Shown here in pieces: positions 1 through 64,000 of a DNA stretch of 64,000 nt. The stretch is taken from contig OY783212.1 in NCBI GenBank assembly GCA_963678705.1, positions 7,378,001-7,442,000 of the forward strand, written 5' to 3'. The notes beneath the pieces were generated by a model that was not told the origin of the DNA, did no database searches, and was given only the letters and a program-made list of their open reading frames with translations. The DNA is from Panorpa germanica. Taxonomy: Eukaryota; Arthropoda; Insecta; Mecoptera; Panorpidae. Made by a program: the position numbers and the translations under genes. Numbering within the stretch: position 1 is the stretch's first letter; every line of letters begins with the position of its first letter.

Positions 1-42
1 TATAATATGTAAGTAAAATAAAATATTTATAATTTGTTTTAG

Positions 43-3000
43 GATTTTTACTCTGATATCAATCGTAAAGAAATGTATATTCGATATGTTAATAAATTAT
101 GCGATCTACATCTGGAATGTGAAAATTATACGGAAGCAGCCTTTACTTTACAGCTTCATAGTAATTTGTTAAAATGGTCTGATGCAATGTTATCTCCGTT
201 ATTAAAGTCACATAAATTTCCTAATTGTCAATCTCATCGACAACTTAAAGAAAGTTTATATTACCGAATAATAGAGTATTTTGATAAAGGAAAAATGTGG
301 GAATGTGCCTTAGACGTTTGTAAAGAACTTGTAACTCAATATGAAGATGAGATTTACGATTATTACCATCTAAGTGATTTGTTACGCCGTATGTCCGATT
401 TCTATGATTCCATCATGAAGCCAATTAGAGCTGAACCTGAATATTTCAGGGTGGCCTATTATGGCAGAGGTTTTCCACCATTCCTACAGAATAAGGTATT
501 TAATTTTAAGCATATAAAAGTAATAAATCGAAAAGATGTAACAATTATTACTTTTCGCAGGTTTATGTGTATCGAGGGAAGGAATATGAGAGGTTATCTG
601 ATTTTAGTTCAAGGATATTAAATACGTTACCTCATGCTGAATTAATGGGAACTCTTACACCACCTGGTGATGATATAAAAGAGTCTCAAGGACAATGTAA
701 GATGATTAATGCTACTTAAATGTTATTTATTCTAAATTTTATGTTTATAATGATTTCATTTTCATAGATCTTCAAATCAATAAGGTTGAACCAGTTATGG
801 AAGACCGGAGACATCGGTTTTCTGGTAAACCGGTTAATGAACAAATATTAAAATACCACAAGGTTAATAATATCAAAACATTTAGATTCAACCGACCATT
901 CCATCAGAAAGGTAAAAAATCTAATTTTAATTTGAAATATTTCAAATTATATTAATGATTTCACTTTCATACCTTAACAACATGATTCTCTAGATCCATT
1001 AATTCCTGATCAAAATGAATTTGCTACCTTATGGCTTGAGAGAACAGTGTTATATACATCGGATCCGTTACCTGGAATTTTAAGACGATTCCCAGTTAGA
1101 TCTTCTGAAACATTTAATGTAATTTAATTTTTAACATTATTGTGGTTGAATTATAATTGTCAAACTTTTAACTTGTTAACATTGAATCACACTTTTTCAG
1201 ATTTCTCCACTGCTAAATGCTATTGAAACAATGGAAGCTGCAAATAAATCACTGCGCGATCTTATTATTAGTTATCGAAATGATACTTCTTTGGCATTAA
1301 ATCCATTAAGCTTAAAGTTAAACGGTATTGTTGAATACAGAATATGTAATATGTAATGTCATATTTATTCCTCAGCATTATTATTTTAATTTATAGGAAT
1401 TGTTGATGCGGCTGTCATGGGAGGTGTAACAAATTATGAAAAAGCATTTTTTTCGGAAGAATATCAAAATGCTAATCCTGATGATGCTATAATAATTAAA
1501 AAATTACAAGATTCAATTGCTTTACAAATTCCGTTACTAGAACTTGGTAAACAAATTAAAGCGTGTGTAACTATAAAATTACCAAAATTACAGTTTTAAA
1601 ATTAATACGAGACTTATATTTTTATATAGGAATAACAATTCATAAACAAAGAGCACCGCCTAGTTTACTACCACTGAATAACAGGCTTGAAGAATGTTTC
1701 CTTGAAATGAGAACTCATGTGGAAGCAAAATATGGGAAAAGGGTAAATATTAAGAATAATATGAAGGTACATATTTATTTGATTTATTTTACTTGTAATA
1801 TTGTTGTAGAACTGCGACATAAAATTCGATAATGATTCATCTGTAACAATGAGAAGACATTTTGGACGTGGCCACTCAAATGCTGATGCACATCGTTTGT
1901 CCGAAGCTAGTCTGGGATCATCTGAGTAAGTAATCAAAAATAAATATATGTAAGATTTTCTAAATTTCTATTGCTGTGTTTCTAACCCTGCTAATTGCTT
2001 TTGTTTATGTCTGTGTGCAGTGGAGGAAGACCACGGGTTTCAAGTTTTACAAGATCGCAAGTTTCTAATTCTGTTACCACTTTGAGGTCGTTGACTTCTT
2101 CTTTCAATTTTTCAAACATGAGTCCATCTGTACCATCACTGGGAAGGTAAAATATTTTTTTTTTTTTTTTTTTTGAAAAAGCTTTATAACACTTTTTTTT
2201 GCAATTTAATTTATGCTTTATCTTTTCCTATTATATATGCAAATCTTCAGCAAAATTAAACATCGCTTTCTTTTAAATATATTTCCAATACCTTAATCAA
2301 TTTGGATATATTGGAAGCTTATCAATTTTGTCAATTTGAATAGTCAGCTTTCATAATTAGCGCGACAGCTAAAATAATGAAACTGTATTTTAAAAGGTTA
2401 TAATTATTTCAGGCAATCGACATCCACATCGACACCAAGCTTAAATTCGAATCATTCTTTTTCTCAGAACTTTGTCTCTTTCTTTATTTAAATTCTTTTC
2501 TGCTGACAATTTATAATACAATAGTTTTAGGATTATTATTTTATATAATTTATTTTATAACTTTTCGTAGTTTTTAGGTAACTAATTGACTTGCTAATAT
2601 AGGCAATTGTATTTAAATATCCATTAAGAGTTTATTAGATTTTTGGTTTAAGGGTCTAAGGTTATAGTATTTAAAATAAATTTAATAAATCTAGGAGTTC
2701 GCTATCACAGAGTCATCGAAGTATGTTGTCACCGTCACCATCACCTTCACCCTCTAAGTTTAAAAGAGATAAGGAAAAAACATCATCTAAACGAAGATCA
2801 AGTCGAAAGGTGCGTATGTTCACTTTTGAACATCATTACTGCTAAGCATTCGTTATTTACAGTATTTTTCTTTCTATGTTTCTTATAATAAAAACATTAG
2901 TTCAATAACTATGTTTTGCTGTATTTCTGTAAAGTAAATTATAATGTATAATCATTTTAAATGTATGACATGTACGGATGATTTCTCTGAACATATCCGT

Positions 3001-3727
3001 TAAATGGAACATTTATGAGGCTGATATATAATAACATTAACTATTTATATATGGTTGTAGCTTGACAGGGAATCACTCAGTCTTCCACTTGCACCATTGG
3101 CACAAAGTCAATGGTATGCCGCTATTACTCCGGAACAAGAACATTCAGTGGCACAGTCTTTAACAGAATCTCCTAAAGTTGAGCTCACTGAAGAGGTATA
3201 CTTTGTTTATAAACTAAATATTATACGCTTACAACACAATAATACTGTGTTCTTTAATAGCTGACACCAAAACGACCACTGCGATCTGAAGTGGAGCGTG
3301 AAAAACGGATGAGTCGTCCCTCTAGTGGACAATTTGCAAATTCTAATACAAATTTAAATTCGCAGACAAGTACCCCATTAGTAGCAACCCGTGGTTTGAA
3401 TGGATCTGCTGATAGCAGCAATAGAAATTCAGTCGGTAAGTGTTGCATTTATTGGGTATTACTTCTTTTACATTGGATCTGAATTTTGAATTTATTTATT
3501 TTGTGCTATTAGGTACCACTGACTCCACAACAAGTGAAGAGGAGTTAAGGCCACCACCATTGCCTTTAAAGTCACGAGAGGTTGATTATTGTAATCTCCC
3601 AATGGCTCCCTCTGTTACAATCCCGTTAAATACAGTATCTGTACCCATTGCAAGAACACCAGAAAAATGTCCACCTACTCCACCTCCTAAGCCCCACCGC
3701 CCAAGTATTCATCCCCTTCCTACATAA
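43..3727 (+). CDS. mbc: DOCK-A family Rac GEF (Dock180/myoblast city), C-terminal part
   Basis: The gene enters from the left; the first visible exon follows a TTTTAG acceptor at 42. Exons read by frame and GT-AG sites: 43-495, 561-696, 768-911, 994-1118, 1201-1324, 1397-1546, 1630-1742 (or to 1766, also in frame), 1810-1925, 2021-2146, 2695-2809, 3061-3195, 3261-3435, 3513-3727. The first seven encode the DHR2 (DOCKER) Rac-GEF domain, with family hallmarks MYIRYVNKLCDLH, YFDKGKMWE, YYGRGFPPFL, YERL and PPGDDIK. The rest is a Ser/Pro-rich tail with PPPLPLK followed by DYCNL, which matches the Crk SH3-binding site of vertebrate DOCK1, then TPPPKP near the stop. PPGDDIK and the tail favour DOCK1/2/5 (insect mbc) over DOCK3/4. 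With ELMO, such proteins activate Rac at the membrane in myoblast fusion, engulfment and migration. Very sure of family, fairly sure of orthology. Confidence 0.93.
2413..2491 (+). other. possible alternative last exon of the DOCK gene
   Basis: A TTATTTCAG acceptor precedes 2413. Joined to the exon ending at 2146 it continues in frame with a Ser/Thr-rich stretch (RQSTSTSTPSLNSNHSF) like the DOCK tail, then reaches a TAA at 2489-2491 with no good donor before it. Used as a last exon, it would give a DOCK isoform lacking the Crk-binding proline tail. It could equally be chance intron sequence. The main path from 2146 to 2695 also keeps frame. Confidence 0.35.
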
Positions 3728-5191
3728 TATTACCAATTTTATATTAAGAGCAATAATGTACATACATATTCAGCTAAATATAGAATATGCTATAAATAGC
3801 CATATTTTAAAAAGCCTGACATACAAAATAATACACTAAGTTTTCTAAATATTGTAGGCAATCTTTTGTAAATATTTTTTTGTTATAGTGTTAATGCTCA
3901 CTAATGCACTTGTGGTATATTTTGCCATACTCATAATATCTTTTAAAACTAACTCATGTATTTGCCATTTTAATAAAATGATTGAAGTTAATACAATATG
4001 ATTTTAAGGCTAGATATTCCCTTTTGTCTAATACTATGGTTAACTAGTTTGAGATGTAGAAGCCATTGTTATATTAACAGTGATATTGTAGCGGATGTGC
4101 TGGTATGTGCTTCCTTATGTTTAAACAAGTAACTGTATATTATATTAAAATATTTTTTATAATGCACGTATATGAAAATTTTATAAATAATTTTCTTTGA
4201 TTTTATTTTTTTGAACCGATGATTTATTTTAAATATTGAACAAATAGTAGACTGAGAAATAAAGACAAAATGGATAGATATTATATACATACTTAGTAAT
4301 AATTATATTAGAAGCTAATATATTTGAAAATCAAATTTGTTCTGATAATTGGCCTTTTCTTATTTAAATAACTAATTCTAAGGTTGTACATCTTTTATAC
4401 AGAATAATGAACATAATTTAATAAAATGAAATTCCTAAATAATTAAAATGTAATGTAATGTTTTAAGAAATTATGTTAGTATAATAATGTTAAAGCAATA
4501 TCATGTATATTAGTCAATCACCAAAGCCATTTTGAATAGATTTAAATATAGTTTTAGAATTTAAAAATCTTATTTATGTGATAAGAAAGGTATTATATTA
4601 ACGATTTTAATTTTAAAATAGCTTAAAGCTTTCAATTCTTTATTTTAAACGAATATTTTTGTTGTTGTTGTACCAAACAAACCCAGTGTAACAATTTTAC
4701 TCGATTATGACCAATTTAATAGAGGTCTTACTTTGTACTCATGTATCTTTTATATTTTAATACTCATTTACATATCAATTTCAATCCAGTAAACAATATC
4801 ACTGAAGTTAAGTTAAAATTTTAAGCACCCGTCGCTGAGTCTTACATATAAACATAGATTTACGGAATATTTATTTCTAAAAAAATGTACTACAAAAATG
4901 TTACGTAAATGTACAAAATTAGTGCAAAATGTTTTAAATGTCAAAATGAACAATTCAGACATTCTATAGCTTTATAGTAATTTCAATTACAATTATTTCC
5001 AGTGGTAATTTATTTGGTCCGGTGTATACTCTTTCAGTCGCGAACGACACATTTTTATGCACAAATGTTACTGGATTCTGTTTTATGATATTAAATGTTC
5101 TTTTTGGTGTTTATATTACTCAATATTTTATTTAAATTGGTGTATCGATTTGCCTGGCCATATTGCTGCCATAATTAAAAGTGTGTAATAC

Positions 5192-5214
5192 AATAAATGT
5201 ATAATAATAATAAA
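5192..5214 (+). terminator. probable poly(A) signals of the DOCK gene
   Basis: Two AATAAA hexamers (5192-5197 and 5209-5214) sit close together about 1.47 kb after the DOCK stop and are the last such cluster before the spacer. Earlier hexamers, such as the one near 4257, could be used instead. Confidence 0.35.
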
Positions 5215-5639
5215 GAATTGAAAATAAAATATGCTCTATGTATAGTTAGTTAAACAAAAAGTAATATAATTTTGAAATTTTATATTTAATGCTTTTATAG
5301 GGACCTTTTGTAAACAAGAAAAGACAACCAAAGACTAATATTGTCAATTTTAAATAAAAAATCAATTAGTAATTTTGTTGTTTATATTCATAGAATTTAA
5401 GATTATAAGGCGGTATTTTACTTCAATTGAGTATCGCACATGGCACTTTTTGTAAATCTTCGGACTCTGGACACACAGTTTAAATAAGAAGGTGCATTTT
5501 CTAGTACTCTTATTTTATTAATATCTGGTTCTGTTTTTGGTTAACCTTAGAAAGTAGAAGTTGACTCAGAAACTCAGATATAGAACAGTTATGTTCGACT
5601 CCAACAAAAATGAGACCTACGAAAGAAAAGTATATCAAC

Positions 5640-5840
5640 TATAGTTCACATTGTGAAATGACTCATGCTTAAAACAAGTTGTGCCGAATAAAGCTGCCGA
5701 AAATTTATTGTTACTTAATGTATAAAGCAATGAATAAGATAAAATTCACCATCGTATCGTAGATTTATAGGCTTTTATAACGCATTTTAAGCATGATACA
5801 CAGCCGAACTCTCGTAATTTGAACTATATGATTTATATTA
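5640..5840. repeat. inverted-repeat element, copy 1 (related copy near 41 kb)
   Basis: The right half (TCGTAGATTTAT, TTTTAAGCATGA, then GCCGAACTCTCGTAATTTGAACT) matches 40990-41075. The left half (CATGCTTAAAACAAGTTGTGCCGAATAAA region, 5665-5693) is the reverse complement of the same module as it appears near 41010-41040. The copy is therefore roughly palindromic, with diverged arms, which suggests a non-autonomous DNA transposon. No target duplication was recognised. Confidence 0.5.
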
Positions 5841-6332
5841 AACGTTAGTTTACTAAAAATTGAAAAAAACGACATTATGTTTTTAGTAAGGAAGAGTTTG
5901 TGTCTTGACTTACTCTAAATGTTATTTAAAACTTCGCAAATGCACTTTTCATTCCTGCATTAAGCTAGTACACAGAATTGATGGGTGTAACTTTTAATAA
6001 AAGGAATGTCGTTTTGTATTTCTACATTCATTATTTTAAGGAAACTTGTACAATCTAAATAATCATGACGATTTTAAACGATATCAAAGGAGTCTAGAAC
6101 AAAATAAACAAAGTGATCAAACCCAAAATTCAAATTAAGATTAACGGAAAGAATCAATTAATACCATGTTTTGCATTTAACATTGACAGAATAAACAATT
6201 AACTTTTCATCGCATGCCTAATTTTACTTTTACCTAGATTACAAAAAAAAAACTGTAAAATTATCCGTTAAATTTGAATGATATAAGTATAAGAAAATTT
6301 CAGTTTAAAAACCTGAGCCAAAAATATTCACT

Positions 6333-9300
6333 ATGGAGAAAAAATTTGAAGAGTTTCATAAACTCTTATCAGATAAAAGTCTAGTGACTGAAGTTAATTT
6401 TATGAAACAAATTGATATCCCCTCTAAAGTAAAACGAAATATTCTTAATTTACATGGAGATGGTTATATCGATTTTGAAAAATTCTCACAGATAACAAGA
6501 AATTTATCCATTATGAAAAATAAGGACTTACCAACAGGGAATCCTGCTCGAGATTATAGAAGATTTTTAATTAAGCAACGTATTAGAAATACAATCAATG
6601 AATTATTAGATGTAGTGGAGATCATGGATAAGCAGCTACATTCTGAGGTAGTGGAAAGCTTGATAAAACAAAGAAACAAGATGAATAAGGAGCGACGCTA
6701 TCGCTGTCAAGTAATCGAAAACATGATAAGACAAAGTAATAATTATGAGAGAAGGACCTCCATACAAAATGATGAATGTAAGCCAAGAAAACCAAATGCC
6801 AATTGGAAGAATGTTTGCTATTGTTACGCCCCAACGCCAATGAATGCAAAAAGCAATAAAGTTAGTGATGGTGATGTCATGTGGTGTAACAATGCTGTTG
6901 TCATTGATGCAAATATAAATATTGAAGGTGTTATGGATGAAAAACATGCATCAACATTTAGTAACACAAGCTCCTATCAGAAACTCTACGGGAGGTAAAT
7001 TTTCACTGTATAATGTAAGAGTAATGCCTTATATAAAAGGCCTATTACATATCTTTATATAAGTATATTATGTAAAATGTTGTTACAATTTTTACCGCAA
7101 TAGTCCAATTAAAAATAGATATTTTAGTCATTGCAATTTCTAATTACAACCATATTGCAAATATCAAAGTTTATATTATTTTCCTATTCTAAAACTGAAT
7201 GCCATTTTGCCTTGATAATATTTTTTATTCATAATATAAACTCTTACATAGCATTTTCACAATGATCTATATTTCTAAAATATCAATTTAAAATATTATT
7301 GTAAAAATTGATGAAGTAAGGAACATAGAGTTTCTCAAATTTTAATATCGTCCATCTTGTTACATACTTGTTTTATAGAATCCTTCAATCGAATTCAAAT
7401 TTTGAAGGAAAATAGTTCTTTTGCTGACTTTTTTATATTAAACTTTTAAAGCTATTGGAAAAAGAATTTTTTTTTAGAAGTTCAGCAATACCACCGCATA
7501 AGTTTTGATTAAAATTTTCATATTTCTTTCATATTTTTTCTAATATATAAGTACAAATAACAATTTTCTTCAGAAAGAAGATATTGTCACATAATTTTAA
7601 GTCAATTTTTTTTCAGGGATAAGCAAGATGCGGACCCTACTATAAAATGTTTTTCCATTGACCAGAATGTTAGTGAAGTAAGTTTTTTTAATGTTATAAA
7701 AATGAAGTAAAGATTACCTACATCAGTTTTGTTACACATTTTTTAATTTATGTTAGAATATTTTTTTCATATTGATCACTGCTTGATTTCCAGATGAGAT
7801 CAGTTGTGAATGTAGAAAATATTATAGATAATATGTAAATTTAAGTTATAGTACAATTATTACAGAAATGGTTTTCTAAAGAATTACTGCAAATAGACCA
7901 CAAGAGTATTGCGCAATATTGGAATGGGTCAAAAGAAAAAATAATTTTGAGTGCAAAAACACAAAGCAAATCAAGCCCAAGTTTTAAAATTCCTGTAAGA
8001 AAATTGCCTCTAATACAATCACCAAGTGAAAGTCGCAAGGTACGAATAATAGATCCCAAGTATGAATCATCAGCTGGATCATCAGGAGTGTCATTTCAAA
8101 TTATTGGAGCAGACAATAGAAACTCGTCATCTACTAGTGCTAGAAAGACGAAGAAGAAGCCGTCTTCTAAGCATACGGTCGTCGAAATCGATGGCAGACG
8201 TCGCGATCGAAGAACCGGTACCCTAGTATATGAGATGAGCGATGATTCTGTACGTGACCACTCTGGTAGCGGAATTTCGGCAGAGATTCATAATGGAATA
8301 TTGAAGAGAACTACCAGAAATGTTGATCACTTCCCGCACCATGAAAAGAAATATTCAACGAGATATAAAAATAAGCTAGAAATGGAAAAACTAGATGTTG
8401 AAGAATTATTAAGACGCAGTCATAAATATTCAAGTAAAGTTAAACCTTATAAGGCAACGACGAAGAAGAGGCCGCATAGTGAAGCTGATATAGAAAGAAA
8501 ACACAGAGTCAAACTTGGGTATAATGTAGAAACCGAACGTTCAAATCGTTCTGGTACAAAGTATTCCCGAAACCCAGATCGTGACAACCTGAGACTAGTC
8601 GACAAATCGTCCAAATTTATACATGACAAACGTTTTAGTAAAGGATCATTGTATGGAAAATCGTCAGACGAATATTATCAAGAAAAACAAAGAAAACCAG
8701 TTAGGAAACGCGTTTATGATGTAGATAAAGGATCATTGAATGGAAAATCGTCTGACGAATATTATCAAGAAAAGCAAAAAACACCAGTTACGAAACGTAG
8801 TTATGATGTAGATAAAGGATCATTGAATGGAAAATCATCTGATGAATATTATCAAGAAAAGCAAAGGACACCAGTTACGAAACGTAGTTATGATGTAGAT
8901 AAAGGATCATTGAATGCAAAATCATCTGATGAATATTATCAAGAAAAGCAAATAACACCAGTTAGGAAACGCGCTTATGATGTAGATAAAAGATCATTGA
9001 ATGGAAGATCGTCCGACGAATATTATCAAGAAAAGCAAAGAAATAAACTAGTTAGGAAAGGCGCTTATGATGTAGATAAAGGATCATTGAATGGAAGATC
9101 GTCTGACGAATATTATCAAGAAAAACAAAGGACACCAGTTACGAAACGTGTTTGTGATGTAGATAAAGGATCTTTGAATGGAAAATCGTCAGACGAATAT
9201 TGCCAAGAAAAGAAAATAACACCAGTTACGAAACGCGTTTGTGATGTAGATAAAGAATCATTCAATGGAAGATCGTCAGACGAATATTATCAAGAAAAAC

Positions 9301-12300
9301 AAAGGGCACCAGTTACAAAACGTAGTTATGATGTAGATAAAGGATCTTTGAATGGAGAATCATCAGACGAATATTGTCAAGAAAAACAAAGAACACCAGT
9401 TACGAAACGCGTTTGTGATGTAGATAAAGGATCTTTGAAGGGAAAATCGTCTGACGAATATTGTCAAGAAAAACAAGAAACGCCAGTTACGAAACGTGTT
9501 TATGATTTAGATAAAAGAGACCCAAGAAAGATTACTAAACCAATTGTTGAAGTTCATAAATCGTACCATAGTGTGTCAGATAGTGAGTCAGATGACACGT
9601 GCACAACCTCACCTCAGCAGTCAGTCGATGTAAGCGTGAATACCGATCTTTATAGCGAGATAATTCAGGAACCTGTTAATAAAAGTGTGGTAGAGCAAGA
9701 AACAGATTGCAGTGGATTAGAGGTTTTGCTATCAAACACTTTTTGTATTAATGGCGTGAAAGTCAAAAAAGTTGAAACGAAAGTAAGAAATTATCGCAAT
9801 TTGAAAACAGCATGCAAATCAAAAAACAATGTCGCTCCATGGAAAATAACGTCATTTCGAGGGGGACTTGTGGAAAATAAAGAACCCGACTCAGTAACAA
9901 CGGATAAGAACAACACTATACTACTAAGTACTGAGGAAAATGAACATTTCGATAATTTGGAAGAATTGGGAATTTTAAATGAAAATGTGAAACATACAAA
10001 ACAATATTATAAACCAGTCTCATCGATAGCATCTCTTCGTTTAAAGAAAATATATAAAAATACTCTCGAAACACCAAGCTGTGAGAAAAAACATGATCTT
10101 AAAAATTTCGAAAAATTAGAATATACCGTAGAAGCAGTGAAGTATGCAAAACAGAATGATGATGAATCAATCTCCTTGAAAAGTCCTACTACCAAAAACG
10201 ATATACGAGGAAGTTCTAATGAAAATGAAAATGATAATTTGAATGATTTGAAATATTCTGAAAAAAAAGGGAAATATTTTAAGCAATGTTATAAACCAAT
10301 TTCGTCTAAACTTCATTACAATTACAATGTTATGCCACCGAATTCTGAAATAGAGCTTGATTCCTTGGAAGGAGTGTCATTTAAAGGGGACGATGTGGAA
10401 CATGCTAAACAATATTATAAACCTGTTTCCATAAGAAAGGAGCATAATTACCCTCTATTCCCAAGAATTACGAAAAATAAAGATCCCGATGTTTTGAAAG
10501 AATGGGAAACTAAAGGGGGAAATGTGTCACTCGCGAAACAGAATTATAAAGCAGTTTCGTCGAGAGGGCTCAAACAAATATACACAAATGCATCATCAGG
10601 CTCTGACGAACCTAACCATCTTTCGGATATATTGGAATTTTCAGGGAAAAATGAGCAACATACAAAACAACTTTTTAAAGTAGTTATCTTAAAAAAAACT
10701 ATGCAATGTACATGTGATATACCAGAAAGTTCTGAGAAAGATAAAAATGTAGATGTGGAACATGTTAAAGTGGATAAATCAGTTTCTTCGGGAGAACCTT
10801 ATCTATACAATAATGACAATGTATCACCAGATTCTGAGAAAAATAAAAATCTCGAGTTATTCGAAGACTTGAAGATTCAAGAAAAACATAAAGATGTGGA
10901 AAATGTGAAAGAATATAAATCCGTTTCTTCGGGAGAACCTTCCATATACAATAAAACCGATGATTCACCAGATTCTGTGACAAATGAAAATGTCGAGTTA
11001 ATCGAAGACTTGAAGATTCAAGGAGAACACAAAGATGTGGAAAATATGAAAGAATATAAATCTGTTTCTTCGGGAGAACCTTCCATATACAATAAAACCG
11101 ATGATTCACCAGATTCTGTGACAAATGAAAATGTCGAGTTAATCGAAGACTTGAAGATTCAAGGAGAACACAAAGATGTGGAAAATATGAAAGAATATAA
11201 ATCTGTTTCTTCGGGAGAACCTTCCATATACAATAAAACCGATGATTCACCAGATTCTGTGACAAATGAAAATGTCGAGTTAATCGAAGACTTGAAGATT
11301 CAAGGAGAACACAAAGATGTGGAAAATATGAAAGAATATAAATCCGTTTCTTCGGGAGAACCTTCCATATACAATAAAACCGATGATTCACCAGATTCTG
11401 TGACAAATGAAAATGTCGAGTTAAGCGAAGACTTGAAGATTCAAGGAGAACACAAAGATGTGGAAGATGGAAATGAACATAAATCAAATTTCTCCGAAAA
11501 ACAAGGTTCTGAGAAAATGGAAGATCTCGGAGTATTGAAAGAATCGGACTCAACAGTGAGAAATATAAAAAATGCTGATACTGAGAATATGTCATCAAGT
11601 TCGGAAGAATCTGTTAAATTTAAAAGAGTTCGCAAAAGAAGAGGAGGTTTTGCAGTAGATATCGAAAAATTAGAAGAATTGGAATTTACTGGAGAAAATG
11701 TGAATGTAGTTACAAAAAAGATTTTAGAAGACATTAACGCATTAGATGGTGTTACTGTATTATCAGATGGACCCAAAGACTCCATACTAAAGGTGGCAGG
11801 GGAAAATGGATCTATTACGTTGATTGACAAAGATAAATTAGTAGCATATCTGCAATTAGTAAGTCGTTCTGACACATCAAACCAAGAAACAAACACAACG
11901 CCAATTTATAATGACTCTGTTAGTTGTTATACTGATAACATGGTTGTGCAAGATCCTTCAGAACAAGTCCTTCAGCCAGAAACGAAAGAAATTATGAATG
12001 AACCACTGGAACTTGAGAAGACAGTTGATATAGATGCTTTAACTAAGTTGCATAAAGCCTCTCTGGAAGCTAAAAGCGGCAGCAACACAACCTTGGAAAA
12101 GGACTTAGAACGGAAGATTAAAAAAGAACCAACTACTGCGATACTACCAACTACAATACCGCGTTCATCTGACACTTCCTTGACAACTAGTAGAAGCTGT
12201 TGTGGGATGTGTTGTCGCCGTTCTAAAAGGGATTCTGGTGTAACATATATGCCACCACACGATATTCGTAAACATTCAGAGAGATTTGAAACTTCTATGG

Positions 12301-14268
12301 ACAGCGAAAAAAGACTATTTGGTACGCAGAAAGCTAGGACCTTAAAACCAGACAGAATCAGTTTTGAATCAAAACAAGTTAGGTTACCTACATCTGCAAT
12401 TGTAGATCCACCTAGTAAGCCACAACAAGAATCACCTCCGGAGTTACAAAAAGAAGCGTCCCCAGACACAAGTCGAGAATCACTTGAAGAAAAAATAGAG
12501 ATAGAACGGGAGGGAAATACATCACCCCCAAAATCACACGAAGAGTCGGTTCGAGAATCTCGTCCAACTGTAGATCTCGAAGAATTAAAGGAGCCGTTCA
12601 AACATTTCACTGCGTCTAAAGAATCACAAAGAGAACCGAAAGAAGAAGACGTTGGTAATTCATTAATTCAACATCTACTGCGCAATCATGAACTTCAGCA
12701 ACACGATAAAGACCAAGAAGCATTAGCTGTTTCCAAGTTACAACAGTCTGTTATTTTTAATGAAGCTCTAGATGAAGTTGACGTCGATAAATTGCCGTAT
12801 ATTAATGGTAAGTGAATTAACTTATTGCAGCAGCAATTAAAATAATTGCACATCTCTTAATTCTCATTTCATTTACGCGATATTCTATTTAGTCAATTTC
12901 AATTTTGCTTAGGTTCAGTTTGGGAGATATGGCCCAGTCATTTAAGCTTAAATTAAGCTTATATATTAATATTGTAGTTTTATTTTGTGTTATGCTTTGT
13001 ATCACTGTGTATACAATTATTTGCATTTGTTTAGTACTATACAAAATTATTATGTTTTAATATGTGGTATCACTGAACTGCACTGAACTTTAGCTCAGTG
13101 CACTCCCTTCACCCTTCATTCCCTTCAAATGTTGAGTCGCCGAGCATCTTAGTTCACTATTCCAAAAATGGCGACTTATGGCGCCTAAAGCGACATTGAT
13201 GAATTGTACACTAAGTGAGGGTACCCTGCGTGTCATGATTTAAGTCCTAAAGAAGAATGAAAAGTAATGTGTCGTGCACACTAGTGCGACATAAACATGT
13301 GACCTGCAATATTTATATATTTTTATTCATAAATTGACATTATTTAAACATGAGTGTACTAAATGAGTTGTACTTTTAACTTACAGGTAGTATTTTTATG
13401 AAACAAAAATATTTCAATCCTTCGGCGGAACTTCTAAAAGTTTTGCGGTTTTGAATGTGATCTTCAACAAAAGGGTTGAGTACCTATTCAGTCTTCAGTA
13501 TAATCTCAGTGTGTGTTATGTTTTTTTAGTTGTGTTTAGTAAATAAATAAAAGTAATGGGTAATGATGTTTAAATGAACAAATGAAATAGACCTGAACAC
13601 TCAAATAGTCAAACATTGTTTAGTAGAGCCCTTGCTAAATAACTGAGTTTTATTACTTCTTTTTCTAAAGCAGGTTGAAGGAATTCGTTTGAAATATGAA
13701 AGCTTCCGATGTATTATGTTGCATGTCGCACTAGTGTGGACGTATTGTACAACTTCTTCCAACAAATGTTGGGTGTCGCATGTTTAAGTCGCACGTATGT
13801 GTACGATACTTAAGATGTTATTTTCGTTTATAGTACTTATGTGTTTATTGTTATATAGAAGAGGAACTTAAAGAATTACAAAAAGATAAAGACACTGAAA
13901 ATAAGCACATGGGTAATCTACTTGTGAAACAAATAAGACGATCGGATAATCCTGAAGTAAGCCATTTATTGGAGGTTATGAAAGAAAGACAACGACGAAG
14001 TCAAGAATCATTTCGTAGTGTCCAGGGAAATAAAGATGAAGAGGAGCGTATTGCAATGTTAAGACGATTGAATATAGAGTTAGATGATTCTGAAAGTAGT
14101 TTGGAAAAAGATAAGCAGCGTTCAGTAGAAGATACCACAGAGCACCACAAGAATGTACAACCTATCAAACTTGAAAAGAAGATAAGAGTTCAAGCATTTG
14201 ATGACACTAAACAAATTGCAGAAGACCAATTGGCATTTGATGAAGCAGTGAAAAGACTTTATGATTAA
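6333..14268 (+). CDS. large repeat-bearing protein of unknown function, degenerate EF-hand N-terminus
   Basis: Four coding exons by frame and GT-AG sites: 6333-6994, 7617-7677, 7866-12807, 13859-14268; 6,075 nt, 2,024 residues. Not recognised as a named gene. Near the N-terminus, residues 39-50 (NLHGDGYIDFEK) look like an EF-hand loop with Asp5, Gly6, Ile8 and Asp9, but His at position 3 and Lys at position 12, so calcium binding is doubtful. Residues ~500-790 are ten 29-residue repeats. About 930-1445 holds a 47-residue repeat, degenerate first and then nearly identical. A Cys/Arg patch (SCCGMCCRR) near residue 1,683 could be lipidated or bind metal. The last ~340 residues are charged and partly coiled-coil-like. 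No signal peptide or membrane span. Lys/Glu/Ser-rich and probably disordered; a cytoskeletal or sperm-tail scaffold is only a guess. Exon 3 alone is 4.9 kb. Confidence 0.8.
8640..9512 (+). repeat. ten in-frame 87-bp coding repeats (29 residues each)
   Basis: Ten head-to-tail units inside exon 3 of the unknown protein, each running from KGSLNG through SSDEYYQEKQ to a basic TPVTKR and YDVD. Unit 5 has one extra codon. Units differ at a few positions (Tyr/Cys before QEK, Lys/Arg at TKR or RKR). Every unit pairs an acidic DEYYQE patch with a basic KR patch, so the array alternates charge. The unit length, a multiple of three, keeps the frame. Confidence 0.92.
9940..10766 (+). repeat. degenerate ancestral copies of the 47-residue repeat
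   Basis: Spaced units share a core such as VKHTKQYYKPVSS, GKYFKQCYKPISS, VEHAKQYYKPVS and VSLAKQNYKAVSS, preceded by an acidic Leu-rich segment (DNLEELG, DSLEGVS). Spacing varies around 40-60 codons. The core lines up with the EYKSVSSGEP core of the tidy array that follows, so these look like older, diverged members of the same repeat. Confidence 0.6.
10767..11471 (+). repeat. five in-frame 141-bp coding repeats (47 residues), four nearly identical
   Basis: Units start at 10767, 10908, 11049, 11190 and 11331. The first is diverged; the last four are almost identical in DNA as well as protein (KSVSSGEPSIYNKTDDSP ... ENVELIEDLKIQGEHKD), which points to recent unequal exchange or gene conversion. 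The last copy drifts at its end, becoming DVEDGNEHKS. Copy number may vary between individuals or be collapsed in assembly. Confidence 0.93.
12808..13858 (+). other. last intron of the repeat-protein gene
   Basis: A phase-1 intron: the donor follows ATTAATG at 12807 and the acceptor TATATAG ends at 13858. About half of it is an inverted-repeat transposon copy (13269-13809). The rest is AT-rich with nothing recognised. Confidence 0.8.
13269..13809. mobile_element. inverted-repeat DNA transposon (family A), copy 1, non-autonomous
   Basis: About 540 bp flanked by imperfect inverted repeats of about 33 bp: a left end with GTGCGACATAAACATGTGAC and a right end with GTCGCATGTTTAAGTCGCAC. The interior (about 13315-13590) matches the copy at 42128-42560 along its length, for example at the shared GACATTATTTA and GAAATAGACCTGAACA segments. 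A second inverted motif lies inside the right end near 13726. There is no coding capacity. The superfamily is not assigned because no clean target duplication was seen. Confidence 0.7.
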
Positions 14269-14416
14269 TTAACAAAACATTAAATTCCTTCGTCATCTCT
14301 TTTATCTGTACAGAGTTTTAATTAAAATTAGGTATGCAATCCAATATCTTAGTTGCTTTATTTATGATTCATGTCCACCACAACTTAGAGCACCAAAAAC
14401 TCGGGTCAATTATGAC

Positions 14417-15021
14417 CAGAGATGTGCAGAAATGCTTTTCAAAAGCATTTAAATACAAAATGCAAATATCTCGTTATTTTCCTATTTCAAATACAAAATA
14501 AAAACTAAATTTCATGTTTGTATTTAAATACAAAATACGTATTTTAAAAATACTTTTGAGAAAATAGAACACTCTTTGTGTTACTAATATAAATTTTTTT
14601 TTTTTTTAATAATTCTGAGAATTCTCTTTGATAAAGACCGACTTCTTTTTGAAACATTTTTGTTTCATAAAAATACACCTAGACTTTTTAAAAATGGCAA
14701 ATGTAAAGGTTTTATTAGTGTCGCATGTTTAGTAGGGGGTAATAAGACAATAATGCAGATACTTTTAGATCATAGGTGTTAATGTTGGTGGGGTTTTAAG
14801 TTTATATTAAAAAAATAATATTTACTGATTAACACTATGAAGTAACAAAAATGAAAAAAGTATTTTGTATTTTCCAAATAGGAAATAAGTTTGTAAATGT
14901 TTTCAAATAAAATATAAAATTCTATACTCTTAAAAGATATTTAAATACAAAATAGAAAATAGGTATTTACTATTTTGTATTTGCATTTTGAGTATATGTA
15001 TTTGAAAAACGAACATCTCTG
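14417..15021. mobile_element. non-autonomous hAT-type element with 8-bp target duplication
   Basis: The ends are CAGAGATGT and ACATCTCTG, flanked on both sides by the 8-bp duplication ATTATGAC (14409-14416 and 15022-15029). The interior near both ends is built of TATTTAAATACAAAAT-like runs. An 8-bp duplication and CAG...CTG ends fit hAT. A fragment of family A (14630-14738) is embedded within it. There is no transposase frame. Related partial ends occur at 58555-58620 and about 59156-59190. Confidence 0.8.
14630..14738 (-). mobile_element. family A transposon fragment, copy 3
   Basis: The reverse complement of this stretch (AAACATGCGACACTAATAAA, then a TTTTTATGAAA segment, then AGTCGGT) follows 42255-42345 of copy 2 in order. 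It lies inside the hAT element at 14417-15021, so either it inserted there or both belong to a composite. Confidence 0.55.
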
Positions 15022-15815
15022 ATTATGACTTGTGTTTCGATACGCTACTATCTATCTGTGTAGTCTGTAGGGCAGTACTTTGATTTACATACGTATTACC
15101 ATATTATTAATAAGCAGATGTATGAAATACATACTTGTTCTATACCGTGGTGTATTGATATACATTAAAATAGAAACTTTCTCTCATGATAAAGTCTGCT
15201 AATGCGACTACTGAAAAAAAATGGTCATAGTTCATTTAAAAGTGGAAGAAGATGTTTTGAACGAGTGAAAAATGAACATATCTTGAAACTGATCAACAAT
15301 TTCAGTTTGAAAATCTCGTCAATATTTCAATAAAGAATAAAATAATTATTTGACGTTTACTAGTTTAAAATAACAAATATTTACATGTTTTATCAGTAAA
15401 CTATAACCTTAACAGCTCAATTATTGACGAATCATTATTATTGTTTGATTGTTTTCAATAATTGAAATTAACGGAACAACTAAACAAAAAACAAAGCGCT
15501 CCAATGCGCTGGGCATTCGTTTCGTTGAAGTTTTACTAACAGCTAACGTTCATGGTCCGAGACCGAGGCAGCGGATACTGATACCGCTGGTACACGACCA
15601 TGACCTACTGGCATTAAACATCTCAAAGAAGAAAGTAAGTATCTCCTTCTTAACTATCTACTTAGATATCTACTCGAACGTCTTGCAGTTCACACAGGTT
15701 CACACTAGGTTCGGTTAGTTCCTGAATAATAATAACTTTCATTGCGAAAGATTGTGAGGTTATGGGAAATAACATTATCATTTATTAGTTTATTGTTATT
15801 CATTGAAGTGTCAAC

Positions 15816-15839
15816 ATGTTTAAACATGTTCTCTCATAA
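15816..15839 (+). promoter_or_regulatory. seven-codon uORF overlapping the sulfotransferase start
   Basis: ATG at 15816 opens a seven-codon frame ending at TAA 15837-15839. It overlaps the presumed main start ATG at 15826 in another frame. The two ATGs are the arms of a perfect palindrome (ACATGTTTAAACATGT, 15815-15830). A scanning ribosome would meet the uORF first, so it could lower translation of the enzyme, provided the transcript includes this region. Confidence 0.5.
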
Positions 15840-18800
15840 ACAAATACCTGTTATTATAATTTTACTCATCGTTTTAGTATTCATAAGTACAAGTACATTT
15901 TTAATTACATTTATATTTATCGAGCAAAGTGTAGTATTAAATTCAAAAACAATTTTAAGCAGTAGTACTATTACTTCTAATTTGGAGGTCTTAAGTACTA
16001 AGAAATATGTGACTAAAAGCATATCAGAACGTGGACTAGTTCCGGAATTAAGTACTTATGTGTTATTTTTTAACAGAATTCCAAAAACTGGTGGTGAAAT
16101 GATTGTTTTGTTGTTGCAATGGCTACAAGGGGTTAATAGTTTTAGGCATGTGAGACTCAAAGGGGGAAATGTTAGAAGATTAAGTAATATTCAACAGGTA
16201 AGTCAGTAACTTCCTTAGCTATTAATATACAGCCACGAAAATAATTTCATTTAAATAATTTGTAAAATAATTTGAAGAAAATTTTTGAAAATATTTTGGT
16301 GTTCCTATTTCTTTAAATATCCAAAAGTTTACGAAGTTATATAGCTATATTTAATATAGATTTCAGTTTTGTTGCATGTTTTAGATAGGCATAATACGTC
16401 ACAGTAGAAATAACTAATCGACATGATTTTTCCTTTTTCATAACCATCTTTAGTATAATACTTTACTTTATAGGATACATAACTCAGCTGGTAGTAGTAA
16501 ATAGTAGTAGACGTATTACACTCACTCTCGTATGCGTCTCTGTTGTATGAAAGAGATAGAAAGTCGTCTGATGTGATGTACCATGCTATGTAATTTTCAA
16601 TAACGCTTAATCCCTTTATTGGTAGCTCTTTTGGTAGCCAAATATATAGTTTTACTATAATAAATATATAGTATTGTTTTATAGAATGAAGCCCATTTCA
16701 AGTAAAAAATTCAAAACTTCAACATTTTTATTAACTGTAATATTTATTTATTTATTTACAATAATTTATGATTTTCTTATTTAAACTTTTGTTATGGTAT
16801 AACTGAAGTTTTACCTAAAAAATGGTTTTCAATTCTTAACAGTGGTTTTGTCAAGTCGATCGAAAAATATAAGCGAAGTATTTTATTACAAATTAATATT
16901 TTTAAGATTCATTTAATTTTCTGTTTATAATTTAATCGTTCCTTATGTATATTTATATATTCACTCTCTGTATATTATTATATTAATTATTTTAATTACT
17001 AAATTATGTAACGTTGCTAAATTTATTAAATAAAATTAATGAATTTCTACAGAAATTTCAACAACACTAATCAACAAAAACATTTATAATTTGGTGTCAT
17101 TTAGGTTGCTTATATCTAGGCGTATAATGATGCAACTTTTCTAAATGTCATAATTATACAAAGATCACGTTTAATGTAATTAGTGTACTTAGTTTTTTTT
17201 GAGTTTTCAACCTATTGAATGTACGATAATCAAAACAGCATTTCTATTCGTGCAACATACATAATTGTTCTGGAACATAGCATATACTCGTAAAACATTG
17301 TTGTTCTTGAAATTTACAAGACGCTGAGCAAATACAACTGATAGCGTATGTGTCAAAGAATTTCTTCAATCTGATAGCGTATCTTGCATTTAGAAGAAAC
17401 ATGTTCATATATAATAAAACATAAAAGTAGTGTTTTCTGAAACAAGATGCGCCAGTAGAGGAAATCCTTAATGTACTTCTTGATATATCGTTGTTAAATT
17501 TATTCTGCGTTTTCACCATCAATGGGCTTGTGTCCTCATTTTTTAGTGGTCGATTTTTCAATTGTTGATTGAAATTGATGTTAATAAATGTGTATTGGCT
17601 TGTCTATTTTATTAAATATCTAAATATTGACGGAGATATAGCAATTAAAAGTTTGAATTGTAGTTTTAGCGCTAGAAATGGTCGGCCATATTTGTATGAC
17701 GTGAAATGTATTTTAACGTCAGTTATTTGTTGAGTAGGTCAGTGCTGTGGTAATGTTCTGTAGCTGTTGGTAGTCGAAATAATCAAGTCAAATCAAAGAA
17801 TAATAAGTTTTTATTTTATTTAACCCTGCTAAGGCAGATAGCAGAGATTTATGATCTGTAAGTTTGGGTAACCTTACACAAGGATTGTGATGTCACATGC
17901 ATTTGGAATGTGTACAACATTGAATCCCTTTAATAATTAAGGAGACAAAATGACTTTTTTAAATGTTAATATCTCTTAACATATAAGAAGTTATTAAAAA
18001 ATAATTGAACATTTGAGATTCTCATGAACATTGAGATTCATAGGACACAAGCCCATTAATAATACGAAAAACGTCATAAAGAAAAAATGAATGCTTCCGT
18101 GCGATGTCTCTTTCTAACATTACTTTCTATGCATGCGCTATCTCAGAAGTCAGCTGCGTCTGTTAATGTGTAAAGTTCTACAACCGCAAAAGACAATCGC
18201 AGATTTAATGTTTGTATAATATACAAGTTGTACTTAATGCAATTAGAACGACGTCAGATCCACTTTAGATTTGCATTAGTTATGCGATTCTAATACTCAC
18301 TTAATTTATTATATGTTCTTGTACAATTAAAAGTAACTTTCTAATAAGTTACATGACCTGGGATTGGCTTTTGCTGGTGCTGGTGACAATAGAAATAGAA
18401 ATGTACTCTCCGTACTCTCGTTTCATTTATTGTAAAATGTGAAATTGAAATCACACGCTGTGCTTATTGTTTCGTAACACCACTTCATATTTCAAGATTG
18501 ACAGATACATAGAGAAATACAATTACATAAACATTACGTTTCTGTTACAATAAAATTGAAAACTTAAAATTAAAACTCATACATAAAAACTTTTAATTCA
18601 TGGGCATCTTTTTCAAAAAGAAAAAAAATCCAATTTTTTGAAATATTTAAATGTTCCTTATGCGCAAAAAAGAATAACGGTTTCCTTATATTTTAAATAT
18701 CTACGCGATTTCGGCGTAGCAACCTTTTTTATATTCATGACGTTGTTTTCAAAAAGAACAATTTGCATTTTTTTTTAATTTTGATGCGGTTACGTTCAAA

Positions 18801-21800
18801 AATATAATAAAAGTGTTTAGGAACTTTAATTTTTATATTTTTTGAAAATGATTTGTTTTCTAATGCAGTTTATTATGCTGATTCAAAAGTGACAACTATT
18901 TTTAATTATTTGTTACGGTTTTTAAATAGTTAATGTTTAAATACAGTATTTTGACGTAATTATTAATTGAACAACATATTTTGAATATGAATTATTGAAA
19001 GATATCTCTAATTTTATATACACGCTTCTTTTCATTGAACAATAAAATTATTCTGTTGGCCTTAAATTTATTGAAAACTTCATTGACAGCTAGTATTATG
19101 TAATTTGCAGGAAGAGTTGGTGAGTGAAGTAACCAGTATCATCCGCAAGGAGGCCGTGCCGGTGACATTTGACAGACACGTGTACTTCGTGAACTTCTCT
19201 TCATTTGATCGTCAATCACCTATATATTTTAATGTTGTTCGAGATCCGATAGATAAAGTTTATTCTAGGTAAATATTTTGGTGGTAAATGCAATTCTAGA
19301 AATATTAATATAGGGTTACAGCCTGAATGATATATATTAACAATGGAAATTATAAAATTTAATTTTAAAACTTTGCTTTCTGTCTATTGCTGAATATTAA
19401 AAAGAAAGGTTTAAAATTTCGTTGTTGTATGAGTGCTATTTATATGATAAATCTATAAATAATTTTTATTTAAGTACTTGATGAGCAATGACAACAGTCA
19501 TCTATTCCTTTGTTTGTAAGTAAATTGCACGTAAAAATGATTGCAGCATTTTAGGCTTAAAATTGCCTAAGAATGAAACATTTGATAACTAATATAATTA
19601 TTGCTATAACTAACAAATATAAATTTCTTTATTGTTTGCCGTAAATATAAAATACATATCAGTATAATAAATGCATAACATTACTTTTCGCCTGAAATTA
19701 AAAAATTCTATAATTTCTTGATAATAATTTTCATTTGTTAAAGGAATTATATTTTTGCAAATATAGAAAGAAAGTTTGTCAATTTTAACAAGAGTATAAC
19801 CTTCTCTTGGCTTAAATTCAAAATTAAAAATACCAATGTTTTATCAATTTTAACAAGAGATTCATCTCAAGAAATGTAGAAAATCTAATTTTTGTTAAAA
19901 TTAAAAATGTCGAAGTTTTATCCATTTTAACAAGAGTATAACCTTCTTTCATCTCCAAAAATGTAGAAAATCTAATTTTTTTAAAATTAAAAATATCAAA
20001 CTTTTATCAATTTTAACAAGAGTATAACCTTCTTTCATCTTCAAAAATGTAGAAAATCTAATTTTTTTAAAATTAAAAATATCAAACTTTTATCAATTTT
20101 AACAAGAGTATAACCTTCTTTCATCTCCAAAAATGTAGAAAATCTAATTTTTGTTAAAATTAAAAATATCAATTTTTTTTATCAATTTTAACAAGAGTAT
20201 AACCTTCTTTCATCTTCAAAAATGTAGAAAATCTAATTTTTGTTAAAATTAAAAATATCAAACTTTTATCAATTTTAACAAGAGTATAACCTTCTTTCAT
20301 CTCCAAAAATGTAGAAAATCTAATTTTTGTTAAAATTAAAAATATCAAACTTCTATCAATTTTAACAAGAGTATTATAACCTTCTTTCATCTCCAAAAAT
20401 GTAGAAAATCTAATTTTTGTTAAAATTAAAAATATCAAACTTCTATCAATTTTAACAAGAGTATTATAACCTTCTTTCATCTCCAAAAATGTAGAAAATC
20501 TAATTTTTGTTAAAATTAAAAATATCAAACTTCTATCAATTTTAACAAGAGTATAACCTTCTTTCATCTCCAAAAATGTAGAAAATCTAATTTTTGTTAA
20601 AATTAAATATATCAAACTTTTATCAATTTTAACAAGAGTATAACCTTCTTTCATCTCCAAAAATGTAGAAAATCTAATTTTTGTTAAAATTAAAAATATC
20701 AAACTTCTATCAATTTTAAGAAGAGTATATATAACCTTCTATCAACTCAAAAAATGTAGAAAATCTAATTTTTGTTAAAATTAAAAATATCAAACTTTTA
20801 TCAATTTTAACAAGAGTATAACCTTCTTTCATCTCCAAAAATGTAGAAAATGTAATTTTTGTTAAAATTAAAAATATTAAACTTTTATCAATTTTAACAA
20901 GAGTATAACCTTCTTTCATCTCCAAAAATGTAGAAAATCTAATTTTTGTTAAAATTAAAAATATCAAACTTTTATCAATTTTAACAAGAGTATAACTTTT
21001 TTTCATCTCAAGAAATGCAGAAGATTCTACTTTTGCTAAAATTTAAAATAGAATATGTTTATCATTGGTTGACAGGAGTATATCCTTTCCTCATCTGAAA
21101 TAACGCAGAAAAAGACAATTTTTAACGCCTGATCATAATGCAACTATATATACCAATTGTAAGTATATATAGTTGCATACTTATCAGGCGTTAAAATTTA
21201 TAAGCTCATAGTGCCATCTACAAAACAAATGATGAACTGTATCTGTTATATCTATTGTTTAATAGGTGGCGCATTTTATAGTCAATTTATAAACCACTTT
21301 TACAAAATTAATAATATGATAAATAATGTCGTTGACAAAGTTCAAATATCTATTCTCACAAACATTTAAAAATCTTTGTTTAATAACGCATAAATTTAAA
21401 TTCAAGTAAAATAGTTTAATTCAAAAACAGAATTAAATTTTGAAATGAAATTAGGTATAAATTTGTTAAATTTGACGAGGCAAACGCTAATGGTTTCTGG
21501 CTTTCTTGTTTGATCAATATCGTTAAATTACAGGTAACATAGCATTTAAGAAAATACAGCAACCGCAGCGAAGAGTTTTAAATACTCATTATTACAGGTT
21601 CTATTATGCACGAGCCAGTAAACGTTTGGAAAAATTAAAGCGGTCAATTGGTCCACCTAAGAAACATTTGAGCAAAACGTTTGATGAATGTTTTAAAAAT
21701 GGTAACGAAGAATGCAAATTTGTAAGTGGAAAACCGTATGATCTATCAATTCCATACTTTTGTGGTCACGATTATAGATGCATGTAAGAAATTCATTATT

Positions 21801-22274
21801 ATTATTATATTGTATTCATTTCGTTACTGTATAATAGTATTCTAAGTTTATAAAACCAATGTATATTTTTAATGGTTTGCTTCCAGGCTACTAAATAATG
21901 AATGGGCTCTCTCTCAAGCCAAGTTAAACGTAGAAAGATATTTTCCAGTTGTGGGCGTTTTAGAAGAGTTAAATAGTACTTTAGAGCTTTTGGAACACAA
22001 ATTACCTTTCTTCTTTAAAGGTGTCCAAAAGATGTACTACAAAGAATTATTAGGTAGGTTGATTATGATTTAATAGTACAACTATAAAACAAACATTGTG
22101 TACAAACGTTCTTATTTTTCAGAACCACATAAAAATAGAAACAAATTTCGACCGAAGAAAAAAGATGCTACTATTTATGAGTATCTTAAATCACATTTAC
22201 AAATGGAATATGAATTTTATTATTGGATAAGATCTAGATTATTTAAACAATTAACTTTACTATATGGTCATTAA
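15826..22274 (+). CDS. uronyl/heparan sulfate 2-O-sulfotransferase, pipe/UST-like
   Basis: Five exons: 15826-16197, 19111-19268, 21598-21783, 21887-22053, 22123-22274; 344 residues, with all junctions in frame. The start is the first ATG of the open frame and gives a type II Golgi enzyme: a short cytoplasmic MFSHKQ, a hydrophobic anchor at about residues 7-32, then a lumenal domain. Sulfotransferase marks: the 5'-phosphosulfate loop RIPKTGG (~85-91), the family His in RHVYF (~147), the 3'-phosphate site VRDPIDKVYS (~165-174), and the IPYFCGHDYRC, WALSQAKLNVER and VGVLEEL blocks. It transfers sulfate from PAPS to the 2-O position of uronic acid in glycosaminoglycans. The blocks sit between vertebrate UST and HS2ST; I favour the UST/pipe side. 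In flies, pipe acts in dorsoventral patterning, but orthology with pipe itself is unproven. Introns 1 and 2 are long (2.9 and 2.3 kb) and repeat-bearing. Confidence 0.9.
16198..19110 (+). other. intron 1 of the sulfotransferase gene
   Basis: A phase-0 GT-AG intron of 2.9 kb. It contains an element with inverted ends (17521-18057) that includes a stretch shared with repeats near 34.2 and 56.4 kb. The rest is AT-rich with no exon recognised. Confidence 0.85.
17521..18057. mobile_element. inverted-repeat element in sulfotransferase intron 1
   Basis: The ends are perfect 16-bp inverted repeats: AATGGGCTTGTGTCCT at 17521-17536 and its complement at 18042-18057, 537 bp in total. Part of the interior (about 17915-18000: TTGAATCCCTTTAATAATTA, then a GATATTAA/TTAATATC segment) is the reverse complement of 56335-56400, so the element shares a module with the dispersed repeat at 34.2 and 56.4 kb. 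No transposase frame and no clear target duplication. Confidence 0.55.
19770..21060. repeat. 87-bp minisatellite, about 14 copies
   Basis: Head-to-tail copies with a period of 86-91 bp, mostly 87. Each copy has TCAATTTTAACAAGAGTATA, then ACCTTCTTTCATCTCC, then AAATGTAGAAAATCTAATTT. TCAATTTTAA starts, for example, at 20007, 20093, 20182, 20269, 20356, 20446, 20536, 20623, 20710, 20801, 20888 and 20975. The middle copies are nearly identical and the outer ones diverged. It lies in intron 2 of the sulfotransferase gene. Since 87 is a multiple of three, the minus strand stays open for long stretches, which is an artefact and not a gene. Confidence 0.93.
21117..21200. repeat. near-perfect hairpin (palindromic mini-element)
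   Basis: Arms of about 33 bp (TTTTAACGCCTGAT, then ATGCAACTATATATA) face each other around a short CCAATTGTAAG-like centre. The two arms differ at only a few sites near the middle. It lies just after the minisatellite in the same intron and could fold into a long stem in RNA or be a very short inverted-repeat transposon. Confidence 0.75.
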
Positions 22275-23250
22275 AATTAGTAAGAGTTATAAATCACTAT
22301 AAAAGTGTAATTTAAAAGTCAGCAACTAAGACATCATCCAAGAAATAAATGACTTAACTGATATAAGACATTACGAATATGATTACTCTATTCAAATTCA
22401 AATTAATTTGAATCAGGTAATAAATGTGATGTTCAACTTAATATTATATTTCTATTAGACAACCAATTTATGTAGCATATAGCAAAGAGTCATATGAACA
22501 CAATAGAAATAATTAAGTAAAATAGGAAAACAACAAACCTAATTTTGTTATAAAAACACAATTTATTTAAAAGTGGATTTGAATTGTACAATACATATCT
22601 GTAGCCAGTATATTTTGATTTAAACGGTCAATGAGAAATAGTATGATTATGAAATATCACTATTATTGGTAAATGATATAACGATGAACACCTATAAATT
22701 TTAATTTTGGTTATATTTTACATTTTATGAATAGTATTTCGAATAGTTTTACTTAAAGCACTACTACTAAATAATTTAGGTGTTATATTTAATAGATATG
22801 TGCTTTATTTATTTAAAAAAATTAGATTTCGAACAAATGCGTTACTTTACTTATAACATAAATGCGAAGTATACACCAAAGCAGTATTATATGAAAAGAA
22901 AGCATTAGCTTATTATGTACGATTAATGAAATATTCAGTACGGTTAATTGATTGATTTAAGTCTTGTACGATGTATAAATTATAATAACTTATGTATCAC
23001 ATGACAAATTAAAATATAATATAACATTTTAATATTTTTGGTACAACCAAAAATAAATAATTCAAAGTTAGAACAAGTGACATGTTCTTAAGGTGTCATT
23101 TTATCTAATGTAAGTCATACTTCATAATATCATTCTGTTTGTACATTCTTTTTTACAAATTTATGAATCCGTAACACTCACTACACATTGGGAATACAGG
23201 ATCATGTTAATGTACAAGTGTACCAACAACAAAACAAGAACAATCGAACA
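22275..23250. other. convergent 3' spacer between the sulfotransferase and OLA1
   Basis: The two genes end tail to tail 976 bp apart. An AATAAA at 22344-22349, 70 nt after the sulfotransferase stop, is its likely poly(A) signal. OLA1, from the other strand, must also end in this AT-rich interval. No other gene is seen. Confidence 0.6.
22344..22349 (+). terminator. poly(A) signal of the sulfotransferase gene
   Basis: A canonical AATAAA 70 nt after the stop codon, in a convergent gene arrangement. Confidence 0.5.
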
Positions 23251-26200
23251 TCATTTCTTCTTTGCCTGAAGACCTGCACCAGCGTTGAATTTAAAGAAGA
23301 TAATATCTCCATCATCAACAGTATAATTACGTCCTTGTTGACGATATTTTCCAGCTGATTTCGCTGCAGCTTCACTACCTTCTTCTTTAAAATCTTTGTA
23401 ATGCATTACTTCAGCCATGATGAAACCTTTTTCAAAATCTGTATGGATCCTACCAGCAGCTTGTGGAGCTTTGGTTCCTTTCTGAAATAATAAATTGGAA
23501 TATTATAAGAAATAGCGTTATACTTTATTACAAGTAGTAGTATTTAATTGAGAAAACAAAATAGTGCAACAAAAGTAATACTGAATTGTTTTAATTACAT
23601 TATAGCAATGCTCAGCAATGCTATATATATAAATAGTTCTAGAAACGAGAATAATTAAGTATAATTATTTAGTTCCTATTATAATTAAATAAAAGCGCAG
23701 ATAAATATCTGTATAAATGTATAGTTATGAATAAATTAACAATAAAATGTTAATTTTCTTGTTTATAATTATATAATAAGAACTTAAATTAAAGAAATGA
23801 TAGTAATATTAAAATTATTATGTTTATTAAGAAACTTATGTGCTATGTTACCTGAATGGTCCAGGCCTTAACTTCATCTGCACCAGCTGTAAAAAAATAC
23901 TCCAACTGCAGGGCTTTGTAACCTTGTACGATGATCTTATCCAATACACTGAAAAGTAAATTATTTATTTAGTTATTATTATAAAATTAGTTCATATAAT
24001 TAAATAGATGTGTTTTCTTAACAAAAATGCTACACCAATAAAGTGAAATACGAGTATATATATATATATCTGGGTAACGTAATCTTCATTTACAAGATTT
24101 TAATCACAAATTCTTGAAAAGAGAATAATGTATTGACATTTGATTAAAATTTGCATATTTATGTGTTTACCCACATTTATCATTACACCACAATTAAATT
24201 GAAGATCGGTAACCAAATTTATAATGAATAATAATATATATAATGTATGCATAGTGAAACAGAAAGTAATAAATTTGTGGCTTAGAACTAAAAGAGTTAG
24301 CCATTTTTTTTCAAAATTTGAAAATACATAATCAGATTCTATCCAAACATATCTATTATTTGAACCAAAGTTAAAATAGATATTCTGCTTTATGTCAAAT
24401 GGAGTTAAAATAACTTTTGCTAAAAACTTTCATCTCGATTTTAAATGTGGATTTTTTGACAATGGCCTTTTTAACCACAAGCCACCGAAATAACATCTTT
24501 TATCTTGACTGTACTGGGGACAATGTTTTCAAACCCGAATTAAATAATAATGATAGGGTATGGTTTTATGAAATTTCAAGATTTTTATTTTAGAATTATC
24601 ATTTCAATTTATAATAACACAAAAAATATACTGAAGCTATTACACCTGCAATGTTATTTTTAAAACAGAGGCGGACTGGCTGACAATTTTGACGAATGTT
24701 AAAAGGATCAGTGACCGAGGGGTAACAGGTTCTTTTGTATATTATAATTATGAACCACAACTTTAGTATTAACTAGCTAACTTGAACTAATAATTTTGAA
24801 ACTCTTACCTGGTATTCTTAATACACTTATTTAATCAACGTAAACGTTAATTAAATTTGTCATAAGGTTAACATGACTTGTTTTAAAGAAAGCTGCTAAA
24901 TCAGTTAGAAGAGTTTATTGAATCAATGTTTGAAGACACAATATTTAATGCAGTACTAATCCGCCACTGTTTCAAAAAGTTAATAACGTAATATAGATAG
25001 CTGTTGATAATATGATTCTAGAAATAGTGGAGTTACATAATTATAATGAAATTCCGAATCTAAATTCGATTAAAATGGCTCATTGATATTTATCCCACGT
25101 TGAATAATATATTAAACTATTTATTCTAATAATAAACATTGAAATAATGAAAATATTTCTAAAGAATACGCAAAATGTAATTGCTTTCAAATTTCTTCAA
25201 ATATACTAATAAAAATATCACACTGCTACAAGTGTCTTAGGAAGACATTGAAAATATGCTATTATGGTTATTAACGAAACATGTCATTATATTTTTTTTT
25301 GACTTTTGTTTTTGTGGACTTTTTATTTATATAATAAAAAAATGCCTGTAATCATAATAAAAACGTTGAAATTGTTTTTATTCTTATTTCTTTTATAATA
25401 AATATATATTATTACAATGTTCTACTTTATTTACTATCTTTTTGTTAGAACATGTTATTACAGCAGGTATGTTCAATTTCTTGTTAAATAAAAAGTCTAT
25501 TGAGGTTGTTGTGCGTAAAAATTATCAGAAAATCCGAAAGTTGCGTTTCATTTTTCGCGGTAATTTTGAATATGACATAATATTTAAAATAGTGTTTTTA
25601 AACTAACCTGTTGCATTTCTTCTCCTCGCAGAATGCTGCTCGTTCTGCAGCATCCTCCATCTGGATCAGTTGGTGTTCGAACACACCTGAGAATGGGATA
25701 ATTATTGCACCAGGATCGTTCTTATCAACCCATTCCTTTATCTTGGCTAACCTATTGATTTAATTAATGTTAGTTGCGTATTAAAAATCAACCAATGTAT
25801 GATATTTTAAAAACATTTACCATTTATTCTTTTTCCTGATGAAATCATTTTCCGATAGATTTATTAGGTAAATACAAGGTTTCGTGGTTAGGAATAAAAA
25901 TTTATTCAGGTATTCAATCTGAAAATTAAATTAATGTTTAAAATATTAACTATATATTAATTATAATATATTTAAAAAAAAGAAAATATTACATACATCG
26001 ACTACACTCCAGTCATGGAATCGGAGATGTTGCTTTTCATCTACTAAAACAGCCTTAAATCTATGAAGAGCATCCTGAAAAAGAAAAAAAAATAACTTAG
26101 TGTGATGAGATTTCATATGCAAATTAGTATCAATGAAATCTACCTAATAAAACGGTATCACTTTTAAATAGGGGTCATTCATAAACTAAATATAAATTTC

Positions 26201-29200
26201 TACACAGTTTCAAATTTTGCCATTAAACTCAGACATATAATACTAAGACCTTTCAACAGACTGTTCTAGACAACAAAGAAGCTATTTTCGCTATTTATTT
26301 AAAATTATTTATTTGAAAGTAGACCGTTGAAAAAACGGTTTCAGTTACTCAAAATAATTTACAAAATAGACTTTTTGTACCTGTCCATTATGGTTTAAAT
26401 ATGACAACCGTTTTAAACATAATTAATTAATAAGCATCAGTGACATAGTAAAACCTAGTTCAGAATGACTTTCATAAAAATAACACGAATTAAAGCACGT
26501 GTTAAAATTTAAAAAATCATCAACACATTTGTACCAACAAAAAGAAAACCAAAATGAATAACAATGTATTTAGTTTTATGAACATGAATTGATAACAGGA
26601 ACAGAGTATGGGCATACGATATTAACACCTGTGAACATTATCTAGGTGGAATAATCTTATAAGTGTCAAAACATATTAAATGATGGTTTATGAGTTACAC
26701 GAAGGGCAAGGGCATCCATTGTAGTAACTTCGTGGGTCTGGTCACCTCGTCACCATCAGAGTGTGTGTGTGTCCATGACAGAAACAGAATGGATAATTCT
26801 TGTACTATAATGGATACATTCAAATTACGAAGTTGATGTTGAGATGGGAATGGGAGGGCATATTTGAGGCGTGTCCGTCGTGCCCAGGTCACAAGCCGTG
26901 ACTCCATGACTCGTGCCAACAAGCTGAGGAAAGGATATGCATAAACCCCATATACTAATAACCATTAGAAGGCCGTATTTACAATCAATTGAATATTATT
27001 AACAGAAATTCTTATTAATAATGCAATTTAAGTATGCTATATAAGAATAATGTCTTCAATATCATTTACTGCTACTTTTATTGGTGCAAAGAAAATTGCC
27101 TCAAACTTGTTCAGGTAATTATGAAACACGAATAGATAAAAATAAATATGATGTGTCCTTAATTTTCCTTCATCATTCATCATTTTTAAATGATGATTTC
27201 TCGGGCTTTCTAGGCACGTAGCCCTTTATCACCCCTAATAATGTTCTGCAGAAAATCGTCTTGGAATGCGAGTTTCGCACTTACTAGCATGCCACAAGCT
27301 AATTCCATGGTTTATTTTATACTTTTTATATAGAATTTATCTTGCAATGCAACTTTAACACTTTCTAGCTTGCCACAAGGTAATTCCAAGATTTATTTCC
27401 TTCCTAGGGCACTTAATTTGATTATAAAATTTGAAATGTTTTGAGCAGCTGTGAGGTTGGAAGATATTAATAATAAAGTGCGCATATTTATCATGTGGGA
27501 AGCTAGCAAAGTATAAAAAAGGCATCGTTTTAATGTATATCTTGAAAAAGGTTCTCCAGATTTTCTTTATTAACTGATATATTGTAGAGGAATAAATTAG
27601 GAAAGCTTTGACTGTTTTTCCGATTATTTGACCACTTAGTAAAACATATATTAAGGTTTAAAGTTGAAGTGTTATAAAAAAAATATACGGGTGAGAGATA
27701 TGGCTATAGCAATATACAACTTGGCAACGCTGTGAATTGTTACGTTCTGCGCGTGGTAACATTTACCATCACAGTGATTTCGTTGCAGTGTTGCCAAATT
27801 TCTTATATAAACTGTATACATAAATAACAGATTACATGAAGTTGGGTACACTCTCCGAAAAAAAAAATAATCTTATATCTTATATGGCCTATGCTTTTCG
27901 CTTGATAAATTCGAAACGGTCGACGGATTCAACGGTCTAGTGTGATTTTTCACAAACAAATTTTCGTACGGATATAACTGACTGAACAAGTGCATAGCAT
28001 GTCTTGGGACTCTGAAAACATTAAATGATTCATATGCAAATCAGCTAACAAATACCTCCTAAGACTTCAATTATATTTTAATTGCAGTCCAACAGATAAT
28101 AAACGGTACACGTCGACTTTAATTACAAGCCCTTTCCTTCTTCGTTAGAGGGTGTTAAGAACAACCCCATGTAATTGGTTTCTAGAATATTAAAGACTAG
28201 TTGTCAACGTAAAGTACTTCTATATATATATACTAGTGGATATATATGGTTAAAGAAAATGTAAGAAAAAGAACTTTTAAAAAGTTTTACTTTGTAACTT
28301 TACTTTTTCTTTTAGTATCCGTGTAAAATGGTAAATATACACGTAATATTTGGTTGTTAAAAATGTGTAAATTATACATAACTGTCTTGTCGGTGATGTA
28401 GGAGCTAAAAAGGGATAAGATACGAATTAAAACAGAGGAAAGAGCAGTAAAATACGAGGAGAAATTGAACAGAGCGGAAAGCAAAATTTTAAAGAAAATA
28501 AGACAGGATAGCATAAAGAATGGGGGGGGGGGGGGGTAGGAGGTCCAAAAAAGAGAAAGGAGTACTTTGAAAGGAATGGAATGGCGATCGAGGAGGCAGA
28601 GAGGAGAAGAGAAGGTGGCGCAAGTGTGGAAGAGGAGCTAAGGAGAAGGGATAAGGAGATACAACAGCAGGAGAGAATGGGAAAAATAGAAAAAAGTAAC
28701 TACAATAAAAGATATAAAAGGTTATGGAAAATAATGTGCCTCAGTACCTCATAGAAAAAGACATAAAACACATAAGACAGCAAGGTTTAGATTGGGAAAT
28801 GAGGAAAAAGGAAACAGAAACTGGGAAAAGAGTGAGGAAAGAACGTGTAGAATGTGCGGAGCGGAGGACGAAACACTGGAGCACAAGGAAAAAGTAGCGA
28901 GCGAAAGGAATATCGGCCAGCTATTAAAGGGAGGCAGTGAAGGAAAGAGGTGGATGGCGGAAATAGTAAGAAGGAAAGAAAAAACAGGAGAATAAATAAG
29001 CTGGTGGAGAATAATGTAAATTTAATTGTAATTTGAAATATGTATTAAGAATGTAGATTGTAAAGCCGAAAGGCGAACAATAAGCAATAAAAATAAAAAT
29101 AATATGGGTTGCATACATAACTGTCGTTTCAAGATTGACGACGATAGTAGGGAGAAATATATATTAGATAATTCACATTTCTTTTCTTACGCGTTAACTA

Positions 29201-32200
29201 ATGTTTCCTTGTTATGATAATCGTTTACAGTTTAGCATGAAAAGCATTGAATTTAATAAATGAAACATAGGAGAACATTGAAGCAGAGTGGAAGTCGGTA
29301 TCGGTATGAAAGCGGTATCGTTGTGTTTACCATATAATTTTGCTTTGAGAATTGGTAAGATATCAGCTTAAATGATACCTTAAAAGAAAGACCAATAACC
29401 GAGCATGTTTTTAAAAAGGTTTGAACGATCGAGTCTACTTTATTTATTTTTCTAAATGCCATATACTGCGCAGTTTTTTTAATTTAAAAAGTTTTTACGA
29501 CTTCAAAAGCATCTAGTATTTTTTTAAAATAAGACAGATGCTTGGAACTTGGTTTATTAGTTTAGCTACACATTTGACAAACGCTAAAAAATAAAACAAT
29601 TAACATGTACTAACTTAAATTTGCCCACTGTTGGCATTTAACTGTCACAAATTGGGTTTTTATAAAAATAACGTAAAAATAGTAGTAAAAAATAAATAAG
29701 CAGACAACGCCTAAGACATGTATAGCTCAAAATGTAGTAAATGGTGTCAGCTATCATTCCCTTAAGGCTTTGCACCTTGCTACCAAACACCCTGTATATT
29801 ATAATCGAAAAATCTTTTTGAAGAAAATCACTCTTTATCTAGTCACAATTGCACTTCGCCAAAATTAATTGTATCAGGTCTCAATCGCTTCGCTGAAATC
29901 AATTGTAGCCAGTCACAATAGTGTTCAACGATATTTCAGAGATGAGATTTTTGATGCTTTATTGTAAAATACAGTAGATAGTATTAAATTGGAGACTGTT
30001 TTCCAAAATTCAGGAAATTCATATGAATTCCAGGATATCTGGCAATACTGGCACTGGTTTATGATATTCATATCTACATTTATTATTGAATGTGTGCGTG
30101 TCGTGTGTGTGTGTGTGTATGGGTGTGTGTGTAAATTCAATTGAGAGTTATGGGAGATGTTTTCAATTACAATACAATAGAATATGTTTGTAATGATTAG
30201 TGACGATTCTCCTCCATAAGTTGTTTTACCTGTTACTTGTTGTAACCTGCAGCGCTATTTATTAATGGAAAATACAATCAACCACGTAAAAGTCTAACTG
30301 AAATTCTTCTAGGTTCTAGCCCTAGATGGACATGACCACCCAAGACGCAAGTCACGGTACGGTGTACGGATTCAAAATGAAAAATAAAAAAAATTGAAAT
30401 ATAAAACATGTATCTAAAAAAAATATAATTATCTATTATATTAATATTAAGTATGCAAAATCAAAATGAATATAAAAAATATTGATTTATCTATTGAATA
30501 TTTGCTTAGTCATTTTTGTTATTGTTGTATTTTATATAGAAATAAGAATCTCAAACTTTTTGTATAGATGTCAATATTGTTAAAAACAAATTTAAACCAC
30601 CAAAATGTAGCTTCGTTATAAGTATTATATATAAAACTATGTATGAGGAAAGAAGATGGTAGCTATCTATAGTGCCTCAAACATTTTAGGAACAGGTTGT
30701 ATTTTTCTTTATCTTTTACTAACGTTTGGAATGAAACGTTTCGGTTCCATGTACCAAAATAATAAACCGATAATTTTTTTTATAATACCCATTATATTTT
30801 ACTAAAATGACATTTTTCTCTATTTATAATTCACCAGGGTTAGGAAAAAGAAAAGGAAAGAAGAAGAACAGCTTTAAAAGAGATTTGATAGAAATTGGAA
30901 CATCATAGTTAAGGCGATTCCTGTGTCATATCGAGAAGCTGAAATAGGAAAAGAATGAGGATCTTGAACGTTGAATGAGGAGGTGATTGATGAAGCACCG
31001 ATGGAATAATTTGAAATGGAATAAGGAAAGAAGCTGATATATAGAAAAGTAGAATTATTGTATAGTGTATAAGTTATATGTTATAAGAAAATGTATATAA
31101 AAAATGTAATATTGATTTAAAAGTGCTAATAACTACCAATAGTTGATGCACTGAAAAATAAACATAAAAAAAAATCACCAGGGTAGGGTCCCAATTTGCG
31201 TCGTTAATAGTGATCAAAAAAAGACGATGCCAATCGAATTAATGTTTTTCTATATGTAAAATTGTATTTCAAAAAGTATTTTCCTTATTGGTAGCCGAAT
31301 AAACTAAAAAATGTATGAGAAAATAAAAATCACTAAAATATTAGCCAAAATCGAAAACAACGCGACTTGTAGTGCCCATTTGCTCAACTTATTAGGCCAC
31401 GTACATTACTTATATAAACGGGGGTAATTCAATCATGAAATATTTCAAAACAATAACACTAACATAGAAGTTTGTTCACATGATAAAGTGTGCTAATGCA
31501 AAACAACTTAAATACACCCTAATCAATACATCGAATGGTCGGCATCACAAGTAGTATGTCCAGTTTGAGATCATCGTAATTACTTGTACTTATTTTGTAA
31601 CTTTTTCTCTGGCGTCATGCGTTATGAATTGAACTAGTGTAATATTCATTTGTTTGTTAATATTGGTAACTAAATTGTAGTGAAAAAGCAACTTCAAGTT
31701 AAACTTTTATTTGTCAATGTTAAGAAAGCAAATAAATATCATTATCAAAGAAATGAATATCACACTAATTTAATTCATCACGTATAAACGTCAGACAAAA
31801 AATCAATTATCCCTAACTCTTAATAAATTAATTTTAAACATCTAATAGAATTAGAAAATCCTACTCCAATGTTGAGAATTTGTGTTAGATTCTAGTGATA
31901 TTTATGAATGTTGTAAAAATTATTGGATTCCCGATACTCATAAGAATATTGATGGATGATATCATGACATTAGACACAGAGAGGGGTCTATTGAATGCTT
32001 GGATCAATGAAAACCACTTGTAAGTGATAGTTTGACGGACATTAATGAACGATTCAGAACAGCGGGAGTGTGAATACACACGCAGTGCCACCTGTGATCA
32101 TAAATAGATAACATTACAGAAGAATGAAGAAAAGTTAGAATAATAATTTATCTATTAATGTTTATTTTTTAAAAGAAATTGTGAAATTCTTTTACTTTTG

Positions 32201-35200
32201 ATTTGTGGTATAATAGAAAGAGGGTTAATAATTTTAAGATTGTGATTTTTATTTATTTTTGGTCGTTCTTTTCTACATTTTATATTTTAACCCTGGAACT
32301 TATGACTCATTTTTCTACCTTCAAAATTAGTCCTACGGAGATAAATGGACTTTATCATGCATAAAGATCTATGTTATTTTATAAGAAAGAAAACGGTGTG
32401 TGTCAAAGATCCAAATTAGAAACTGAAAAACCAAAGATATCAATAAAACCTTTTATGTTTTCAAAAATATTCGCGTGAGGTCCCTAGTAATGAGTTTGAT
32501 ATCGCATTGACTACTTAGGTTTCATAATCTAAGACGATTCTGTCGATTTATAATAGAAAGCATTCCGTTACGGGGGGTAGGTCAAAAGGCTATTAAGGAA
32601 GAAAGTGACACAAGTGTCAATAAAATCTACAAAACAACAATGAAGACCAAAATGACAAATAATACAGTGACAAATGATAATCAAACATTAATCAATCATG
32701 GTGGTCAAAGAAATGACAAATAAAAACCACCCTGTCACCCTGTGTGGTCAAAATGTCTATAGCGTATGTTTTTATTTATGATCTGCTAATGGGAATAAAT
32801 TTAAGGCTTTTATGTAGCTATGCACACCTATTTTGGGATTAAATCTATTTACATATGTAATCAAAGGATATTTACTTACAATACTCCACTACATCGCTGC
32901 TTAATAAGTGTACGATTATGTATGTACATAATCAATATAACTTGATAAAAACCAAAACAAAATGGTGCAAAAATAGAACCCGAAGACACAGCAGTATAGC
33001 GTCAAGTATCGAAGCTCACTGTGTCACTAATAAGTAGTTATCTCCCAGTAAACCATTAGAAGTTATTATTTCAACTTCCAACTTCAATTCGTTACGATAG
33101 ATTTCGTACGAATTCAAGTTCTCTAAATGTATATTTCTTTAAAATTACTTACACATATAATACATACAATATTTGTTAAAGTAACTTCTTTGAATTATCA
33201 ATTTTTAGTAAAAACAATACTTACATATTCTCCCTTTAGTTTCTTATCGGCTCCTCGGCCAACTGTTTTCTCCAACTTGTCTAGTTTAGCCATTAAACTT
33301 TCCTCATCTTTCAGACGAAGCTCTTCTCCGATGATTTCCAAGTCTCGGACGGGATTAACATCACCTTCTACATGGATAACATCTTCGCTGTCAAACGCAC
33401 CTGGAATAAACATCAGTTGTTTAATTTTATGTAAGAATATCGAAAAATGTGCGAAATTCTAGTAGAACTGGTATTACAGAATAAATATTTCCTCGAACAT
33501 AACGTCTACTCCGTGCCTGAATAAGAAAAGATTTAAAATTAAAATCCATAAATTACGTCACACAAATTTCATGTTATTCTGAGACTCCCCTCCCTTCCTC
33601 ACACATTTTTAATGAATACAAATTTATCATATTCAATCAAATTTTTTCGAAATTTTGTCTCCCAGGAAAATTATTTCGAAGAAGTCTATTTCAGACTGCA
33701 TGTGACGCTACAAAGATTCACATACTATGGTCGGTAACCACCACCATTTAAATAGACAATTAGTTTACAAGTGCAATATTTAACATCATGTTTAAAACAA
33801 TACTATTGTTTTCTAACAATGCAGTTGATAATGTTTTAATCATAGATTAGACACGTATGATCCTGTAAATATTTGATGGATGATCATTTCGCGTGTCAAA
33901 CTAGATAATAGCCACTATCCCCTCCCCTACCGCATGGGAGAATATCAATAACAATTCAAAACAAATAAATAACTTGCATTTGCCAGTATAACAATGTATA
34001 CTTACAACTAGGGATGCGACAATCTAAACCTAAAACAGGAGTTGGTTATGCGGCTCCCAAATATATGAACTTACAACGACATTAAAGCATATAAATATCA
34101 GAAGTAAAATTTGTGAACCATGTGCAACTACCAGAGCCTCAAATGTCCAATAACTCCTTATATTTTAGGAGATATTAACAATTAAAATAGTCATTTTGTT
34201 TCTTTAATTTTTCCAATGCATGGTATGTCACGTTCGCCGATTTACCATCTCTTTTATACATCATACGACGTATACCAGTGTGTCTGTGACTACTAATAGC
34301 TTGGTTGTGTATACTATGAAGTATTATATTACGATAGTTAAGGAAAAGGAACAATAAACTGGATTGCTCATTTCTTCTGTGACGTCTTATGCATATCTCA
34401 CATGCGGTAAAACGGAAATTCAAATTTGGTATAACTATCTAGCGTCTACTTTAGGATATTCAAAATAATAAAAACGTCAATGCACACATATTAACCTTAA
34501 TTTCAATCATATATTAAAAAAACGATAAAAAAAAAATGAGTTACAGTTTAATAATATCGATAGATATATCGATTTCGAACATCGGTATGAAGTAAATATC
34601 GAACAATTCACAACTCGACTAACAAATAGGAATCCATATGTGATCAGCTAGTCTATATATGAAATATTTTATTCTGTTTCTATTATTTTTCCAGACTGCA
34701 ATTTGCGATATTATTAATGAAGCTAGCAGCTAGTTATGCCAACGTACTCGTATATCGCACGCGATATATACGGGCAGGGAATATGTTAATTTCTACCTAA
34801 AACATATTATTTTCATAAATGTTTTATTAATGAATAACCTTAATGTAATTATAATAATATCGTATATACACAGGTTGCATGTGTGTTTGTAAAAAAATTG
34901 CGTTTTTAAATAATAAATACTTTAATTATTATAACTAATTACGTTCTGCCAATTAGTGGTAATTAAAAGCGTATTGAATTACAATAAATGTTGATGTTAT
35001 AATTGCAACAGAGTGAAGTATTTAATTACCAAATCAATAATTATAAAATATATGCATACACCTACAATGTAAAAATATTGATTTAATGTCGATTTTTTAA
35101 TAGTCAGTTTATCGTGGTTTATTATAAATTTTGGTTAGTACTTTTGTTTTTCAGTTCTGATTTTAGTTCGAGTCTAACATAACTGTAGTTTAAATATCTG

Positions 35201-38200
35201 GGTTACATTTTTCGTTAGTTAACTATGGTCGATCTTTGATAAAACTATAATTAGCAGTTTTCTATACCGAAAAACCGGAGCAAAACCTGTTGTAAATTAT
35301 TCGAATGCCAAACATGCCAAATATTGTGACCAAATTGCTCGGTCGTTTTCAGGTATGAAGAACGTCTTTAGGAAGAGAATCAGAAACGTACTTGCAAATA
35401 CTTATTCATTCAATTAAATAAATTTATGTGGATAGTTAATGTAACTAATAATTATTATTCTTGTACACAAATTGTCCAAAATATTTAAAATCCATGTACG
35501 GGAAAAAATAGCGCAGACTTGCTTGGTACTGAACCAAAGTATAGAATGCAAAGAGTAATTAAAATGATAAAAAAATATGCGTTGATTTTGTTTCATTCTT
35601 CTATGATCCTCACCTTAAAAAGTAAGTCACAAATTTTAAGTAATATTCATGTACGAATGTTTTTCAAAATATTACGTTAACTTTTACATCTCCAGAGGGT
35701 TTTCGGTAATAGAAATGACCAATATAAAATGCAAATCAATTGAGCAAGTGAAGACAAGTACAAAATCAAACTTAATAATTCAATACTTAGTAATCAGATA
35801 TAATAATAATAACTTACGGCAAAGATGGAATATAGCATCACAAGCGCTGATATTAGAAAGGAAGGCGTTTCCAAGGCCCTGCCCTTCAGACGCGCCCTTT
35901 ACAAGACCAGCAATGTCCACCACGTTCAGGAAGGCTGGTACTTTGCTGGAAAAAAGATTTAAAAAATAATAAAAACGTGCAAATTATTCAAACATGGTCC
36001 GTTATTAAGTTGGCAGGAAGGTGTAAGAGGGTGGACACGAGGAGGAGTTGATCGAAAATTAATGAAGAGTGCCACTGCCACAGTGGTTTTGTTTACTGGA
36101 TAATGATTACTGCAAATGTGATTAAAATATACGTATGAAGAGTACCCAAGAATTAACTAGTGAATTGTTTCTCATGGGAGTAATGATTTTAAACTAAGGC
36201 ACAGATTATATAGTCAACATTAAGTGCATTATCTCTGATTATCTCAATGTTACTATATGTAGTTGTGAACTGATAATTAGAAATATTATACTCGTAATTT
36301 CCTTTGCAGCCAAGTTAAATAATTGCAACAGTTTTTTTTAATATAAATTATTAAAAAATGAATTTGCAGTAACTGAAAATGGTTTCTTTGGAGATGATAT
36401 ATCCACAAAAACAATTAATACCCGAAAATGTGTAGCAACTTGATTTAATTGCTATCCAAGTTACACCTGATCTTAAAATGTAAGAATTCCAAATTTGCGA
36501 TCGAGATAAAAGTTTGAAAGGATTGTATTGATACAAGAAAAATGACATTACTGTCCCTTTTAGCAACAAACTACGTACGCCTCCGCAAAATTTTGTGACG
36601 CTTACCTTACCTTTTTGTGAATGAATGCTACTAATATGATTACAAATTATGTATTTTGTTATTCTAGAACGTCTTATTCTTTTAATTCAAAGTTATAATG
36701 TTTAATTTTTATAGGCAACTAGCAGGGTAATTAAAATTTAGATTAACAGTTTTTACGTAAACAGGAATTTTTGTTATTGTTAAATAAACCATAACAATAC
36801 ATAGAACTGTGTTTAGTGGAAGTACTACTTATGTTAATAGATGCATTATTTTTGGAATGATTAGATTTGGACTAATTTAGCATTGAATTACTTTAGGTTT
36901 GAACAAATTTAGGTTTGGACTAATTAGCTTTAGACTACTTTTTTATTTGAACTAGAGCAAAAGGTTTGGACACATTTAAATTATGAATTGGGCGATGGAT
37001 CAAAATGCAAAAGGACTTCCTTTAGAAATAAATGAAAGATATGGCATTAGCCCTGCCGTTATCATTTTTAAATCTAAATACATAATTCCTAATTTCATTT
37101 TAAAATTAAAATATTTAACTGAAACATTAACTTTCCCTTTTTAGAAGTTTTAAATTCCGAAATATTTTTTACACTTAATAATGACATATGCAAAATTATA
37201 ATTTTCTATCTTTTCTAGTTTAATAATAAATTAATAAAGTACGCGTTTTCCAGATATCTTATAAACAGTTGTCGCCGGCAACTTTGTGTTTTCATCATAT
37301 TTACCAAGGAAAGAGAAGAAATCGAATCGAATATTAGATAACGAACGGTAATTATTATAAGTACATCGTCTTAATTTAAAAGTCAGGTTTCTGGATTAAT
37401 TTATACATAATTTTTTGTACACAAATAATAATATTTAAAACGCATTTTCAAGAAATATTTGACTGGAACTTACATAAACGCAACACACGATAAACGAAGT
37501 AGTAAGTAGAATATAAAAACATAAACTTATATCATAACGGAACCTTATGCACGTTATAATGTTTTACGTCAATTTTTTCATATAAAATCAAAATCGTCTC
37601 GAATTTAAGCCTGAAGCAACACACAGGACATCAAATTATTACAATTTTGTTACAAAATGATCACGTCTCGGTTTTCGCAGACAACGAACGCTCAGTTTTT
37701 AAGATAACGAACTCAAATTGCAGTTATTTTTACTATGTTTAACATTTTTGATATAAGTATATACTTATCATTATCATTTTTTTATTATTTTATAGCCCCC
37801 AGCTTTTAAACATTTATATATTTTTATACAATATTTTATTTGATTTTTTAAATTATATTTTATGCCAAAGTTGTAATGATCGGTATCGTATCAGTATGTA
37901 CTAGATAAATGGATGCTGAGAGGCTAGTAAATTATCAGCCAGATACTGTTTCTGTACTGTTACTATATATCCATTCCTTGTTTTTCCATTAATTCTGAGA
38001 TAACAACTGAAATGCTCTTCAAAGCAATCCCGTTCAAAAATAACACATTTATAAGACTAACCATACAGACCTGGATTCAAATTCACATTCAACGTATACA
38101 GAGTGTTGCAGTCAACGACCTAACCACCTCGCTCACGCTGAGGACAATCAGACATTATATTAACCTAAAAAAAATGTATACAAAAGGTAACTATGTATCT

Positions 38201-41200
38201 AGCAGTGACCCTGTCATAAGGTACGAATTTATCGCGATAACGATATAAAATGGGCAATCGTATCATAGGGCTAATAATAATTTCAGTAATGAATGGCTTT
38301 AAAACCCTTATTAGAGTTGTATACTATACTACGCGATGGGTGGAGCTAAAAATTAACAAACATGGACGATCAAATAAACTGCATTAAAAAAAGGTAAAAA
38401 AGTAAAACTTTATTTTATATTTATTTGACTAGCATTTACGTAAAATTGTTAGGTTAGAAATGTCATGTAAAGCAGGAATATATGAGTAGATAATGTAAAA
38501 TAATATATCTATACGCGTATGCACAGAAAATAAAACTCTTGAAATCATTTGCATCACATCACGTCTTTTTCTATGCGACTGATTCCACAAAAAGACGAAC
38601 ATGAATAACAAAATTGAAGGGGAAAATTTCAATAGCAACATTGCCGTCGTTAAATAATCTAATACTATAGAGAATTTAGTCAGTTAAGGGGCAATGTCTG
38701 GATATTCAAAACGAAACCTTCTTCAGACTTATTAAGGATAATATTCTGAATATCTTTCGAAAAATCCGCCAAAATCGGGTGTCAATCTTCGCTATAATTT
38801 ACAAAACAAGTTCGCCATTTTGAATTTATTATTATTAATTTTTTTAAATTTGCTAAGCTTATATACAGAGTGTCTCAAAAAGCTCCAACAATTTCAAGTG
38901 CGATACCGCCAGAGTTGGGAGAGGAGGGCGGCGTTAAGTAGCGTGGTTCGGGAATTCTTAGTTGCTACCATGCCGTACACGGGAGAGCAACGCGCTTTTT
39001 GCCTACGCACGTATTTCGAGAAAAGCGTTCGCTCATTTCCGTGGCACATTTTCACCTAAACGTGTATGTGAATCGACAAAATTGCCGTTTCTGGGGTGAG
39101 ACTTCATGCTATTCTTTTATGTGGGGTTACCTTAAGTGAAATGTGTACTATAATACCCCACAAAGTTTAGCAGAGTTGAGGATAAACATCACAGAAAGAA
39201 TTGTTTCGATTTCCAGACCTCTTCTTCAGAAAGTTTTTAGAAACCTACTTCTGAGATTCGAGGTATATTGTCAGCGCAACGATGTTATTTAAAAAAAATA
39301 AAAATTTGTTTCTTCAATTTTAATTAAAGCCAATGCGTTTGATGAGAGCAGTGCGGATCTGCGCACGCTTACTTTAACTGTATAATTTAGTTAGCGATCA
39401 GTTAGGGAATCCAACTTTTGTAGATGAACTAGTATCAAAAATAAGCCAACATTGCATGATATCTTAATATATAAAAATTCAGCCTGCGTTTGTTTGTGCA
39501 CTTAAAACTCAAAAAGTGGTCGGTCGTGAAATTTTTACGCAACGTTGCATTCGAATACCTGTGTTCGAAAATCGAATTCATTTCTTTATTTTATTTCCAG
39601 TTAATCGTCTATGTATCTTTAAATTGCGTTGCCGGGATTAGCTAGTTAAAAATAAAATTTGAACAAATTTTCTCTTAAAAATCTTAAAATATATAATGAA
39701 ATCAATATTGACAAATTTCTGTAGAAAATCTAACACTAACTCAATTCGACATATTTGGTAATTTATCGGATAATTGAAAAAAGCAACCGGTAATTGATTT
39801 TGTGAATTTATATTTCAATAACAACATTAAAAATAACATGAAATAAACCTAATAAATAACAAATGAACGTTTCCGACGTCACTGAATACGGGGGGTAAAG
39901 GGCGCCGATGCTGAAGCCGAAATGACTTTTACTGGGGTGGTTTAGAAGTTAAGGGGTTGATCTGCAATTCAGATGAGCACTCTTGTCATTTGCCTACCAT
40001 TTCAAGAGGAAACTGGGGGATGTTTCTGGGTTACTGTAGGTTTTATGCTTGGATAAGCTTTAGACTTTAGAGGTTTGAAATTTTCTATTTTAGTTTTGTA
40101 TGTTACATGAAAACAGTATGTCAGATAAGCCTGGAGAATTAGTTTAGTCACAAAACTATACAAATCTATGTAATTATTTTATTCACTACACTAGACGACA
40201 CATGGAGACGCATAGGCGACAATAATGCCGACCTATTTGCATTCCTAAATTCTGTTTTAGTTTTTACTTTGAATGTACTTAGTGTGTTTGCGTTGTTCGT
40301 CAGTAATATTGTTTTTGTTATTTCTGTTAATACCATTTAATATTAATTATTATATTGACGACACAGTGTATGAGGCCACGACACACAAAGACTGTCAACA
40401 TAGGAGGCTGTCGGTGATGGGACTCAGGATCGGAAATAAGCATACGTTAAATAAATTTAAAAAAAATATATATGTATATATTATTATCTTTATGTTTTTA
40501 CAAGCTGAAACAAGCATTTAAGATTAAAACATAAAATTAAAACTTATTAGCTAAGAATTAGGCTTGAAAGTCGTATCTTTGTCGTAAAAACATTGCATAA
40601 CACCATTTGAAGAGATTGAATAAAATTATTAGCTCTCTGTTTAAACGCGCCCCTACTTATTTCTAAAGTCTGTACTGAGTACACAGTACTTCTAAAGACA
40701 CTATACGATCAACCTAAGATTTCTTCTGAATTAGGAAGATTGCATATAATGCCTAAGCGTTTGTTAAAAATTTAATTATTTATTAATCTTCTTCTTGTAT
40801 ATAAATAATTTTTTTTTAAAAATTGAGAACTGCTAGACCGATTTGGCTAATTTTTTTTTATTAATTATTCGTAATAGTCTGAATAGATTTTTTAGGTAAA
40901 GAAAAATTGAAAAAGTGCTTTTTTCTATGGGATTCTTGTAAATGTATGCGCAAATGTAGTTCGACAGCTGATTATGAAATTGTAAATCAAGTGCTTTTCT
41001 ATTGTATCGTAGATTTATTCGGTACAACTGATTTTAAGCATGAGTCGCTGCCAAACTCTCGTAATTGGAACTCTTGATATTTATATCTTCTGCTCAAATT
41101 CAAATATACATATGTCTAAATACAATTGAATTTTAAACTAGATATAAAAGCATTTCGAAAGGTTTTTTTCATAGATATAGACCTAGAGCTTTTTTGCAGC

Positions 41201-44200
41201 ACTTAAATAATATTAGACAGTACAAAGTAGTCCACAACTTAAGAGGACTCAAGATGTTAAACAACTGAATGCGGCTCTGAGAGGTCGCTACTAACAAATA
41301 ACATGAATATACTCGTATGTAACAGTATTTTTAAATGGAACATAGTAATATTTCTTCTTAAAAGGTCTGAATTTTGCCTAAAATCTTTAGTTTACGTTCA
41401 GCAAAACTTGAACATAAAATTTCACTTATTTCCATAATTTTTTAACTTACAAATATAACTTTTCTTTATGTTTCTTATGCGTGAAAACGTAACAACCGTT
41501 ACTGTGGTATGCCTCTAGTTTAAAATGTGTTTATTCAAATTTACACCCACGCAGCTTTCATAAGCGAATTGCCAGGCACGTCGCATCTGTATTAGATTTA
41601 CGCTTGTTCGATCAAAGGGATTCAGTATATACATTTATACCCTTTCCAAAGAGATTCAACCCTTCGAATTGAATACTGATCAGCTGAGTAGATGGGAGGG
41701 TGTCGTTTGTAAATGGGAAAGGACAGGGGAGGTGACACAGGATACACAAATGATAGTTAATAATGTCGTAACGTTGACTTCACTGAATAGTTACGCCAAT
41801 GAATTAGAAGTCCTTTAATTAACTGACTTTATAAATATTCAATACCAAAAGGATCAAATGACCCAACTGTATACAGCTTAATAATATTGCTATCTCGTTT
41901 ACACTTATGTGTAATTATGTATAATTATTTCTGTCTCATTTTAACCAATTTATATACTAAAAGGCTTTGAACCTACGAATTTGTTGATTTCTACGAGAAT
42001 TTAATGAAATATTATACAAATATTTTAACACAAGGAAGAGTTACAAAGTAAGAGTGATATAAAAATAATATATTCAGGAGAAGGCGTTAACTTATTTCTC
42101 AATAGCCAGTCATGACATTACCCTAATGTATCGTACAGACTGGTGCGACTTAAACATGCGACATTCAACTTTTATATATTTTCATTTATAAGTTGACATT
42201 ATTTAGACATGAGTTTACTAAATGTGTTGTACTTTTAACGTACAGACTAGAGCGACTTAAACATGCGACACTAATAAAACCCTTACTTATGCTATTTTTA
42301 AAAATTCTACGTATTATTTTTATGAAAAATGTTTCAATCTTAAGTCGGTGCTTATAAAAGGATATGCACGTGCAGCGATTTTGAATGTGGTCTCGAGCAA
42401 AAGGGTCGAGTACTTACTCAGTCTCTACTATAATCTCAAAGTGGGTAGACGCTTTTTTTGTTGTGTTTATTAAATAAATAAAAATAATTGAAAATGGTGT
42501 TCAAATGGACAAATGAAATAGACCTGAACAATAGACCCTTGTCAAATTCAACAGTACGCCAAGTCAATCTTCTGTAGGGCGTATTGGAGTTGTTTTGCAC
42601 TAACATAATTTATCATGAGAGCAAACTTTTACTTTGATTTGTATCGATACACCACTGTTACGAAAGAGTCTATTGTCTTTCATATCACTTCCAGTGCATT
42701 CGTTTGTCCGTTCGCTGATATGCGCTTCCAGTATGAGACCTACATAACGCCCGTAGTATTCGGACGGCTTTGTCGCTTGCAGTGTGCGAGGTTCATTACA
42801 TTTATAGGGTTCGGATAGGTAAAGCGTAGTAGCGCGTATACGTCCAATTAAAATTTGCTTAAATACACTTGCAGTGTGTGAAAGAATAATATTTACCTTA
42901 CTAGCGCAATAACTAATAAACCACAAATTTTCGATTAATAAAAAAAAATGATGTTTACAAAGAAACAATTTATTCAACTTTATATTAATTTGATTTTATA
43001 TTAATACTGTCGGAATTATATAAAATGTCTATAATATACCGATGATTCAATTACGTTAACGTGATATAAAAGACAACCCCCCCCCCCTCCCTTCCACGCT
43101 CCACAACGTTATTCTTTCAGCTCCTTACCAAGACAACAAGAGTCCTACTTATCGTTAGTCGACAGTGTGAGGAGAACCGAAGCCGCGTTAATAAACTTGG
43201 CGCCGATAAATGTCTGACAAATTGCCACCACCCTCATTAAATGACTTTACAGGTTGAGTAGGAGCTTGTTATGGATTGTGTGACTTGGCTAGAATCGAGG
43301 TGAATGCATGAATAGATTATATGCACTAGTAGTATCATAAGAAAGGCAAAGGAGAATCTATAGGATGAGTGCGGAGAGTAGGAAGGGTATTGCAGTCATA
43401 GCTCTTCAAAGACAATCTTTTAAATTTCAAATTCAACCTTTTATAAATCAAATTGAAGTTTAAGATAGATCACTAGTGAAACCACTTTGCTACAGAATTT
43501 GATGACAGATTACAAAATGTTTTGACCAGCTGCCAATCGAGATATTAATGCAAGAAGCTATAAAGAATATACTCCTAATAGGCATCCTTCTAACGTATAT
43601 CTCGAGAACTGTTTTACATACTTACTAAGGAATAATATAGGAAAGTTTTGACTGTTTTTAAGATTGTTTGACGAGTTAGTAAAAAGTATATAGAGTTCTA
43701 AAGTTTTGACTTGTAAACATAGTATTTTGTCATGCTTTTCGCGCGTTAACCTGAGTGCTATACTAGAGTGCAAAGAAAAGTGTTACCAGTATTGTATTTA
43801 GTCCGTAAATGTATTGGTGTTATCTGAGGATTTTTACTTTAAAAAGAATTATTAATAATTTAATCATTATCTATATGTATCCAAGTAAATTTAAATTGTT
43901 GATATAGATAGGGTGCGATTAGCATCTTATCTAATACCGATTCATTTCTACACTAATATTTAGACTTACAATAAAAGAACTTATAACATTATCATAACAT
44001 AATAAGAATTGACTAATTTTCACTGTCATTTTTTGACAGTTTGTGGCATAGTATTTTAACAAACCATTTCAAAAAATGTAAAATCTATTTTTTAGGAACT
44101 CCTCTTAACCGGTGTAATAGAAAATATCAAACTTACCTAGCTGGTTTATGATATGTGCACAAGTAGTCAAATCTCTCATCCGGGACAGGTACGCGACGTG

Positions 44201-47200
44201 CCTGAAATCAAAGGTATTCGGTTAAAACAAATTGTTAGGTCAAGGAGGTTACTGAGAAAGACACACCACGATTACGATTCTACGACCTCTACTTTTAAAT
44301 GCGGCGGTCTCAGGCTACTTATGACCTCTCCAAGGTTCAGCTGATAGCTTTGGATAAATATTGCAAAATATATTTATATTTGCAAAATAAGGATAACGAC
44401 TTTATGTTTAATAACTAAAAAGAATCTTTACTGTCTAAGCAAAAAATACTAATCCAATGTTGCAATTCACTATACGAGTTTATAATAGCACATGAGGGCA
44501 ACAGTTTTCGTCGATAATAATACTCGTAAATAAAATATATTTGTACCATTAAAACATCAACAGATGAATATATTAGTTTAAACATGATATACATTAGCAA
44601 AACATCTTTTAAGTAAGTAAACATTTGTATAAAAATAAACAAGGTAGTTCTTAAGACTTGTAACATTCTGGAGGTAATCTTGGTACAAACATCTCAGGAC
44701 GAGGTATGGGCTCAGGTTTTTTCATATGTCCCGGCAAACGAACGAATGGATTTACATTCTTTTTAAAGTAGTCTACCTTTTCCTTCAGCCAATCTAATCC
44801 TGCTAAAAATCTATTCATTGCTTCAACAAATTTCTCTAAAATAATTGGTGGAGTTTCTGGGTTGTTAACTTTCAAAAAATAACCCATGTAAACACTGGCA
44901 CTAATAATAGCATCCAACCCAGGATACTTAGGCCGTAATCTACCGGCTGCTAAAACAGCTTTGGTAACCATAACCGTTTGTGTTTGCTGTAAATATCCAA
45001 GAACAGGTAAAGTACTACACTCAAGATCAGGTAAAGGTCTGGCAGCTTGAAAGTCACACATTTTATCAAAATAATCACCCGGCTTTTGTAAAAACTTGTT
45101 AAGATTTTGTTCATTAACAAAGTAATAAACCTGATCCTTATACATCAGCGCGTGTTCCTCAGAACCCAAAATCATTACTCGACTTGGTTGGGAATCAGTC
45201 ATTTCCACCAAGTCGTAACCTTCACCATACAGTTTCTCACGCCATTCTGAACGGTCATCATCAGCGGTTGGACGTCTTGGCAAATCGCTGGGAAGATCAA
45301 CATTATAAGGTGGAAGATAATGTTCCGCGTCATCCAAAAATAGTGTTATATGATTGTCACAGACCCAATAATAAGAATTTAAATATTGTATAAGTCCTTT
45401 CCGATCTGGAGTAACCCCAAAAGACGTAGTTAATATTTCATTCTCACCATAGCACACAGGACAATATGTTTTATATTCTCCAACACGATGCTGAAATTCA
45501 TATGGTGAAATACAAAGGTATTCCAAATTGGCTGGTAACTCTTTAATAATACGATTACAATAATGTTGGATGGACATCATTGATTTACACACCGCATCCC
45601 GCGATTCTGCCCACATTTCCCATTTACTTTGACTAGCATCTACTACGACTATATTCTGATATTCTTCGTCAATAAAATATCTAAGCTGCGGTTGATCTAT
45701 GCACCAGCCATCATAAACACATGACAAAGATAGACAGGAACACTCGGAATTCCGTTCCATAATTAATTGCAGATTGGCTCGCAAATCAATAAACAGATAG
45801 GGTATTATGTCGCCCATGACAAGTTCTTCCAATTCATCAACATTATCAGGAAAACCATCTAATATAAATCCTTGTGTGATACAATGTTTATCCGATGCTG
45901 CTGCAATGACTGCTTTGAGTACACTTTCTACTGTTACATTACTTGTCACTGCTTGTTCCTCATTAATATCCATTGCTAAACGAGTCCAAGCTAAGTTATC
46001 TAATACATATGCGACAGAGTCGGCTTTATTAATCACCTTGACTGCAAACTCCTTCGCAAATCTTTGAGCTAATGTTGTTTTACCACATTTTGGGGGGCCA
46101 ATAATGGAAATCTTTATAGGATACAATGGAACAGTTTCATTTTTTGCATTTATATAAGATAATGGGTCTACTCTAAACTTTTGCATGTTAGCCTGGCCAG
46201 CTAGAAAGTAGATATATTGTCTATGAATTACAGGATATATTTCGTTTTTCATTTCTAACGGCAAAAACATCTGAATTGGATTAACACCCTCATGCAATTG
46301 AACTGGACACATCTTGCCAAATCTACTAATAAGATAATAACCATTATTTGCTAATGTTTCTGCCTTTTCTAATGTGGTAAGATATGTACGCTCAAAAAAG
46401 GACTGACTTCTATTTTTATACGGTAATAACTTAAACATTATTTCATTAAATATGTTAGATTGTAATCGATTGTTGGTTTGAATTTGAATCCATGGTATAG
46501 AATGTTCCAGAATATGTTCTTTTATTTCATAAAGAGCATCATGATCCACTTCATACCATGATTCAATTTGCTGGGCGATTCTTATCCTAGCATTTTGTTC
46601 AGTTTCCCAAGAAGGATCGTCTTCTGTGTTTATTATGGGCATTGGATAAGCATCATCAATTCGCTGATTAAGTCTAACAATATCCGTATCCATAGTATCC
46701 CAAACTATAGATTGATAAATATCATCCGTAATTGACTTTCTTGAATCTCGTTTTTGAATTTCTTTTTCACTTAGATTGTCTTCTCGATTAGCAGATAATT
46801 TAACAGACCCTGCCTCTTTATTACTTTCGCCTCCTGCTAATTCATCTACATAATCTCCTTCCTCTTCGTCATATTTGTTCATTGATTCAGCTAGTGCAGC
46901 TAGCGCAGCTTCTTGTTGCTGTTCTTCGTATTTTTGCTTTTTTAATTTTCTAAATTCAGATTTAAAGATTTTTCCACGAATTTTTGTATATTCTGTTATA
47001 ATTTTAGTGTTTTCATCATTCCGTGCTTCGCGTCTTTCGTTTAATATTTGAAGCCAGTCTTGATATATCCTATCAAACATTCGCATTTGCACTTGATCTG
47101 CGGATGTTACTAGTTCTACAAAAACATCAGGAATAGCACAACATTCCAATAATGGCGCAACATCAGACGCTCTAAATGGAAAACCATCCAGAACAAAACC

Positions 47201-50200
47201 TTCAGATAGATATGGTTCTCGAAACCAAGCAGAATGTAAGGCCTTTATTACTTTATCAGGATCCAACGGAATACTCTCATTTATATATTTCTGTATGCTT
47301 TCGTATGCCTCATCAGTATCAGTGATGGTCAATTCCTCATCTGTCGGAGCTTCGATAAACCATTTGGTGTGTTCTCTGCCTGGTAGAGGTTCGGGAAAGT
47401 ATAAACGATTTAGCAGATTCATATAACATATGTAATGCAAACCAAAATTTCGAGCAATTTGTTTCGCGGTAGTTGTCTTTCCGCTACCATATGTACCAAC
47501 AATGCAGATCCGCAATGGAGGAATAACAGTGGGATGTTTATCAAATGGTGCATAGGTGTATGGATTTTGCATAAATTTTTCTTTAGCTTTTTCAGAACTA
47601 AATAAATAAATTTTTCCATAAAATTTGATCATGTATTGTTCCATACCCGGCCATAAAATTTTGTATTCATTATATATAACGGGGCAATATTTATTAGTCT
47701 CTCCAAGACGTCGATGTTCAATTAATTTAAGATCATCATCCTCACCTTCTTCTTCGCCTGCAACCATATCTTCTGCACCTTCATCAATCTGTACTGGTTC
47801 AGTAGGAGGAGCATCATTCTCAATTTCAGCCGCAATATTCTTTAATTCTTGCTCGACATTTTCTTCTTTGTAATCGTACGCTTTCTGTTTATATTTCGAT
47901 CTTAATTGGAGCATTACGCATTCCATTAACTCAACATCGCGTTTGTTGTTAATGTTTACAATGACTGGCTCTAAATATAAGTCATGAAGAAATTGAGTGC
48001 ATTTCAGATACTTCTCTTCAAAATCAATTAGATGTTGCTTGAAGGCTTCCAACATAATATTAACCGAATCAGAATAATCAATATTTACGACTGTGTTGTC
48101 TTGATAAATAGTGTCAAAAGAATCAAAGGCATCTTTGTCAATTATACTACTAAATAAATCGTACATGGCATAATATGTGGAGGATGCTGTACTATGAACA
48201 GATGGACAACGCCCCGCAGCACTCTCATTATCCAACTCAAGAAATAAATTCACATAATCCCTAAACTTTTTATATCGACCAGATATTAATTTGTCCTGTA
48301 TAAATTTATTTTCTGTATCTTCATCCCGTAATATGATTACGTCATCCGCAAACAATTGTTCATCGTATAACTCTTCCCAAGCGGATTGTACAAATGGAAC
48401 AGAATCTATAATCCAACCACCATATTTTATCTTATTGTTTGTCTCTTCACATCTCTTCTGATCTGCAAGTCGAATTGCTTCTGCCAACATAGGGCCATAA
48501 TCTTCGTCCTCAATTTGTATCAGGTCAACTTCAGTTGGATCTTTAAGACCTGCAATAACAATTTCCACAACATCGTCATCATTGAATTGCACTTCCTCTG
48601 GCTCAGGTATAGGATTTGCAATATCTTCTGGAATATATTCATTCAAAAGATTGTTGTCCAATTTAATTCTTAAACAAAGGGCTAAATCATGAAAAAACGG
48701 CATAGAGCGGCTCTCGAAAATTTCCATAATTTCTGCTAGCGTGTGTTGAGGTTTCGAGTATCTGCAGGTACAACAGTCGCAGTTAACATTTACGCAATCA
48801 CCAGCAAATTTCCGAAGCGTGAATAGTTCTTTGATGTAACTAACAATTTCAGCCTTAAATGCTAATATTTTTTCTTTTCTTTCCTCTTCAAGTCTTTTCC
48901 CTTCCTCTTTTCTTCGTTCAGTTACAATGTCTCTTGCCTTAATAAATTCTAGTTCGTACCTTTCAAACAATATTCTAAATATTTTTCTTTTTCGCCAAGA
49001 AAATTTAAGATCCTCAATTGTGATAACATGTCCATTATACAAATAACTTAAAAATTCCGCTACGACACTTTTTCCAGAGTGATTTGGACCGAACATAAAT
49101 ATCCTGCAACCCGGCTTTGGTTGTGGAGGAAGTAAATATTTTCTAGGATTCGTAATAAACTTTTCTACTGCTTCTTCAGAAGACATCATATATACCCTAT
49201 CCATATATTTGACGGCTAATTGCGGATTTCCTGTCAAAAGCTTTCCTTCTTTTAATAAAACAGGGCAATACGTTGTCCAATCAGATTTCAGCCAATCATA
49301 TAATGGAGACAGTTTCATCATTGTGCAGAGTTTTGTTAAACATTCATTCGGTGAAAGACCAAAAAACATATCTCCACTTCTTGGACCGCCTTCTCCACCC
49401 AAATCTTCTGGTTCGCCTTCTTCTGCTCCACCTTCATCCGGTCCACCCTCTCCCGTGACTACCTTCTCACTTGATTCAGTTTCTTTTGCAGGTTCAAAAA
49501 ACCTTTGTGGAACGAACATTTGCTGTAAAGGTAATGTTCGCAATCTAGTACTAGTTGTGTCAAACATATCGGCAAGAGTCGTTCGTCCATCAACTCTAAT
49601 GATGTATTGTGGATCATGCAACAACATATATTTTTCAATAATTGGTAACGCGTACAATCTGTACCTGTCAATCTGTATACGCACGCTGATAGGATCATTT
49701 TTTTCCTTAATCGCTTTTATTGTTACCTTAGGAGCGTCATCAACTTCTTCTTCAAGGTTATTATTGTTTATTTCGGATTCTTCACTTGCATAACTTCCAT
49801 GATCTTCTGAATGAAATGACATATCAGATGTGCCTTCGGTTGCCGCGTCGAATATATCACATTTTATATCAGAGCATATGGCAGCGTTGGCGTCATCATA
49901 GCATTCGCACATGCTTCTTTTAATAATAACATCCTCATCCGGGCAAGAAATATATATAATAACATCAGGTTTGTACGGTAAACTGAAAAGAGATAACAAT
50001 TGAGATTTCGTTGTATCCTCTGGACAAAAAAATTTAGACGCATCCATAACAACTGAAATGTTAGAGCTAGATCCCTTCCTGTATAAATTTTCTTGGTTAA
50101 ATTCAGTTGGTTCAGGAATAATAGTATAATCATCTTCCACTTTATTATCTGTTATGCTCATTCCTTCTTCCTCTCCTTCTCCTAATTCTTCACCTTCATT

Positions 50201-52718
50201 TTCCTCCTCTTCTTCTACTTCCTCCTCAACTACTTCTTTCTTAGCAGTCGCTTTTTCTAAAGCCAATAATTTTTCTTGCTCTTTCTTCTCTTCTTCCTCT
50301 TGGAGTCTCTTATCCCTGTAATTGATGGCAGCTTCTATGATAGCACCCTCCATCATTTCGTGTACTGTTTTTTCTACAGTAAAGACTGTGGACTCCGTAA
50401 CCATAGTTGCGTCAATTGGTTCTACCAGATCAGATGGAATTATTGGTATGCCAACGATGACATATCCACGATGCTGAACTTCACGTGATCTTACTCTCTT
50501 TTCAATAAGTTTCATAATGATATCAGGATGAAGAGACCTTCCTAATTTTAAACTATATTCTAAACATAGACCTTCTTTTGATTTGTTTTTTACTTCGTCT
50601 TGTATTACCGTTTCCGGGTCTATGTAAACACACTTCCATAAATTGGCTAAGAGTTTTCCTAAGGCTATTTCACCAATACCACCTTTTCCAAGAATTACGA
50701 AGCACGTAGGCTTGGATCCGATATAACTTAAACGTGCCGTATCATGAGAGTAATAATTTTTTACAGTAACCGCTTTCTGAACTTCAAGGCCTGGAGTTTC
50801 CTGACCGACTTCTTCATCTGGTGATTGTGATTCATTTGTAAATGAAGCTATTTTATCAAGACGAATAGTTGGATTAATACCTTCCATTTGACTGTACGTT
50901 ATATTCGCCTTTGGCCGCCATATTTGATTTAAAGAGTCGTCTTCTTCAAGTTCTACGGTTTCATACGCGTGGAAAAAGCCCATTCCTTTACTTATATAGT
51001 GTTGCCTGTTTTGAAATTTTACAAATTCAATTCTTTCCTTTTCGTTTAGCTGCTTGTCTACTAATGCTTTATAATATTCTTCACCATAAATGACATAAGC
51101 CAAGTCTTCGTGGGCGTCAGCCTTTCCAGCAGTAAATGTGCTGAAACGAAGGCTGATCTTTCTATCCAAATCTTCCATTTTGTTGTTTAAGAGATTTATT
51201 ATTTAATAAAAAAAACTAATTGTTATAGCTAAAATAATTGTAATAGTCGTACATATTGTTATTATGAATTGTGTCTATGTGTTGAGCAACATATCAACAA
51301 AATAAAAATCACTTGTTTTCTACTATAAAGAAACATCGGCGCCATCTTGGATTACTTTATTATTTGAAATCACATAACAAAAAATCTTAATCTGCTGTTT
51401 ATCAGAAACGAATACAAATTCACCCGAATTCACTACCAGTTTACTAAAATCGAGAACATGTACCAAACTAAAGAGACGAGTGCTTAAAGACTTGTTCCTA
51501 ATACAAATACCGACAAATTATTATATAAATCAATTACATACAATTATAATTTAAATTAAGAGGAAGTGGATAGTGAATCACTGGATCCACTACTCACAAG
51601 CCAGTAGTTCAGTGTCACAAAATTTACTCAATATCATTATATTTGATAGTACGTAAATTCTAATAAAAACTAATTCTAATAATAAACTAATCACTTGAAA
51701 ATGTGTCTTGAAAAATAATAGTTTAAAACTATCTATTTCGTATTAAAGGGTGTTTTTCAATTACGACATTAGAGCGCATAATGCAGCATTATGCTCAGCA
51801 TTAAATGTTTACAGTTTGAGTGCAATTGAATGTGCACAGTTTGAGCATTTTAAAAAGTTCTGCTTTGGCATGATGCGTGCAATTGATAAAACTAATTAGC
51901 ATAAAATGTAGAAATTCTTGTAACTGTTGACAATTACTATTGATTACCATTTCCAGTACAACTGCATGAAATGATTTAATGCCTTTAATAATAATCCTTA
52001 TTTTAATTAAATCATAAAAATATTTTCTTTAAATAAAATTAAAAGTAGAATAAAATTTATAAAATAGAGTTAAAAAATATAAACAATATTTGACAATAAA
52101 AATGAATAAAAGTACAGATTTAAAAACTAATGTATGTTCCTATTAAACATTCGCACAATGCGACACAGTGTGGCACTAAGTGGTATTGTGCTCAGTAATT
52201 GGAAGACACCCAAAAACAACTGTGAATTAGATATAAAATGTATTTTTCTTGGTTATAAACAACATTGTTGATAAATTTTTAATTAAAATTAGTATAGAAA
52301 CAAACCTTCTGTTTAGGACTCCTATTTATAACTGTTTAACTGACCTCTGTTAACTTTTGATAATATTTAACGATCAATTAATTCTGAATTAGGCTATTTG
52401 TTTACCCAAAATTATCAGTCGACCTTAAATAAATTCTATATAAATAAGAATATAAGTAAGACGCCAATTAAACAATTACCAAATAGGGACCTAAGGTTTA
52501 GTACATAATAAAAAAAATAATTTAAAAAAATACTTATTTTCATTTGGATCGATAGTGCAGAACGGGAAATTTTCAGCAGCAGCCTGACTTTTTGTTAGCA
52601 CATTGAAGAATGTTGATTTGCCCACGTTTGGTACCCCGACAATTCCAACACGTAAGTTGGTTCCTACACGACCAATTAATGGTTTTCGTTCGGGTTCTTC
52701 AACTTTCTTAGGCGGCAT
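23251..52718 (-). CDS. Ola1: Obg-like ATPase 1 (OLA1), nine coding exons over 29.5 kb
   Basis: Coding exons, in transcript order: 52538-52718, 44137-44197, 35818-35945, 33225-33400, 25997-26074, 25821-25918, 25608-25751, 23852-23948, 23251-23481; 1,194 nt, 397 residues, against about 396 in human OLA1. Start ATG at 52716-52718 ([13 protein letters not shown]). Motifs: P-loop GVPNVGKST (~residues 30-38), switch region DIAGLVKG, the OLA1-specific NLSE in place of the usual NKxD G4 motif (explaining ATP over GTP preference in this family), then a C-terminal TGS domain ([29 protein letters not shown]). It is a cytosolic YchF-type P-loop ATPase linked to translation initiation, ribosomes and stress responses. 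Eight of nine exons join by GT-AG; the first junction needs an AT-AC intron (separate entry). A TTTTAG acceptor 8 nt before the ATG implies a further 5' UTR exon upstream. Introns are unusually long, up to 8.3 kb, and one hosts AK9. Confidence 0.96.
23949..25607 (-). other. OLA1 intron 7
   Basis: A 1.66-kb GT-AG intron (phase 2). AT-rich with a short (TA)n run near 24055. Nothing else recognised. Confidence 0.8.
27259..27410. repeat. imperfect direct duplication, about 87-bp spacing
   Basis: TCTTGGAATGCGAGTTTCGCACTT with GCCACAAGCTAATTCCA (about 27260-27320) is repeated in diverged form (TCTTGCAATGCAACTTTAACACTT with GCCACAAGGTAATTCCA) about 87 bp further on. The two copies are followed by a similar GGTTTATTT/GATTTATTT. 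Origin unknown. Confidence 0.6.
27518..27665. repeat. dispersed repeat B, copy 1
   Basis: Shares an extended, diverged match in the same orientation with 43575-43710: GGCATC, GTATATCT, then AGGAATAA, TTTGACTGTTTTT, TTAGTAAAA and TTTAAAGTT/TCTAAAGTT in the same order. No ends or coding capacity were recognised. Confidence 0.6.
28374..29125 (+). mobile_element. 5'-truncated non-LTR retrotransposon (LINE) with 13-bp target duplication
   Basis: The insert (28387-29112) is bounded by ATACATAACTGTC at 28374-28386 and 29113-29125. It ends in an A-rich tail (AATAAAAATAAAAATAAT). Its plus-strand reading, broken by frame changes, gives the basic/acidic C-terminal tail seen in hymenopteran LINEs: [29 protein letters not shown], then [34 protein letters not shown]...ETLEH is the end-domain zinc knuckle. 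Only the 3' end, about 0.7 kb, was copied. A run of about 15 G interrupts it at 28522-28537. Confidence 0.85.
30089..30132. repeat. (GT)n microsatellite
   Basis: An interrupted GT run (TGTGCGTGTCGTGTGTGTG and TGGGTGTGTGTG). A simple repeat in OLA1 intron 4. Confidence 0.8.
30831..31184 (+). mobile_element. unclassified retro-insertion with target duplication and A-rich tail
   Basis: TCACCAGGGT occurs at 30831-30840 and again at 31175-31184. The 334-bp insert ends in AATAAACATAAAAAAAAA on its plus strand. This fits target-primed reverse transcription (a LINE 3' end, SINE or processed RNA). The interior is purine-rich and short of long frames; I cannot name the family. Confidence 0.6.
33401..35817 (-). 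other. OLA1 intron 3
   Basis: A 2.4-kb GT-AG intron (phase 1). It contains one copy of dispersed repeat C (34160-34445); the rest is AT-rich with no exon seen. Confidence 0.8.
34160..34445. repeat. dispersed repeat C, copy 1
   Basis: Matches 56335-56570 in order and orientation: AGAGATATTAACAA/AGGAGATATTAACAA, TTCCAATGCATGGTA, GTGTGT, GGTTGTGTATA/GGGTTGTATAT, AAGTATTATATTACGA, and GAAATTCAAATTTG. The first block also appears, inverted, at 17915-18000. Family unknown; no coding capacity. Confidence 0.65.
36859..36982. repeat. short degenerate tandem motifs
   Basis: Variants of TTTGGACTAATTTAG recur five or more times (TTTGGACTAATTTAG, TTTAGGTTTGGACTAATTAG, TTTAGACTA, GGTTTGGACACATTTA). Likely simple sequence growth. 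Confidence 0.45.
38862..39060 (+). mobile_element. Tc1/mariner-related transposon fragment (DUF4817-like start)
   Basis: Begins with TATACAGAGTGTCTCAAAAA, the kind of terminal sequence these elements carry. Then an ATG at 38971 opens [17 protein letters not shown], which resembles the helix-turn-helix DUF4817 start of insect transposases, before a stop at about 39057. Only the 5' end is recognisable. A second similar end (TATACAGAGTGTTGCAG) lies at about 38095. Confidence 0.55.
39462..39646 (+). mobile_element. short non-autonomous Helitron, apparently end-complete
   Basis: Starts TCTTAATATATAAAAATTC and ends TTGCCGGGATTAGCTAGT, both typical of insect Helitrons, and sits exactly between A (39461) and T (39647), the known Helitron target. 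It is 185 bp with no coding capacity. The expected hairpin just before the CTAGT end is weak. Confidence 0.75.
40787..41000 (+). mobile_element. Helitron 5'-end fragment
   Basis: TCTTCTTCTTGTATATAAATAATT, then GAACTGCTAGACCGATTTGG and CTAATTTT, the conserved start of insect Helitrons. No CTAGT 3' end was found nearby, so the right boundary is open. It runs into the repeat shared with 5640-5840 at about 40980-41080. Confidence 0.6.
40980..41080. repeat. copy 2 of the 5.7-kb repeat
   Basis: TGTATCGTAGATTTATTC, TTTTAAGCATGAGTC and CCAAACTCTCGTAATTGGAACT match 5750-5825 in order. In this copy the inverted partner seen at 5660-5695 is not evident. Confidence 0.55.
42128..42560. mobile_element. 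family A transposon, copy 2 (right end missing)
   Basis: Left end GTATCGTACAGACTGGTGCG, ACTTAAACATGCGAC; a second copy of the same end motif starts about 111 bp further in, at 42239. The interior parallels copy 1 (13315-13590) up to GAAATAGACCTGAACA. No right inverted end was found, so the copy is truncated there or has diverged. Confidence 0.65.
43575..43710. repeat. dispersed repeat B, copy 2
   Basis: Partner of 27518-27665: GTATATCTCGAGAACTG, AGGAATAATATAGGAAAG, TTTTGACTGTTTTTAAGA, TTAGTAAAAAGTATATAGAG. Same orientation. Family unknown. Confidence 0.6.
44651..51178 (-). CDS. AK9: adenylate kinase 9 homologue, intronless, nested in OLA1 intron 1
   Basis: One uninterrupted frame of 2,175 residues; human AK9 has about 1,911 and many exons. 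Start MEDLDRK sits in a good context (AAAATGG). Four nucleoside-kinase modules: P-loop 1 [11 protein letters not shown] (~165; Lys replaced by Glu, probably inactive), P-loop 2 GPNHSGKS (~690), P-loop 3 [11 protein letters not shown] (~1,229), P-loop 4 [11 protein letters not shown] (~1,690). Modules 3 and 4 have the LDGFP motif; module 2 has IIDSVP. Between them recur CPV...SSEEA..KF..NP..Y modules typical of AK9 (~650, ~1,180, ~1,625, ~1,895 and later). Acidic linkers and a Cys cluster ([11 protein letters not shown], ~800) also occur. The end ([24 protein letters not shown]) matches the human C-terminus. AK9 transfers phosphate among (d)NMP/NDP and (d)NTP; ciliary or sperm use is likely but not shown. 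The intronless state suggests an old retrocopy or intron loss. Confidence 0.94.
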   Translation of the reverse strand: MEDLDRKISLRFSTFTAGKADAHEDLAYVIYGEEYYKALVDKQLNEKERIEFVKFQNRQHYISKGMGFFHAYETVELEEDDSLNQIWRPKANITYSQMEGINPTIRLDKIASFTNESQSPDEEVGQETPGLEVQKAVTVKNYYSHDTARLSYIGSKPTCFVILGKGGIGEIALGKLLANLWKCVYIDPETVIQDEVKNKSKEGLCLEYSLKLGRSLHPDIIMKLIEKRVRSREVQHRGYVIVGIPIIPSDLVEPIDATMVTESTVFTVEKTVHEMMEGAIIEAAINYRDKRLQEEEEKKEQEKLLALEKATAKKEVVEEEVEEEEENEGEELGEGEEEGMSITDNKVEDDYTIIPEPTEFNQENLYRKGSSSNISVVMDASKFFCPEDTTKSQLLSLFSLPYKPDVIIYISCPDEDVIIKRSMCECYDDANAAICSDIKCDIFDAATEGTSDMSFHSEDHGSYASEESEINNNNLEEEVDDAPKVTIKAIKEKNDPISVRIQIDRYRLYALPIIEKYMLLHDPQYIIRVDGRTTLADMFDTTSTRLRTLPLQQMFVPQRFFEPAKETESSEKVVTGEGGPDEGGAEEGEPEDLGGEGGPRSGDMFFGLSPNECLTKLCTMMKLSPLYDWLKSDWTTYCPVLLKEGKLLTGNPQLAVKYMDRVYMMSSEEAVEKFITNPRKYLLPPQPKPGCRIFMFGPNHSGKSVVAEFLSYLYNGHVITIEDLKFSWRKRKIFRILFERYELEFIKARDIVTERRKEEGKRLEEERKEKILAFKAEIVSYIKELFTLRKFAGDCVNVNCDCCTCRYSKPQHTLAEIMEIFESRSMPFFHDLALCLRIKLDNNLLNEYIPEDIANPIPEPEEVQFNDDDVVEIVIAGLKDPTEVDLIQIEDEDYGPMLAEAIRLADQKRCEETNNKIKYGGWIIDSVPFVQSAWEELYDEQLFADDVIILRDEDTENKFIQDKLISGRYKKFRDYVNLFLELDNESAAGRCPSVHSTASSTYYAMYDLFSSIIDKDAFDSFDTIYQDNTVVNIDYSDSVNIMLEAFKQHLIDFEEKYLKCTQFLHDLYLEPVIVNINNKRDVELMECVMLQLRSKYKQKAYDYKEENVEQELKNIAAEIENDAPPTEPVQIDEGAEDMVAGEEEGEDDDLKLIEHRRLGETNKYCPVIYNEYKILWPGMEQYMIKFYGKIYLFSSEKAKEKFMQNPYTYAPFDKHPTVIPPLRICIVGTYGSGKTTTAKQIARNFGLHYICYMNLLNRLYFPEPLPGREHTKWFIEAPTDEELTITDTDEAYESIQKYINESIPLDPDKVIKALHSAWFREPYLSEGFVLDGFPFRASDVAPLLECCAIPDVFVELVTSADQVQMRMFDRIYQDWLQILNERREARNDENTKIITEYTKIRGKIFKSEFRKLKKQKYEEQQQEAALAALAESMNKYDEEEGDYVDELAGGESNKEAGSVKLSANREDNLSEKEIQKRDSRKSITDDIYQSIVWDTMDTDIVRLNQRIDDAYPMPIINTEDDPSWETEQNARIRIAQQIESWYEVDHDALYEIKEHILEHSIPWIQIQTNNRLQSNIFNEIMFKLLPYKNRSQSFFERTYLTTLEKAETLANNGYYLISRFGKMCPVQLHEGVNPIQMFLPLEMKNEIYPVIHRQYIYFLAGQANMQKFRVDPLSYINAKNETVPLYPIKISIIGPPKCGKTTLAQRFAKEFAVKVINKADSVAYVLDNLAWTRLAMDINEEQAVTSNVTVESVLKAVIAAASDKHCITQGFILDGFPDNVDELEELVMGDIIPYLFIDLRANLQLIMERNSECSCLSLSCVYDGWCIDQPQLRYFIDEEYQNIVVVDASQSKWEMWAESRDAVCKSMMSIQHYCNRIIKELPANLEYLCISPYEFQHRVGEYKTYCPVCYGENEILTTSFGVTPDRKGLIQYLNSYYWVCDNHITLFLDDAEHYLPPYNVDLPSDLPRRPTADDDRSEWREKLYGEGYDLVEMTDSQPSRVMILGSEEHALMYKDQVYYFVNEQNLNKFLQKPGDYFDKMCDFQAARPLPDLECSTLPVLGYLQQTQTVMVTKAVLAAGRLRPKYPGLDAIISASVYMGYFLKVNNPETPPIILEKFVEAMNRFLAGLDWLKEKVDYFKKNVNPFVRLPGHMKKPEPIPRPEMFVPRLPPECYKS
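51341..51349 (-). promoter_or_regulatory. YY1/Pho-type motif upstream of AK9
   Basis: On the minus strand this reads CAAGATGGC (within TCCAAGATGGCGCC), the core bound by YY1 and its fly homologue Pho, common at animal promoters. It lies about 165 nt upstream of the AK9 ATG, where the transcription start would be expected. A single short motif, so tentative. Confidence 0.4.
51748..52211. mobile_element. inverted-repeat DNA element between AK9 and OLA1 exon 1
   Basis: The ends GGGTGTTTTTCAATTAC (51748) and GTAATTGGAAGACACCC (to 52211) are inverted repeats with two mismatches; total 464 bp. The interior has GCATTATGCTCAGCATT-type short palindromes and no frame. It sits about 570 bp upstream of the AK9 start. 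Flanks are A-rich, so a target duplication cannot be decided. Confidence 0.65.
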
Positions 52719-55700
52719 TTTTGTATCTAAAAGTAACAAATATTATTTTAGTAAAGTATCTCATTTTTGTTGTAACTACTTGTATAATAAATTTAGACAT
52801 TAGAAATTGTTGCGTTACATAGTGACAAATGAAAAATTCTTCATTTTTACTGTCATAGGTAAACGACAGATGAAATTAATTTATTAGTTTAATCCTCATA
52901 CTATATATAATTCTTTTTAATTGTTACTAAAAAATTAATCCACTATTCAGTTGTTAGTTCTTCGCAATCTTTTCGCCTCTTAATGTAATCATTCTAGTTA
53001 AATGCAATAATTACTTACAATAAATTTTTTTTTAAGAAATACTACAGCTTTTATTGATTTACAAAATTAAAAGATATACAAAAAAATTCTAGTGCAACGA
53101 AAGCTTCTAGTATTGTAAAAAAGTACTGAATGACCCAGTTAAACTAAAACAGCAGCCATTAAAACAGAACAAATGTTTATAATACTCGAGTAAATTCATG
53201 CGATCTCCAGTTCCTTCTGCTGCTTTAACGCAAATCCAACCCATCATTTAATGATGAGTTCAATGCAGGAGAATGCGTTTTGATACGCAACACTCTGTAA
53301 TTTTAAATCTTTAACCATAGACACAAGAAATGTTATATTAATATAATTATCGATACATTTGCCGGAGGATTCAGTATTATAGTTAGTAATTTAGGTATTA
53401 AGATTCCGTGTATTACTAGGTATTGCAAGACTGCTTGGCTAAAATAAGTCCACTTCATTTATATGCACGATTTTCTTATGAATATAAGTATATGAATCAA
53501 GAAGGCAGATGAAATCGATCTAGAAAATATAACCGTAGGGTATAACTAAATGTTGCTAAGAATCTGTCTGTATATACTGTACTGCTTAAATTACCTTGGA
53601 AGCTGTTATTCTCTTAGTATAGTGGTAAGTTAAGTTTAATATTAAGTTAAAATCAGTATTAGTCATGTTAAATGTTATATCGTGGTTGAGATATTTGCAA
53701 GTATAGAGGTCTATAACTAATGCAAGTGTTAAATTGATTTAGCATTTAAAAATTATGCATGTATTATTACTAGATATGGTTTGGATAGCTGCTAACAGAA
53801 GATCAGTATGAGAAGGTTAAAACTATTTTCTGTATACTTGCATATCATCTGTTTAATATTAAAATTAGGGAGATGCAGATTAGAATCCTAAACATTTAAC
53901 CCAAACGAGAAAAGGTCGGAATATTGTGAGAAACAAAACCCGAGATTCTGTAGTTTATATGAGTTGCACTAATTATAGTACAAATAATTAATTTTTTACA
54001 AGAAAAATAGTAATCCTTATAACAAACATATGAATATTTTTATATTGATTATCTATAGACTATAAATAGAAACGATAGGCATATTGTACTATCTAAAGTT
54101 AAACTCTATTTTAATTATATATTGACTTCTATTTAATAAAATACTCATAATAAATAATGGCAATTATATTTATACATAAGTACATAAATTTGTTTAATTT
54201 CCAAATTGATCGTTATGGCAAATATAATTTACCTGTAGAGCAACCTACGTTTACAGAATAAACCAAACAATTATCTGTCTGCAAATATTTATTTTACTTC
54301 AAATGAACGTATTATTTAAAATATGTATTAATAATAAAGGTACTATAATACAGCTACTTTTATAATTTTAAGCAACGAATGAAAGTAATATTTAATGACT
54401 CTGGAATGACCCTTGCAAATAATCCTTGACCTTGCGTACACATCCACACTTCAACTATCAGCACATACCAAAAACCAGGTAAAGCAATTATAATATGTTC
54501 TGATATAAGGTAAGTATTTTAATTTTATAATATTATTACCTCAGTATAATTATATCATTACTCTAAATAAATAAATATACAAACTGTAAATGAAAACATA
54601 TGTAAAGGTAACCTCATTTTTTAATGAAAACATATTGATTGTTAATAAATGTATTTTATAAAAATTAAATGTAACTGCAAGAAATAAAGCATTAATATCA
54701 AATGTTATAAATAAACCACGTTAAACATATTACAGTGTATCAAATTTCACAGAAAGGCCGGACCGCATACATTCTAACCTCACTTTGTAAGAAACATATC
54801 ATTCATGTTAAGAATAACACAAGTATATCCAGTAAATTATTTATAAAATATATACACATAATTTTTAAACGGTATTTAAACTCTCACCTTAATAAATGTG
54901 TTAATTTACAATTAAATCCACTTTTTACTTTTCTTCACTAACGTGGTGGATAAATAGACAGTGACGCAAGAGATTTCTGTTTTACCGATACATTTACAAG
55001 CTATTATTTCAGGCAAAGCGAAGACATAATCCAACAATGTATAAGCGCGGTAATTTAAAATGTACTTTTTAATTAACAGAGATATAATTTCATGTAAATA
55101 TATAATTTTTTAATCAGTTTTTAATTACTTATTGTTTAATAATATATAATATTGCTAAAAATATATAAAATTTGCTAACACTCCTTATATTTCGTCAATT
55201 ATGTAATGTAAAATAAATATTATGCACTATTACATTGTAGATATTTATTTGTTCAACGATGGTGTGGATTACTATTTGGCATTTCGAAGTCAAAGATGAG
55301 AAAAGGTTTAAAACTATTTGTTTTATTATACAGGGGTCGGCGGTCGAAGTTTTACTGATTTCACGCTACTGTAGTAACCAAACGGCTAATGACAGTGCGC
55401 TCATTTTTTAACTAGCATTAGTCTGTTATATGTTATAAAAAAAGTTATCGAAATGAAATTCAAACGCAACAGTATAAATATCTATTAAATTATGAAATAT
55501 TATTGTATTAATGTATCTATTTATCTACCTACGTGCAATAATTGCATTTTACAGACTTGTATCCGGTTGGGAAAAACTCCATATGTATAATTGATACTTA
55601 GATTTCTTTGACGTACAAAATATCGGTAATTGATTGGTAATTTCATATTGCTGCCAAGTTTCATACCGTTGGGCTTGATACCTATTCTATAGTAGTGCTT

Positions 55701-56334
55701 TATGAATATTATTTCTTGTTTGAGTAAGGGTTTGGAAATATGATGAAGGTGATTCTAAAATATACATGTAATTGGTAGAACAGTTTACAATTGTTTTCAC
55801 TAAGAAACATATGCATTATTTTTTCAAATTTGGCTATAATGGTTTTGAAGTTAATGTAATTTAAATTTGATATATGAAGTTTCTGTCACTTTTTCACTTA
55901 AATTGTAGTTCACAATAATTTTGTCGTCGTTACATTACCATTTTATATGAAACTCTTTCTTAAAAATATATAGTTTTCAATAATTATGATTTCAAATAGA
56001 GTTCAAATTTATTACCCGGCGAATATCATTTATTAATTAATTTTATATTGCTTCCGTATTATAACTACAAAATCGAGAAAATTATTACGTTCGTAATTAT
56101 GCATGTATATTACTTTGTATTTAATTAGTTTTTATTTTATGCATTGCAACATGTAAATCAGCCAGTAGTATAGGCAACACTATATACACCGTTTATTTAA
56201 AAATTATCGTTTGACATTTAAACAAATTAATTGTTGTCTCATTTAATCATGGGGACTGTAAGACTACTAATTGATTGAATTGATTCTAAATAATTGTACT
56301 ATTTATAGGATATCAGTACCTCAGATTATTTCAG

Positions 56335-56570
56335 AATTATTTTAAGAGATATTAACAATGAAGAAATATCAACTTGTCTCTTTAATTATTAAAGGGATTC
56401 AACGTTATAGAAAATTCCAATGCATGGTAAGTCAAATCCGATTATTGTGTGTGTGATACCTCATTTACTACTTACGGCTGGGTTGTATATCCCATAAAGT
56501 ATTATATTACGAATATTAGGATTACTTGAAAGTTGAAATTCAAATTTGATATGGGTATAAAGTATCATTC
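56335..56570. repeat. dispersed repeat C, copy 2
   Basis: Partner of 34160-34445 (shared TTCCAATGCATGGTA, AAGTATTATATTACGA, GAAATTCAAATTTG). Its left part also matches, inverted, the element in sulfotransferase intron 1 near 17915-18000. Confidence 0.65.
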
Positions 56571-57967
56571 CACTCACCTCTCACTACTTTGATTTTATTT
56601 TGTTTTTTGTATTTAATTTAAATTGTTTAGCATATGGCAATACGCTTAGTCATTCACAGTACCATTTTTAATTTAATTTATTTCTTAAGTTTTCTTAGTT
56701 TTTTTAGAACCTTACAAGGTCCAATGTTTTAAATTAAAAATATTAAATTAAGTAAAACTATATTAAATTATAACCTCCAAAATGTGATAATCTGTCAAAA
56801 TGCAGTAGGATTTACTTTTAAAAGAAGTTTAATGTCAGTTTTTGAAAAATATAGAAGTGAAAACAATTTGTATTACGATGCATACGCACCAACTAATTGT
56901 CAAATGTGAAAAAGAATGCTTAAACGAAAACCTGAAATCTAGATTACAATATTAAATAAAAACAGTAAATTAAATATCAAAACAGTGAGTGGGAAATCCG
57001 TCAATTTTTGGATATTTAAAAAAATAAAAACTTCAGTACATATATTAAAATTTACTTTAATTGAAAATTAAAAAAACGACCTCTAAAAAATAGAACCCAT
57101 TAATGAAAAAACTTTTAAACTTGGCATAAGGTTTATCATCGATTGACAAATTATTGACTTGCAGTTGCAAGTAGTACTGGTCACTGACTAGTCGATACTG
57201 TCGGTACTACATACTATACAGTAAACATTTTTACCGACCCCTTTTCATTGAATCAACCCTTAGCGTACATATATAAAGTATATATTTATAATAATCCTTG
57301 CTATCATATTACAATTTATTATTTATGTACATTGGTTTGACTTTGTTGTAATTCTAGAGTACGAACTGAAGAAGTAGAAGAAGTGGTCTTAATTTAGACA
57401 CGACATTTACAATATAGTTGTTATAAACTTGCTAAAATTATTTATTAGTAAAGTTATAATAAATTACCTGCACCACGCCTATGTCACCTGGTTTCATTCA
57501 CTAAGGCTCAACTTCGATTTCGACTTCGGTTTATTCAAACTTTTTGTCAACTTTTCATATGGAGTTATTTAAATAATAAATATTTAAACGTTATTTTGTA
57601 GTTTGTATTAGATTAATTGTTAAGTTATAATTGCTTGAAATTTCTCTTATTAGAGAAATACAAATTGTTTTGTTAACTAGAACACAGAAGGTATGACAAA
57701 GTTTTAATGAAGTTGTCTTAATTTCTATAAAACAGAGCTAGATAATGTATTTAACTATATAAATGTCCTATTACTTTTTAATAAGTAGATTGCAATATTA
57801 TAAAAAGTATTAACGCTTAGCGCTTCTGTCTATGACAGCTACAAATGAAGCCAGACGTATTCTGCATCTCAGTTCTGTCCACGTAACGTCATACAAGCTT
57901 CATGCAAGCTGCAAATAGGGTCAATTCTCTGAAGTTAAACATTGCCAAACACGTTTCTTCATTAGGA

Positions 57968-58161
57968 AAATGTCAAGGGTTGAAGAAGATGTGATTATAG
58001 CATACGCTTTTGTTAGAAGACGACGAATCAGACGTAGAATATATTGGCTTCATCCATACATCGAAAAGAACGTTAACCGCAGATTGTTTGTTGCTGCAAG
58101 AGAGTTATCAGAGGATGATTCAGTTTTCAATCAGTATACCGGCTATTGTTCGATAATGTAA
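57968..58161 (+). pseudogene. PIF/Harbinger-type transposase, N-terminal relic
   Basis: A 63-codon frame reads RRRIYWLHPYIEKNV, FVAARELSEDDSVFNQY. This resembles the start of PIF/Harbinger transposases (a W-HP block followed by ELREDD..F..YF..S). It stops where the catalytic part would begin (GYCSIM, stop). The sequence AAGGCCGTCCCCACACGGG at about 58364 could be an end of the same element; its partner was not found. Confidence 0.6.
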
Positions 58162-58554
58162 ACAAAATTGACTGCCGAGCCCGTCATTTTTAAAGGAATA
58201 TTACGTCGTGCAGTACGCTAGAGCTATGACATGTTGCAGCACAGGTTGCATGACGGTTGCTTGCCACTAAGCAAATGCGATGTTGCTGCTCCGTGGGCAG
58301 AGGTTCCTTTGTTTAAGTGAAAGTGTCACTTTATCCAATGCGTAAATTAAAAAAAAAGAGCTTAAGGCCGTCCCCACACGGGTCGATTGATTGCAAACCT
58401 TAGCCCCGAATCTGCCCGAACCGAATGAGAATGCAACTGTGTTGTTAGTAAGAGAACGCACGTGTATATGAGTGAGAGAAAACACACGGCACGAACGAAA
58501 CTAAACTGATTTTAAACACGTTTTGAGCGAAACTGTATCTCGGTCACAGGGCAT

Positions 58555-58620
58555 GCTTGATGTGCACAAATACTATTCAAAAGTATTTAAATACATACAT
58601 GCATACAAATACAACACAAT
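58555..58620. mobile_element. hAT-type element end, fragment
   Basis: GATGTGCACAAATACT, CAAAAGTATTTAAATAC matches the left end of the hAT-type element at 14417. It is cut off where the mariner relic begins. A further short piece (AGAGATGTGCATATTTTTAAA) lies at about 59158. Confidence 0.5.
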
Positions 58621-58900
58621 AAACCTCGATATAGAGAACCCATAAGATTTTTAGATAGTACCAACCCTCAAACGATATGTGTCAAAATTTCATCACATTC
58701 GGACCATTAGTTTACGAGTTTCAGTAGTTTTAGTGATGCTGCTTTTTGTAATTATCAAAACAATGGAAAAATCTGAAATTCGCATGTTGATAAAGAATTG
58801 CTTTTTAATGGGAAAAATACAGAGTCCAAACAACCCTTGTCTAGCCAATCCTGATAATTTAACATTTTCTGAAGTAAGAATGAAAAAAGTGATGTAAAAC
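58621..58900 (+). pseudogene. mariner transposon relic, 5' end
   Basis: The leader (CCTCGATATAGAGAACCCAT, then a GATATGTGTCAAAATTTCAT stretch) and the first codons from ATG 58763 (MEKSEIRMLIKNCFLMGK) are those of mariner transposases. The recognisable reading ends after some 20 residues, with a stop at 58895-58897. The rest of the element is missing. Confidence 0.7.
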
Positions 58901-59532
58901 TTTTTGTTTCTTAGTATTTCTTTCTAACGAGTATCAATTGTATCAGTATGTTTTTATAGGAGTAAAATGCTAATATTAAAATCATATAAGATTGCTCTAA
59001 TTTATTTTATTTTATTTTGTTGGCAACAGTTATAAAGTGGTGAGTCTTCCAGATCATCAGAAACACTGTGTTTATCAAACTTTTAATATAACACTAACAT
59101 TTTGTAAAAGTTTTTATTATACGGTTGGTAACCATATACACGATATACCGCATATAAGAGATGTGCATATTTTTAAAATATTTATAAAATTCTTATAGTT
59201 AGATAATAAGCATTGCAAACAGACAATTTTAAATTCCCACACATTATCTAGTTCTGCTTGGCGCCGCATCACGGCGCTGTCTTTGAATTCTCGTTCAGTT
59301 CGGTCAATTAAATTAAACTATATTCAGTTTTCTTTTTGGTTTATTCTAATCACTAATCATTGCTTTGATATTTTTTACTTGCAGTAGTAATATTAGTTTG
59401 TTTTTTTATAATATATAATACGTTTTACGATACGCTGATTCTGAAATATGTATAGGATTAGAAGTGACCAGATTTACTATAAGGTGGCGTTCTCAGTTGC
59501 ATGTCCAATCATTTGATTTTTGGTACAAAGAC

Positions 59533-59891
59533 CAGAGGCGGCCTTAGCGGGTGGTAAGCAGGGCATCCGCTAGGGGCCTCGCATTCTCGTGCAATAACCC
59601 AAGTACAAAAATTCATTACTATATATCTATTTGAATCTCGCGCCTCGCTCTTTAGAAATCCCACTTGAATCACTGAGTCTTCTTTTAAGGTATTCATGTG
59701 CCTTAGTTTATCATCATTAATATTTGTCATCTTTGAGCTTGGTAATTTTTATAAAATTTCCAATATAAAATTTTATTTCTCGTCTATTATCATCAACAAT
59801 CCATCTTTACAATTTACATAAATTATACAAAGAACAAGTGTCTCGCAAAGATCTGCCGCCCGGGGCCTCGCAATGACTAAGGCCGCCCCTG
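59533..59891. mobile_element. non-autonomous hAT-type element with 8-bp target duplication
   Basis: The ends CAGAGGCGGCCTTAG and CTAAGGCCGCCCCTG are inverted repeats (one mismatch). The 8-bp duplication ACAAAGAC flanks both sides (59525-59532 and 59892-59899). Subterminal GGGGCCTCGCA also occurs at both ends, in direct orientation. 359 bp, no transposase. The well-kept ends and exact duplication suggest a fairly recent insertion. Confidence 0.88.
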
Positions 59892-62325
59892 ACAAAGACA
59901 CATGTGTGGATACAAAGTTCGATCAAAGCGCCCTTATATGTGCTTTGGTAATGTTAAAGGTACTGCTGACGATAGTATATTTGATTAAATAAATAATGTA
60001 GATAATACTAAAAACTATAGCCGTCAATGCGCTTGTTGCAACGAGTGCGGACGTGTGTACGCTTACATTTATTCCCCCAAAATCCGCACAATCCTAATAG
60101 TATTTTAAGCAATGTAATTATATAATCCATTAATGAAAAATGACCCCATTTCAGGTAAGGTTATTCAAATTTAAATGAACCGGAACTGCGTCTTGTTCGG
60201 GTTCGGGGACAATTATATTTTAAACAGAGTATTGCATCTGTTGTAATATGAATGCCTGTAATATGAGAGCATACTGCAGATTTCTGATTTTTGATGAGAT
60301 CTTCCGTCCTGTAACAATGCGGGTGTGTCAACGACGCCCCCTGGAGCTCTCGTGCCCGGCCTGGTGCCAACCGACGCAGAGTGCCCCTTTCTACTGAACC
60401 GTGCGCTTGTGACGTGCCTTACCGCCCATTTTTTATCGAATAACCTAAATGTATTTGCTTTCTTACTTTGTATTTATTGAATTGTGAAAGATTTCATTTT
60501 CATTTATGAGTTTAAGTATAAATGTTTAATTAATTTCAAGTAATTTTGCATTGGCATTTTTTTCTATTTATTGAACGTTAATTTATTAGTATGTTGCTAG
60601 TTTAAGTGGTGTCAAGGCTTCATATATGTAAACAACAACGCTGTTTAATATGTATATGATTATGTGAAGATTTAATCAATTTTCGAAGTCTCCATTTCTA
60701 TCTTACCCGAAGACAGAACAGTCTTGAATTAAGCATCATTGCTCTCAGTCACTGCACCGTCCGGTGTCAAACTAACTGAATTATTATGGCTTTTTATTAT
60801 CTCTTATTTAACCTTTTAAGGATAACTTTAAAATTTGCACTATTAATTTAAAAAAAACAAGGTACTCTAAATCGTTTAGGCATATTTGACAACACCGCTA
60901 GAGTACATAACCTGAAAACGTAGACCAAATCTTTTCGAATATCGCGGTTACTCATGCGGCGATAAAACTGCACAAGCGACGTTGCCAAAGCTTACATCGT
61001 GTTTTAAATAGCTTTAAAGTGACTTGTGACTAAAGTGATGATTGTGATGATACTTTTTACAAAAATGTCAAATATTTTTGTCATATCTTCAGAAACATAC
61101 TATTTTTATTATTTTAATCGAAAGCTTGTTGTTTTCTGAACCATGTTCAATTGAAATAATAATTTTCTCCATTACATACTTACATGAAATTTTCAATCAA
61201 ATGCAAAAGGTAATGAATTTTTCATTTTTGAAACTAATTATTTCTTTAAAAGTTCGAAAATCTACCGTTATTTAATTTTTTTTTTATTAATTATTGACTA
61301 TTGTATAACAAATTTACAAAGTTTCAGCAAGTTTTCCATTCTTTACTACTTCACGAGGATCTGCTTTAGATGCATCTCCTTGAAAGCAATCCTACCGGCG
61401 TCGATGATACTATCTATATGGTTAATCGCATAAATGTGTTACCGGTAGTATTTTCGAAGAGGTTATTTTAAAGGGCAATTGGAGATCGTTCTCAGTTGAT
61501 GTCTCAATAGACTCCGTTTGCGGAAAAAACATGTGACGCTTGCCTTAAATATAAACTTGTTCAGTTATATTACAGTTTAGATAAAACAAAAGAAACATAT
61601 CCCATAAATAATTTCGTGATATTATACCCACGTCTTCATCTAACTAGCACTGGAGTAACCAGCTGGTTGGATGAAATGTGCTCAAACCCAAAATCCGTCA
61701 ATGAAAACATATAGGCGTTTTAGAAATCAAAGAATGTACTGCACTTCGCCTTTATCAGATAGTATTTATCGTTTTCCCTTACACGGCTATAACGGATACT
61801 GGGACATTTTTTTTTATTCAAAAATTATAAAATAGGGGTTTCTTTATTCAAAGAACTTAGGTGCCGCCGATCACCAGGCTGCACGTGGATCGTGTTTGCT
61901 TCAAACAGTGTGCTCCACAGGAAGGAGGCTGGAAAACCCTCCCCGAAAGAGAAATTATACGCCCCCAGCAGAAGCTGACAATCACACAAAAGCAACATTG
62001 TTGATAGTAAGCTTCGGAACTATAATCATAACTAATTTTATTGTCAATGTAATAAAATAATATTAAAATCAAAATGTATGCCACATGGCGAGGACCCGTG
62101 CCCGTGTCTTTGACCTACTTTAGGAAAGAACTGTAATTATAGGTTTAAACGGGGATAAAAACAGGAGTTGATAGAGCAAAAATATTAATTGACAAAATCA
62201 TGATATTTTATACATGTTGTAAAACTATTTTAAAAAGCTTTCTAAAAACAATAAGACCTACTTCAAATGTTAAAATGCTTGCTGAGATATTTTTGAATTA
62301 AAATAGAAGCCGATTTAGATGTATA

Positions 62326-62416
62326 AGGGTTGCCAGATCACTTATTTTACATCAAAGATACCACATGGAAATACTGAGCTGTCTGAGTGATTAGGTATTG
62401 TACATCTGGTAACCCT
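62326..62416. mobile_element. 91-bp inverted-repeat mini-element
   Basis: AGGGTTGCCAGATCA at the left and ACATCTGGTAACCCT at the right are imperfect inverted ends. A very short non-autonomous element or a palindrome; no target duplication recognised. Confidence 0.5.
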
Positions 62417-64000
62417 GATACAAGCTGATTGGGAAGTCTAACCTAACTTTCCAACTACAAAATTGCTTAACACACATCCCAATTCTGTTTTACGCTGGCG
62501 AATATTTTTGGCGAATCACGCTTAAAATTTGGCAAGGCTAAAGAAAGTGGTTTTGATATTTGCTGAATGTTGAATGAAAGGAGGATATCTATGACAGGAC
62601 AACACAACAATTTGCTTCCACAAATGAATTTAACAAAAACAACAACTAAGAAATTATTACCGTGAATAATACATATTCAAGCAATTTTTAGTTTATGGCG
62701 TCGCCACTGGATATCTGTCAAAGTTAGTTGTTGCACTTGTTTTTGAGAGAGAAATGTAAAATGGTCTTTGTCGAAAGGTCGTAAAATTAGGTGCCTCACA
62801 GAGAAGACAGTCGGTAATAGCGGTCCATATAGTCAGACATTGAATTTGGTAATGCCACTTCAAAAACTTTGTGAGAGATTGTTATTTAAAAGTGAACTTT
62901 TAGTTATTTAATTCACTGGATAAATAAAAATACACTTCGCGTATAAAATCTGAAGAAAAATGTACATCAGGTGCTTACCTTGGTAATGAATTTGCCGTAT
63001 ATTCACACTGACCTCCTAAAAACAGAAAAGTCAACCCTTCTAGGTTATGTCAAGTTTGACCAGACCTACAAAACTTTTAAATGAAACGTTTCCTCAGTAA
63101 ACTGACTGTAACAAACAATACTCGGCTCATACATGCTATGACCAACTGTTTTTAATACAATATATAACAACTTACTTCCAGTTATACAATTTAAACGTTT
63201 GAATATAAACCTAACCTGTATTTTTGTTGCACGTAACTGTCATAACCTTAAATATGTTTAAATAATTGAACGAGTTTTCGGTTTGACAGTTGTTATTCGA
63301 ACCGCAAAAAGACCAATAAATAAAACATTTATATCATGTAACATATTGTCGATGTTTTGTTAGTTATATTGAAACATCAAAGTAACTTTTATGAAAAATG
63401 TACTGTTCAATACATATCCGGAATAGATATATATTTTTAGGAAATAACTATGTATGTCTCTACAGTAAAACGGAATATAAAATACAAAGAACGCAGGGAG
63501 TATAGGTACGGTGTATATTGAATATAAATGCATTTTTAAAAATCTAAAAATGACCTATTTGTATTTATAGTCATATACGTGTAGAAATGTACAAACCACA
63601 GGAAATGATGCGGTACACAATTCATACAATTGTAACAATATATTTTTGTCGGTGATATTTTTTGTTGATTTTGTTTTTGCTCTTGTACTTGTTCCGATAT
63701 ATGTCAATTGAATTTAAAAATATCATATTTGTTGTACATAGGAAGTAATAAAAACTTTGCTGTTGTTATAACTACATATATATAACTAAAATTATATTTG
63801 TATTTCTTTCTTCTTTTTCTCCGGCCGAATGTAACTGTTCCAATTCCAATTAAGATCCAATCGGAAATCGGAAAATAATGTACCAATGCCAAGTCTGTTA
63901 CTATGGTTATAATAAGTTTTAATATTTACATATGAATATTTGTTATGAATTTAGCACCAAGATAGTATGTTCACATAGTAATTTTTACTGTGCTTTTCTC

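Follow-up and report, generated by a model that had tools for sequence, protein, structure and literature searches.

A putative U2-type AT-AC intron at the start of the coding region of the OLA1 gene of Panorpa germanica

The locus raises the question whether the first coding-region intron of OLA1, a housekeeping gene, in Panorpa germanica begins with AT and ends with AC and, if so, which spliceosome would remove it. The stretch of DNA analysed (the window, 64,000 nucleotides) lies within contig 9 of a genome of 464 Mb and 249 contigs, which was searched as well. On its minus strand it carries a frameshift-free OLA1 coding model whose nine coding exons total 1194 nt, stop codon counted, and encode 397 residues, the number that an earlier sequence-only reading had given. 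Exon 1 (52538-52718) runs from the ATG to GAAA, contains the P-loop region and ends in phase 1, while exon 2 (44137-44197) opens with GTCGC, the serine codon being split between them as A/GT. The other exons are located at 35818-35945 (exon 3), 33225-33400 (exon 4), 25997-26074 (exon 5), 25821-25918 (exon 6), 25608-25751 (exon 7), 23852-23948 (exon 8) and 23251-23481 (exon 9 with the stop codon). For exons 2-9 the boundaries were set by eye on the basis of the protein match, with translation as a check afterwards. Of the eight introns, seven display GT-AG ends, intron 1 being the sole exception.

Comparison with solved structures revealed that the model, exon 1 included, is colinear with human OLA1 (2ohf_A; E 8.6e-188, residues 1-389 of 397), and this full-length colinearity places it in the OLA1/YchF family. 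The exon 1-2 junction is free of gaps in all five alignments printed, the best five of seven hits. When the first 182 of the 397 residues were compared with the animal's own genome, eight hits were recorded; four are at the OLA1 locus (all E ≤1.1e-6) and the remaining four have E values of 0.3 to 2.6. Strong matches are thus confined to the gene itself, and no retrocopy displaying the spliced form was seen in this search. The best 80 of the 583 confirmed loci in genome contigs include no insect relative, these 80 all having prokaryote titles, and the scan of viral contigs gave one locus, of 51% identity. By inspection, TTACTTTTAG/ATACAAAA is a plausible acceptor upstream of the ATG; there may thus be an exon in the 5' UTR, in which case the AT-AC intron would strictly be number two.

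Intron 1 occupies 8340 nt of the minus strand (44198-52537) and reads with its flanks GAAA/ATAAGTATT...TTTCAGGCAC/GTCGC. Exon 1 ends in ...GATCCAAATGAAA at 52538 and the intron starts with ATAAGTATTT at 52537; the intron ends in ...TTTGATTTCAGGCAC at 44198 and exon 2 starts with GTCGCGTACC at 44197, the same bases and coordinates as in the sequence-only reading. Moving both ends by linked offsets of -4 to +5 gives ten junctions that keep the length of 397, CTIDPN and the conserved 12-residue downstream flank, with the end pairs GA-AG, AA-GG, AA-GC, AA-CA, AT-AC, TA-CG, AA-GT, AG-TC, GT-CG and TA-GC, respectively. Offset 0 (AT-AC) alone of these ten yields the conserved 13-residue OLA1 string, identical to that of human OLA1, and restores DPNE-S-RVPVP, which bears out the earlier claim that only the removal of ATAAGT...GCAC does so. 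The three junction residues in 2ohf, 7y9i, 5ee0 and 1ni3, OLA1-like chains that we take to be eukaryotic, are E, then S/A/A/A and then R/R/R/K. The junction E is lost by the GA-AG junction, and the R/K by the GT-CG junction, which would give DPNENNVPVPDER; eight GT-CG introns are annotated in Drosophila (PMC4528330). Among 400,000 random minus-strand position pairs, with all ten linked offsets allowed, ATAAGT...AC arose by chance 123 times (0.03%), and AT...AC in any context 23,235 times (5.8%). AT and AC are the intron ends predicted from the protein.

The 5' splice site ATAAGTAT (52530-52537) has G at +5 and agrees with the U1 complement at every position from +2 to +8; AAA/ATAAGTAT scores 8/11, the match being continuous over +2 to +8. 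It agrees with the minor-spliceosome consensus ATATCCTTT at 5/9 positions, with mismatches at +4, +5 and +6. The ATATCC part of the latter consensus is also in the literature. As judged by these consensus forms, the site (ATAAG) is compatible with U1 and U6 and is not close to (A/G)TATCCTT. In the U2-type AT-AC introns of sodium channels, +5G is present throughout and is described as important for U2-type recognition, and +4A and +6T are said to better it (PMC2831892).

At the other end, the last four intron bases are GCAC (44198-44201), with AC as the putative 3' splice site, and a CAG (44202-44204) lies four bases upstream of it. Joining the AT donor to this CAG would place a stop codon at residue 69; were the intron retained, the stop would come at residue 76. 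This end has a moderately T-rich tract, and CTAAC (44234-44238) is by consensus match the best U2-type branch-point candidate, with 37 nt from the branch A to the intron end. Adjacent to it, CTCCTTGAC (44239-44247) matches the U12 branch consensus at 8/9 positions, 42 nt from the intron end.

Removal of the intron, with AT-AC ends, by the minor (U12) spliceosome appears improbable. The reading would draw on CTCCTTGAC and on the Drosophila release 6.04 table, in which 9 of 13 AT-AC introns are U12-type and four are U2-type (PMC4528330). The U12 and U6atac snRNA genes each gave one match above the cut-off in the animal's own genome, so the machinery for minor splicing is apparently there, and it is the signals, rather than any lack of it, that speak against U12 use. 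With U12-type AT-AC introns the OLA1 intron shares the terminal dinucleotides and the U12-branch-like upstream motif, but its 5' site departs from ATATCC at all three mismatched positions and carries the +5G important for U2-type recognition (PMC2831892). The good branch match also lies too far upstream, and a nearer one, TGTTTTAAC at 24 nt, reaches only 6/9. U12 branch sites are usually about 10-20 nt from the intron end. By this distance rule a TTCCTTRAC-like branch site appears to be missing near the 3' end, and CTCCTTGAC is possibly a relic or due to chance.

A GA-AG intron, AAT/GAAAATAAGT...TTTCAG/GCACGT, with an altered 13-residue string is very unlikely. It preserves the length and uses the CAG as acceptor, and all 12 GA-AG introns of Drosophila have RNA-seq support (PMC4528330); however, it would replace the E and S of DPNESR (DPNES becoming DPNAR), of which the E is kept in the four OLA1-like chains. 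The GAAAAT donor, moreover, pairs poorly with U1 on inspection.

That the assembly or the sequencing is at fault, or the OLA1 gene broken, might be argued on the ground that the bases come from a single assembly, and is given an equally small chance. Every single substitution, insertion and deletion was made at 40 positions of the 5' end and 50 of the 3' end (720 edits), with splice sites allowed as far as 60 nt inside the intron, and none (0/720) yielded a GT-AG or GC-AG intron with the conserved 20-residue OLA1 protein. At least two errors would thus be needed, and they would have happened to leave ATAAGT and AC. The other OLA1 exons are open and in frame, and the first 182 residues match strongly at this locus alone, which also argue against the error or a broken gene. 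A hidden micro-exon, considered like a sequencing error by the sequence-only reading, was sought in the three same-strand frames of intron 1, where DPN, PNES, NESR, ESRV, FPFC and CTID are all absent; the scan detects these six strings, and a micro-exon devoid of them would escape it. The earlier proposal, an AT-AC intron whose 5' site is U2-like, gains support from the unique junction, the 720 edits and the random pairs. At the sequence level these tests favour such an intron over GT-AG, GC-AG, a single sequencing error and a minor-spliceosome intron.

A search for GT-AG pairs reaching up to 400 nt inside the intron found seven in-frame pairs within 25 residues of the expected OLA1 length. 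The nearest canonical pair, GT at +4 with AG at -4, shifts the frame and gives a stop at residue 90; the earlier assertion that the GT-AG choice on offer alters the frame holds for this pair only, since in-frame pairs such as donor +4 with acceptor +25 exist. An isoform using this donor (AATAA/GTATTT) and an acceptor inside exon 2 is the in-frame GT-AG option nearest in length (-7 residues), but it has scarcely any likelihood as the main OLA1 product, because it puts NK in place of a conserved 10-residue stretch that is for the most part retained between human and bacterial YchF, and its acceptor has no pyrimidine tract on inspection. No GT-AG pair keeps the conserved 12-residue flank, either in the unedited sequence or with any one of the 720 edits. 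The intronIC paper cautions that, in organisms such as chicken and Tetraodon, the great majority of annotated non-canonical U2 introns have canonical sites within a few bases, conserved exon boundaries having probably dictated where they were put (PMC7367187). In form this warning applies to OLA1 intron 1, yet the canonical GT and AG close to its ends put the reading frame out when used together.

We consider it probable that OLA1 intron 1 is a U2-type AT-AC intron, which the major spliceosome would remove by branching at the CTAAC-like site and skipping the CAG. The donor A/ATAAGTAT would be recognised by U1 and then by U6, and the CTAAC-like branch site together with the pyrimidine-rich stretch ending in CAG would bring in U2 and U2AF. 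Step two would then join the AC, four bases past the CAG, to exon 2 and pass over the CAG; AC would be chosen since an A at +1 goes with C, and not with G, as the last intron base. A rule pairing the first and last intron nucleotides was reportedly published by Parker and Siliciano in 1993, as cited in PMC6726248. In yeast, AT-AC ranks second only to GT-AG in efficiency (PMC6726248). With the CAG so close to its end, OLA1 intron 1 would serve as a clean natural experiment on how the major spliceosome obeys the first-last nucleotide rule.

Introns of this type are already known, though uncommon, and an AT-AC intron in OLA1 leaves the known picture unchanged. The subclass spliced by the major spliceosome, to which the sequence-only reading had appealed, is exemplified by intron 21 of the vertebrate sodium channel gene SCN4A (PMC2831892), which resembles OLA1 intron 1 in combining AT-AC with +5G. 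The SCN4A intron requires the major spliceosome (PMC2831892), as that of OLA1 probably does; the latter differs in gene and in the CAG four bases before the AC. The four AT-AC (U2) introns of Drosophila melanogaster, among 60,223 introns in all in release 6.03, are likewise from an insect and in coding sequence (4/4), and all four are supported by RNA-seq (PMC4528330). Human major AT-AC introns such as TAF2 intron 1 and SYCP2 intron 5 have the same ends and are U2-type, in other genes and another species; 85 major AT-AC introns or related subtypes are counted in human (PMC8280824). In C. elegans, at least 42 AT-AC introns are suspected to be real on manual inspection (PMC3033335). No paper on an AT-AC intron in OLA1 was found, and Obg-like ATPase is unmentioned among the matches listed, from partial coverage of the literature.

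The domain III-IV region of sodium-channel-like sequence, examined for a second AT-AC intron, was located at three places in the animal's own genome. At two of them, both on contig 18 (L013 and L015), the domain III-IV intron is GT-AG at the position read, a result that counts against the AT-AC reading, and the stretch read at the third (L014, contig 1) lacks an intron there. This position may differ from that of SCN4A intron 21, so it provides no real control for AT-AC introns. We take the sodium-channel-like sequence of this genome to resemble insect para.

The claim that intron 1 hosts a gene is substantiated by an intronless open frame of 2175 codons (44651-51178), nested on the same strand, with adenylate kinase, YHS and AAA-type domain matches; from these domains we name it adenylate-kinase-9-like. 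The last 489 residues of this frame match only themselves in the animal's own genome, and no multi-exon parent with that part was therefore found. A fuller account of the locus, to which we give slightly less than an even chance, supposes a competition at the second step, in which the CAG would serve U2AF in step one and be rejected in step two, with the same-strand 2175-codon gene inside the 8.3 kb intron, which may have arisen in one of the two ways given below. As leakage to the CAG gives the stop at residue 69, OLA1 output would in this competition be set by the accuracy of the choice between AC and CAG.

As for its origin, two compensating changes may have produced the intron out of a GT-AG one whose acceptor was a tandem CAGGCAG, or it may be a trapped descendant of a U12-type intron. 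Existing U2-type AT-AC introns are thought by Lin et al. (2010) to stem from rare U12-to-U2 conversion followed by trapping (PMC2831892). Non-canonical splices are reported to mislead gene predictors and to make read alignment harder (PMC4528330), and for this reason the annotation of OLA1 in this species may well be wrong around residue 61.

Elsewhere in the window, where the Rfam scan gave no family at the gathering threshold, an open frame of 1622 codons (7947-12815, plus strand) has no Pfam match at E 0.01 and contains two tandem arrays, of 87 bp in 10 copies (8639-9515) and of 141 bp in 5.2 copies (10751-11485). A further array at 19861-21050 (13.6 copies, 94% match) has the 87 bp period of the one at 8639-9515, with a differing unit. 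The open frame at 73-621 (plus strand) matches DHR-2 Lobe A and is presumably part of a DOCK-type gene.
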